This document shows positions 1-64,000 of a stretch of 64,000 bases of DNA, piece after piece. The translations under genes and the position numbers were made by a program. Where the stretch lies: contig NC_135069.1 in assembly GCF_051401765.1 (NCBI RefSeq), positions 10,890,501 through 10,954,500 on the forward strand, read 5' to 3'. Source of the stretch: Calliopsis andreniformis (lineage: Eukaryota; Arthropoda; Insecta; Hymenoptera; Andrenidae). Position 1 is the stretch's first letter, and the number at the start of each line of letters is the position of its first letter. The notes beneath the pieces were generated by a model that saw nothing but the letters and a program-made list of their open reading frames with translations, was not told the DNA's origin and searched no databases.

Positions 1-150
1 GGACGACGAGCTCGCAAGTCGAACCTATTTCCAGCCGTCGTGTCCTCGAGTCTTCTTTACGACGGCGCGAAAAGAGCTTTTTCTCGTTTGTTACAGGCTT
101 CAGAGACGATTCTCGTTGTTCTCGCGTTCACTTTTTTCCTTGTCGTTTAA
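1..150 (+). CDS. 3' end of an upstream gene or alternative last exon with hydrophobic C-terminus (partial)
   Basis: The frame is open from base 1 to a TAA at 148-150 and gives 49 residues. The piece is GC-rich, unlike the AT-rich DNA that follows. It is basic at first (GRRARK) and ends in about 14 hydrophobic residues (TILVVLAFTFFLVV) directly before the stop, with no cytosolic tail. That shape fits a GPI-attachment signal or a tail anchor. The start lies outside the window. It could be the last exon of a separate gene, or another alternative last exon of the thioredoxin-module gene, because the first module seen at 10036 lacks its own upstream strand exon and so that gene probably starts earlier. 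Family not recognised. Confidence 0.45.
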   Translation, partial: GRRARKSNLFPAVVSSSLLYDGAKRAFSRLLQASETILVVLAFTFFLVV

Positions 151-499
151 TCATTGCTGGTTCTAATGTTAGAATTGGATTGTGAATGTGGTAGATCTTC
201 CTCTTGAGATAGATACAGTCTGTCCTAAGAGCTGTAAAGGGTGTTCGATAACAGATATCGGGAACTTTAAAGACGCAGTCTGAGGCAACACTGGGCGACT
301 TGTAGCATGCCAAAATATTTGTATTCACATTTTATAGTAATTGGAAAATTGTTTTGAAAAATTGTCCTAAACAGAACCGTGACACAGTTTTCTTAATAAT
401 TTTTCAGGTATTGTAAACTGTGTATGTACTATTTAACTTAGATAAACTTAAAAAATGTGGCATGTTACAAGTCACCTAGTGTTAGTGGTCTTAGTAGTC

Positions 500-870
500 T
501 CAGTGGAATTGCACTTTAAGGAGTGATTCTACATGCTAAAATAAAACAAAAATGAAGATAGAGGAAATTGAGTTTGGAGCTTTGGTTCGAAGTTATTAAT
601 TGTTGAAAAAAAACACCTGAAACATATATGAAATGTGTCTGACTTGAAACTTCTTCTACAGACTTCGCTGTGTCTGACCTAATACAAATCTGTAGTAGAA
701 CAAGTCTTGAGTCAGACACATTTCACGCGAATTTTAGACGTTTTCTCAATAATTGATAACTCGAAAATAGAACTCCTAACACAATTTTGTTTATTTTCAT
801 GTTCATCTTATTTTAGCATGTAGAGTCATGCCTTAAAATTTCTAACACTTGTAGTTTATGGTGTAGTATA
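500..870. repeat. Foldback MITE, family A, diverged copy
   Basis: The left part GGAGTGATTCTACATGCTAA recurs inverted on the right as TTTTAGCATGTAGAGTCA. An inner pair, GTCTGACTTGAAACTTCTTC and GAACAAGTCTTGAGTCAGAC, is also inverted. The same order of blocks is found at 15891-16253 and 44713-45058. The outermost terminal repeat is poorly preserved in this copy. Confidence 0.65.
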
Positions 871-3504
871 TGATGGAGTTACAATATTTATACTAACTTT
901 GAATATTTTATAAGAAAAATATCTATGAATAATTTACAGAGATTAATGGAATTTGATAATTTGTAGATCTTATGCACATTACTATTAATCATTTTTTTAA
1001 AATGAACTTTCAGTGATGCTGTCATACTGTTATAACACTATCACCGTATCAGTTGAGAGTTATAAAAAATATAAACATCTGAATGATAACATATGTATTA
1101 TCTAAATTGTTTCTTAGTTAAGGTTGGGAATATTTAAAAAAGTAACAATATTTGTTATATTCATAAAGCAATCTTAGTGAAAATAAAGTCAATGTTACAT
1201 ACATGTATATACATAGATGTTATAGGTGTAATAAAATTTATTAAGGCTAAGATTAATATTTGGTGAATATGAGAGTAATTACAATCATGACTAAATATAT
1301 AAAAATTGTTACACCCGTCCAAATTTTAAGTTAAAACAAAAAATTAGGTCTTTAATGGCCAATAACACGTACGATTACTTGTCATGTGATAGTTAAACCA
1401 AAAGCATTAGTACTTGTAAGGTGGTGCAATTTCAGTGATTACTACTGTTGGTAAGTACACTACCGTGCACAAGTATTTGAACACTTTTATATTATAAAAA
1501 ATGTATGAAGTTCATTGCAACTAAAATTCTCTAGCATAGTTCTGACTAGAGACCTTATTTCAGATAATTTTATTATTTTATAAGGTTTACAAATACTAAT
1601 GATAATAACAGTTAACATCAGTTAGTATAAATGCAAAAGTGTATTTCATGCATTTCCAATGAGGTTAAAGTATCCAAATATTTATGCACGATAATGTATA
1701 TTTAGCGAGAAACTGAGTCCTTGAATGAATATTTCCAGATGTGCCCTTTCATTTTAAGCTTTCGACAAGATCAGCTCTTTCTTCCTCATCAATTAAGAAA
1801 AGAATTCCCCGTCTTTCAACCCCTCTCTCTATTACTGTCACGCTGTGAAAATAGAGCAATTACCTTTGGAGAACTGAGTTATAAAGAGCTCAAGATGTTT
1901 ATTTTGAAATGCATTTTATGTCTAAGCTTTAGAAAGTGTTTACTAACAATAAGATTTTGAAATACGATTGTCATATATCACCATGTCTTCGTTTTTAGTA
2001 CCTAATTAAAATTGTCTCGAATATTTATTTCATTAAATAGTAACAGTGACTTTAATAACCATAAGGTTTATTATTAATATGACCAATTTGTGAGGACCAA
2101 AAAATATATTATTTATACTAAAATGATAAAATGAAAATGGTAAAAACTAATTTTAAAATATAAATTCAAATATGTCTTTAGCTAGATTAAGGATTATAAG
2201 ACTTTGCTATATGTTCCATTCCACTAATAAACTGTTCTGCTTTTCTGACCATGTATAACCAGCTTAACTGCTGTCTAGAGTTTCACTTTCATTGCCTCCA
2301 TATGTAATATTGCGGCAAAGCTCAAAACCCTAAGTGAAATGTCAAAATTAACATTTCATCGTGTTTGAAATATCTTTGTTTGTTCTTTAAATTCTTGACT
2401 GAGATAACTATTTCAAGTACGAAGTTAAAAACACATTTACATTTCCGGTCTCGAATGTAAACTATCGTTGTAGTATATTACAAGAGAACGAAGTGTATAT
2501 TTCAAGAGTTTAGAAGAGAATTTATGCAATTTCTGAAAAATAAGTTTGTGTTTTTTGAGTATTTTCATTAAACAGTATAGAAGTACTATTTATGTTTATA
2601 TACATGATTTTTGGTCACTTAATAAGACTGGGAACAAAAAATAATAAATTTAAAATATTTGCACTATAAACATCGTTTTATACATTTTCAAACATAGCCA
2701 ATTTGGTAAATATTTCAACTACAAATGAACTACAGCATGATATATAATTAATGTTCAAAACATTATAATATACAATAATTATAAAGGTCACAAAAAATCG
2801 AATGATATGCAACACAGCGTCGCAAATATTTTACTTTACAAAAACCTAGAAAAATTTGTTTTGTCTATACTTGGTTAAATTAAAAAAAAATTAATTTCAT
2901 TCAAACATTAGAAAATACAGAAAAATTATTTGTTACTACTGAGAAATGTTAATATGTCTAGTGGCCTACCCACCTGTGTACGACAAAACGTGATTTAATT
3001 ACCAACTTGCCAGGAAAAGTCAGAATGAGAAAACTGTTAATTTAATGATAAACATGGTTGTATGTCTACCAACTATTAGCATTTTCCAAAGATATAAACA
3101 ACGATACCATACAAGTACTGGGTACTTTTAAATATACAATTTAAATTGTATATTCAAATATTAAAATTACTCCAAAAACTACGAACAAAAATATTATATG
3201 TATAGCTTAATAAAATGTATCTAATTCTTAAAACTTTAAGCCTTTCAGGTTCAGATATCTTTAGTTTTTCACTATTTATTAATGGTAGTAACTTAAATAA
3301 ACTTTGTATACAATTTGATACTCTTAAATCTTTAAGTTTAGTACCATTCAAAGACCAGTGTTACATATACATAAGTAATCCCACCAGAATTAAGTATATT
3401 AATTATTCACTTTTTATGAGTTTAGTTTTTGTTGAGTATATCCAATACCGAGAATGAAGAGATTAAATAAAAAAAGAACAGAAAAGAGAGGATAACATAT
3501 TTCA

Positions 3505-4015
3505 GAAAAACTACCCCAGAAGTACCCCAAGTTGTCGACTCTAATATTAATGTGCTTTTGACGAATGATAGTATGCAGACTGCTAATGCTATTTATAAAA
3601 CACTAAATATAGTTATTAAATAGTTTTGAAGATATGAGCAATTGAAGTACTTTTTCCGAAAAAAATAAAGAAAACGAAGCACAACTGTGGTAAACAATTA
3701 TCTACTGCATCATCGTAATACAAATAAAAAGAAGAAACAAAAAACTGTGAAGAGTCGGGATCTGAACATAAGATTCGCAAATTCCCAGATAAACGAGTAG
3801 TCGACTTCCCTAACACTACTTCAGAACCACTTGTTTGCCGTTTCATAACATGAAGAAGGTACGAAACTTTACATGCCCATATCTTGAAAACTATCTAATT
3901 ACTATATCTAGTAGCTAACAAATAGCGTCAGCAATCTGCATACTATCACTCTACAAAAGCACATTAAAATTGGAGTCGACAATTTAGGGTGCTTCCCTTG
4001 TCAGTACCTAAACAG
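3505..4015. repeat. Foldback element with ~110-bp arms
   Basis: The left arm, from GTCGACTCTAATATTAATG near 3534 to TTTTGAAGATA near 3635, is matched in reverse complement by the right arm, about 3872 to 4000 ending CCAATTTTAATGTGC..GTCGAC when read backwards. The arms share AATGTGCTTTTG and GATAGTATGCAG. The ~230-bp centre has no convincing gene. A non-autonomous DNA transposon (MITE) is the simplest reading. Confidence 0.65.
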
Positions 4016-4149
4016 TACATTCAAGGTGTAGCTGTAACCCAACCACTTTTCACTTTTCCCTACAATTCCAATTTTATTTTCACAGTAGACTGACCTTACT
4101 AAATGAACCCCCTAATAGGCTTCCCATTAAGCAGCTTTAATCACGTCCG

Positions 4150-5290
4150 TAAATAGAGTTCACAGAATCGAAGCAAGGTAATCGCCGCACGTGCTGAAAC
4201 GGCGTCAGTTAAGATTGAAAAAGCATGCACGAGTTTACCTGAACTGCAGGGCAAGCTCAGGACACCCACGCCTTGTCCCAAATCGTTCACGCTTTAAAGC
4301 TCACCAACACGAGCGCGCACGTAACCCACGCGTCTACGCGAGACAAGAAACACGGTCGATTGAGTGACTATCTTTAGAGACGGGACTGGGATCCTGAAGA
4401 TATGCTTTGAATGTTTCTTCCGGTATAAATGAAACTATTGACTCCAGACAACTTTGCTCGAGAAAAGTGTTGCCTAGGAGAGTCTATAAACTGTATTACA
4501 TTATACGACTTCCTGTCATCTTTTCATTACCCCAAGGCACTCTCCACCATTGCAGAGTACTTAAACAACCTGGGAACTTGAAAGCCACAGTTCTGATATT
4601 TTTAGCTCTCTTTTTTATCGAATTTTTACACTCTTCAGGTACAGGACATTTGTATATCTTCAAAACTATTTAATGTCCTTGCACTTAGTCTCTACTTTGA
4701 TCAGAAACCGAATAGCTCAAATTACAGTGGAGCATATCTACCTGTCCTCATTGGTCCCTTTCTTTCGCACGACTCATGCGTTCCCATTAGCTCGTCTGTA
4801 CGTCCCCTGAGTCAGACGAAACATCACAGAGGCATCTTTCACGAAAACATCCGTAAGGAACGCCGAAGAGTAAAATGTCGTCGTCGACGGCATCGGCGAG
4901 GCCATTCGTTCTCGTATTTTTAGTGGCTCGTAAACTAGGCACTGGCCGTCGTTCGATCTCCTCGTCTCTGTTCCTCTCGGGCGGCAGGGAAACACATCAG
5001 CGGGCTCCTTTTCTTGGGCGCGCGCATGTAAGTGCCTTGATTCCGCTACCTTGAAACGTCGAAGAGGAACGGCACGTGGGCTTGCCGATTTTACCGAGCG
5101 TTCTCCAGTGGAGGTAGCCAGAGATGTGGCGGCCAACTGCCCCTAATCTTGCTCCATCTTGACAGTGGCGCAAGGAGTTCTCGTAGGGAAGAGATGCAGT
5201 AGTGGCAATTGAAATTGCAGCAGCTTGCAAGCTGCTAATCAATGTTACAGGTTTCACTGTTACATGAGAAATAATCATTTCTCGATAATA
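4150..5290. promoter_or_regulatory. GC-rich patch, possible promoter / first-exon region
   Basis: GC content and CpG density rise sharply against the AT-rich surroundings. Within it, an ATG at 4875-4877 in good context (AAAATG) opens a frame that runs to a textbook donor (GTAAGT at 5028). Reverse-strand frames are also open across it, as expected of GC-rich DNA, so openness alone proves little. No TATA box is obvious. Confidence 0.3.
4875..5027 (+). CDS. Weak candidate first coding exon (51 codons)
   Basis: ATG at 4875, then MSSSTASARP, a short hydrophobic run FVLVFLVA, and an Arg/Ser/Gly-rich stretch up to a perfect GTAAGT donor. The hydrophobic run could be a short signal sequence. Against it: the exon ends in phase 0, whereas the nearest firm exon downstream (10036) needs phase 1, so another exon would have to lie between. 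It may be non-coding leader sequence instead. Confidence 0.2.
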
Positions 5291-5291
5291 T

Positions 5292-6941
5292 AGCACAGAG
5301 ATGTTTTAAAATCGTTTTAAAGCATACAGTAGAGTTGTAAAAATGTCTAAAAGACGTTTTGAAACGTCTGAAGTTTTATAAATCATCTGATTTGTAAATC
5401 AGTATGTTTTTAAGACATTTTTGAGACTTCCAAAATGGTAAACCTTTAAGACGTCTATGTAGTGTGGCTTTAAGACGCCTTATGGATGTCTTAAATTTTG
5501 AAAGCCTTTAAGATATACGCTGTCGGATGTTTTTAAGGCGTTCAAAGTTTCATTTACTTCATTTATTCAAATAGACGTCTCTGGCTTGTCACTAAAAATT
5601 GAATTCCCTTTTTTAAGTGAAATTTGGATGTGTATGACAATTTATGTACATTTAGTGATGACGTTTATAGTTACTTTCATCTTCAACAAACATGGTGTTT
5701 TCAGCAAATGTTACAATTTTATTGTCTACTATAGTATATTGGGTTGTCCAAGAAGTTTATGCTGATTTTTACGTAGTATAAGAAGTTTTATATTTTAATT
5801 TCTTATTCTATTCATGTTTTTATTCAATTAGATACACATAATTGTTTTTCTACAATCTTATGTCAACTTTGGGGTAATTGGAAAATTTTGTTTTTCGAAA
5901 AGAATCAGATTTTTTAGTAATACATTAAAATATAAGACTTCATAGTTTACTTAAAAATCAGCATGAACTTTTGGGACAATCTAATATTTCAGGGATTAAA
6001 ATGTATCGCTCATTTACTGCAAATGACATAACTTACAAAGTGAGCAATAATTTCATTTTATACAAGTACCAATTTTTTCATACTAATAATTTACAAACAG
6101 TTATTTTCTAACTTAAGTCTTTATTCCAGCAAGTCAGCGACATGTTATTGAGTCATTTCATTATTGTGGCAGGTAATAATAAATGGAATTATGAAATAAA
6201 GGAAATAGCGAGTTTATAACGAGAGAGTGTATACTACTATTTTTGTGAAATATACTGTATTATTTCTGTATTTTCATACTGCTTCTTTATCTAATCATGT
6301 AATTGATCAATTAATTCTAGGTTGAATAAGATGATGTCAATTTTAATCACAGAATAATGAGAGGATATAGAAGTAATATTCTTATGGAATGATAAAATAG
6401 AATGTAGATGCAACTTCAAAAGTGTATATAATATTCGAAAATAGTATACAAAATTGTATACACGTAGCTTCTAATCTGACTATGATCTCATAAGATACAT
6501 AAAAACATTAAAAACGAATGATAAATAAATTCAAAAATCAATTCCTTATTATTAAAACCAATTTATTGTTTAATCTTTCACGTACCCAGACAGCACACGA
6601 CGTCTTGAAGACGTCTATTTTATATCCATTTTATGTTTGAACATCTTACGACATAATTTAGACGTCTTAAAAACGTCCAATAGCATACATCTTAAAGACT
6701 TCCGATATTTACGGCCATAAGACGTTTTAAAGACACACTGCATAGACATCTGAAAGACCTAACATTTTTGAAATTTTAAAAACGTTTACTTTTTATCAGA
6801 ACGTTCAATAGATGTAATTTGGACATCTAATGAATGTCTTTTAACATGTCCTAAAGACATACTGATTTGTAGCTTGGAATGTCTCAAAAACGTCTTTTGG
6901 ATATTTTTAAGACTTTACTGGATGTCTTTGTCTCTGTGCTT
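5292..6941. mobile_element. DNA transposon remnant with long (~280-350 bp) inverted repeats
   Basis: The region 5292-5575 and the region 6590-6941 are imperfect reverse complements. Both ends start with AGCACAGAGA. Both carry AAATCAGTATGT and many copies of a motif like TTTAAGACGTCT. The ~1-kb interior has no transposase-like frame and holds a smaller nested element (about 5739-5982). This looks like a non-autonomous element whose arms are built from degenerate short subrepeats. Confidence 0.6.
5739..5982. repeat. Nested mariner-like MITE
   Basis: TTGGGTTGTCCAAGAAGTTT at the left end is matched inverted by AACTTTTGGGACAAT at the right end, with GCTGATTTTT continuing both arms. The left end follows a TA. 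The length of about 240 bp and the TA target fit a Tc1/mariner-derived MITE. Confidence 0.65.
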
Positions 6942-9900
6942 TCTGAGATGAAATTAATTACTAATTTAAAATAATATTTTCGATATTTATATTGTTTTCG
7001 TCTCTCTTGAAATCTTATAGAAAACGCTATTAGAAGTCATAAGTAGAAAAAAAGACATTGTCTTTTTACAAAAAGAAAATAAAATGATTCGTAACATAAT
7101 ACTAAAACATATAGACATAATAAATAATTTCATATCATTTTAAGAACAATTATTCAACTCTTTTCTGAATATACATATGCATACAATTAGTCAGATTAGA
7201 GATATATTCATGATAGTAAGATACAGTGTCTTTGGCTAACTATACACTAATGTGAGTTCATATTTTCATCTATACTTGTATTACTACTATTGAAGATAAA
7301 AAATTGATAAAGATTCACTATCTGACATTTTGCATAAAAAATTAATAATAATTATCTTTTATTACTTAAATACAGAGAAGAACATATTGTTTAAAAAACA
7401 TGAACAGTGAATAGGAAATTAATATGAACTGACTCTTAAAAAAAATAAATCAGTAAAGTGATAAAACATTATCTACGATATAGTAATGAAAAATATCGAA
7501 AATAGTACGCGAGCCATGCTAAATTATAATATTCCATAAACTATGCGCGATATTAAGTGTTAACTTACGACAATTTTTCGTTCTCAATTTGACGATCCCT
7601 TCAGGCGTGGAACGAATGGGTGGACATGATAGAAAATAAAAATAGAATTGTTTTGTGTCGCTCTATTTATATTTGTTTGCGAGTCACGGCTCCAACGGGA
7701 AAATCAGTTTGAGATCGTTTTCATAGCCTGTGAATCTTCAAGTTTTATGTTAGATGTTTGTTGAATAACAAAACATTGACTCCTCTCGCGTATTTCAGGT
7801 GGAATGAAATTTTAGACTTTATTTTACTGTACAGTCTGGCTGTTAAAAATAGAACAACGAAAACTTCTTGTTAACTTCGAAGATAAAATATTTTGTAAAA
7901 TTAAAAGAAATAGAAGTTCTGTTCATCTTCCATCTTTTGTGTCTGTTAAACTGTTATGTTATCTAATCGATGAATAATAAGTTAATCAATGCTTTATCAC
8001 ATTGTTGTAGTTGCGAAATCCCTTAAATAAATCTTACAATTTACATTATTTGATATCTAATACGCTAACAATAATTTCTTACAGTATTTCAAATATAAAG
8101 ATTTTGCAAAATTAAAATTAATAAATTTTACTCTTCGTATATTAGAATGTAATTATAATCAATATTATGCGCTCTATAACTTATATTTATCACAACTTCC
8201 ACAAAAAGAAAACAAGAATTCAATTTTTATGTTTTAAAAACAAAAAATCCAAAATGAAATTTAGCCTCATTACATACTTATTAAAATAAACTTCTAGTTT
8301 TCTTCTAGAAAATCGTTTAATATTGTTTTCAATGAACGTTAAAATAGAAATTTCGTCCACAATTCTAAAAAAGAAAATCAGCTATTACCTCACAATTTCT
8401 TTCGACGTTTCACTATTACGAAGGCAACGAATGGAGTCAGTCCAATTTAACTGGCACACGTTTTTCAACGACTTGCCCGTTCATTCTCCCTCCCCTGAGC
8501 ATCTCTTTTCCTCTCTTCCCCATACTCGAGACGCGTGTTGCCAGATTTCGTGCGGGGGTGTCCACTGCCGAATGTTCTTGCCTCGGTGGCATTACTTAGT
8601 AGAAGGAATTAAATCGAATAATACATTTAAAAAAAAATAAAACGCAGCAAGAAACAAAAAACACAATAAAAGTATGAAGCAAACTAATGCATACAATAAT
8701 AATAAATAGCAAGCAGGTAATTAATCCAGAGTAAACAATTAAAACAAGGGTTGAAAAGACAAAGTACAGATGAAAGGTTCTAGCAGCTTCGTGAGAATAG
8801 AATCACGATAGAAAAAAGTCGTAAAAAGGAAAAAGTAGAGAAGAAAGCGTTAGACAGATGAGACCAAAGAAAGTAGAGTAGGGACCCTCAAATTCGTCTC
8901 TCCTATTCTCGATGGCTCTATATCGAGGAAGACATAGTTAAACACAGTAACATCCACCTGTTCATCTGCTCAATTTTACGTGCCTCGTGTGACAGCCTTT
9001 GTCTCGCGATTTCGATACGAGATTCCAAAGTTTGCAAGGAAATCGGCGAGAAAGATTCGAGAGGCACCTCGTTGTCCATATCCAATGATTGTAACCCAAC
9101 ACCCGCATAGCCCGTCCGCTGCCCCGTCGAGCGGAACGAAACGGAGCTGGCCAAGAACGTTCGCAACTGCCAAGTCACCGACGACAAGCAGAAAACTCGT
9201 GTGAGAAGGATTATCTTTCCTTTTTCTGTAACGTAAGGCCAGTTTCAAGGACTAACGTGATTAACAGGGAATGATCATTAATCTATCAGGCACCTACTTG
9301 CAAAATGTCTGTAATGATATCGACGTGGATGAGCGAGATCTTTGACATTGAAGCAACTGGAATGAGATATTTTCCAGGGAAACGATATTTTCAAATGGAA
9401 AGTACATGGTGAGAATATGACTGTAGAGTATTGGCAGTTTAATGACCTTGCAGCAGTTTGATAACTCATAACTGATTATATTTTTTTGGAGTTTAAGTTA
9501 TCGTAAAATGTCGAGATGTTTAAAATAGATAAAAGGACTTCCTTTTGGGAATATTTTCTTTAACAGAATTGAAGAATTTAGAGAATGGAAAGGTTATGTA
9601 ACCTTTCTGAAAAGTTTGAGCTTTCGTAGTGTATAAAGCATAAGCTAGGTATTCGTTTACGTAGAACTCTATTTAAGTTTGATCTATCACAGAATATAGA
9701 ACTAGAAAAAGGATAAAGGACAATTTAATTTTTATATTTATTTTTTTCAAACCTTAATATTTATAACAGAACAACTTCATTTGAAGCCTTCAATTATTCA
9801 CTAAATCATTAAAGATTATGCTTGAATATCTGATACCTTCGAGTTGCCAAAATAGCCAATTTTCTGTAGAATCATAATTCATTCTTATCGCTAAAACTTC

Positions 9901-10035
9901 CAACAAAATGTTAAGCATTCGCCAATTCCAAAGGAACTAAAATAATCCATTCATATATAAATCATTATATATGATCTTCTTTATCAGCAATTGATTCTCT
10001 TCTTTTTAAATGACCTAAGATAATCCTTCTTCCAG
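6942..10035. other. Mostly non-coding stretch upstream of the first visible thioredoxin exon
   Basis: AT-rich with two GC-rich islands (about 8440-8600 and 8900-9205). The second island carries a reverse-strand coiled-coil frame, listed separately. No exon with the strand pattern expected just before the 10036 exon was identified with confidence. Confidence 0.5.
8918..9079 (-). CDS. Weak reverse-strand candidate exon, coiled-coil (53 codons)
   Basis: ATG at 9079-9077 (reverse) opens MDNEVPLES, followed by a run with hydrophobic residues every seven positions (I, L, I, M in LESRIEIARQRLSHEARKIE) and a stop at 8918. The heptad spacing is the only positive sign. The region is GC-rich and several other frames are open too. 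It could be a first exon, since an AG|GTGGAT donor follows EQMN, or chance. Confidence 0.2.
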   Translation of the reverse strand: MDNEVPLESFSPISLQTLESRIEIARQRLSHEARKIEQMNRWMLLCLTMSSSI

Positions 10036-13000
10036 ATGCAAGAAGTTGCACGACCTGCGACAAAGTACTGGCCGAACTGGAGAAGATTGACGATGACACG
10101 GACCACTTTGGCGTCGATTTCGTCAAGATCAACGATAAACGACTGGCCAAGCAGTATGGCATCAAGAACTTCCCAGCTCTCACGTATTTCCGTGAGAGGG
10201 AACCGATTATCTACGAAGGTGAGACTCTTTTGACACACCAAATTCCGCTTGCTGATTCAGAGCATTCGTATTCTCTTAATTTTATATGCCCCTAAATATT
10301 TACAACGGACAAAAGCAGATAGTAATGATTCCAAATGGCTGAAAGTACGCCAGACATTTATTGGAATTCGGCCGCAATCTCAGTAACCTTGCCAGGTATG
10401 AGAAACAAGTTTCGAGACTCGATGCGGTATAGTACTTGACCCAGAATCCGCAAAACAATTACTGGTGTTTCTCGACTTTCCATAATTTCAGAATTTTCTA
10501 AATTATCATCAGTAGAAAGGCTTCATTAGTCAGACATCGGTTGACTTTTCCTTCATCTGTATTCCTCTTTCTCTCAAATAGGATTGCTCGTTAAACAGCA
10601 AAACTTGAAACATATTATCACAAACTGGATGCCTCGTAGCGTCACCCACTACTTAATGGCTCCCAAATTTCAAGAACAGAGTCTGGTCTGTTTTTAACAA
10701 TGCTCTCTAAGAATAATACAAAATAATCTCTAATTGAGTAGAGAAGAAACCAGGAAGTAGATCGCTTCGATCTTCATAAACAATCAAATTTTATTGAAAC
10801 AGAAATGTTGGGGTTCAGTCGAAACAGATTCGAGACAAAATCAGACACGACTAACGTATTAATCACAAAGAATCGCAAACCTCGGATTTTCGCGGACGCG
10901 AGTGGTCACACTTTGCTCTAGTCGGACCACCTTCGTTCCCTGGCAGCCGTCCCAACTTTTGGTATTTGGTGAGGCTAGCCTGTAAAACAGTAGCTACCGT
11001 GTGCTCAACTTTTGTTCGACACACAACCGCTTCGTGACAATACAAGCTTCCCTTTCGCTAAGTTCACGCTAAGGGACTGCAAGTTTCCTAGCCTAGGCTC
11101 GCTGAATTATCAGTTCGCAGCTAGCAACGAGGAAGAGCTAATAGCGCAAAAGGAATGTGCATTACATAATACGAGGCGATAGCTATGTACTGTGTCATAC
11201 GATTTCATTGAGCCACCGACTGCCTAGCTCTCTACATTTAGAATGAGAGACGCTTTGATTCGTTTCGAGCGGAAGCGTTCTACAATGTGATTTTATTGTA
11301 ATGAACTAGACGGACAGTGATCAAAATTGTGGAACAGAGAAACGTTAAATTTTCAATTTCTCAAATCCCTTTTTAAACATTTTACCATAAACATCGTCTC
11401 GCAAAGAATTGTTTTAGTAAATGGGTAACAGAATTAATACTTAGCTATTACATTTCATTATTGAATGTGCCTATTATTATAGCTGAAGGTTATTTATAAA
11501 AATATATATTCTTGTCGTTGTCCATATTACTTTTCCAGCACTTAAGTACAATGGTTCTTGAGTTTCATACTTCAAAAGAACAATATTGACTTAGTCAAGT
11601 AGTTTCTGAGCTAAAAGCATCTAGGTAACGATTTCTGTACATTATTAGAAATATTTCTACAAGACGAGGAATCAGTGTCATTTTCAATTCTGAAATCAGA
11701 TAAGACCTCAAAAAATTGCTGATTTGAAGAAAAGATAGCTACAGGTAGTAAAATACCATCTGATTCGAGGGACCTCGAAAGACACTCGAAGAAAAACCGA
11801 CTGGTGTAAGCGATACTCTCGCAGGTTACTGCGCCAAATGCGTCTCATGACCCTCGTTTCAGGGCCGTATTGGCCTGCGAGACGACTTTGTATAATTTTT
11901 GGACGTTAAGAAAGGTCCATGCTGTAAGACAAGGAAAAATTAAAGTTTTCTCAGACCAACGTGAAATATTCAGAGAGGCAGGGAATATTAAATATTCACA
12001 GTGAACGCAGGTATAAATAAAACTGCGAACACACTATTATCACATAAACTTACGTTACATACTATAGCAAATTTCTTTCATATTACAACAAAATAAGTCT
12101 AAAATAAGGGAAAAAGATTAAGGTAAGTGTCCCAGTAGCTGACTATGTCCCAGTACCTGAACACAAATGCTAATTTTATTTTATTTTGAGTTTGAATTCT
12201 CGTACACCTAATAAAAGAACAAAAAATAATATCATAAAATAGTATATTCAGTTACTGAGGTGCATTTCAAGTATCTGGAAGTGTGGAAAAATAGGTAAAG
12301 AGGTTATCCAGTTACTGGGACATTTGACATCTTAAGTGTCCAGGTACTGGGACATTTACCTTAGCTCACACTGTGAATTTGCCATAGCATGTAACGTGAG
12401 TTCAGTGTACTGGAAGAGTCTAGTAACTAGCATATTCCATGACTCTGCTTCTATTGAAAATAAAAAAAATTGTGGAGGGAAATTTTGCACTGCATCAATG
12501 CACTGCTGAAAAAATGCAATAAGGTAAATGTCCCAATACCATACAATGTTCCAGTGCTAAATCACTAACGTCAATTTTATTTAATTTTGAACTTGAATTC
12601 TAATGTACCTAATAAATGAGCAAAAAATAGTATCATAAAATAGTATATTCAGCTACTGCTTTGCAATTCAAGTGTCTGGGCGTGCATAGAAATAGCTAAA
12701 AAAGTTGTTTATTTAGTGGGACATTTCACATCTTAAGTGTCTAGACATTACGACATCCACCTTACACAATGACAGAGCTTAGTAAACTATACATAAATTT
12801 TCCCCTATAATTTTTTCTATTTTCTATAGGAACAGAGTTAGGTTCAGGTCTAGTTACCATATTCACCCTGCATAATTCAGTTGCGAATTTATTGCCGAAA
12901 AATATTCGTTATCTTCATAAATATTTTGCATTGGTCTATGGGAACCCTAAAAAATTAATGCAGCTCAAAAATTGAATAGAATGATACAATATTCCCTTCC

Positions 13001-15296
13001 GACAAGCTTGCCACTTTCTTTTAAGTTTCCACCATTTAAACTTAATTCTCTTAGAATTCATATGGCATAAATACCTCAAAAAAGACTCACATGTTGAATC
13101 ATGAGTACTAAAAAGATTAAATTGAATTTGAATCAGAAGCACGAGTTGTTGAAGCATTAATTAATACCAAAAATGGAATATGTACATACGCAATAAACTT
13201 GTTCTGGACGACAATTCAGGAGACAATAACGAGGAAAGGCTTTATTTTTTATTTTACTATTCTTTTCTTTTACTCAAAATTTGCATATTTCAAAGTGAGA
13301 AATAGTATCAATCGTTTCTTTTAGAATTTTTTAAGTACGAACAAAATAAATATATAAAGGCAGAAACGAATCGCTTTCATTCGGTTTGCATTTACTGAAT
13401 ACTCAATAAAGAATATCTTATTTATTCAGTTGTAAATGGATTAGAAACAATTCTTTTCTACATCCTTGAATTATGCTTTTCTTTAAAACTACCAAACTAA
13501 TGGCTTTTTTCATTTTGTCAAACTATATTATTCGTATTTAAAACAACCATCTTAGAATAAAGTTTTCTTCTAAAAAAACAAGTATACAAATGTCATATTT
13601 GTGGTACATTTACCCTTAATAGTATATTTATCTTTTACTAATATATTTCATATTATTTATAGATTCAAAATTCACAAAATTCAATCTTGGTAAACTATTA
13701 TAATTGTTTGTATACACACTTAACGTCTCGAAATATTTAAATTAATTTTAGAAAGTTCAGAAATCAGAAATAAATTCGGAAGTACTACATATTATAATAA
13801 TACAAATAGTAATAATAATATAAATACTATATAATATAGTCGTCATTATAAACTGAAAATAAGTATTAGACAATATTCGTTTCAAAAAATGTAGATAATA
13901 TTCAAATTAAATTTATTTAGAAAAAGTGTACACTCGTAAATACTTATGTACAAAATCTAGCACCCAGGATTTATCAAATTACTTTATCGGGCATCACGAA
14001 AAGATCGCATAAAAGTCAAAGAAATCGAGCAAAAGTGCCTGCTTCAGAAATCAGTCTCTATTTCATTTTCTACAAAACCGTACACCATAACTTTAAACAG
14101 TATCTCTGCATCATATTACATAATATTAATATATACTCTAAATTTGAATAAAAATATAAAATACTGTTATATAAGTATATCAACCATTCACGCCAGATTT
14201 ATAAACGAAAAAAGGAAATTTTCTAATTGAGCTAAAGACAAGAACTACACAACAAAACGAGTTGCCAATCAAAAAGAACTGAGAAGGCGACGGAAATTCA
14301 GGGAGCTTATCGTCGCACGTTCTAGAAAAGAAACCCAGAATTTGGGCGCACTTGGACACCCAACGCGGAAGCGGATCGAGGTACAAGTGTGATCATTAAT
14401 CCTGCTACATTGTGATCAGCAAAGCCCACGTTTGGCAACGCGAGACTGTAGATTTATTAACGGGCGGAATATCTCGAATGGCTGTCCACTTTGACGCGAG
14501 TAGAAGGGGAGCGATTCGAAAATTTGTTTGAATAAACTTTTACCGGAAGGTCGTCTGTTTTTCGTTCGGTGATGTAACGACATGTTGCATCTATTTCTAT
14601 TGTGCCTAATGCAATGCACCGCAATAGAAATCTATTTCTGACGCTACGGAATAGTAAACAGAAACGGTGGGAAGTCGCAATTAAGGCATACATATTAGCT
14701 CTTTGAGTCTACACAGATCTCTGTGAGATGGATTCAATAGCTTTCCAATTTTTTAAATACTAAAAACAAGCGAAAAAGACATCTATTTATTAATACGAGA
14801 AATATTCTGAATATGGTTCTGATACGATATAAAAATACAGACCACCTTTTGAATGAATAACATTATTAAAGTTACTTACAATTTGAAAGCTAGTCTTGGC
14901 AGCACTGAGTACTAATTTGAGAATTAGTTATCAGAACATATTCTATGTACTATATAAATTTAAGAAGCAATTCTTAAAAGATCTAATCAAAATAAATTCC
15001 TAAAATGTCCAGAGGATACCTTCCACTTGAAGCTACTGCCTAAAATATTTAAATTTCGATTGGTTGAGTAAGTTAGTGTCTAGATAATGAAATTAATGTT
15101 CAGCAAAAATCGTTTTAAAATATTTGTACTTCAATTACACAGTTGCATCTTTCAGGTGACTTGATGGACGAAGAAAATGTACTAGACTTCTTAACGAGTT
15201 TAGAAGCAATGGACTTGCCTGATCGTATTGAAGAAGTAAACGCGAAGATTCTGGGAAAGATTGTTGAAGACACGGAATATGTGGCCGTCCTTTTCT
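10036..15296 (+). CDS. Thioredoxin module 1 (exons 10036-10218 and 15156-15296)
   Basis: The first exon (183 nt, phase 1-1) carries RSCTTC at the active-site position, the IDDDTDHFGVDFVKIND helix-strand and FPALTYFREREPIIYEG. The second (141 nt) begins GDLMDEENVLDFL and ends in VAVLF before a GTGAGT donor. The strand that should precede the CTTC (supplied by the previous module elsewhere in the gene) is not visible upstream, so this is probably not the true N-terminus. The 4.9-kb intron holds two MITE copies near 12.1-12.8 kb. Confidence 0.8.
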
Positions 15297-18200
15297 GTGA
15301 GTTCTCTTTCCTGTGGTATTTACGATTTTACACCACAATGTAAATTACTTTCATCAGGAAGAGTGTAAACAATATATGAAACTGATACTAATATTGGTTA
15401 TACAAATCGTTGTTGAATTTATGTGCACACTCTTCTTGACGAAAATAGTAGAATAAGTATGATATTAACACTATTAGTACCAATGATTAATGTATACCTA
15501 TATATCTATGTCTATTTTATAATTTATCAAGATATGCTAAAGTATAAAATATGTACAATTTTTTTAAACATGAACCATAAATAAGCTAGCAATATTCAGC
15601 ATAAATACATTACGTCAAAAGTTAGAAAAATTTCAGAAAATAAGATGTTAGAAAATTGAGTAATTTAAAACTGACAGACCAATCAATTGAATTGTTTTAG
15701 TGGTTCTAGTATTTATAAAAGGATGATGTTATAAACTACACGAGGAGTTATTTCAACTGTGTATAGTTATTTGATTCAGCGATATTGCGTCAGACGTTAC
15801 TAATTGACCAATTGTCTGTATACAATCTTGAAGTTGACAATGCAGAGAATGTAGTATGGCACAATACTTTGAACCACTGTGCATACATATACAGAGCGCT
15901 CGATGACAGGTATCAAAAATCTTAAGGAGTGATTCTACATGCTAAAATAAGACGAAAATGAGGACAGACGAAATTCCACTTGAAGCTTTGTTTTCGACTC
16001 ATTAATGTTAAGAAAACGCCTGAATATGTCTGACCCAGGACTTATTCTACTGAATTCGCTGTGGTAATGCACGCTGTCAGTAGAATAAGTCCCAAGTCAG
16101 ACACATATCTCGTTTATTTTTGGCGTTTTTTCTAACAATTAATAACTCTGAAACGAAGCGCCAAACTCAATTTGGTTATTTTTTATTTTCGTTCTATTTT
16201 AATATAATAAATCACACCTTAAAATTTCTGACACCTGTTGTTAACTACTCTGTATATAACGTGTATCATTCATTAAAGTCTAAAGAATATTCTTACTCGT
16301 TCAGTTCGTGTAAATAGTACAAATACGCATATTTTTATTATTATTTTGTCGTTTCACTAACGTCTCTGTGTAAAGCCGAGAGATATTTAACATTGTTGAT
16401 GTACATAAAATTAACAGGGCTTTACAAAATTTGCAACAAATTCAAGTATATTAACAGATTTGGTTTTAATAATTTGTTTTTATTTTTACTTATATTCGCT
16501 ACAGTGCGCATTAGCATTTTCAATGATAAAAGGAATTATTAATACGATACTATATTATACACGATGAACCACTTAATATTGTTACTTTAATTTACTTTTT
16601 TATGTTTCCTTACATCGTAAAATAGAACAAATCAATGAAATAAATATTGAAAGAAATTAATTCGTACATTGCGTCTATTACAATGCATTCAAACATCAAA
16701 CAGAATTGGCTGTTTTTTAAATATTACGATATTTCCTCTTAAATCATTGTTGGAATACATTATAGATAATTTTTAGACGTTTTTATAAAATACTATACTA
16801 CATTACCGAGTATAATATTTTGCATTCACTATAATTACTATAATCTCCGCTAACTTCAACTAAGTAAGAAAAATTGAAGGACGCAGTATTAAAATTACGA
16901 ATCTGTGCAGTAGAAATAAAATCAAGAAGCTAATTAGAAGATTTAAAACAAGTATGTAATTATAGACTAATTCGGTGTTACTTGTTTGACCTTTTCTTTT
17001 CTTATTTCTTAATCATCTAAATCATTCGTCTGTATTTACTCACGTCTTAAATGTGTATACTTGTGATCAACTTTAACATAAAAATTATTAATAAATTGCT
17101 AACAATGTTTTGATAAATACAAGTTTAAATACGATTTTATTTAGAATATCATTTTACAAGGTAACTATTGTGCTCAATTGTTGCTCTCGTAACTACAGAC
17201 TATACGAAATAAAAAATGTTTCCTGAATTATTTTCTGTTCTGTATCATCATCATATCTTGTTTACTAATCGTCTTGTTAGACAAGTAAAAATTTCAATGG
17301 ATCTACCTTCTTAGGACATAACTTCACGGATTTAATGAAGACAATTATATGTAAATGAGGAAAACGATACCAAGTTACAATGTTAAGTGGTTTCACCGTG
17401 TATTTATTAAAAAAGCTCTTTCATGGAAAAAATTCATTTCTTCGATTATTGTAAATATGTATTTTGATCTTTCTTCAATTCTACGTTCACAAACTGCATA
17501 TCCTTCGTGCATCCAGTCCATCCTTAGCACTCCACATTACTTTGAACACGAAGAAACATTTTCTTTTCTATAATAAAGCAAACGATAAATCCCTACACAA
17601 TACATAAAAATTCCAATTTACAATTTGAAAATTTTTCTTCGTCCATAATTCTTCCATCAATTCCTATCTATTGTCTTGTCAGTCTTCAGGTCTTTTTATT
17701 GTCTGTAAAAATTTGTCGTTGTCCGTTGTGGAAAATCAACCCATCGCAAAGTAGATAAAATTATCGAGAAATTGAAATTTTACTTTACAAATGTAAAATG
17801 CAACATGGGAAAATATTCGTAATTTTTTCACTGAAATAAGTAATTTTGAATTATCATCAATATACTTTCCTCACTTTGCGATTCGGTCACTTACAACATA
17901 CTTGTAAATAATACATATATGTGAAACGTTCTTGTGTGTGTTGGTATGGATAGGTCCGGATACGCAACGATGTGCTGGCACTGGCTCTAGTAAGTACACT
18001 TTTAAGAAACATCAATGTTATAAATGTCACACAGCTTTTATTTCCAATGCTTGTACACGTACCATTACGCACGGGCCAGGATATTTAAAAAGAGCAAGAA
18101 AATAAAAGCAAGTACATCATTTTAATTGTCATTTCTAAGATGTAACTAGATTTAGATATCTACAAAAATAAAGAAAATAACGAGAGTCAATATTTGACTG

Positions 18201-21200
18201 TGTGGTAATTAGAAAAACGTTCAATATTTTCATTATTTACTTGTAGCACATGTATTTCGAAAATAACATAAATAAAAAAATGTGTTTCCCAGGAAAAGCA
18301 AAAACTATTTGTAAACTTGGATAAGAATTATAGATTGTGTAAATAAAATTTAAAAAAAATAGAATTGTTTAGCTAAACTGATCTTATTTATGTACCTTGT
18401 TTGAAGAAGGTACTTCTTGCAATTAGCGATTTTGTTCACATTATTTGAATTAATTTGAATTACTTATTTGCAGAGTATTTTTTAACAGACTCTGATTTTC
18501 AGAAGAACTTTGATTTTGAACAGAACTCTTTGGAATTTAATTTATAAAATTTTTCTAATAAATCGAGCTTAGAGATATGTATTTACTATACTGTTTCACG
18601 ATCGTAATAAAAAAATCACGATTGTTTATTTATATCAGTTTTGAAATACACGTACGAAATACGATACACAAATTCTTCTTTTAATTTTCTTGAACATGCA
18701 ATCTGGTTCGTGCGTGAATACACAGCTGTATGTTCCCTTATACATATGTACCTTCCCAGTACACATTCTTAACAATCGACCAGTACCTGTTTTATTGACA
18801 CCTGAGCACATTGCGTCGCTTGCAGCAGTTGTCTCTGTTTCTGTCTGCCATAATAGAGGGAATCAGAATCCAGGGGGAAAAAGGTGACAAGGAAGCAAGA
18901 ATTTCGCGTATTTATATTCATCGATTTTATATTTATGATGGATTCCCATGGAATTTGTATGGAACGTGTTAGCTAGCATTTTCAATTGAGTTAGTAATTA
19001 AAATAATTTTGAATGCCTGTTAATGAGCTCTAACGCGGTAACGTAGAGCAACCAAGCAAGAAAATGAATAAAATGTATTAATAAGAAATTATTGAGCTCG
19101 AGGAAAAGTCTACGTTATCTAATTAGAAATATTGAACAGAAAGGCAAAATATTTAATTACTAATTCAGTATCGTGTGTGCAGTGGAATATATCATGACGT
19201 AGTTAGTAGAACATGCATTATTGTGCATCTTGCCTAGAATAGAATGACTGTGCACTAAAACTGATAGAAATTTTGCATACTAATCTGAACCGTTTTCTTG
19301 TGTAGGCTTCAAAATCTTTGTTATAGATCGAAAACACGTAGAAGTATCAAATAGTAGTATTTCATTTATGGGTAACTAAATTGTTATACCAATCTGTTTA
19401 ATCGTGCATAAAATATTTAACAAGGAAATTTCAAAGCGCTTCTATGATTTGAATTTTTGATTTACCTATCTGCAATTTTGCTACACATTCGTATGAAGTT
19501 TTATGGAAAAAATATAATATTTTCGAGGAGATATAAAAGAGGAAGTAAATCGTTCTGGAAAGTTAACCCAATTTGGCTCGAAATTACCCAAGTCAATCTT
19601 TTAGAGCCATCTTCAAGAAAGATATCTTAGTAATATTACTTTTTATTTTAAATGGGACAGACAAACCAGACTGCAAAAAGTGTCTTAAGGCTCTTCAAGA
19701 ACTGGAGAACATCGATGACGAAGCAGACCAATTGGGTATCGGTTTTGTAAAAATCGCAGATGAAGAGCTAGCGGATGAATACAATCTAGGCCCTCTTCCA
19801 GTACTGGTCTACTACAGACACCAAATTCCTATCATTTATGAGCGTAAGCATTAGCAGAAGTAAGATAAGTCTGTACAGTGTGAAATGTGTGAAGAGATCA
19901 ATTTAATTAATTGAGAAAACCTAAAAGCTAACATTACGCTTAATCCATTCATTAAGTACTCATTAAAGTACTTAAAGGAGTACGTAATTTTTAGAGCTAA
20001 GTTACTAACACTGTTTCAATCTATAAAGTATAACTCGAGTAGAACATATAATAGTGCAAGTTAACGCAGCTGTCTTCTACAGAAACGTGAAAGTACAGTA
20101 AAACATATTTGTCATAAGACAAACATTATCTCAAAGTGAAAATCACAGTTCTCGATTTAAAATCTTGAGATGATACCTTGTTATTTTTTTTTTTTTTCTT
20201 TTTAATATCTCACATTTTCGGGAAACCATGTAACATTAAAATCAAAAACTAAAAAATCAATTGAAATCACATCTATTATTAAATAAAACTTCACGTAGAC
20301 GAGCTTAGCAGAGAAGAAGATGTCCTGGAATGGCTAATAGCGAACAAGAGTACAGGAGACGAAGACGACGTAATCGAGGATGTCACTTCGAAGACTCTCC
20401 AAACTTTAATCGGAAATGTTGACAATTTGGTCGTCCTCTTTTGTACGTAGCTTTTACTCAAATGGTTCCTTATTTTCCTGATTTTATAAACAATTGTGAA
20501 TGATTGTTTTAGACGACCATGGGGACGAGGACTCGATGCAAGTACTGAACGAGCTAGAGAAGATCGACGACGACTGTGATAAACATGGAATCCAGTTTGT
20601 AAAGATTGATGATGAAAAAAGCGCGAAAGAGTTTGGAATCGATTCGGTCCCTACAATCGTCTACTTTGAGAAGCAAATCCCAAATGTTTATGATGGTGGG
20701 TAGGTGGGTCAAGCATTTTGGGGGAAAATGCAAAAGAAGGTTTAAGTTGAGGTTTCTGGATGTCAACTGTATGCTTCTGAATTTTCATGGTATCAGTACA
20801 TCCCAGGACCACTGATAATTAAACTATGTTTACATTAGGCAACTTTTTGTTGAGTAACTGAAGTGATCACAATGAAGCTAACCAAAGCTGTCTGTGTAAA
20901 CTCAATTTCAGCCAAGTTGAAACGACAATTTTAATTTATCATAGAGTTTGAGTCGTTCCATATACTGTTAAAAATAAAATAAAATAAAATAAAATAAAAT
21001 CTTATCATTGCAGGAGACGTCGAGAACGAGGATGAAATCCTAGAATGGTTACTGTCACAATTAGAGAAGGATGAGATCGAGGATGTCACTGATGAAATGT
21101 TGGATCGCCTGATCAAGGATGGAAAAACCCTTGCCGTACTGTTTTGTAAGTCCCTCTACTTTCACAGATTATAGTTAAATAAAGATATTACAGAAAATTA

Positions 21201-24200
21201 CAAGTAAAATCTTTACCACAAATTCCTTAGACGATAATAACGATCGGAAGTCTCAGAAGGTTCTAAATGAATTGGAAAACATTGATGACGAATGCGATCA
21301 GCTTGGAGTGATTTTCGTGAAGATCGACAATGCGGAAGAAGCCAAGGAATATGGTATCGAGAAGATGCCCGGCATGCTGTACTTCGAAAAAGGAATTCCG
21401 ACTTTATACGAGGGAAATCTGGAAGATGAAGAGAAAGTCCTGAAGTGGTTGGAACAGCAACAGAAAAGTGACCACATCGAAGATATCACGGACGAGATGC
21501 TTGATATGGTCATCGAAAAAATGCCGCACGTCGCTGTTCTCTTTTGTCAGTGATTGACTTACTCTTCATTTATGAAAATTGTATCACATAGAGGCTTGAA
21601 TTTTCGTTGCGTTAGATTAACTGTGTTATTTTCTCTTCGGTAGACGATAAGGATCAGAAAAAGAGTCAGAAGGTTTTATCCGAGCTAGAGAACATTGACG
21701 ATGATTGCGACCAGCACAACATAGCATTTGTGAAAATCCACGACCCGGAGGAAGCCAAGGAATACGGCATCGATAGCTTCCCGACACTGGTACTCTTCGA
21801 AAGAAGAATACCGCACGTGTACGAAGGTATTTATTATTTAAACGCTTCATTTACACACGAAGAATAAAGGCGAATACGAAGAATACTATAGACCACCACT
21901 GTTGAGAAAACTATGTTTTGATATTTTGGTTCACTACGTATAAAAGAAACTAGATTCAATGAATTTAACTATATTGTTTGCTTATATTATTATACATTAA
22001 CCGTTTGAGTGCCACTAGTCATTATTATTTCCCAATCGATAATTGCCACGCGACGCGATAGCGCGTGTCATATTCTGTTATACTCTATTTTACATTATTA
22101 AATTTATTATATTATTATAGTCATGATTGTTTATAAGAAAAAAACAAGTACGTCTACAAACTGTAATATTACTCCAATTTTGTTTTAAATTATCTAAAAC
22201 TGAATGGTAACAGTAAGACACGTATCGACAAAAATCGGGCGTGTTGTGATCGTCGAATTCGCAGCCCAGATAGCTGGCACTGTTCGAGCGACAGAGAAGA
22301 AGCGCAAAATCGCTCCTTGGCACTCAAACGGTTAATATTAATCAAATATTTTTAAAATTTGAATACTATATTATACTGATACAAAGTAACAAATTTCTAT
22401 TTTTATTATTATTAAAGAAGCAGGCACATATTTTACTAATGGTTAAATATATACTTTTTTTCATTCAACTGTTATGCATGACGTAACACCTTATAAAATA
22501 GCTGAGTCGTGAAATTTTGTTAGGATCATGAAATCCTCCTTTTAAATTAATTAGCAATTCTTATTTATGTATGCTTCTTCCGAAAATTCGAACATCTTTC
22601 TTTCCTCCCCTTTTCTGCTTTTTTTTAACGGTAAAAGATTGCTCAACCAACAATTATTATAGATAGTTCCATAAAAAATATAAGCTTGTCACTTAATATT
22701 TACGATTCTTTCTCTTACTCATGAAACAATACGTGTTAAATATTTTCGGCTACTCTACCTCAGCTTCAAATTCGAGAGTGAAAATTAAATCGTAAAAGGG
22801 GAAAATCGGAGTTAACGAGTGAGAACACGACAGTAAAAGAAACGACTTTCGACATTAAAAAATGATCTTTGTACTAACACCTAGTTGACCACCTATTTAG
22901 AATAAAGTTATTTTATGCAAAGCAATTTTTCCAGACTATTCCAACTCTATTGAGCTTAACAGTTAAACGAAATTTGACTAGAAAATTGTTTAAATAAGTT
23001 GAACTGACAAGAGTTGCTTCCACAGGAGACCTGATGAACGAGGATCAGCTGCTAGGTTGGCTACTGCATCAGAAGAAGCACACCGAAATACCGGAAGTGA
23101 CGGACGAGATGATGGAGAAGCTGATTGAGACCTCACCGTACTTGGCAGTCCTGTTTTGTAAGCGATCGATTCGTCTTTCTACCTCCTTTTAACATTCTTC
23201 CACTGTTACTGGTTAGGTAGGTGCTGTTGACCGATCGCGAGCGAAAACGAGACACGAATTGATTTCTTCCCGTAGACGACAAGGATGACAAGCAGGACAT
23301 GCGTATCCTGAACGAACTGGAAAACATTGATGACGAATTGGAGAAGGAGGGCATTGTCATCATTCGAATGGACAACGATGCCGAGGCGAAGGAGTACGGC
23401 ATTGATCACCTTCCAACCTTGGTGTACTTTGAGAACAAGATTCCAGCCATTTACGAAGGGGACCTTCTAAACGAAGACGAAGTTCTCGAATGGCTCATTG
23501 AACAAAAGAACACCGCCACCATCGAGGAAGTTACTGATGAGATTTTGAGCGACCTAATAGAGGAACACGAATATGTTGTCGCCTTCTTTAGTAAGTATTC
23601 TTTTAAATTTAAAATAGGTGACCCCAATTTCGCCTACTAAGGTGTCTTATCTGACATTTACAATAAATTATCATCCATGAAAGGAATTTTTAATCATGGT
23701 TTAGAATAAAATAGTAAAAGCCTGCAACTGGCGAAATTGCCATACTCAGGGTATTCACTTTTGTCATATTGTAAAGGAAAGGTTTTCTAACTTGATCTAA
23801 GAGAATTCTTTTTCAGAGTTTACTAGACAAACTAAAAAGATTGTCTGCTCTAGTACCAAATTTAGAAACAAAACTTTGCTTGTAGAGGATATCTTAAAAT
23901 GGGTTGGTGGTATAAACGAAAATGTGGTGATTTTATGTGAAAAATAAGTCGGGAATACAGAATGAAATTTCTTGAAATTATTTTGACGCTCCATTTTCGA
24001 GAAGATTGGATTTGAATTTTAATTAAGTACACATTCATTGAAGTACGGTAGGACCTCGATTAATCAACTTTATCCATTCTTTCCTAAATTATTTAACTAA
24101 TAAAAAATTAACTAATAAAATAATTAGAAAGAAATATTTATATTTGGAGCACTTTGTATATCAAATATGTGCTTCATGAAATTATTCTAATATTTTCAAA

Positions 24201-27200
24201 ACATTCAAGGCTTCGTTGGATTCATTGCAATTTCTTACAATTACCATTGGCAAATAAAGAAGTTAAATAAAATTTTTATTTCGATTAATACGTATGCAAA
24301 TGGCTATGTGAGGAAAAAAGAATTGAATGGCTAATTTTATTTTTTTGTAGTTTATTGTTATTTTGAATCATAGACCACATCTCACTCGAGGTTTCACTGT
24401 ACCCTTGTTAGCATACCACCAAATAACCCAAAATAAAAGAGACTATGAATAATTAAGATCTAGTTAGTCGAAGTTCTACTGACTGTTATGCTGTTCTTGT
24501 AGTTCACAGTAGATAAAGTCAATGGTCAGACTAACAATGAGTGTTCCTCTTACTCTTACTCAATATACCCTTCAGTATCTCAAACTATACTTTCGTATAT
24601 TCATACTTTGCTACCATACAAACTTAATATTTCTGAAAACAGAACAAGATATTTACAAATCATATTATACATACACTACCAATTTATTTTATCATGTAGG
24701 ATTACTACATTTTTGCTATTAACACCGAGCCTGGAGGACTCTATATGTTCCAACTGTTCAGCAACAAGTGTCAAAAATTTTCCAGAGTTATCCTACATAC
24801 CAAACTAAAATTGTATTTGAAGCTTTGCTTCCGAGTTATTCATTGTTAAAAATATACCTAAGATGCGTCTGATGCGAAAACCTATTCTATTGCCGTCAAC
24901 TAGATCACACAAGACAGCAGCAGTAGAATAAGCCCCCAAATTGGACAGATTTTGCCCAACCTAGAAAAAGGCAGTAACTACAGAAAAATGTGAAATTGAG
25001 CTTCCTGCATCTCTAGATAATTTTGAACATTTTTCATCTTGTTTTAGTGCAAAACAGCGGCAAATATTTTTAATAGATACTGCGTTCCTTCATAGTTAGG
25101 CAGTATTTAAACTTACTAAATCCTGTTCAAAACGAAGCTTCAAATACAATTTGAAGATTCTTAATTCTTGCCCTATTTTGACATGTAGACTCACTAATTA
25201 AAATTCAACACCTGTTAAATATATATTTTTATGTTGTATTGATTGCTTATAATTTTATCTACCAGGCGGAGACTGCGATGATGGAGATGAATGCGAGAAA
25301 GTTCTACGCGAGCTTGAGAATATTGACGACGAGCTGGATGAAACAGGGATCATTTTCGTTACGACAGAAGATACTGGATTTGCAAAGAAACACGGAATTA
25401 AAAGCTTCCCTACCTTGGCTTTCTTTAGGAACAAGGAACCTTTGATTTTCAAAGGCGATCTTGAAGACGAAGATGAAGTACTTTCGTGGATCACGGATGA
25501 AAATACTCTCGAAATTCCTGGAAAAATTGAGGAAGTCAATGGCAAAATGTTGGAAAACATACTTGAAGAGAACGATTACATCGTTGTCTTCTTCTGTGAG
25601 TATTTGTTGCATAATTAATCGTTAGGTGCAAGAAAGTTTTTAGATAATTGATATTTATTGTCGACTGAAATGCTAAAGGTGAGATAAAAAATCATTTTTA
25701 AAGAGATGATTATCGTATAGATAGCTGAAAAATGAATTTTTACTCTTCACAATGTCTAAAATTATTTTCGTCTTCATTCTTGTACATCTTCAAAAATTAG
25801 TTTTCACATGACAATGACAATATTTATTGTAACAACGTAGAATCAAGTTTTAAAATACAGATGAAACAGTTTGATGAAGTCAAAAATATATTTTATATTA
25901 GCAATAAATAACTCACATCCTATTTTATTTTATTTACTTTTTTGTGAACAAAGTTAATATAATGACTGCATAAACCTGCAGTTGATATGATATTATTAAA
26001 TAAAGAACAGAGACTAAATAGATTACCTATAGATATCAAGTATCAAATTGTCAATCTAGTCGCTGCTATATTCTCCACTTTGCAACATTACTTTCTCATT
26101 TTCTTAATTTCTCAATATATAAATTATCCTCAAACAAAGATAGTCTTCCTTATGAGCTCATTTTTTGCTGCATATTTTTAACTTATAATGGGTAAATATT
26201 GCACCAAGAATAAACATCAGTCGTTTCTCTAGAGATTACTATTCTTACCATTAGTTTACTCCAATGTTTTTGGTTACAGATAAAGAAGGTGACAAGAAGA
26301 GTCACAAGATTCTGCAAGAGCTCGAAAACATTGACGACGAATGCGAAGAAAAGGACATCGATTTCGTGAAGATTTCAGACGAAGGAATTGAGAAAGAATA
26401 CGACCTTCCTGATCTGCCAGCTTTAGCGTTCTATAGACACAAATTCCGCCAGGTGTACAAAGGTGATATGATGCACGAAGAAGCCATTTTGGAATGGATT
26501 CTAGAGCTTCGCACCCAAACTCCAGACGTGATCGAAAGCGTGGACAGGAAGACGCTACAGGTGCTTATCAACGACGTCGAACACCTTGCTGTATTCTTTT
26601 GTAAGTTCACCTCCATGAGTCTAACGTCAAACGAAATCGAATATGTCATATTTTAATATATTTCCATCTTTAGCGTGCTAACAAAAAACGATTAAAAGAA
26701 ACTCATGATCATATTCCTTAACAGACGATGATAAATGCGAAGTTTGTCCAGAAATTCTTGAAGAACTAGAAACTATTGATGACGACACTGACAAACACGG
26801 TATTCAATTTGTTAAATCAAACGATGCAAAATTAGCTGCCGAAATCGGTGTGTTCTCATTTCCGGCTCTCGTTTATTACGAGACTGGCGTCCCCATCATG
26901 TACGACGGTAAGTCTCAAATGCTTCATTCTTGGTTTGTTCTATCGCGATCAAGACCTGCGTTCCCTTGGATAAAGCGTCTTTGTTTCCTCCCACCAGAAC
27001 TTGTTCACATATTTCTTAACTTCACACTATTCATCGGAAGAAACAAAGACTGTACGGATATCTATTTTACATTCCTTTCAGTAATGTTCCTTTCTACATT
27101 GTTCTTCTTTAGTCAAAAATTCGACCATGCTAAATTAACTTCAGAATTTATTGTGCAAACGGTTGACAAACCAGAACGAAACTCAGTGAATTAGTAAACT

Positions 27201-28794
27201 AACAAAGACTAGTTCCAAAGAAACACTTTCATTGCACCCAGAACATTATGCTATTTTCATTCGAAATTCATGTCACATACTTCAGACGTTTATATCATAC
27301 ATGCAAGTTTCATGTGTACAAACGTCTTCAAGAATATGTAAAATAGTAAGTTAAAAGGAAGAACAAGTGGCCACCTTTCCCAGAGGAACCTTGCCACCAA
27401 AAACCTGGCGCACCCCAAAAATCTAACACCCGAACTTCTTGGTACACCGAACAATTGAGCTGATCCTGATATGCGTGTGTGCCTTTTGTAGGTAATCTTA
27501 AGAACGAGGAGAGAGTTCTGGAATGGCTAATCGAACAGAAAAGTAAGGAGATTTCTAGGATGATGATTATTATTACTGGTGTACTGTTCTTTGTGACGTT
27601 AATCTCGGTCGTGACAATACCACCGGGCTACGAGTACACTACTCGCGCCGTGGTGATCACCCCGATCACTCTGCCACAATCGCGATCCCCGTGATCGTGT
27701 CTGAAACGAAAGAAAATCGAATCTCCCTTCTGGCTGAAATTTCTTTTCTTCGTAGTATTGCGTTAGAGTAGTAGTCGTTAAATTGCAATAGATTAAAAGA
27801 GGATCGGAGGTGAATGAAAAATCAAACGAAAGGTTGCTCGATTTCAAACACATGACAGAAAACTAGAAAAAGAAAGATCTCACAAAGCTCGGTGAAAAAC
27901 GTTCATGATTTAGCTTCTAATATGCGCGCGCAATATAGCTCTGGCTACTGACCCGTTCACATTGCATTTAAAACACACTATGCGAGCTTCCATTTTCTTT
28001 GGCTCTCTTTCTCTTTTTACGTCTTTATTTTTTATTTCTCTTTTTTCTTACTTTTTTACTATCACTACTCGCTATCATACAGCTACCTCAGTGCAATAAT
28101 AATACAATGCTCTATTGACAGTTCAAAGTATTTTTTCCGTCGGAATAGATACGGTGTTTCGATTTTAAATGATAATTCGGTGAGACGCGGAGACAGAATT
28201 CGGATCGCAGAGCGTATAGCTACTACAATTTTAACGAACTGGTGATTGATAAAGCTTCTTTTATTTGCGGCCGTCTTTTCAACTATTTTTGTGCTGCAAG
28301 ATCTTTCTTTGATCACGTTTCATGTTTAAGTAATGTCGCAAGCCTATTATTGAACACGAGCAAGATACAAAATGAGCATAGAAAACTGTTCCTTTAATTA
28401 TTTTCAAATCTCAAACTATTACTACTATCATTACTTATTATCGTTCTCACTTTCACTTTTCATTTTTCTGAACTTACGGTGGCTCGCGACAAAACGGTCC
28501 AAAATCTAACACAGATTTGGTAAATGTACAACTTGAAAAAAATATGCTAATATATTTTTTTCAACCGTACACAACGTACTACGAATATATACACATATCG
28601 AGGTTATCCATTTGAAAACGATATCGATAATAATTCGTTACTTGTTCATTGTGTCGTCAATAATACGTCCATTCGATAAAGTAAACGCATGCCACCCTTT
28701 CGACCGAGGCCGTATCGATCACAAAAAACGTAGGTACACGCTCTCTTTTCCGGTCGCGTTGAATGTTACCGATGACCCTGTTAATACGCAGGTA

Positions 28795-28844
<50 letters not shown>

Positions 28845-28868
28845 AATGATGATGAAGATGATGATGAC

Positions 28869-28916
<48 letters not shown>

Positions 28917-31900
28917 AATGACGACGACGACGACGACGACGACGATAATAATGATGATGATGATGATGACGACCACGATGACGATGACGATGAAGACGAT
29001 GACGATAACGGCGACGACGAAGACGATGACGATAGCAACGGTAATGATGATGATGATGACGACGACGATGACGACGACGATGATGATGAAGATGATGACG
29101 ACGACGATGACAACGATGACGACGACGACGAAGATGATGATGATAATGATAACAACGAAGAGAGAAATACGAATTTGAACAAAGCCCTGAAGAATATTCT
29201 GAACAAAGGTAAAGGTCCAACAACAACCCAGGAGGCCGAAGAGGAGTTCACGTGAGAAATCGAAGTGTGACGGGCTTTGTGTTGCGCGAAAGAAAAAACA
29301 AAGCAGTAATACCACGATGATATCCCCGCAGAAACAAAAGTAGAGATGTGTATACCAGTAGAACGATTCGGATTAATTAGTAAATAATCCAAATGAAACA
29401 TGGCTGTCCATTCACCACTCACGGTCGAGCTGAAGGCCGAAGGGCGTACCTGCATGACAATTAATCGTTTTTTCTTTGTTTTCCGACTTACAAAATGCAA
29501 TATACTCTGCCTGGCTCCCCCTCCTATTATCGTGGATCCCCTTCACCCCCCGCGTACCTCTAAAATTTTGAAACTCATCCTATTCTCACAGTTTGCATGC
29601 CAGCCATGTGACATCCCTCCCTCGATGGAGCTACGTAACCAACTTGTCATGATCCAAGAATGCTATTTATCATTTGACTCGTACATGTACATACGAACAT
29701 TCATCGATACGGCTTTTTTCGGTGATCACGATTCAACCTTCTCTTTTTTTCTTTTTTGTTTGATACGGAGGTAAGTAGAATTTGTATATGGCCGTTTCGT
29801 TTCCTTTCGATTTTGACCGAATGACAATACTGAAAACGGTACGTAGCTCCAAGAGATCTCGATCGCACTTTTACCCAAATAACAACGTTTTCTCCAAAGC
29901 GAGCCGATGGTTTCTGTCCGTAGTTGACAGCTGTCGTCTGCAGCGAGCTCCGAGTCGAAGAGAATCGGACTAGCCTCCGCTTGAAAAAGGGAGGAAGTAT
30001 CGGGAGGGGTTCGTTCGATATATCACATATATCGATATATAAAACGTATCAACAAATTGCGGTTTGCATAATTCCAATTAAAGTTTCAATTAAAGTTTAT
30101 TGAAGTATATGAAGACAAGTTGAATTAACTTAACTTAACTAGGATTTAGGAAAGGTAACTATTTATCATTACAATAATTTTTGTCTTACCTTCGACGAGA
30201 TACGATAAAGATTTCAGTGGAGGCTGGTCCACGCTAAAATGGCTACCCTAAAAGAGTCGTCGACTCGCCGTGAGATATTCTCGTCTATTAAAAACATGCA
30301 CGTTTGGCTTTTGCTACGCAATTGGAGTTGGAGTGAAACAATCTCTCTGCACTAGTAACGTCAAAATCTCACGAGTCAATATATCTTTGTCTTTTTCCTC
30401 TTTTCGAACTCAATGTTTCTCTTTTCTCTCTCCATCTGTTTCTTACTGTTTTTTCAATTTCTTTTTGTCTCTCTTAAAATCTCTTCATATATCTCTCTCT
30501 GTTTCTTTGTTTCCATCCATTATCCCCTCTACAATATCTCTCTTGTCTCTTTCACACTCTCTTTATTTTTTTTCTTTTTGATTTCGAACCGTCCGCACCT
30601 CCATTGACTCGTGAAAAGATGAATATCAATCAGCCGTAGGCTAGTCAACTCTGACTTTCAAATTTCTCTCTGTCTCTGTCTGAATCTCTCAATATCTGAC
30701 TCGTTGTATATTTGCTTACTGCAGGCGACGGCTGTTTCTACATCGGCATGGGAGGTAAAAGCGCGAAACCCAAGATTCCCTCCTATGAGCCCTACCAGTG
30801 CTGTCCTGCCAAGGTCGCTCACGGTACCAAGGTCGCCAAGGCCACGAAAGTCAGTCCGGTGAGCAAGGACAAGGGCAAAGTCTATGGCACTGAGAAGTCG
30901 GACAAGTTGGGACTGCCGGCCCTGAAGCCAATAAACAAGCTCACGGCGAAGGACAGCAGAAAGGCTGCGACGATATCATCAGGAGTTAGTAAAACCGGCA
31001 GCGACCAGAAGGCTAAGAGAGGATTCTTTGGAAGCGGTAAATATTTCACCTGGCTGTGGTAATTGCAGAGTTAAATCACTGCCCACGAACGACATGGGCC
31101 ACCAAAGGGAATCAATCCTTGGGGGACTCAACGAAGGATCTAAATGGAGCTAATCTCGGTTCCTCGTAACACATCGATTGGAAGATAATCATTAAACGTA
31201 AACTGTTGAACAAATCTTTTCCGATCATTTTTAAATCTAAAAAATATTGTCAACATAAGGAAGCCGAGTCTCTGTTAACCCCTCAACGCGGAATAATCGG
31301 CAGGGATTGTCAAAGGACTTGGAGCAAAGGCGTAGTCAATATATTTCAAGACACTGCAAATAGAGGCATGGTGAGCACTTTTCAGATATTCTTCAGAAAT
31401 CCCGCTGTATTAGTAACTGTTGCAAGAAAATGGCGTCAAGACACAGGTCAGTACCCCAGTTTATTGTCCTCTGCAGTAAAAGGGTCTGGGCTGAAGTAAC
31501 GCCTCGAAGAACGACGCTAAATTTCGACCAATTGAGTTTCTCTCGCATCTGGAGACGACTTTGGCATACAATGCTCCCGCGTTGAGAGGTTAATTAGAAA
31601 ATTTAGTGGAAGAATGAATAATGGTGACGAGTAATCGATGTACAGGTAGCGTGTTCACACGAGTGGGCAGTGGTTTAATCAGCATCGTAGGGAAGCCATA
31701 GAGGAATAGTTATAGAGCCAGTGACACCCAATGTCAAGAGGGGCTGGAAAAAAGATGAATAACAATTCGGCCGGCTTCGTAAAATCGTCTTCGTATCTCG
31801 AATACAGGTGTGTCTCGCGGTCCATGAAGAGAATCACACGCCACAAGTTCTGGATGAGCAAGACGATCCAAGACACGTGCTATGGAAACCGGTGGCTGGG

Positions 31901-34213
31901 TCCTCGGATTCCTCGGAATCGTCGGAATAACAATTTCGCGAAACACTAGCTTTTAACACGTTCGGTCAACCATTGTAAATGTGATCGAACGTTCGCGTCG
32001 GAAATATTATAACTGTTAAATTGACGGAGTTATAACTGTGAAAATCGCAAATTTTTTAACTTCGAAATTCTTTTGGGGAAACGATAAAAGCAATTGTTTT
32101 CATGAACTAGGTATTATACAAGCTAAAATATTTTAACTTGCTAAGAGACTTCTTCTAAAGATTCTCTATGGGAACCGAAGGACTTTTTTATTTAAGAAGA
32201 TTCAAGACATTGTATAGCTCCGTCAGAATGTCTGTCAGTTCCCCTCCCACGTCCTGTCACTATGTGTGTGTCTATACAAGAACCTTGTAATCGTCGATCG
32301 AATTCGTTAATAATTAACGTTGCACGACGCGATTCATCGAACTATACCGTCCGCTTTGAAGAGAAGGGAAAAAGTACCGTGGATGTGAAGAATGTAACTA
32401 ACGATGTAAAAAGAAACCGCGATGAAAAAGGATTGTGAGACAATAGAATGTTTCTATCTCCTACTGAGAATTGGGTCGGGGTTGTGGCCTGTTGCAGTTG
32501 TGGCCGGGCTACCGTACATCATGAAAGTCTAATGACCAAGCGGAAGCCACATGAACTGGAGGCGAAGGACGAAAAGGAAGAATAGTGAAACCAATAAATC
32601 GAAGTGAGGAAGAGCAAAAACAGATAATCAAGGCAGAATCACCCAATGAAATCGCCTGTCGAGTGATAGATCAACGAGATGAAGAACTAATAAAAATTTG
32701 TAAAAGTTTCGCCCGCCGAACGATCATGTTCCTGAAGTCACTTTGTCATCGTTATTTATTGCCATTGATATCGAAGCGTCATCATCATCGACATACCATC
32801 ATATTTCTCCTTCACGTTCATCGTCACGAAATATAATTTCATCGCGAATCCATATTTAATGCGGATCATTTCAAATCGAGCGCCCCTATCCTCTATCATG
32901 TAACGTCTCTGTAATACAAACTTCTCTCTTTTCTTTTCTTTAATCTAAATTAAACATGCTTCAAATAATGTCATCTGGAAACGAGTTAAATTCTTCTTAA
33001 GGACTTGCGTGAGACAGAAAATAACGAACTTGCAAATTTAATTATTGTCGCAACTTAAGTTCGAAATTTAAATTTGACCAGCAAGAATATTTTAATTGAA
33101 GAAGGATGACATTGACGGCAAGTTTGGTGTGTCAATTAGCCGCAAAATAATTTGAAGTATAGAATCAGATCACATGCATTTCAGATCACGAGTGCGCGTG
33201 AATCAAAGAATGCAGTCGGTCGATGATTTGAAATCGTTCGTCGACTTAATTTGTGCACCGTTAACTTTTTACTGTTAACGTCGCGACGACAAGATACCGC
33301 TGTTTCATTGCATTTTATCGGTAACGCGCGGGAGAGAACTTTCCGTGGTAGGACTTTTCGAGAAGATTATTTGCTGACAATGAGAGGATGGACGAACCAT
33401 TCGCTGTTACCGAAAGTTTTGTAGTGTTCTACCTAGATTTCGCGGTATAGGTTGTAGCGACGGATATTTTTGAAGAGTTTATTTACTTTCAATTGCTGGT
33501 TTTAACTCTGGAACAGTATAGGAGTAACTCCTAGAAATTAAATCTTGTACAATTGTAAGGCCACGTGGTCCACTCGATAACACTAAATTCAAACTATGAA
33601 ATCCGATTCCAGGGTTAAAACAGATGAGTTCTTGTCTATAATTCCTTAACCAATCTGCAGATCTCTCAGAGTATGTTTATGTCAAGCTCAGCGCGAGTAA
33701 AGTAGATTTGTAATCAGTTGGTGATCGCAACGATCTTAGTAATTGGAATAAATGTTTCTTAATTTTGTCCAAAACGTTCGAATTGAAATGCTCAACGTTT
33801 GCTTTATTTCAGAACATGTATGTGTATTACCGAGAATACGAATGCATCTAGCACTGAAGGTTCAATTTGTACTTGATCAAATATACAGCACAGCACTTTG
33901 ATCTTCAGACAAAATAATTCATCCGAACATGACACGAAACGTACGACAGTATCAATACACAACGCTGTCTTCTTCCTACTGCTACTTTCATCGTGGCAAC
34001 GACATAAACATACCCTCAATTCCTCAACAGCAAAACGTCGAGGAACATGTGTGTTTCTTATCACGCTAGCTATCACTAATTGCTTTAACGCTTACTGGGC
34101 CTGACGAGCCAGCACTAAAAACAAAACGATCGAAAATTCTTGTTCTTTTTCTTCTTTTCGAGAGGTCCACAGTCTAAGTGGGCCACGACAAAGAGGACAG
34201 AAACACCACCTAT

Positions 34214-34244
<31 letters not shown>

Positions 34245-37200
34245 TAAGAATACTTTATTTGTTGATTTCTGTACTTACTATATCGTTTTACCACTGAATG
34301 CCGATAATCCGTACAAAAACGACGTTTGTACAAATTCATTTCGCGTTGGCACTGCACTCGTGCCACGATCACCGAGATCTAGGCGCGGTAATTATTTTAC
34401 AATTATTGAATAAAACGTACCGCTATTAGCAACACCTAGGAATAAGATGTAGATTTTAAATATAAGGATATTTCGATAAAATTTGTTGGAAAGTACATAT
34501 TGGCAATATCACGAACGAGTTTGTTAAACGAAGAAACTTAATTATCGCGCTGTGTCTGTGATCAGAAATATCAGGCATGAATTATTATTGATCGTAAACG
34601 TTTGCGCACTTTTGCCGACATAAGCCGCCGAACGGTATCCTCGTTAATTGCATAAGAGCAACATGTACGATAATAAACTCGATAATAAATATGTTTCCTA
34701 GTATCAATTAGTATCCTTTGTACTTGCTTCGCCCATTACTGCTAATGGTAGACGTAGAATCCCCTTGTACATATTGCCATTTCATTTCACCAACCGCAAA
34801 AGTCGACAATAAAAGTCATGTTCCATAGTACTAGTCCACTAATAAAAATCACCTCCCATTATTGGCATACTTCAATGGCGTTGTTCAATACTGAATCAAG
34901 CTTATTAGAATTTGATTAGAGATGTACATTGGTATTTGTTGTCAGAAATCCCCTGCACTTAGAACAACACATCTTCCGACATTCAGATTACACAGCCATA
35001 CCGAAAAAAGAATATCAACAATCAAACGCTTTTACATAATTAAAATGACGAAGAGTATTCTCGAGATTCGCTCTTTCAATTCTAAGAGCGCAATATGTTT
35101 TCTACGATCTATATCGTAGCATCAGTAATGTATAGTTTACCTGCGAGCAGACAAATGACGATTCAAAGAAACGTTATAAACTTTTCCTTCCTGTTACTTG
35201 GATTACTGCACGATACACTTCGATAAACAGGGTAAGTTTTACTTAAAATCCAGAAATCTCCGTATGTTATTTTATATCAAGATCGAAATGTATAGCCATT
35301 CCAGATCATTGATGAATGAGTCTTATTTAATAAGTAGTACTAACAAACGTTTGTAACGATAAGCTTGATTAATACTTACTTGCAATGAACTTATGAGGTG
35401 ATATCTCATAAGAATGAAATGGATTCGAAGAAAGTTAAAATACATTCGAGCAACCTTATAATAACTTAGGTAATCTGCTCGATGAGAGCGAAGTTCTTGA
35501 CTGGATGGTGAAGCAGAAGACGGATGAAAGCATAGAAGAGATCGATCGTGACACCCTCACTAAGTATATCGAGACCAAAGAATTCCTGGCTGTTATTTTC
35601 TGTAAGACATAATTCACTATTTTGCTAAAATTATAACGCGACATTTGTAAGTTTGGTAAAGTTTCACGATTTGTTATTACCATTTTTTATATCGGTCAGT
35701 AATTATAAAAATGGACATGTATTCTTCATTCTGAGATATTTCTATTTAAGAAAGAAAGAACGCTTTTAAAGAATTACTATTATAATATAAATCTTTCATA
35801 TGGCTGCAAAATTTTACATATACTTTATAAAAATTATGACTTTTTATGCCTCGAATTATTTTTATTATTTTCAAAATCCATTTTGCACATAATAACTATT
35901 GACTCCTGACAAAAAATATTAAATTTAGTAAAATAAGATTTGCAAACAAACATATCTATTCACATTCTGTGGTGATAAATATTCTTATCAATTTTTCAAT
36001 TCTTCTTCCTGATTTCTTATAACATTTCTACTTTTTTTATTTTATAAAGTAAAGTTTAAATATACATACAAAATTAACAAAATTCTAGTCATGACACCCA
36101 TTGCTTCGTTTAATTTTTTTAACTTTATCATAATGCGAATTAATTAAATTCTTAAAATAAACATGAATAGTGCTCTACTTAAATAATACAATTACCGTTT
36201 TCATAATTACTGGCACGTATGTATCTGAAATTTCACTTAAATAATATCAAAATTAAACTAATGATAATTATTGAGATAAGTAATATCGATTGCGTAGCAA
36301 ATACCAACGATAAGCGTCTCATCAAATAATATCAAAATGAATTCTATAACCCTATCTAACTTTACATCTATTATTATATTTCTTCATTTACTCGTATACT
36401 ACGTAAAATTTCTTCTAATTATTACTATTAATTACGTCGTAAAATTCAATTCACCTCGTAATCCAATAACAATTGAGTGCAACATTTTGAGATTCATATG
36501 CTTCACCACATAAGGAATTATTAACCCATTACTACGAAGCGAAAAAAGAAATCTGACTTTCGTAGACAAGGAGGAAGATCCAGAAAGCCCTAGAGTGCTC
36601 AGGCACGTCGAGTTGATCGACGATGAGGCTGGAGAGTACGGCATAAAGATCTGCAGAATGAAAGATCGGCTAATGGCTAAGAAATACGGTTTCCGAAATC
36701 CGCCGGGCATCACGTATTTCCGTAAAGGCAAGAATATCAACTACGATGGGGACATCGATGACGAAGAAGAAATCCTCGATTGGTTAACTAACCCAGAGAA
36801 CATGGAGCTAACTGATCACATCGAACGCATCAATAAAAAGATGTTTCACAAGATACGACAGACGACTGACTATCTTGCTGTATTTTTCTGTGAGTAATGA
36901 ATCTAATAAAAAAATCTAGCATTCGGTATAGAAATAAATAAATTATAATAAAGTTATGTTTCGAGTAATCTTAATTTACGTTTGATTGAAAAACAATTCT
37001 GAACTTGCATTGCTTATGTAAATATTAACACATCGATGCAAGATAGAATTAGCGTATTCTTTACTCTAATTTTTCTATATTCATTATCCTAATTTTATGT
37101 ACTCTAAAGCACTAAAATCTAAATAATTCATTCCATTATGACACAGTTCTAGTAATGACATTTTCGATCTGTTTACTTATTATTATTATTGCGTCAGAAA

Positions 37201-40200
37201 TACTTTTAAATATTTCACAAAAATGAAGATTTAGGCATTCAAATTTTCGTAAACTAATGTAGTTATATTTTATAAGCAAAATGAAGTACATATTATTATT
37301 ACTTTATTCACGGGGAAAGTTGCCTTTTTAGCATGCAGTATTCAATAAAATTATACAAAAATAGCACAACAAAAACTACAATACAGTATACATACGTAAA
37401 GGGTGTAAAAAAGTAATGGTCAGAGCTTCTACTTTCAGGACTCTTACTTTCCTAACGAAATTGTATTTAAGACCTCGTTTAGAATTATTTATTTATTAAA
37501 ATTCGCGTTAAATATTTCGTGTTACATATTTCATGGGAATTTTAGGCATTTCTTCAACAATTAATAACTCGAATATAAAGCTTAGACACAGTTTCGTTTA
37601 TCTTCATTTTCGTCTTGTTTTATCACGTAAATTGCAGAATCAACCCTTACGTATAAAATCTTTAATAATAAATATTTGAAAGATTCAAATTTCATAAATA
37701 GAACATCGTACAAAACATAGAAACTAAAATAGATGCTGAAACATGACGAATGCAATGGCACGTATATGTTTAGACAGCAACGACTGCAAACAGTGTGGCA
37801 GGGTGTTGGCGGAAATTGAGCACATCGACGATGAAGCCGATGGAGCAGGAATAAAGTTTGTAAAAATCGACGACAAACAATTGGCCAAGCAGTATGGCGT
37901 CTTCGCATTACCCGCTATTTTGTTCTTTAAAATGTCTTCAAAAGAACCAGTCATTTATGCAGGTACCAAAACTATACTATACTCAAACAAAAATAATTTC
38001 ATTTTTAAATACATAAACAAAATTATATTGTACCATAACTGTACTATATAAGGACACATGGGTGGGACAAAGAAGAGGCAATCGACATCAGAGTTGCTGC
38101 ACGGATTCCCTTCTTAAGTATAGTGAAGTAATTGGAAGAGGAAAGAAGAAATAAGGGGTGTCCTATTGTATTATGTGGCTGAGGCCTTGCTCGAGTTTAG
38201 GGCTTACACCCAATCTATGGTCGAGTCAACGAGACGAGTCAGCAGATGTAAATAAATGCAGGGGTTTTTGTGAAAAATTTTGTGCTTCTTTGCTGACTCG
38301 TTTTATCAACCCGAGCATATACCAATAGGATACTCATTATTTCTTCCCTCACCTTTCAAGTTTCTCCACTATACCCAAGGAAAGAATTCGTGTGACAACT
38401 CAGGTCGGCACAACACGCATAACAGAGACAACTTTACTGCCTGTTCTCGTTGAACATAATATAGTTTCATTAGTTTGTCGTAATTCTAAAGATGCGAATA
38501 CACCAGCGTTCGCGAACTGTTCACGACCAGTATGGAAATTAAATTTCCTAGAAATCGTCTGCTCCCATATCTATTCACATACTGTTCTTAATATTCGCAG
38601 AAAGATTAAGTAAGGGTGATAAAAGTTTACGAACTGTTTGCAAATATTGTTTGTAAACCGTGTTCGCGAACTGTTCGCTGGTGTAGACCCAGCTTAATAC
38701 ACATCGTTACGTTCGCACTCTAATTAAATTACTTCAATATTAAAGGTGACCTATATGATGAAGAACAAATTCTACAATGGTTAATGACGCAGAAAGATCC
38801 CTCGGGAGAGGTAATCGAAGACTTAGAAGGAGAGGACCTTTTGAATTTAATAAGAGAATCAGACTCATTGGCAGTCTACTTCTGTAAGTCTCACAGTTCT
38901 ACAGGCGCGGGCAACTGCCAAGCAGGAATGTATAACTAGCCTGTTGCGTGGCATTATTATTACTTTCTATTCTATACTTTTTGACACTCCGTGATCCATT
39001 CCACTCTTTCTATTCATCAATCTCATATAAGTTTGGTTTTAGATATTATTTAAATATGAAAGTATTTTAGCCATATATCGTCCTTTTCTTTTAGTGGTAT
39101 TTATAATGAAATGAATTGTTCCAAAAAGTTGGCAATTTAATTTCTGTTGCCTCTTACAACAGCTCTATTTTAAAATGAGAGCGGATTTTCCTTATTCCTA
39201 TTTTCTTTGATCCTTTCATGCTACACTTGTTTGACTATTTGCCTTTACTTGCTGGAAAGAATAACTGCTAACCGCAGCCAGCAACTCGTTTGAGTATATT
39301 AATTCCTGCTCTGGAAGCAACGGTGTCGAGCTCAAACAATAAGTACGCGCGTTCTCGTATGGAACTAAGCTACATATGTACATATTCGTGATACGTTGTC
39401 TTGTCTGCGATTGCGCTTAATTCTCGAGCTTAATGCCGCAATGATTAACAAGATTTACTTTCTCGTTGTCCGTTGTCCTGTTTATCTCTCAATATATGTA
39501 TATACACGTTTCTTCATGATTGTCTATATTACCGAAGCTGTACACGTTGTCTGCTAATGCTGCAGGGAACAGAACGCTTTGTGACTTGTGTCAGGCAAAA
39601 AATCAGCGCAAGCAGACCCGCCACAAGCCGGACCGCAGGAACGTCGACCACGAGACGACCGAGGGAGTCGATGGTACACGTGAACACAGAAAGAAATTGA
39701 TTTTTCGACCCAGTTTTTCTTTACCGACACTTTAGAATATGTTCCAGATAGTTTGTCCAAAATTCATCTGTGTGTACACTTAGAACATAAGTCTCACATG
39801 TTTGCGACACGAACACCAATATGGATATTTTTCTGATATTTTTATAATTATGTTTGCTTTTTATGTGTACAAACTTGATCTCTAGCTTCTTTTGGTGTAG
39901 AAATATTTAGATCCAGTTTTAAATGCACCACACGTGTTGATAACGATACATAGAGCTATTTTTCATAAGAAGAAGAGGCTCACACTATTTTTAATGCAAT
40001 TACAAAGTTTAACACCCACATTCACAGACTTTTTTGCAACAGAAGACACATTACTCTCAATTTTTTACCACAAAGTTTTGTTGAGAAGCAGAGACACAAA
40101 TTATTTTTAATATTTACAATTACAGAAGTCAAGTGCCATTTTTAGAGACTCTTCCGCCAGAGAAGACACAATACTCCCAATTTTGATCCTAAATGATTTT

Positions 40201-43200
40201 TGTGGAAACTGTTTTTTCAGGTCAAGTGAAAAGTACCGAGGACATTATTTTTCTCGAATATGACACATCATTACACTCTTACACAGGAGTGCCTGCACGA
40301 TTAAAGAGCATGTGCCATAAAGCCAAGCAGCAGAACCATAGTGCCCTAGAATCCTTGCTGATGAGCATGCCGTATTCTTTGTTTTCCCACGTTTGTATTA
40401 TCGTGCACGTTCATGTACAGAACAAATTTCTTTCTAATCGTTTTATTTTTTAATAGAATTCGCTTTCTTAGGTAGGACAACAAAGTGCTTTCGTAGATCA
40501 TCATAATCCACGGATTTGAGCGCCTTAGTCCCTTTTATTTCATACCTCTTCTACCTTCACTGTGATAGACTGCTGTTTTTCAGATAGAAACTTTTTTTAA
40601 CTATCAGTGAATTTTATAACGATATAGTTTCTCTTTAGACGCCGTAGACTGCGACCAGTGCGTGGGCATTTTGGAGGAACTGGAGAACATTGACGATGAC
40701 TGCGATAGACATGGTATTACATTCATTAAAACACAAGTAAGTGTAAAAGTTGTTCACCAAATATAAATTGATGGTTGAAGAACAGTGGAAGTTGAGAAAC
40801 CATTTTCTGAGATATTTGATCCTAACGTGTAGTTCTGTGCATTTTTAAATATCTGGAACTTAGTCTCATTCCTAGTCAATTCACCTGTTTTTTGTATGAC
40901 TCCAATGATTATTTTGGCTCTGGAGTCTAGATATAGTTTCGAGGTATTTGAAAATGATTAATTTTAGACTTGTACTATTCTTCTACTCATCGATTCTGTT
41001 AGAAATTTGTTTTGCCCTCTAGATATTGTGCTATATGCAACTTTCTATATTTTATACATTTTCGCAAAACCATATGGATTCTACCCTTTTTTGCATATTA
41101 AATTACAACTCACTGATTCTTCGTTTCTTAGGACTTCAACGTCGCAGAAGATTATGGGGTCACTGACTTTCCTGTATTAATATATTTCGAGAAACAAATA
41201 CCCAATGTGTTTGAAGGTTGGTGACATCCTTAACAGTTTAACAAAATATGCTGTCAGTAGGCATTTCTCGTAAGAAAACATTTTATATATTCTTGTGTGT
41301 AGGTGATCTGTCGGTAGAGGAGGAAGTGCTGCAATGGCTAATAACTCAAAGAACCGAGGATCGAATCGAGTTGATAACCAGAGTGATGTTGGAGACATCG
41401 GTAGAAGAAACCCAATACCTTGCTGTTTACTTCTGTAAGATACAGATTTTCTATATTGCGAACGTTCGTTTAAATGTATATAAAGAAAAATAGAATCTTG
41501 TTTTATATCGTAGACAAGCAAAATTGTCACATATGTGACGAAATTTTGGAAGGATTGGAAAGAATTGATGATGAGTGCGACGTATTTGGCATCCATTTGG
41601 TCAAAATACAAGATCCTCAACTGGCGAAGCGTTACTCGATCAAAACGTTCCCTGCTCTCGTTTACTTCAGAAACGGCAATCCCCTCTTATTTGAAGGTAT
41701 GCGTTAAATTTTTGTCCACAGAACATTGAAGATCGCTTTTAACCCTCAATCAAAGATTGCAGACTATTTCTACCAGCATTTCTAAACTTTAAAGTTTATG
41801 TAAGGTAATGTATAATACATAATAAGTAGGTATATTTCTACAATAAAGATTGGTAAAAAGAAAGTAAGGAAGAAAGAATCTGAAAAATTCTACGAGGTTT
41901 TTGGTACACTATGTGTACTACAACTTCTACACATAGTACTATTCCAAAAGCGATTTCCACAACTATGCTTTCCCTTTATTAGAAGACTATTGTCGACTGT
42001 AGAGGACAATCTGTGCAAAATACACTGATCTCGAATGTGTTATACTCTCAAAAGATATTATTTAGTCTCATTTCTCTAACAAGCTTGACCAAACTCGGTT
42101 GTTCAAATCCAAAAAACGTTACTGTCTTCCAGTCAAAAATGAGAGCTAGTCCTAGTCGATGATTTTCAATCCAAGTAATACAATACTAATTTCATTCATT
42201 TTATTTGTTCCATCTAATAGGTGATCTACAAAACGAAGAGTCAGTCCTTGAGTGGTTGATCGACGACGATAATCGAGAGTTAGCAGACGAAATCGAATCG
42301 GTTAATAATAGAATGTTGGAGAGACTTCTCGACCAATCTCCATTCCTAGCTGTCTTTTTCTGTGGGTCTTCAGATATTAGTACACTTTAATTAGAGTTCT
42401 GAATTGTATAAGAATTACTAAAGGTCGCCGTTTTATATCATATAGATGATGAAGACTGTCCTGAATGCGACGAGATCATGGAAGCTTTGGAGAAGATCGA
42501 CGGTGAGGCAGACTTATTTGGCATCGACTTCGTAAAGGTTTCTAGCCCCGAAGCTGCTGAAAAATTCGAAATTCATAATATCCCGTCGCTCGTTTATTTC
42601 CGCAAAAAGACACCGTTAATTTACGATGGCGATCTAACCCAAGAAGATAAAATTCTTCAGTGGCTTACTTCTCAAGACGTCTTTGAAATAAAGAACGAGA
42701 TCGAGGAAGTCAACAAGAAGATGTTGGACAAGTTGCTGGACGAGAATGAATTCCTGGCAGTCTTCTTTTGTAAATAATTGTTAAACTAACCTCAAATTAT
42801 CGATATAATTGTAATAAATAAATTTGAACTAATTTAATCAAATATTTTTCAGATGAACATGACAGTAGAGAAAGCGAAGAAGTGCATGAAAAGTTGGAAA
42901 ATATTGATGGAGAAACAGACAATTTAGACATCACGTTCGTGAAAATGGCTGATCCAAGATACGCTAGAAAATGGGGTGTTACAAAGCTTCCTGCCATTGT
43001 CTACTTTCGGAAGAGGTTCCCAAGTATTTATCGAGGTAAGAGCTTCCTACTGCGAATAATTACTTTATACAGTGGATGATCAAATTATTATGAACACTTC
43101 GAAATTATCTCTTACATATTTGAAGTTTTAGCAAGAATAGAACTTCAAATGATAAATTTTCTTCTTACAAAACATATTGTTGTACATTAATATCACCTGA

Positions 43201-44165
43201 CAACAATTATAAAACCTCTGAAATTTTTTTAAAGATATACATGTGATGAGGGTTTGTACTAGAGTTAATAATTTGCTGATTATAATAACTTAAACAGAGA
43301 AAAATTCAATTTCAACTTGGAAAGTGTCTTAGGTTTCCTCTTAAAACTCATTTTACTCAACGTAAACCCGAAGGCGCCAGTTTAAGACGATGATTGGAAT
43401 TATGTATTCGATTTATGACAAAAGACCAGCTTGCATGGATATGCATGGATGGAGGGGTAGAGACACTGCATGTGTCATCTTATGCTTTCCAGCATTCATT
43501 TGTTTGAAAAATTAGTACATATATCTATAAGTTTGAGTTATACAGGTACTGAACGATAAAAGTTTGACTTACAGAGGTAAACTTCGACTTATAGAAGTTT
43601 AGTTATTCTAAATTCGAGTTCTAGGGGTAAAAAGTCCACCTAAATGTGTGGTAAATAATTCGAGTTAAAGTAAGTTTCATTTCAATTTACAGAGGTTTTT
43701 ACAGCGGAACGAAAGGAAGTGAACAAAACTTTCATCTTGTAGAGGTTTTCGAATTAAAAGGGTTTTGAGTTCTCGAGGTTCGACTGTAAATAAATTGTCT
43801 ATCTACAATGTTAAAAACAAAAAGAAGGATACATATATATCACTATTATTTAAATCATATCACCAAAAACATAAAGCCTTCTATCTATTCCTAATAATTT
43901 GATCGATTACTGTAATCAAAATCATAGTCTCCCCAGATTATCTACATTAAAACCAATGATTTGTTTTCGGGTAACAGGTGACGTACACAAGGAACAAGAT
44001 GTGCTAGAATGGTTACGTAAGAACAGGTACCGTCAACCAGAGCTGAATATCTACATGTACATGCTGATCGCCATAACCGTCCTATTTGCTATGTATACTG
44101 GTTTCCTTTTGTCATGCTTCCGGTCGGAGCCAACGGCGTCCACGACGCATACAAAGCAAGCGTGA
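10036..44165 (+). CDS. Giant gene of 15 tandem thioredoxin-fold modules (calsequestrin/PDI-like), long membrane-anchored form
   Basis: About 25 exons give roughly 1620 residues, with the 5' end not found. Each module reads: an acidic helix plus strand ending AVLF, Tyr at the exon junction, CxxC or its relic, a helix (ELENIDDECD), strand GIxFVKIDD, AKEYGI, then a cis-Pro-type strand (PTLVYFExxIPxxYEG), and an acidic helix (DLxxEDxVLEWL). This is the thioredoxin/PDI order. Junctions are all phase 1 except one extra phase-0 intron in module 12, so modules can be skipped or swapped without loss of frame. The end is a single transmembrane segment with a short tail. ER/secretory location and redox or Ca2+-linked roles are inferred. 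From memory and unverified, the Drosophila locus l(2)01289 may be related. Exons inside are listed module by module. Confidence 0.85.
12119..12764. repeat. Two direct copies of a ~243-bp MITE (family B)
   Basis: Copies at about 12119-12363 and 12521-12764 start TAAGGTAAxTGTCCCA and end with its reverse complement (TGGGACATTTACCTTA; decayed in the second copy). They share long interior blocks such as CATAAAATAGTATATTCAG and CATCTTAAGTGTC. Both lie in the intron of module 1. Confidence 0.75.
15297..19660 (+). other. Intron between modules 1 and 2
   Basis: AT-rich, with one MITE (15891-16253). No additional thioredoxin half-module was found in either strand. Confidence 0.55.
15891..16253. repeat. 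Foldback MITE, family A
   Basis: Begins ACAGAGCGCTCGATGACAGG after TA and ends ACACCTGTTGTTAACTACTCTGT before AT. The inner blocks GGAGTGATTCTACATGCTAA and the paired GTCTGAC..GTCAGAC arms match the copies at 500-870 and 44713-45058. Confidence 0.75.
19661..20442 (+). CDS. Thioredoxin module 2 (exons 19661-19843 and 20299-20442)
   Basis: First exon 183 nt with KPDCKKC at the active-site position and LPVLVYYRHQIPIIYE. It ends in C before GTAAGC, so with the next exon (starting AC) the junction codon becomes His instead of the usual Gly. Second exon 144 nt: ELSREEDVLEWL, then IEDVTSKTL and LVVLF before GTACGT. Confidence 0.85.
20513..21145 (+). CDS. Thioredoxin module 3 (exons 20513-20695 and 21014-21145), CxxC lost
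   Basis: 183-nt and 132-nt phase-1 exons. The active-site position reads DHGDEDS, with no cysteine pair. IDDDCDKHGIQFVKIDDEKS and VPTIVYFEKQIPNVYDG are well kept. The second exon starts GDVENEDEILEWL. An (AAAAT)n run sits in the intron just before the second exon. Confidence 0.85.
20970..21000. repeat. (AAAAT)n microsatellite
   Basis: Six or so perfect AAAAT units in the intron, 13 bases upstream of the exon at 21014. Confidence 0.8.
21231..21545 (+). CDS. Thioredoxin module 4 (single 315-nt exon), CxxC lost
   Basis: Whole module in one exon with no intron at the mid-module Gly. Active-site position reads DNNDRKSQ. IDDECDQLGVIFVKIDN, MPGMLYFEKGIPTLYEG and NLEDEEKVLKWL follow in order, ending VAVLF before GTCAGT. 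The phase is 1-1 like its neighbours. Confidence 0.88.
21644..23157 (+). CDS. Thioredoxin module 5 (exons 21644-21826 and 23026-23157), CxxC lost
   Basis: 183- and 132-nt exons. Active-site position DKDQKKSQ. IDDDCDQHNIAFVKIHDPEE and FPTLVLFERRIPHVYEG, then GDLMNEDQLLGWLLHQKK and LAVLF. The intron contains a piggyBac-type MITE (21997-22335). Confidence 0.87.
21997..22335. repeat. piggyBac-type MITE with TTAA ends
   Basis: TTAACCGTTTGAGTGCCA at the left is matched exactly inverted by TGGCACTCAAACGGTTAA at the right. The TTAA at both ends fits the piggyBac target. About 340 bp, no transposase. Lies in the module-5 intron. Confidence 0.85.
23276..23590 (+). CDS. Thioredoxin module 6 (single 315-nt exon), CxxC lost
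   Basis: Active-site position DKDDKQD, then IDDELEKEGIVIIRMDN, LPTLVYFENKIPAIYEG and DLLNEDEVLEWL, ending VVAFF. The last base is A, so the junction codon with the next exon becomes Ser in place of the usual Tyr. Confidence 0.88.
24043..24402. repeat. pogo-like MITE
   Basis: Inverted ends TACGGTAGGACCTCGATTAA and (reverse complement of the right end) TACAGTGAAACCTCGAGTGA, about 360 bp apart. The CAGT-AACCTCG pattern is typical of pogo/Tigger terminal repeats. No transposase frame inside. Confidence 0.6.
24745..25222. repeat. Decayed foldback MITE, family A
   Basis: Carries the diagnostic order GAAGCTTTGCTTCCGAGTTA, a GTCTGA..CTATTCTATTG arm with its inverse CAGTAGAATAAGC, and a right end ACATGTAGACTCAC..AACACCTGTT. 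Longer than other copies, with insertions in the centre. Confidence 0.5.
25266..25595 (+). CDS. Thioredoxin module 7 (single 330-nt exon), modified cysteine pair
   Basis: The active-site region reads GDCDDGDEC: two cysteines five residues apart instead of CxxC. Then IDDELDETGIIFVTTED, FPTLAFFRNKEPLIFKG and DLEDEDEVLSWI, ending IVVFF before GTGAGT. Acceptor AG at 25264-25265 follows a T-rich tract. Confidence 0.87.
26280..26600 (+). CDS. Thioredoxin module 8 (single 321-nt exon), CxxC lost
   Basis: Active-site position KEGDKKSH. IDDECEEKDIDFVKISD, LPALAFYRHKFRQVYKG and DMMHEEAILEWILELR follow, ending LAVFF before GTAAGT. Confidence 0.87.
26725..26907 (+). CDS. Thioredoxin module 9, first half (183-nt exon, CEVC)
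   Basis: DDKCEVC at the active-site position, IDDDTDKHGIQFVKSND and FPALVYYETGVPIMYDG before GTAAGT. This is the splice hub of the locus. Its phase-1 donor can join in frame to the membrane tail at 27492, the Asp tail at 28792, the Lys-rich exon at 30725, or the ordinary second half at 35470. Confidence 0.87.
27492..27694 (+). CDS. Alternative last exon: half-module plus transmembrane tail
   Basis: Phase-1 acceptor (TTTTGTAG|GT) as in other second-half exons. Encodes GNLKNEERVLEWLIEQK, completing the thioredoxin fold, then one hydrophobic span (MMIIITGVLFFVTLISVVTI) and about 28 residues ending at TGA 27692-27694. Spliced to the module-9 first half it would give a shorter form anchored by its C-terminus. 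No clear AATAAA was noted close by. Confidence 0.75.
27695..28791 (+). other. Probable 3' UTR / intron between two alternative last exons
   Basis: AT-rich with runs of T. No further coding exon recognised. It may hold the 3' UTR of the membrane-tail form. Confidence 0.4.
28792..29255 (+). CDS. Alternative last exon: polyaspartate (calsequestrin-like) tail
   Basis: The frame entered by a phase-1 acceptor (ACGCAG|GT AAT GAT..) gives Gly-Asn, then 121 codons that with the Asn include about 100 Asp; the rest are mostly Asn, Glu, Gly, Ser or His. A non-repetitive tail (NLNKALKNILNKGKG.. EAEEEF) follows, to TGA 29253-29255. Upstream the frame is closed by a TAA at 28782, so splicing is required. 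Many interruptions are GAT to GAC, silent in this frame. Calsequestrin also ends in an Asp-rich Ca2+-binding tail after thioredoxin folds; a similar role here is inferred. The alternative is a non-coding GAT microsatellite. Confidence 0.6.
28797..29150. repeat. Imperfect (GAT/GAC)n trinucleotide tract
   Basis: Pure GAT runs at first, then mixed GAT/GAC/GAA/AAT/AAC. Overlaps the Asp-tail exon. All other frames are open too and would give Met/Thr, Ser or Val/Ile repeats. Confidence 0.9.
29256..30724 (+). other. Probable 3' UTR / intron between Asp-tail and Lys-rich exons
   Basis: Pyrimidine-rich CT tracts between about 30370 and 30710 lead up to the acceptor at 30724. No further coding exon recognised. 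Confidence 0.4.
30725..31062 (+). CDS. Alternative exon: Lys-rich basic tail
   Basis: Phase-1 acceptor (CTTACTGCAG|GC) after a long CT-rich tract. Encodes GDGCFYIGMGG, then about 90 residues rich in Lys, Ala, Ser and Thr (KVAKATKVSPVSKDKGK), to TAA 31060-31062. GC-rich, codon-like composition. A GTAAAT donor at 31037 would end it in phase 1 after FFGSG, so it might instead be internal and continue to a short exon at 31646 or beyond. Function not recognised; the basic tail contrasts with the Asp tail next door. Confidence 0.6.
31646..31701 (+). CDS. Speculative short last exon after the Lys-rich exon
   Basis: TACAG|GT acceptor in phase 1 gives GSVFTRVGSGLISIVGKP and a TAG. Joined to the donor at 31037 it would read FFGSGSVFTRVGSG. 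The polypyrimidine tract is poor, so this is only a possibility. Confidence 0.2.
34211..34246. repeat. (TTTA)n microsatellite
   Basis: About nine perfect TATT units. Confidence 0.9.
35470..35601 (+). CDS. Thioredoxin module 9, second half (132-nt exon)
   Basis: Starts GNLLDESEVLDWMVKQK, ends LAVIF before GTAAGA. Used when the long form reads past the three alternative tails, 8.6 kb downstream of the first half at 26725-26907. Confidence 0.82.
35602..36565 (+). other. Intron between modules 9 and 10
   Basis: Very AT-rich; nothing recognised. Confidence 0.6.
36566..36889 (+). CDS. Thioredoxin module 10 (single 324-nt exon), CxxC lost
   Basis: Active-site position KEEDPESP. The usual ENIDDE helix is varied (HVELIDDEAGEYGIKICRM). 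PPGITYFRKGKNINYDG and DIDDEEEILDWL follow, ending LAVFF before GTGAGT. Confidence 0.85.
37525..37650. repeat. Right-half fragment of foldback MITE family A
   Basis: TTTTAGGCATTTCTTCAACA.. CTTCATTTTCGTCTTGTTTT matches the right half of the 15891 and 44713 copies. No left half found. Confidence 0.45.
37774..38883 (+). CDS. Thioredoxin module 11 (exons 37774-37962 and 38746-38883, CKQC)
   Basis: First exon 189 nt with SNDCKQC, IDDEADGAGIKFVKIDDKQ and LPAILFFKMSSKEPVIYAG (two extra residues in the loop). Second exon 138 nt: GDLYDEEQILQWLMTQK, ending LAVYF. The intron carries two foldback MITEs. Confidence 0.85.
38081..38395. repeat. Foldback MITE with ~70-bp arms
   Basis: CACGGATTCCCTTCTTAAGT.. 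GAAATAAGGGGTGTCCTATT at the left is matched inverted by AATAGGATACTCATTATTTC.. GGAAAGAATTCGTG at the right. A central inner pair (GACGAGTCAGCA and TGCTGACTCGT) is also inverted. Confidence 0.75.
38497..38690. repeat. Short foldback MITE
   Basis: ACACCAGCGTTCGCGAACTG at the left and CGCGAACTGTTCGCTGGTGT at the right are inverted copies about 150 bp apart, with related GTTTACGAACTG and TTTGTAAAC blocks inside. Confidence 0.7.
39566..39735 (+). CDS. Candidate alternative exon with CDLC
   Basis: Phase-1 acceptor (AATGCTGCAG|GG). After the AVYF end of module 11 the junction codon becomes Trp: FW-NRTLCDLC, matching the thioredoxin pattern of aromatic residue then CxxC. It then turns basic (KNQRKQTRHKPDRRN) and has no thioredoxin helix or strand. 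It stops at TAG 39733-39735 or may splice at a phase-1 GTACAC donor (39674) to the exon at 40221. NRT is a possible N-glycosylation site. Confidence 0.4.
40221..40453 (+). CDS. Candidate alternative last exon (partner of 39566 exon)
   Basis: Strong acceptor (CTGTTTTTTCAG|GT) in phase 1 gives GQVKSTEDIIFLEYDTSLHS and about 60 more residues to a stop near 40453. No thioredoxin signature. The last ~20 residues look like non-coding sequence. It may be a tail of a rare form or chance. Confidence 0.3.
40639..41434 (+). CDS. Thioredoxin module 12 (exons 40639-40736, 41132-41216, 41303-41434; CDQC)
   Basis: AVDCDQC at the active site. The usual 183-nt first half is split by an extra phase-0 intron (98 + 85 nt = 183) between IKTQ and DFNVAEDYG. 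The third exon starts GDLSVEEEVLQWL and ends LAVYF. The total length matches the other modules exactly. Confidence 0.85.
41514..42361 (+). CDS. Thioredoxin module 13 (exons 41514-41696 and 42221-42361, CHIC)
   Basis: KQNCHIC, IDDECDVFGIHLVKIQDPQ, FPALVYFRNGNPLLFEG, then GDLQNEESVLEWLIDDD and LAVFF before GTGGGT. 183 and 141 nt, phase 1-1. Confidence 0.86.
42446..42769 (+). CDS. Thioredoxin module 14 (single 324-nt exon, CPEC)
   Basis: DEDCPEC, IDGEADLFGIDFVKVSS, IPSLVYFRKKTPLIYDG, DLTQEDKILQWL, then a charged helix and LAVFF before GTAAAT. Confidence 0.87.
42853..44165 (+). CDS. Thioredoxin module 15 and transmembrane C-terminus (exons 42853-43035 and 43978-44165)
   Basis: Active-site position EHDSRES, no cysteines. 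IDGETDNLDITFVKMADPR, LPAIVYFRKRFPSIYRG. The last exon starts GDVHKEQDVLEWLRKNRY, then a hydrophobic span (IYMYMLIAITVLFAMYTGFL) and a short Ser/Thr-rich tail to TGA 44163-44165. Topology by inference: modules in the ER lumen or outside, tail in the cytosol. Confidence 0.85.
43520..43795. repeat. pogo/Tigger-like remnant
   Basis: Ends GAGTTCTCGAGGTTCGACTG on the right, the usual pogo-type terminal pattern inverted. Interior has repeated GAGTTATACAGGT / GACTTACAGAGGT-like units. The left end is decayed. Intron of module 15. Confidence 0.4.
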
Positions 44166-44395
44166 AAATTAGAGTGAAAGAAAAGCTAGGAAATACGAGA
44201 AATGCCAGTACAGACTCGTGGCTGCTGCTGCGCAAACGTGCGTTCTTGTTGCTCCGATTTCTTTTATGTACGACTAGTGAACATCGTTCGTCCGGAACGA
44301 ACGCCCCATTCAGAGGCTTGACAATTCAACAAGGACGACGATGAAACCTGTCGTTTTGCACAGCATCGATGAGCAGCATGTTTTGTTAGCCGATT

Positions 44396-44401
44396 AATAA
44401 A
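44396..44401 (+). promoter_or_regulatory. Poly(A) signal AATAAA of the thioredoxin-module gene
   Basis: AATAAA 231 bases after the TGA at 44165, the first canonical hexamer noticed downstream. Confidence 0.6.
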
Positions 44402-44712
44402 AATATATCTTGCACTATGCTACGTTAAAGTCGTCCGTAAATTCCATGAGCACGATCGAATGAAAATTAAAGACGATGCTGTCGTGACACGTTCTATGTA
44501 CATGTAAACGTGGACCAAATCTGTCGATGTTCCGAGAAGAAATCTAGACCTCTGTCAAATGAAAATAGTTCGTACAGTTTAAGTATTGATAATATGGACG
44601 ATGGGGAGAAATACGTGTAGGTAGCTTGAATTATAGTACCCCACGTTTCATCTAGTTATCATGTCTTAGAGAATTTCGTACTGTTATAGAAAATTTAATT
44701 ACCTACTATTAT

Positions 44713-45058
44713 ACGGGGTGTTCGATGGCGGGAGTCAGAAAGTTTAAAGGGCGATTCTATATCTTAAAATAAAACGAAAATCAAAAATGAGGAAAATGCG
44801 TTTGAAGCTTGAAAACGATTAAAATTCAGCCACAATGTGTCTGACTTTAGATTTATTCTATTGCTAACGTGCACTACCAGGTTAGGCATAATGATGTCAG
44901 TATAAAGTTCCAAGTCAGACACATTTCACGCGAATTTTAGGCGTTTTGCCAACAATTAATAGTTCTGAAACACAATTTTGTCATTCTTGATCTTCATCTT
45001 ATCTTAGCTTGTAGAATCACTTCTTACAATTTATGACACCTGTCATCGAACACCCTGT
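44713..45058. repeat. Foldback MITE, family A, best-preserved ends
   Basis: Starts ACGGGGTGTTCGATG and ends CATCGAACACCCTGT, flanked by AT/TA, which suggests a Tc1/mariner-type TA target. The inner arms GTGTCTGACTTTAG and AAGTCAGACAC match the other copies. Confidence 0.8.
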
Positions 45059-45908
45059 ATTGCAACACTTTATTTATTATCTTCAATTGTATTGCTTCGT
45101 AATGAATATTATATTATATTGAAACCACTTTGTATTGTATCAAACCTCTGATTGCAAGATCAAAGCCAGAGTCTTTGCTATTACTACATACTATATTATT
45201 ATTAATAATTAATCAATATGTATAAATTATTATAATTTAAGGAATGTTAGTGGTACATTATCGCAGACAAGTATTTATATCTGTTCTCTTACTTTTACAT
45301 TTTTTAATGTAACTATATACGCATATCACACTTAATAATTTTGACAGTGGTCTTACATACGAATATTCATCTTTGGTCCACGTACATTAGGTATGTTTTC
45401 GAAGATTAATTGTCAGAATTGTTGCGTTAATTTATGTTTCATTACCTTAAAATGTTTTATGGTAATGAATCATTACCAACTCTTGTTAAATAGATATGTA
45501 AAATGATAAAGATGTACATGCAACAAATGATACTGCCTGTTGCTATCTAGACCATTAGGGAAACTAATGATGTCAGTGAATTATAAGGAATGAAGAATGA
45601 ATCTTTGGACCAATTCCAATCTGTTTAAGTGCCACTTTTATCTGCTAATTGTAAATAATATACTAGTGTGAATAATATTAAAGAATAAATGAATAATTAT
45701 AAAGAAAACAAATTGATTTTCCTCCCCTTTTACATTTCATTTTCTCATTTTTGTAGGAACAAACATAGATTACTCAATATATACAAATAACTTTAGAGAT
45801 TTCAAATATTTCGTCATAAAGTCGTCATAAACGTCATAAAATAGAAAAGTGCGGGTACCAAACTGTATTTGACTGCATTGCTTGTGGTAGTCACGCTCTT
45901 CCACTTTA

Positions 45909-45974
45909 TGACGTCACTGAAAAAATTTTGAAGGAGGCATAAATACCCTGCACGACTGGAGCACCTAGTCACTC
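45909..45974 (+). promoter_or_regulatory. Promoter-like arrangement: CRE, TATA-like box, initiator
   Basis: A perfect TGACGTCA at 45909-45916, CATAAATA at 45938-45945 and TCACTC at 45969-45974 (about 30 bases after the TATA-like box) are spaced like a core promoter. No open frame of note follows, so any transcript would be non-coding or spliced. Confidence 0.3.
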
Positions 45975-48847
45975 CTGAGATTTCGAAATACGCGAATCGT
46001 AGCTGTCCTCAGTCGATTCCAAGGTTACCCTCCCCTGATCCACATTAAAGACCATATAATCGCTTCATCAAAGATGAGAAAGGAACGTGAGCAAAACAAA
46101 CAAAAGAAATTCTAAAAACGTTTACATGACAGTTTTGTTTTAAATTTAACGTTGAAGATTTAAATTTAACACTTACTGTGACTAGAATTCTTAAGTTTAA
46201 GGCACTTGATGACGTCCCTCGATGGATGTTGTATCTCGCGGCATTGATTGATCACTAATTAAGGGTGACGTACCGTCAAAGTTCTATGAGCCTTTGACTC
46301 TCAAAATTTACCATTAAAATATGTTCTCACTCAAAAAAGATAATAAAATTTAACGAAGCCAATTTTTATTATAAGCTTTTCAATTGTTAACAGTTAACTA
46401 CGGTTGATAAATAGTGAGTCACATACTTACCGTAGCGTTGACAAATTTGTAAAACATCTGAATTCTCTGATAACCACCGATAAAATAACGACTGATGACG
46501 ACCTGTTCTCCTGAAGTATATATTATACTTATATATTGTCTCGATCAGAAGACGAGGAACGACTGATTGAGATTACGAGATTAATCGAACAAAGTATAGT
46601 TTGTGAAAAATTAATATTTTTAGCTGTAGTGTCATAGTGTAATGTCATATGACGTGATGTGGTGCTATGTACTCTAATGTAGTATAAATATAGACTATAA
46701 TATCTAATGAATTATTGCAAAAATGACTACACGTCGGGTTTCAAATCCATACTTAACATGAATCATTGAGAAAATTAATTCCCTTAGTAGATAAATAACA
46801 GTAATAATAAGAGATTTAGACAAATATCTGTTTTCCTTGGGATCGTTGGAGTATTCGTGATTAGGAGATCCTTGGAATTTTCGGAGATAATATCTATAGT
46901 TTAATTACAATCTATCTCTTTTCGGAGATAGTACATATAGTTAATAATTGTTTACAATAATTATTTTATCTTAAATTATGAGGAAACACTTAGTTTATGA
47001 GAAAGAAGGACCCCAATGTTTCGACATTAGGAGACTTACAACGTTATCTCTTCTTCTCGCTTCCACTAAGGTTCTCACAGGTTTTACGTCCTGTGGAGCA
47101 CTACTTAAGCTGACTAGCTAACTGGTGCTCTCAACGAGTTTATACTCGATACTTAAATTTCAAAAGACGGTCAAAGGCAAAACTTGCAACAGTTTATGAA
47201 GGATTTGATTGGTATTTTGGAATCCAAGTGGAATAATTCAATAATACAAAAAATCACACACCAACTTCTACCAAATTTTTGCAAATACGAGACTTCAATC
47301 TTTAAATAGATGATGATGTCAATTGCAAATAAAAATTTGTAAGGAAACTGGATCCGTGAATTTTTACAATTTTTTAAAGAATATCTATAATCAATCAATT
47401 AAGTCAATCTTAAAGATTGACAGTGTTTCGGCCTAGTCTACAAATTTTTCTTAGTTCTACACCCACTATACATGTTTTACATGGTTCGTATTAATTATAA
47501 GAGGCTTTTATTCTAATTTCCCATATCGGCAACCGCATCACAAGCTACCATAAATATATTTAATTAATCTGAAACTAATCTACGTCTACATCGGAGTGTA
47601 TTCGCTATTTCGTCGAGTAGTCTTACGTACTTCTCAGTTCCTTAAACTTATTCATTCAAGTAATATGTAACATTAACGAGACCGCTCCTTATTTATAGAG
47701 AAGGCAAAAGTTCGCACTTACATTATGCTAAATATGAAGAGCATAGCTGGACTGCATTATCTGCATCAATTTTTGCTATAGTTGCTCAGGTTACGTTGAC
47801 TGCTGTTTGGAACTATCGATGGATGTCGTCTATTGGCAATTGGCAGTTAGCAGTTGATAGATAATTCGAACGAATTCAGAAATCCAGCAACGAATGCGAC
47901 GAGTGTCAGTTAGCACTGTAATTTATATTATATTTATATTTATAATATTCTTTTATATTTACTTTGAATGTTTGCAAGATTAATAAAAACCGTATTTTGA
48001 ATATTTACAATACACGAGGTGAGTAGAAACAGAAACGATAAAAAATTATAAAAGTAACTCTAGAATAATGATATTCGCTTAAAGTATTTTTCAATGCAAT
48101 TTTAATATTCTTTATATTATGCACATTAGCGTTCTTTTCATTCGACACCTGACCTCAGTGTTTTGTGTAATTTTAAATTGAAAGATACGTGTAATTATAT
48201 ATCTAATTTTATTGCATCTTAAGACGAGAATATGTTATACACTTTCAACAAACAAAAAATCTGACAAATTGTGTAATAATACTAAAATAAATTGCAAAAA
48301 ATTTACCTTTGCGGTGAATCGTACATTCCATAATCTTCATTCGAAGTGGACTGCGCACGCAACTTCGAGAATTCAATATTTCTCGAATTCTGATAGTATC
48401 GAATCTCGCTTACTCAGGATCTACTATTTCCCATCTATTACAAACATATACAATACATGCGAGAAAGTAAAAAAATGCATAAGGAATTTAAAAGCTTAAG
48501 ATACTAACTGTATTTAGTTTAAGAAACTAATAAAATGCGATTATAACCTACCAAATGCGTGGATTATTAATTTTTAAAAAAATATCGAGGTCATTATTTA
48601 TATTTCGACATTTTTTGTTAGGGTCTTCTATCAATTTGTTCCAAACTTGGTTTTTCATGGAATATAATTATTATTGAAGTGAGATATGAGATCTTAAAAA
48701 TTGATTAAAAAAGCAATCTACTCAATTTGGAATACCACATAAAAACACAAATGTATTTTAAATTTCCCGCCATTGAATCTCAGTTAGCGATGTGTAGCTA
48801 ACTTTAGAGCAAACGATCAATGCTTTGAAGTGCTCAACAGTTGAGAA

Positions 48848-48858
48848 TTTCTTTACCC
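48848..48858 (+). promoter_or_regulatory. 5' TOP-like pyrimidine tract of RpL7
   Basis: TTTCTTTACCC about 10 bases before the ATG. Ribosomal protein mRNAs normally start in such a tract, so transcription probably begins here. Confidence 0.45.
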
Positions 48859-48867
48859 AGCGGAAGA

Positions 48868-50726
48868 ATGGCGGACGCGTAAGTGTTGGTCCACTCTCAA
48901 AAAGAAATCTGAAAACATCGTCGATTAACATGACTATAATAACTTAAAAATATATTATTACACATCCATTTTTACTTATCTCTCGTATACGTATCATAGT
49001 TTTTGTACTTTCGATGAAAATGAAAAATTGTTTCTGTTCTGTCATACTACTGATCAACACGAGAATATGATATAATTAGTACTTTGTTATTCAAAATTAT
49101 ATTAATTGAATAATAAAACACTGATTTTATTTTCTTATTAAATCTAAATTCAATATACATTACTTCAGATGAATGTTATACATATTTTAATGTTGATTAG
49201 AAGATCTAACCTAATCTAGTTTTGTATACCACGCGACTTAAATATCTTTATTTATACATAATGCAAAAGCATCGCTTTTAATATGATTCAACTTATTTAC
49301 AGGAAGAAGGAAACTGCACCTCCGGCTAAAAAGCTGCCAGCAGTACCGGAATCGGTACTTAAAAGAAGAAAAACCCGTGAAGCTGTTAAAGCTGCACGTC
49401 TACAAATATCTATTAAGGTACATTTTTATCATTTTACACAATTTTTTTACCATATTTTATGCTTCACACAGTCATGTATCTCTTGTGCCTCTCTGTAAAA
49501 GCAATTATTAATATTATTGCATTGAACTTTTAGCAACGCGCACTTCGCTATAAGAAGAGGAAGGAAATCTTCAAGAGGGCAGAAAAATATGTCAGAGAGT
49601 ACAGGACAAAAGAAAGGGATGAAATTAGGTTAATGAGACAAGCTAAAAATCGTGGAAATTATTATATCCCTGGAGAAGCACGTCTTGCATTTGTTATCCG
49701 TATTCGGGGGTAAATATGTTTATTCCTTAAGAATAATTTGTAATTGAAATTTATTTCAAATATGTGATTGAATTTAATAATTTCAGTGTGAATCAAGTGG
49801 CTCCAAAAGTACGTAAAGTACTTCAGTTATTCCGCTTGAAACAGATTAACAATGGTGTATTTGTAAAACTGAACAAGGCAACAATTAACATGCTTCGTAT
49901 TGTGGAACCTTACATTACATGGGGTTATCCAAATCTCAAATCAGTTCGTGAATTGGTTTATAAGAGAGGATTTGCCAAAATAAATAAACAACGTATTCCT
50001 ATTACCAGCAACGCTATCATTGAGAAAAAACTTGGTTAGTATTATTTATTTTTTATTATTTTTTCATTATTAGACAATTATGTTGTATCATCTTAATGTA
50101 TTGACAAGTCCATGGGAGTTTTATTTAGTTACTTTAATGCTCCCTTCCAACTTGTCTAAAAGTAACAGAATGCTCTAAAAACCTTTATGTATATTTGACA
50201 TTTAGGTTATCAGTAATTCATACAATTTGCAGTCATATTAAACACTTAATCTTTTGGTTAAAATGACATCTAAAGTAATATTTTACAAATTTATTACAGG
50301 CCGCTCTGGTATCATCTGTATGGAAGACTTAATTCATGAGATATTCACTGTTGGACCAAAATTCAAATATGCCAGCAATTTCTTGTGGCCATTCAAGGTA
50401 AACTAATTTCTAAACTCTTTATTTGCGACATAGGCATGGTGGTAGAAATATACATTGTTCTACTGACCTCCTACTATGTCGTAGAGTAACATGAGTTTCT
50501 CTTCATGACATGCATGTACTGTTGCATGACTTAGTCGAACTCAAACATTTCATCAATTGTTGACTATATATTCCAGTATTTCAAAAAACATTAATTTTTA
50601 TGATTTTATTTGTAGCTTAACACACCTAACGGTGGATGGCGTAAGAAAACAAATCACTATGTTGAAGGTGGTGATTTTGGAAACAGAGAAGATAAGATCA
50701 ATGAACTTCTCAGACGAATGGTTTAA
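48868..50726 (+). CDS. RpL7: 60S ribosomal protein L7 (uL30)
   Basis: Six exons (48868-48878, 49303-49417, 49534-49709, 49787-50034, 50300-50397, 50616-50726) give 252 residues, the usual length. Recognised by the basic N-terminal helix ([18 protein letters not shown]), [38 protein letters not shown], the [19 protein letters not shown] block, [33 protein letters not shown] and the C-terminal [18 protein letters not shown]. Part of the large ribosomal subunit. Start ATG sits on an 11-nt coding exon directly after a pyrimidine-rich TTTCTTTACCC leader of TOP type. AATAAA at 50746-50751. Confidence 0.97.
50102..50227 (+). ncRNA. Candidate H/ACA snoRNA in RpL7 intron 4
   Basis: First hairpin closed by GACAAGT..ACTTGTC with inner GGGAG/CTCCC. 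Hinge AAAGTA (ANANNA) at 50159-50164. Second hairpin with outer GAAT/ATTC and inner AACCT/AGGTT. ACA at 50222-50224, three bases from the proposed end. 126 nt is typical, and ribosomal-protein introns commonly host snoRNAs. The modification target was not assigned. Confidence 0.5.
50425..50550 (+). ncRNA. Candidate H/ACA snoRNA in RpL7 intron 5
   Basis: Strong first stem GCGACATAG..CTATGTCGT, then hinge AGAGTA (ANANNA) at 50483-50488. Second stem TGAGTT..AACTCA with inner pairing. ACA at 50545-50547 followed by three bases. 126 nt, host intron of a ribosomal protein gene. Target not assigned. Confidence 0.6.
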
Positions 50727-50745
50727 ATTTATAACAATTTTGACA

Positions 50746-50751
50746 AATAAA
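50746..50751 (+). promoter_or_regulatory. Poly(A) signal of RpL7
   Basis: AATAAA 20 bases after the stop codon. Confidence 0.8.
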
Positions 50752-50769
50752 AGTTTAAATAGAATATAT

Positions 50770-51580
50770 TATTTTGTGTTATATTTTATCCATACTTTAT
50801 CATGAAATATTATTTAATATAAACATGTGTATATAGTCAATTCTTGAAATTGCATTTGTATGCAATTTTGCGTAGTTATGATATACTTGTTTCAAGGTCA
50901 TATAAAACATTAAAAGATACAAAATATACAAATTTTACACATGCGTGTATGTATTGTATATATATATATCTAATATTTATATATTTTATACTTTTATACA
51001 AATAATTTCAAATATTTATTTAAAAAATAAAAATATATTCAATATATACATACATATAATAACTATACAGTATATATTAAATATATTTTTTTTCTGTTAC
51101 TATTTCAATCAATAAAGTATATCTGCAGTATTACACATACGAGCGATACATAGAGAAATTACAAGTGCATACATTGTTTGCTTAAATGTGAAAACGTGTG
51201 TAGCTATATACACATAAACGCATGCGCTACGAGTGTGTCGAATCATGTTCCGATTACGTATGTATGTATTTTATTATATACAATATATGTATAATCGTAA
51301 GAATAGTGTGCAAAGGTGAAGTTTACCAGTTCAAATCTTGCTTCTGAAAGTTTAAATTGAATACTTTTTATTCTCAATCAAATATTACTTTCTATTTCAA
51401 AATAAAATTTACAGTAATTTCTGGTAAGTATACCGCATAAAAAGTATCAAATAACTAAATATTAAATTTCATATAAAAGAACGTACTTTATCACATGTAT
51501 GCTATGCAATGCACACCTAACCTTATTGTTTAGTCGAAAAAACAAATGATTAAAATTAATTCTGCTTAGAAGGAACAAAT
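50770..51580. other. Intergenic, AT-rich
   Basis: Low-complexity AT/TATA-rich DNA after RpL7; nothing recognised. Confidence 0.6.
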
Positions 51581-51603
51581 ATTTATTACATATCAATAGA
51601 TTA

Positions 51604-51810
51604 CTAATACACATTTTTTTTCTTATTGACTTTTAAGGAAACAGTAAATTTTTTGCCTACTTTCGGTTTGGATCGTAGTAGATCGTAGACACCTTGCTTT
51701 TTCATCACATGTTTCAAGTTCGAATCCTGAACACGACAATTTCTTTTTACTAGATGATAAAAATCTTTTTTTCTTACAAAATATGTTACGAGAGTAATAC
51801 AATATATATG
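51604..51810 (-). CDS. Candidate last exon of an unidentified reverse-strand gene
   Basis: The reverse-strand frame reads YHLVKRNCRVQDSNLKHVMK, then QGVYDLLRSKPKVGKKF and a Lys-rich end at TAG 51606-51604. An AATAAA on the same strand lies at 51587-51582, 17 bases past the stop, which supports a real 3' end. The frame looks protein-like and basic. The upstream exon boundary is unclear (TTTTGTAAG| near 51810 or TTCAG| near 51730) and no start exon was found; it would have to overlap the neighbouring gene on the other strand. Family not recognised. Confidence 0.4.
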   Translation of the reverse strand, partial: HIYCITLVTYFVRKKDFYHLVKRNCRVQDSNLKHVMKKQGVYDLLRSKPKVGKKFTVSLKVNKKKNVY

Positions 51811-51946
51811 AGACTTCAAATTTAGCGTAATATTTAAAAATGACGCGCAAAATGATTGATTTACATAATAGAGTACATAATAGCTTACAGAAAGAAATAT
51901 AAGAAAATGCTTGAAATTTGTTATGTTTATTTAGATTTTAACAATA

Positions 51947-54900
51947 ATGACTGATAAAACTATGGATTCTGGATCTTCTCCCGATAATAAAAACCTATCT
52001 GTTACTAAATCAACTAAGTCATTAAATGAAAATACAAAAATGTTTATTCTACCTCCAAATTTATTACAAAATATTCATATTAGTGATTCTATGATGCAAG
52101 GTAAGTTTATTAATTATTAAATTTTTAGTAAGAAGAAATTTTAATTTTAATATTTTATTTGACTAGTTATTACATAAATATTATTTCATTTAAAATTTAT
52201 TGCAGATGAGAGCATTATATCTAGCGTAGGGCTTATGAAGAAAAATAGTACTTCGCAAATAGAGCAAGTGAGATCAAAAATGAAACCCACCACTCATACA
52301 GATGATGCAATCTCAAAAGATGTGACAAAAGTGCCTCAAGTTAATAAGAATGAAGAAAAGCTAATATCTAAAATAAATGACACAAAACGTAGAAAAAGTT
52401 GTAAAAAAGAGATTTTTCTAGTAAGTAAACAAAAGAACAACAAAAAAATTGATGACTCTAGAACAGGTTCTTCAATCAATCAAAGAGGATTACAAAAAGC
52501 AACATGTAAAATTGATAATGTAAAAAGTGATGAAACTACTTCTATTGATACAGAAAATTCTCAGGAAACAGAAACAGAAGATGAGCAAAGCGAGAGTAAT
52601 GTAAATTTAAAAAAGCTGACGAAAGTGAAAAGTAAAACTAAAATTGATGAAATTAAATTTAGTAGATCTAAACGTATTCGCAAACAGACTAATTTTGAAG
52701 ACTATATTGTAACATATAAAAACGAATCACTTAAAACAGAAAGTACACCTCCAAATCAGAAAGGAAAACATACTCCTTACAAAGAGCAAAAACAAGTACA
52801 TCTCAATACGTTATCAGATAATGAAATAAATAATATAACTAACGATAGAAAGTCTATAAAAGAGGTGCTTCAAAGTACACAAAATAAAAAAAGTGGAGAC
52901 ACAATTGATTCATATGTGGAATCTAATTCTGGCACACCAGTTGTAACCAGGAAATCACTGCCTTTAAATATAAATAGCGTTTCTGAAGATCACTCTAATG
53001 CTGAAACCAATGAAAATAATTTAATGATTAAGGATTCTAAAGATGTAGTAAGTAACATACATATGGCGTCAAATGATGATGATATAATAGAACAGAGTGA
53101 TGAAAATGATACTAAAACATACATGGGATCAAAGAGTACTTTACTTAAAAATACTATTACAAAACGAAAACATTTAGAAATAAATTCTGAGTTAAATGTA
53201 ACAGAAAGTTTGTGTAATAAAAGTATAAGTGGACCTTTGAATTCAAAAAATAAAAATAGTACTCATGATGATACTACTATGAACAAAATAGACGGACCAT
53301 CCATTGTAACACCAGACTTATTAAAACAAGACAATTTAAGTGTTAATTCAAGTCAAATACATACTGATTGCATTTCTGTAACTACACCGCCAGTAAGAAA
53401 AAGAGGAAGACCTAGAAAATATCCTATACAACAAGTTCTAAACACTTCGAATGAAGTAGGAAAAGATTCAGAAGCTACACAGAAAATAGATAACATTTCT
53501 ATTGCAGATACAGTTATTAATACTAAGAGACATAGTGAAAAATCATACAATACTAGTAATAATGACTTAAGTGATGATAGCAGTATTGAAAGTAACACTT
53601 CAAGTTTACCCATTATTAGAAAACGAGGTAGACCACCAGGTACATCTGGTAGAGGCAGAGGCAGAGGTAGAGGTAAAGGTAGAGGATCATCACAAACTAC
53701 ATTAGATATAGAGTATAAGCCGAAATTAAAGGGACCAAATACAGATAACACAGAAGAAGGAAGTTCAACGGAAACAACTGACACTTCTCAACTAAATGTA
53801 GGTTTTATACAATTTTAATACCTCACATTATTTTTAAACTAAGTTTGCAAATCTTCGCTTGATTACGTGTTTTTAATTTAGGTTGACGTAGTAATATGTG
53901 CTAAATGTGAACAAGAAGTATCAAGAAAGCAATGGAATTCACATAATTTACTTAAACATAACAATATGAGCTGGAAAAAAGATGATGAACCTTTGGTAAG
54001 TACAATATTGTATTCATAACTTTATAAATTCTATATTTATTTAATGTTTTAGGATTTTGAAAATGATATTAAATTATGGAAAAGAGTACTAATGGATGCT
54101 CTTAAAAAAAAAAAGGGTCAATTATGTTGTGAGAAATGTGCCACTAAAAAACGGAGTGTAAACGGTTTCATATCTCATATGCAATTCTGTGGGAAATCTG
54201 ATGAAGTTCGTAAAAGAATTACATGGTAAAAAAAGTTTAATATAAAAATAATTTAATTCTTTTGTATTTTAGGAAAGAAGAGCTTTAATGGCAACATGCC
54301 CAGTTTGTGGAGCTGTTATGATGCCGTCTTCTCTAGAAATACACGAACGAACTCATAGACTGTCGGCACAAATCACAACAAAAAAACTCCAATCATATAC
54401 TCCAGAGACTGAGAAAGTGAAACGCAAGGCTGCCGAAAAGTAAATATCGTATGGTAGAGTTTTAATAAAATAAAATATTAATCATTCTTTCTTGAATTTC
54501 AGAGCAGTATCGAAAATTTTGGAGTTTACAGAACTTGTTAAGGATAATTTACCTTCCGATGAAACTAAAGTTACATCTTCATTTTTGGTGCGTTATTTAT
54601 TGTAATTGTATTATATTTTAAAGACAATTTTGTTTATCAAACCTATATGTATGTTTATATCAAACTAATGTTATAGAGAAATATAATAAAATCACCTAAA
54701 CAGAAAAAGACAATACCATCAGCATGGAAAACCATATGGAGGAAGGAATTGTCTTCACAAGGAACAGCAACTTGTCGTCAAATCGGTTGTACTTATACTT
54801 GCTCTTCATACGAAGATATTTGCAAACATGTTCCTGAATGTACTTTTACCCCTGAAGAGGTATAATTCATCACAATATTAATGAAATTATATTAATAACA

Positions 54901-57876
54901 TCCGTTTAAAACCTTATCGATTATTTTTTTTTTTTTTTATTAGTGTTTTATATGCAAAATATGCAAATTTTCAAGTACCTCGGATGCAGATATGATAAAG
55001 CATGTTACAGAAAATCATGCAAAAACGGAAGAAAGCAGTAAATATTCAGATTTTGAAGCGGAGAGTTATAGTTCAGATGAAAATAAAAGTAAGTGCTTCT
55101 TTAAATAAAAATAAATGTTAAATAATGCAAATTCGTTAACAATATTCATTTTTAGAAGGTAATTATACAATGAAATTTCTTGAAAAAGAGCAAATGTTAA
55201 AAATTCGGTGGGGAGAACCTTATTTTCCTGCCATCCGCTGGACTATGGAATTGTAAATATTATCTTTTGTAATTTAATATTTAAAAATGTATAATAAACA
55301 ATGCATAGATATAATAAATTATATCGTATGTTCTTACAGTGAAGAAAAGAATTATGATCTTCATTTGTTCAATGATTATGTTCCAAATCATTTTACATTA
55401 CTAAACAACGTTGATGCTACTAAATATTTACCAGAATTAGAAATTTCTATACGTACAAAGAAGCAAGATGCAGACTCTGTGAAATTATCCAATACAGAAA
55501 TTTCATGGAAGCAATGGAAAAGATTTGAAGGTGGATTTGATGAAGGTAATAAATGTTGTAATAAAATAGTATTTTACACATTATACCTAGAATATTCTTA
55601 CAGATACTGCAACATTTTTTGTTGGTGGACCGATATGGGCATTAGCTTGGTTGCCTATTCCATCGCCAATGTACTCCAAAAACCCTTCTCAATATGTTGC
55701 AATTAGTACTCATCCAACTATGGAGGCTGAATATACTGTAAGAAAATCATATTCTGGGCCCAATATAATACAAATTTGGAATGTAGGACCACTAGATCAT
55801 GAGTCAGTATTTAGAAAAAAAGAAGAAAGAGATTAAGCTAATTTGTAAAAGGTCATAAAAAGTATTTAACATATATTTTGTAGGAAGGACAATAAAAAAG
55901 AAACGCCTTTCTTATCATATGCAATTGCACATAATGCTGGTACTATATGGTGTTTAGAATGGTGTCCATCTGGATGTTATCAAGAAGAAAGTTTGAACAA
56001 TTATAAAATGAACAACGAAACACAATCTAATCTAAAACGAATGGGAATGCTCGCAGCAGCTTCTTCGGATGGCGCTGTACACATTTATTCGCTTCCTTTC
56101 CCAGAGGAACTTAAATTTGAAAAAACAACAGAAAATGAGTGAGTAATAAATGTATTAAAATTAATTAGTACCGAATTTTTCTAATGTTTACGCTACTCAT
56201 TAAAAATAAATATTTATTACTATTGTAGGTGGCCTATATATTACACTGACCCAATAATGACTTTAGTTGTAAATACTGCAATACATGACAAAAACAATCA
56301 AAATTGGCAATGTACTAAATTATCATGGAGCAAAGAACATGGACACAAGTAAGATCTTTTAATCGCATTTCTGCATTTTCTACATACTTGTTCAATGGTA
56401 ACATTGTAAAATCTCTTTTTAGTATCATTGCTGCAGGATTTTCAAATGGGTATATCGCTCTATGGGATCTCACATTCAAGTCTCCATTATTAATGGAAAA
56501 AAGACAAAATACATACTTCATAAATGCCTTTGAACATTTTTATGCTCATGGTAATGCTGTGACTAGTAAGTATGATTTTTGTTATGAATAATTTTTGAAG
56601 ATATGAAGCTTAGAATAATATAAATAAAAATTTAATTATTTTGGCAGTGGTAGCACTAATTCCATATAATGGAGCAAGATTTCTAGCTTCAGGTAGTTTA
56701 GACAGATCATACAAAATTTGGGATTTAGAAAATACAAGTTCTCCTCAGAGTTGTGCACAAAAAGGTATTATAGTAAATGGTTCATGGATGACTAATTGGC
56801 CATGTGCTATTATCAGTTTTGATGATGCTCTTGGGTAAGAATTTATATAAAAGATACATTTAACAATAAAATTCAATACTAATATAACATTATTCTATTC
56901 TAGATATAAACATACCAACTCTTACATAATCCCATTGAGAGAACACGAATATAAATACTTTCCCATTTTAGCAACAAATTCTCCTACTTACGTAAGTAAC
57001 TTTGTAGTCATATTAATCTTTTTTTTTTAATTCAGATATTTGTGTATTTATTTACGAACTTTTTAGGCTTTAACAATTTCTGATTATGCAAATGGTATTG
57101 CACATGGTACATTAGCAGGAGAAATAATAACAATTTTTCCTCATCAACTTATATATAGCAGAGATCTTGACAAGGCATTGCAAAAGAAACGAAAGGTATT
57201 TTTGCCCATATGTCGTTTTATATATTCAGTGCATATTGATGATATTTCAAATCATTTCATATAAAATGTAAATAAATTATATTTTTAGTTGAGTTCAGCT
57301 GTTAAAATAGTGGATTTCTCAGAAAATAGTGATAAAAATGACACAAAGGATGAAAATAGCTCAAAAGACTATTGCTACATGCCAGGAACATACAATGAAT
57401 GCAAAGATCGTTTCGGTATTATTTTTTGTGATAGTCTAAAAGTAAGTATGTGTAATTTTCTTTTGCTTCTTTATAATAAAATTTATGTTGTGGTTAAATT
57501 TACATTTTAAATTGTATCCTATTTGAAGAATATTGAACGTAACGCGCAACAGGGAACATTACACGCAGAAAAATTAACACCAGTTCCAATTGAAGAATAT
57601 CCGTTTATGTCCATAAATAGGGTAAGTATTGCGATTACCATTTTGCCTCCAATATTTTAGTTTCGCATAATATCAATGTATAACAATCACTTCTAGATGT
57701 CTTGGAACCCTAATGTGTGGAGTTACTTGTGGCTTGCATCAGCGTATCAAAATGGTTTAGTAAGATTATTAAATTTCAATTATATGTCTGCGTCATGTGA
57801 ATTAAAAATGTGTTTACCCCAACACATTGAACGTATGCTTAAGAAAACAGAAGCCAAAACAGAAAAAAGTAGTTAA
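51947..57876 (+). CDS. GTF3C2: TFIIIC subunit GTF3C2 (TFIIIC110)-like protein
   Basis: Twenty exons, about 1480 residues. Residues ~1-580 (exon 2 is 1592 nt) are polar and low-complexity, with two AT-hooks (RKRGRPRK ~449, RKRGRPPG ~523) and an RGRGRGRGKGRG run. Residues ~583-865 hold several C2H2-type fingers (CAKCEQE, CPVCGAV, CKICKFS with following His pairs). Residues ~965-1480 form a WD40-like region with FFVGGPIWALAWLPIP, NAGTIWCLEWCPSG, FLASGSLDRSYKIWDLE and WSYLWLASAYQNGLVRLLNF, the pattern of the TFIIIC beta subunit that recruits Pol III to tRNA genes. Longer than the human protein because of its N-terminus. The donor after exon 4 (GTTCGT at 54206) is unusual but is the one that keeps frame. 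Nuclear. Confidence 0.9.
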
Positions 57877-59759
57877 TATCTGAAATTGTAATTCGTACTT
57901 TTCTAAACTCAAGCTTGCTAAAATTAATAGCAGTTATTGGTAATCTGATGTTATTTTTTTATAATTTTATACGTACTAGGCTGATATTTTACAAAGACTG
58001 AAATACCAATAATTGTATAAAGGTTATTGTTATGTATGTATTAAAAAATATTTAAATTTTATTCAATTTCATTAAATATGTTTAGTATAGATTTTCTTTA
58101 CATAGTGTAAACTATTTGAAAAAATAACGTATATTATGCGTATTTTGTATAATATGTACACATTTGTAGTTAGGAATATTTTAGAAAGCATGAGAATAAT
58201 TGTTAAATCACAATAATGAATAAAGATTTTCACAATGCTAAACGTACTATAATTTAAATTTACCTCTCAATAAAAAATATAGAAATTATTTAGATTATAA
58301 TTTTAAGTTTAAATAAAACATTTTCAACTTTTAAGTTTTACTTTTCAAACTTACACTTTACATATTTATACCCCAAAATTAATCTAATTTATGCAGTAAC
58401 ATTTTTTATTAAACATTAACATAAAATTATTTCAATATATTCAAATCAAGATGTATAAAATTCATGTAACCAAAATAATTTTCTTTTCTTTTAATGTATG
58501 TATTTTGTAATGAAAAAATTTTAAACATTTAAAATTAATGAAATTTGTAATACTCTAAGTACTATATATTTTAAATAATCTGCACTGAAACAAATAAATT
58601 CAGTTATGTTATAAAATATTTCAAAATAGCTCAATGAATACGTTTAGAAAGCGTATAAATCTAGATTTATCGATATTTGAAATTGGCTTTTTCATCTACA
58701 TTTTATTTACAATATCGAAATCGAATATCGAATACTATATGATGACATACACCTCGATAAAAATAAGTTCGAATATTTGAAAATTGTATAGTGCTATACA
58801 GTACTATAATTTTATTAATATAACTAATTAAAGTGATATTCTTTTGGCCAGTATTTGATATTGTTACATAATACTATTGAAAATGTATTTTAAAATTGTC
58901 AAATTCCATTAAAATAAAAATTACAGATTTCTTAAATGCACACACGTGTAATATTTTACGTGCAGTTAAATGTGTACATATATATATATGTGACATATTT
59001 ATTTATATATATATGTTGTTTCACGTCTAGTTAAATACACATATATTAACGTACCAGATTAATTCATGTAAATTTTAACAGATAAGCATATTATGTGTTA
59101 AGTGTAAAGTTAAAATACATATGCATCTTAATTTAATTTTCATATAAAATGCACATAACCTGTTACGCTTCATTTCCCGCCTTAAATCACGTGGCTTCAA
59201 CACTAAGTTACATCATGAATGTGTATGTGTATAAACGTGCGATCGTATACGAAAAGTGGTAGCGAAGCAACTATAGTCGACATAGTGGGGATCATATGTA
59301 TATTGTATATACAATCCCAAAAAGTATCATGACATAAACGGAGTAGTGGAGGGAAATGAAACGCTTCGCAGGAAAGCGTAGAGCGACGAGTGTAAAACAT
59401 CCACAGTCTTTGGCTTGATATTTCAACCGAAGCAGTATCTCTGTTACGATTTATCATCAGCGGAAGTTTATGGCACCAACACAAATTCCTCGAAAGGGAA
59501 ATGAAGTAGAAGATACAGCGTGATAAAAAAAATTCAATTAATTTATGAACATTCAATAAAAGTAAAGAAATCTTTTCCTTCGAGTTTCAATATTCGATAC
59601 AAGTAAGTGAAAACTAATTTCTTTGTTTTAACTTGAAACAAACTAATGCAATTTATGATATAAAATATTTAAATAGTTATTTCTATTTGGAGTATCGTAA
59701 GTGTATTCTCCTTTGTTTTCATAAAAATAAAATTAATAATAAAAGTATAATTTTTAGAA
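57877..59759. other. Intergenic, AT-rich
   Basis: (TA)n-rich runs near 58980-59015; 59200-59560 is a little GC-richer with a reverse-strand open frame that I do not accept. Nothing else recognised. Confidence 0.55.
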
Positions 59760-60539
59760 ATGGGTATCAATCCAATGAAATGGAAAACGAGAAATGTCTT
59801 ATACACCACTCTAACGTCAATTTTCTTTTACGTACTTTTTATTTATAAAAAAAAGCATCAAGCAATGATTGAAGGTGTGATACACAACACGAATCCCATG
59901 CACGTATGGGAATTCGTAGCTGATTTTAATAATATGAAAAAATTAAACCCGACAATGTATGTAAAGTAAACATTTATAATTATTTTATTTTTATCGTGAA
60001 ATGTACTCAAGTCAAACTACCCTGTTTTAATTAACAACTTTTAGAGAGGATTTTAATGTTATCGCGGAAAGCGGAAATTATGATCATTGGAAATATTCGG
60101 TCGAATATACAGAACATTTAAGTCACGTACCAATTATTCGAAACACGGCGCATGGACATTATGCCATAAGACAAGAGAATAATGGTTATTTGGTCACTTC
60201 CAAGCATCATACATGCTTTTTTCCCAAATTCGGCTGTTGTAAGTTTATTCTCTATTAAAGTGAACGTTTTGTTACGAGACTCGATCCACAGTATCCGATA
60301 AACCGACAAGACTTTTAAACGACTAATTTGAAATTTCGATTCACGTTTCAGTGGAGTCCATCTCGCAATTCAGATTCGATCGAGACGGAACTAACGACAC
60401 AAGGTGTATCGAAACAGTGCAATATGAATGCCCGATCGCATTCTCGATGTTATGCTATAGAGAAGTTATGTATCAACGAGAAGAAATCATGAAAAGATTG
60501 AAATTAGAATTTGAAGTGGCTAAAGTTAAAAATAATTAA
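59760..60539 (+). CDS. Membrane-anchored START-like (SRPBCC-fold) protein
   Basis: Three exons (59760-59956, 60045-60238, 60352-60539) give 192 residues. A basic start is followed by one membrane span (LYTTLTSIFFYVLFIY) and KKK, then a domain opening EGVIHNTNPMHVWEFVADFN, the usual start of a START/polyketide-cyclase-like lipid-binding fold, with WKYSVEYTEH and a C-terminal helix rich in Lys/Glu. Such proteins bind lipids or other hydrophobic ligands; the ligand here is unknown. Start ATG follows AGAA; an upstream coding exon cannot be excluded. AATAAA at 60603-60608. Confidence 0.75.
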
Positions 60540-60602
60540 AGCTTACAATGATTCATTGAACAGTGTTTATTATGTATAGTATATTTTGAATGTAATTTTT
60601 AT

Positions 60603-60608
60603 AATAAA
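60603..60608 (+). promoter_or_regulatory. Poly(A) signal of the START-like gene
   Basis: AATAAA 64 bases after the stop codon. Confidence 0.7.
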
Positions 60609-61421
60609 ATACAAATATTATTTAGTAATATTTATTTCGGATATTTTACAATTCAATTTTGGTGATTTATATCTTCAGATATAAAGTTAACTCTTTTAAT
60701 TACAAATTTATGGATCCGATGTATCGCATTTTTTACATGGAATTTTTATATTAAAACGATTTATATTATGTAGGGTGTTTATGATAACAGAATGCTGTAT
60801 TTGCGTCTTTATACATACGCACTTATTTCTTTTGTAATTTAAGTCACTAGTTCATTCAAAATTCAGACGAGTCACTAAACGTAGACGTGTGTTCTTGTCC
60901 CGTGTCTTGTGTCGACTATCCCTGTCCTTGTCCCCTCCATGTGCTATAAGGTATTTGTTTACCCCCTGTACGTCGTTTCGTTAAATTGACCATATTACAT
61001 ACCATACAACTGAGGAGTATTAAAAAATTTGAAACATCGAATGCACAAAGTTTTGAATAAACTAAAGGAAACTTTTGAATTGTATCTAATATTTATAAAA
61101 TTTTAATGCAATCAAATTTAACACGTTCGATTTGTTTGAAATTATCTATAGAACACGCTACTATTAAGGAAATTTGAACTAGGGATTGTATAAACTTGCT
61201 GTCCAGTGACGTCACAAGGTAGAAAGGGATTTTTCGAATAGAATGGGGGTTGCCCCTCCTTCCCTTTCTACCTCGTGACGTCACTAGACAAGTCATACCA
61301 TCGCTGTTTGATAAGAAAACTATAGGACACCCTGTATACCTTGATGTATACATACAGATACACATCACATAATTTTTAGCGATTAGCTTTCTCAATTTCA
61401 GTTCTACATGTAAAGATAAAA
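60609..61421. other. Intergenic, with a CRE-bearing palindrome
   Basis: No coding exon. Contains the inverted repeat at 61203-61287; a right-end motif GGACACCCTGTATA at about 61325 resembles a MITE terminus. Confidence 0.55.
61203..61287. repeat. Palindrome with two perfect CRE sites
   Basis: AGTGACGTCACAAGGTAGAA in the left arm and TTCTACCTCGTGACGTCACT in the right arm are inverted around a 30-base loop. Each arm carries TGACGTCA (61207-61214, 61276-61283). Probably the core of a foldback element; it lies about 135 bases upstream of the THAP gene start. Confidence 0.65.
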
Positions 61422-63421
61422 ATGGCAAGAAACGGTCGAAAATGTTACTTATGTGGAAGAAAGCAACAAGCAAATGCATCTTATGCACTGCATAAGTGAG
61501 TAAGATCACAGTTATATTTAATAAATCGTAACTTGAAAAAATACGTGATATAACCTATTTTATTATGTGGTAGGTTTCCAAAAGACACGAAAATGTTAGA
61601 GGAATGGAAAATGTTCTGTAAATTCAGAGTAGAAGACGATGCCTCTAGAATAATGATATGTAGTTTGCATTTTAAGAAAGAAGATATTGTTAGGTGGGAC
61701 GCCAAACAGTTGGGAGGTCGCATGGCTTTAAAAGCAGGTGCAATTCCCTGTATATTTAAACCTGTAAAGGAGATACATGGTGTTGCAAAGCATATATTAC
61801 AAAGTAAGTTTAAAGCTTTTACATTTTTAGTTTTAATTACATTAATTTACATTATTAGTATGTGTAAACACGATAAATGTCTTTGTGGTACATGTACAAA
61901 AATTCAATAACATATTGATCCTTATGAGTCTAGTGTTGACATAGTAGAACAAGTTAAATGTATAAAGTCAAAAGTTTCTACATTTTCAGCAGTAGATACT
62001 GAAATGGACAATGCTGAGAGAAGAATAGAATTTGTTAATGTTAAACAAGAGCCTAATCTTGAGCGTGACAATGATGTAAATTTAACAGGTAAATTTATTC
62101 TTCCCATTTATGTATTTATACACTAATAATTGTATGTTTATATGATATTTGATACAGGAGAATCAGTTGAATGTACAAATCCAAAAGTTTCTACATTTTC
62201 AATAGAAGATACTGAAGTAGGCGATGATCACAGGATAGAATTTGTTGAAGTTAAACAAGAACCTGATCTCGAGTGTGACAATGATACAAATTTAACAAGT
62301 AAATTCATTCTTCCTATCTGTGTATTTATACACTAATAATTGTATTACATGATAATTGAAATAGTTGAATCATTTGAATGTACATATCTAATAAGTTTGT
62401 ATTATACATTTTCAGTAGAAGACATTAAAGTAGATAATGTTGAGGAAAATACAGAATTTGTTAATGTTGAAGAAAAGACCAATCTCGAACATGACAATGA
62501 TACAAATTTATCAGGTAAGTATATTTTTCCCATTTATGTATTTATATAACAATAATTGTATTATATGATAATTAAAATAGTTGAAGCAGTTGAATGTACA
62601 TATCTAATAAGTTTGTACATTTTTAGTAGAAGGCACTGAAGTGGATAATGTTGACGAAAGGACAGAATTTATTAATATTGAAAAAGAGATCAAACTCGCG
62701 TGTGACCATGATGCTGAAACAAATGCATCAATTATACCAAAGCGAAGAAAGTATGCAGAACCTCGATACGTTGGTGATCTAACCTCTTCGCACATACAAT
62801 CGCCTCAATGTGCACAAAGGACTATACGTATGATTCAAGAGAAGTTTAATAAAAAATCACTCCAATTGAAACTGGCACAGCAACAAATTCGAAGATTAAA
62901 GAACCGTCTAAATAAATTAGAAGATTTAGTTACCGACTTGAAGAAACAAAACGTATCAGCGAAAGATACTACAACTGCATTAACGGTACTGTAATAGTTG
63001 TATAATTAATATTATGTACATTATGAATGTTCTTCAATATGTTTGAATGTTCTTTGATATGTTCTTCAATAGTGCAGTATTATACAGGGCGATTAGTTTA
63101 ATTGAAAACCCTCTAATGTATGTTGGCAGCATTTATTGTTAAGCTGTTAGCATTGTAAATGCTGCCAACACTTGGAAGGATTTCAGTTAAACTGATCACT
63201 TTCTATAGGAAGCATAACGTGATTTATTGTAGGAAGGACTACCAACTTCTTTAAAGGAACTTTTGCTAAGGAATATGAATGAAGCAAAAAAACAGAAATT
63301 TTCGCCAGTGTTACGCAGCTTTGCGGTGACGCTTAGTTTTTACTCACCAAAGGCGTACGACTATGTGCGAAGCGTGTGGAAAAATATACTACCACATCCT
63401 GACACAATAAAAAAATGGTAG
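61422..63421 (+). CDS. THAP-domain protein, P-element transposase-derived, 5' part intact
   Basis: Exons 61422-61495, 61574-61803, 61990-62088, 62158-62298, 62416-62514, 62627-62985 and 63233-63421 join in frame. Exons 1-2 form a THAP zinc finger: CYLC near the start, FPKD, EEWKMF, CSLHF and AIPCIF, a sequence-specific DNA-binding domain. Exons 3-6 are tandem duplicates with VKQEP motifs. Exon 6 ends in a leucine/lysine coiled coil (KLAQQQIRRLKNRLNKLEDL). The last exon has FAVTLSFYSPKAYDYV and LPHPDTIKKW, the conserved block of P-element/THAP9 transposases, then a TAG at 63419. It could be a live truncated THAP protein or a young pseudogene. Confidence 0.7.
61980..62660 (+). repeat. Fourfold tandem repeat of exon plus intron (~212 bp unit)
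   Basis: ACATTTTCAG-AGAAGATACT recurs at about 61979, 62191, 62406 and 62617, and the units share GAATTTGTTAATGTT and TTTATGTATTTATA. The exons they carry stay phase 1-1. The acceptor of the second copy is altered (TTTCAATAG) and splicing probably moved to an earlier CAG at 62157. Confidence 0.8.
63083..63207. repeat. Small foldback MITE in a THAP-gene intron
   Basis: CGATTAGTTTAATTGAAA left and TTTCAGTTAAACTGATCA right are inverted, with an inner TGTTGGCAGCATTTA / TAAATGCTGCCAACA pair that is perfect. Confidence 0.75.
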
Positions 63422-64000
63422 TAGTGGGTGGCAGTGCAAGATTTATGGATGAAGCTTTGACTGCTGTCAAATGGAGGACAGACAGTGATAGTGATGTTAT
63501 TCATTGCAAAAGCAAATTTTGTACTGTAGTGGGAGATTTTATGAGATAACAAATCTTGATATAAATTTGGACCAAGACTCCAACAATGCAAAACAAGCAA
63601 AAAATGGTTTAGTGTTTGTGGCTGTTGTTCTAAATTGTTTATTAAAAGTGCCCATTGCATATTCCTTAATTTATAGTTTGCCTGCGAAGAAATGAATGAA
63701 GTTACAAAGGAAAAAATATTTATTTTCCTCGATGCATGGCATATGATCAAATTAGTCAAAAATGCAGTAAGCGACAAAACAGTTTTGTACGATGGTAATA
63801 GGAATACTATTAAATAGAAATATATAGAATTGTCTAACCTGCAATTTTCAGAAGGATTACCTGCTGCAACGAAATTGATGCAGAAACATATTCCACTAAG
63901 CAAAATTGATAAAGTAATAGTAGTGGGGTTCCTGATTCAACCACGGGAAGATGTTGCTCCTGATACTTCTATCTTTATAATCAAGAATCAAAGACAAAAT
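63422..64000 (+). pseudogene. Broken P-element/THAP9-like transposase catalytic region (runs off the window)
   Basis: Pieces of the RNase H-like region follow in order but in different frames and with stops: GGSARFMDEALTAV (from about 63431), GLVFVAVVLNCLLKVPIAYS (63606 on), FLDAWHMIKLVKNAVSDK with LYDGN (63720-63815) and EGLPAATKLMQKHIPLSK (63850 on). These match the block order of P-type transposases. TAGTAG directly after KKW and further stops show that the element is dead here. It continues beyond 64000. Confidence 0.8.

What the first reader, a model, noticed from the sequence alone, without database searches (positions are those of the whole stretch)
28792..29255. Polyaspartate alternative last exon: a calsequestrin-like tail on a multi-thioredoxin protein
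Seen: an acceptor in the locus's own phase leads into 122 codons with about 100 Asp, ending in a non-repetitive tail and stop. Known: calsequestrin is thioredoxin folds plus an Asp-rich C-terminus that binds Ca2+ at low affinity and high capacity. Inference: this form may be a Ca2+-storing ER/SR protein reached independently or by descent from the same ancestor.
Basis: partly seen in the sequence, partly recalled or inferred. Interest (0 to 1): 0.88.

Follow-up and report, generated by a model that had tools for sequence, protein, structure and literature searches.

The report
Acidic muscle-protein exon in bee hulk
A bee gene for a long chain of thioredoxin modules, described as muscle-specific in flies, carries an optional exon of about 100 aspartates that may let insects, which seem to lack calsequestrin, store calcium in another way.

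Summary
The gene is hulk (Drosophila l(2)01289/CG9432): the translations of all 25 exons of my 15-thioredoxin model are found exactly in a Calliopsis andreniformis hulk protein. The tract is best read as an internal cassette exon, 28792-29208. It follows a 51-base exon (27492-27542) that supplies the last helix of thioredoxin 9, and precedes a Lys-rich exon (30725-31062, CFYIG...PYQCCP...GKYFTWLW-stop). Eight of 14 fetched proteins with the Lys-rich exon have an acidic insert at this place; none of the eight is hymenopteran. In the tract 46 of 63 differences from GAT fall at codon position 3; none of 1600 neutral simulations reached that. No calsequestrin match appeared by sequence. By design it resembles calsequestrin: acidic tandem thioredoxin folds plus an Asp tract, in a gene described as striated-muscle-specific in Drosophila (PMC8331185), in a lineage reported to lack calsequestrin (PMC7582152). 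Convergent Ca2+ storage in the sarcoplasmic reticulum is the leading, untested explanation. No RNA or Ca2+-binding data were available.

The parts
28792..29208 (+). Exon D: polyaspartate cassette exon (417 bases, phase 1 at both ends); with the split codons it adds S-NDDDD...EERNTNLNKALKNILNK-G
   Evidence: position, phase and flanking residues (QK-S-N/D-D... and ...G-DGCFYIG) agree with Schistocerca, Phyllotreta and Tribolium
28795..29150 (+). (GAT)n tract inside exon D
   Evidence: TRF; codons
29209..29255 (+).
   Evidence: no counterpart in 8 of 8 relatives with an acidic insert (7 of these were found only through exon K)
26725..26907 (+). Exon A9: thioredoxin module 9 from after its second strand (CEVC site) to its last strand; common donor of the alternative continuations
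27492..27542 (+). Exon B9s: alternative last helix of thioredoxin 9 (GNLKNEERVLEWLIEQK)
   Evidence: NLKNEERVLEWLIEQ also in the Nomia (hulk X2) and Anthophora proteins; corresponds to helix 980-992 in the model of the Photinus protein; acceptor 3rd of 437
30725..31062 (+). Exon K: CFYIGMGGK...SYEPYQCCP, then a Lys-rich low-complexity stretch and GFFGSGKYFTWLW-stop; may also splice out at 31036|31037
   Evidence: 14 fetched relatives carry it; acceptor 1st of 437
35470..35601 (+). Exon B9: the helix-4 exon used in the long membrane form
   Evidence: found in P0001
10036..26600 (+). Twelve exons of thioredoxin modules 1-8 (A1 10036-10218 to AB8 26280-26600)
   Evidence: translation of each found in Calliopsis andreniformis hulk X3
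36566..43035 (+). Exons of thioredoxin modules 10-15 (AB10 to A15)
43978..44165 (+). Last exon of the long form: helix, single membrane-like segment, short tail, stop
   Evidence: no membrane predictor was run

Best explanation
Exon 28792-29208 is an optional internal exon of hulk, a gene for a chain of thioredoxin folds that probably lies in the ER/SR lumen. It is spliced after exon 27492-27542, which finishes thioredoxin 9, and before the Lys-rich exon 30725-31062. The product is either a soluble nine-thioredoxin protein with an Asp tract and a Lys-rich tail, or, if the Lys-rich exon splices on to 35470, the long membrane-anchored form with the same insert. Shown: gene identity, phases, place and acidity of the insert in relatives, codon bias. 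Inferred: the tract adds low-affinity, high-capacity Ca2+ sites to an already very acidic protein, so that splicing tunes Ca2+ storage in muscle. It would work like calsequestrin, reached independently from a PDI-like thioredoxin chain. I rate the exon structure at about 0.85 and the Ca2+-storage role at about 0.5.
For: Gene: best hits named hulk; translations of 25 of 25 exons found in P0001. Insert: 8 of 14 fetched proteins with exon K have 37-69 residues at this point, 7 of them with at least 16 D/E in some 20 residues, in cockroach, termites, locust and beetles (recalled from the genus names). Junction residues agree. Bias to Asp codons. Lumen: P0001 starts with a hydrophobic signal-like stretch (no predictor run). 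Acidity: modelled short form net charge -238 in 1236 residues, long form -223 in 1687. Fold: the Photinus relative models as nine thioredoxin folds with the last helix at 980-992, then a disordered tail; calsequestrin chains appear from rank 27 over about 340-380 columns, the length of three folds (E 7e-14 to 1.7e-13 at ranks 27-30). Muscle: 'striated muscle-specific gene' in Drosophila (PMC8331185, passages). [quoted passage not shown]
Against: No RNA reads or protein data. Middling splice scores for the cassette. Six of 14 proteins with exon K lack the acidic insert, including both hymenopterans, the moth and three beetles; the Photinus insert has only 14 D/E of 43. Each fetched protein stands for a 90% cluster, so other isoforms may be hidden. 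ERdj5, PDI and ERp44 rank above calsequestrin, whose whole-length superposition is loose (rmsd 15-18). Seven of 15 modules keep CxxC, so a redox or chaperone role is possible. CG9432 knockdown affects lipid droplets in S2 cells and the protein was reported on droplets (PMC5362240, passages), which is not a muscle role. Whether fly hulk has the exon was not tested. No KDEL-like ending at either stop.
Confidence: 0.57

Rival explanations
1. The acidic cassette is a coding exon, but its task is not Ca2+ storage: it is a disordered acidic linker that pairs with the Lys-rich tail, or with partners, to assemble or anchor the protein, or it belongs to a PDI-like chaperone.
For: The acidic stretch was seen only together with the Lys-rich exon (8 of 8; biased, since 7 of the 8 were found only through that exon); 7 of 15 modules keep CxxC; best structural matches are ERdj5 and PDI; CG9432 is described as a disulfide isomerase linked to lipid droplets (PMC5362240, passages).
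Against: Six of 14 proteins have the Lys-rich exon without the acidic one, so it does not need it; 8 of 15 modules lack CxxC; muscle expression in Drosophila.
Confidence: 0.27
2. One reading: alternative last exon, junction 26907|28792, stop at 29255.
For: The phase fits and the frame stays open to 29255. Most acidic relatives were found through exon K, so a form ending in the acidic stretch could have been missed.
Against: It would drop the last helix of thioredoxin 9; 8 of 8 relatives have that helix before the acidic stretch; no AATAAA between 29256 and 30724, only three ATTAAA; no hit of the first search, whose query held this tail, covers more than 87% of it (120 of 1164 listed).
Confidence: 0.08
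3. A non-coding GAT microsatellite in an intron, acidic only on paper.
For: It is a triplet repeat; splice scores are middling; the bee isoforms seen skip it.
Against: Strong codon-position-3 bias, 0 of 1600 neutral simulations (a simple model with single-codon copying only); same place, phases and similar flanking residues as acidic inserts in relatives of three other insect orders.
Confidence: 0.08

Closest known systems
hulk (hlk; Drosophila l(2)01289/CG9432) and insect orthologs
   Same: Same gene: 15 thioredoxin modules, phase-1 exons, C-terminal membrane-like segment; translations of 25 of 25 modelled exons found in Calliopsis andreniformis hulk X3.
   Different: P0001 has two small inserts that my chain lacks. 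The polyaspartate exon is in no hymenopteran protein among the 132 fetched.
Calsequestrin (CASQ1/CASQ2)
   Same: Tandem thioredoxin folds followed by an Asp-rich stretch, very acidic, muscle (family features recalled); calsequestrin chains are among the fold matches.
   Different: Nine to fifteen folds instead of three; CxxC in 7 of 15 modules; the acidic stretch is a spliced cassette followed by a Lys-rich domain; a membrane-anchored form exists; no calsequestrin family listed by sequence.
PDI family (PDI, ERp44, PDIA4, ERdj5)
   Same: Best listed sequence and fold matches; CxxC in some modules.
   Different: Many more modules, 8 of 15 without CxxC, strong net negative charge, Asp tract and Lys-rich tail.
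Triadin/junctin Lys-rich lumenal regions (recalled)
   Same: Exon K has a Lys-rich low-complexity stretch (21 K+R against 7 D+E in 104 residues) beside an Asp tract.
   Different: Here both lie in one chain; no test of relatedness was made.

Membership tests
hulk (hlk) | Ordered 15-module thioredoxin chain with C-terminal membrane segment | tested here: met
   translations of 25 of 25 modelled exons found in P0001, named hulk isoform X3; split codons were left out of that test
hulk (hlk) | Alternative continuation with exon K (CFYIG...PYQCCP), seen in some orthologs | tested here: met
   30725-31062; 14 of 132 fetched proteins carry it
Calsequestrin | Sequence match to the calsequestrin family model | tested here: not met
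   none listed for 3 of 3 whole relatives (E up to 1, complete lists) or for the 15 window modules (E up to 10; 25 of 28 families shown); no positive control was run
Calsequestrin | Three tandem thioredoxin folds in the calsequestrin arrangement | tested here: inconclusive
   calsequestrin chains align over about 340-380 columns, TM by target 0.29-0.40, rmsd 15-18, but PDI-type chains rank higher; model pTM 0.46; the 50 VIA rows are mostly single domains or PDI-type chains
Calsequestrin | Asp-rich stretch after the last thioredoxin helix | tested here: met
   EQK-S-N-D... with 100 Asp; helix then acidic stretch in 8 relatives. Exon K follows, so it is not the very C-terminus
Calsequestrin | Low-affinity, high-capacity Ca2+ binding with Ca2+-driven polymerisation | not testable with these tools
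   needs purified protein
Calsequestrin | Location in the SR lumen of striated muscle | not testable with these tools
   Drosophila gene described as striated-muscle-specific (PMC8331185, passages); subcellular place unknown; signal-like N-terminus in P0001
Protein disulfide isomerase | CxxC active sites in the thioredoxin modules | tested here: inconclusive
   7 of 15 modules have CxxC at the usual place; activity unknown

The most novel reading that the evidence does not exclude
Insects that lost calsequestrin rebuilt it: hulk, a PDI-like chain of up to 15 acidic thioredoxin folds, is their muscle SR Ca2+-storage protein, and a spliced Asp cassette next to a Lys-rich cassette sets its capacity and assembly, combining calsequestrin-like and triadin-like parts in one gene.
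Probability: 0.35. Interest if true: 0.88.

Novelty: new variant of a known kind. Interest (0 to 1): 0.7.

Why it matters
Insects have striated muscle but were reported to have no calsequestrin (PMC7582152, passages), so what holds Ca2+ in their SR is an open question as far as I saw. hulk offers a named, muscle-expressed candidate with fly reagents already made (PMC8331185, passages), and a single exon whose removal would test the idea. It also shows how a coding exon that looks like a microsatellite may be missing from annotated proteins.

Tried and rejected
Direct junction 26907|28792 and stop 29255: replaced by the cassette model after relatives were read. Splice-site scoring from the locus's own introns gave only weak support for the cassette. 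The first coding exon was not found in the window; only thioredoxin modules matched. Calsequestrin among PDB sequence matches: not in the best 60 of 89 and 60 of 209, so its presence further down is not excluded. Calsequestrin is absent from the 50 VIA rows shown, which does not exclude it. Literature: hulk with Drosophila and sarcoplasmic reticulum (1 of 1 listed), with hlk and Drosophila (2 of 2), with thioredoxin (10 of 49), with calsequestrin (1 of 1), with hlk (5 of 5); CG9432 (3 of 3); 01289 with Drosophila and muscle (15 of 176); calsequestrin with Drosophila (25 of 210), with thioredoxin and insect (8 of 8), with Drosophila and sarcalumenin (10 of 11). No listed title or abstract start ties this gene to calsequestrin.

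Full report
What is in the sequence. From 28792 an open frame reads 121 codons with 100 Asp, 12 Asn, 5 Glu, 2 Gly, 1 His and 1 Ser, then 32 further codons and a stop ending at 29255. The acceptor AG is at 28790-28791 and the phase fits the other exons of the locus. An open GAT repeat alone would mean little, since two of the three forward frames of such a repeat are open. The differences do mean something: 46 of 63 departures from GAT are at codon position 3, 14 at position 1 and 3 at position 2. Collapsed to runs there are 34 events, 15 of them GAC, against 6 AAT and 1 GGT; 20 of the 34 touch position 3 only (p = 0.002 against one third). In 1600 simulations of a neutral repeat with the base composition of the window (four settings of 400), none reached 46 of 63 or 100 Asp codons. 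The simulation copies single codons only; larger duplications would widen the spread.

What the gene is. Chaining the thioredoxin-coding exons gives 15 modules in one frame, ending in a membrane-like segment and a short tail. The first protein search listed 120 of 1164 hits, many named hulk or hlk and many only 'uncharacterized', from bees, ants, wasps, sawflies, moths and butterflies, beetles, a cockroach and a termite. The translations of all 25 exons of my model, split codons left out, are found in the Calliopsis andreniformis protein P0001; P0001 has two small inserts that my chain lacks, and both can be placed in the window. So the window is that species or a near-identical one. The first coding exon, with the signal-like stretch, was not found in the window.

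Where the acidic exon belongs. Periplaneta hulk X3 reads ...VPIMYNG-NLKNEGKLLEWLIDQ-SEDDDD...-GKGCFYIGLGGK...YEPYQCCP.... The window holds each piece in the same order and phase: 26907 joins 27492-27542 (NLKNEERVLEWLIEQK), then 28792-29208 (S-NDDDD...NILNK), then 30725-31062 (G-DGCFYIGMGGK...SYEPYQCCP...GKYFTWLW-stop). Of 132 proteins fetched, 14 have the CFYIG exon: 2 from the first search (Periplaneta, Diatraea) and 12 from the two searches made with that exon: Habropoda, Eretmocerus, Cryptotermes, Leptinotarsa, Acanthoscelides, Tribolium, Asbolus, Zophobas, Phyllotreta, Photinus, Zootermopsis and Schistocerca. Eight of the 14 have an acidic insert between the helix exon and the CFYIG exon: Periplaneta 60 residues (43 D, 9 E), Cryptotermes 46, Zootermopsis 41, Schistocerca 37, Tribolium 44, Zophobas 60, Phyllotreta 69, Photinus 43 (only 10 D, 4 E). 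Six lack it: Habropoda, Eretmocerus, Diatraea, Leptinotarsa, Acanthoscelides, Asbolus. Five of 14 end with the CFYIG exon (one a partial record) and nine go on into the later modules. That 8 of 8 acidic proteins contain the CFYIG exon is partly built in, since 7 of the 8 were found only through it; that 8 of 8 have the helix exon before the acidic stretch is not built in. I saw no reads for any of them. The Nomia hulk X2 and Anthophora proteins use the same helix exon joined to the next module, which supports its donor at 27542|27543 in bees. Scores from the locus's own introns: acceptors 30725 and 27492 rank 1st and 3rd of 437, 35470 22nd, 28792 37th; donors 31037, 27543 and 29209 rank 42nd, 104th and 204th of 446. 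So the cassette's own sites are unremarkable, and the case rests on homology and codon bias. Annotation may have missed the exon because simple repeats are masked; that is inference.

What it works like. A model of the Photinus protein (36 sequences; mean pLDDT 70.6, pTM 0.46) shows nine thioredoxin folds. The last helix of the ninth is residues 980-992, from the counterpart of the 51-base exon, and 994-1160, the acidic and Lys-rich parts, is below pLDDT 50. Foldseek (50 of 1261 matches shown) ranks ERdj5, PDI, ERp57 and ERp44 first and calsequestrin from rank 27 (E 7e-14, 356 columns, TM by target 0.39, rmsd 15). So calsequestrin shares the fold and tandem layout but is not the nearest, and the whole-length superposition is loose. 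By sequence, no calsequestrin family was listed, and the listed PDB matches are PDI, PDIA4, PDIA6, ERp44, DnaJ C10, thioredoxins and a few designed or plant relatives. The chain is very acidic even without the cassette (net -223 in 1687 residues; each of the 15 modules negative, from -1 to -24). CxxC is kept in modules 1, 2, 9, 11, 12, 13 and 14.

Biology from print; in each paper I saw passages only. PMC8331185 calls l(2)01289/CG9432 a striated muscle-specific gene expressed from larva to adult and names it hulk. PMC7582152 found no calsequestrin in insects, with Drosophila, Apis and Manduca among the genomes listed, and reads this as a likely true loss because a spider has one; its discussion says Arthropoda lack the gene. 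PMC5362240 links CG9432 to lipid droplets and calls it a disulfide isomerase; PMC2777252 lists insertions at the gene that modify amyloid toxicity. PMC4930577 mentions calsequestrin-2-like proteins in a mite. The lipid-droplet result argues against a purely muscular role.

Conclusion. The anatomy is well supported (about 0.85). The mechanism, a splice-tuned, low-affinity, high-capacity Ca2+ store in insect muscle ER/SR, is the best single explanation but untested (about 0.5). Convergence on calsequestrin's design is likelier than descent, given the sequence tests. Insect orders are recalled from genus names.

Noticed in passing
27543-27694: If the donor after exon 27492-27542 is not used, the frame runs on into a strongly hydrophobic, membrane-like stretch (MMIIITGVLFFVTLISVV) and a stop, a possible short anchored form.
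   Followed up: no
17956-17991, 38883-38924 and 39568-39672: Alternative small inserts just before the active sites of thioredoxins 2 and 12 (PDTQRCAGTGSS; CKSHSSTGAGNCQA; NRTLCDLCQAK...) match inserts of the Calliopsis proteins P0001 and P0002; they add cysteines and may change redox behaviour.
   Followed up: partly
30725-31062: Exon K (CFYIGxGGK...YxPYQCCP...Lys-rich...GFFGxGKY) is shared by 14 fetched insect proteins; in the three scanned, no Pfam family at E up to 1 has its best stretch in it; its function is unknown.
   Followed up: partly
28657-29542, minus strand: The repeat is also open on the other strand (poly-His, poly-Ser and poly-Ile frames); nothing seen supports their use.
   Followed up: no
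52178-53818: Long open frame with AT-hook-like motifs (RKRGRPRK, RGRGRGRG; motif recalled), apparently a different gene.
   Followed up: no
61974-62712: A 216-base unit repeated 3.5 times in tandem.
   Followed up: no
P0015 (Anthophora plagiata), P0031 and P0121: Orthologs carry names such as 'Protein disulfide-isomerase A5' or 'Putative protein disulfide-isomerase C1F5.02', which may mislead.
   Followed up: no
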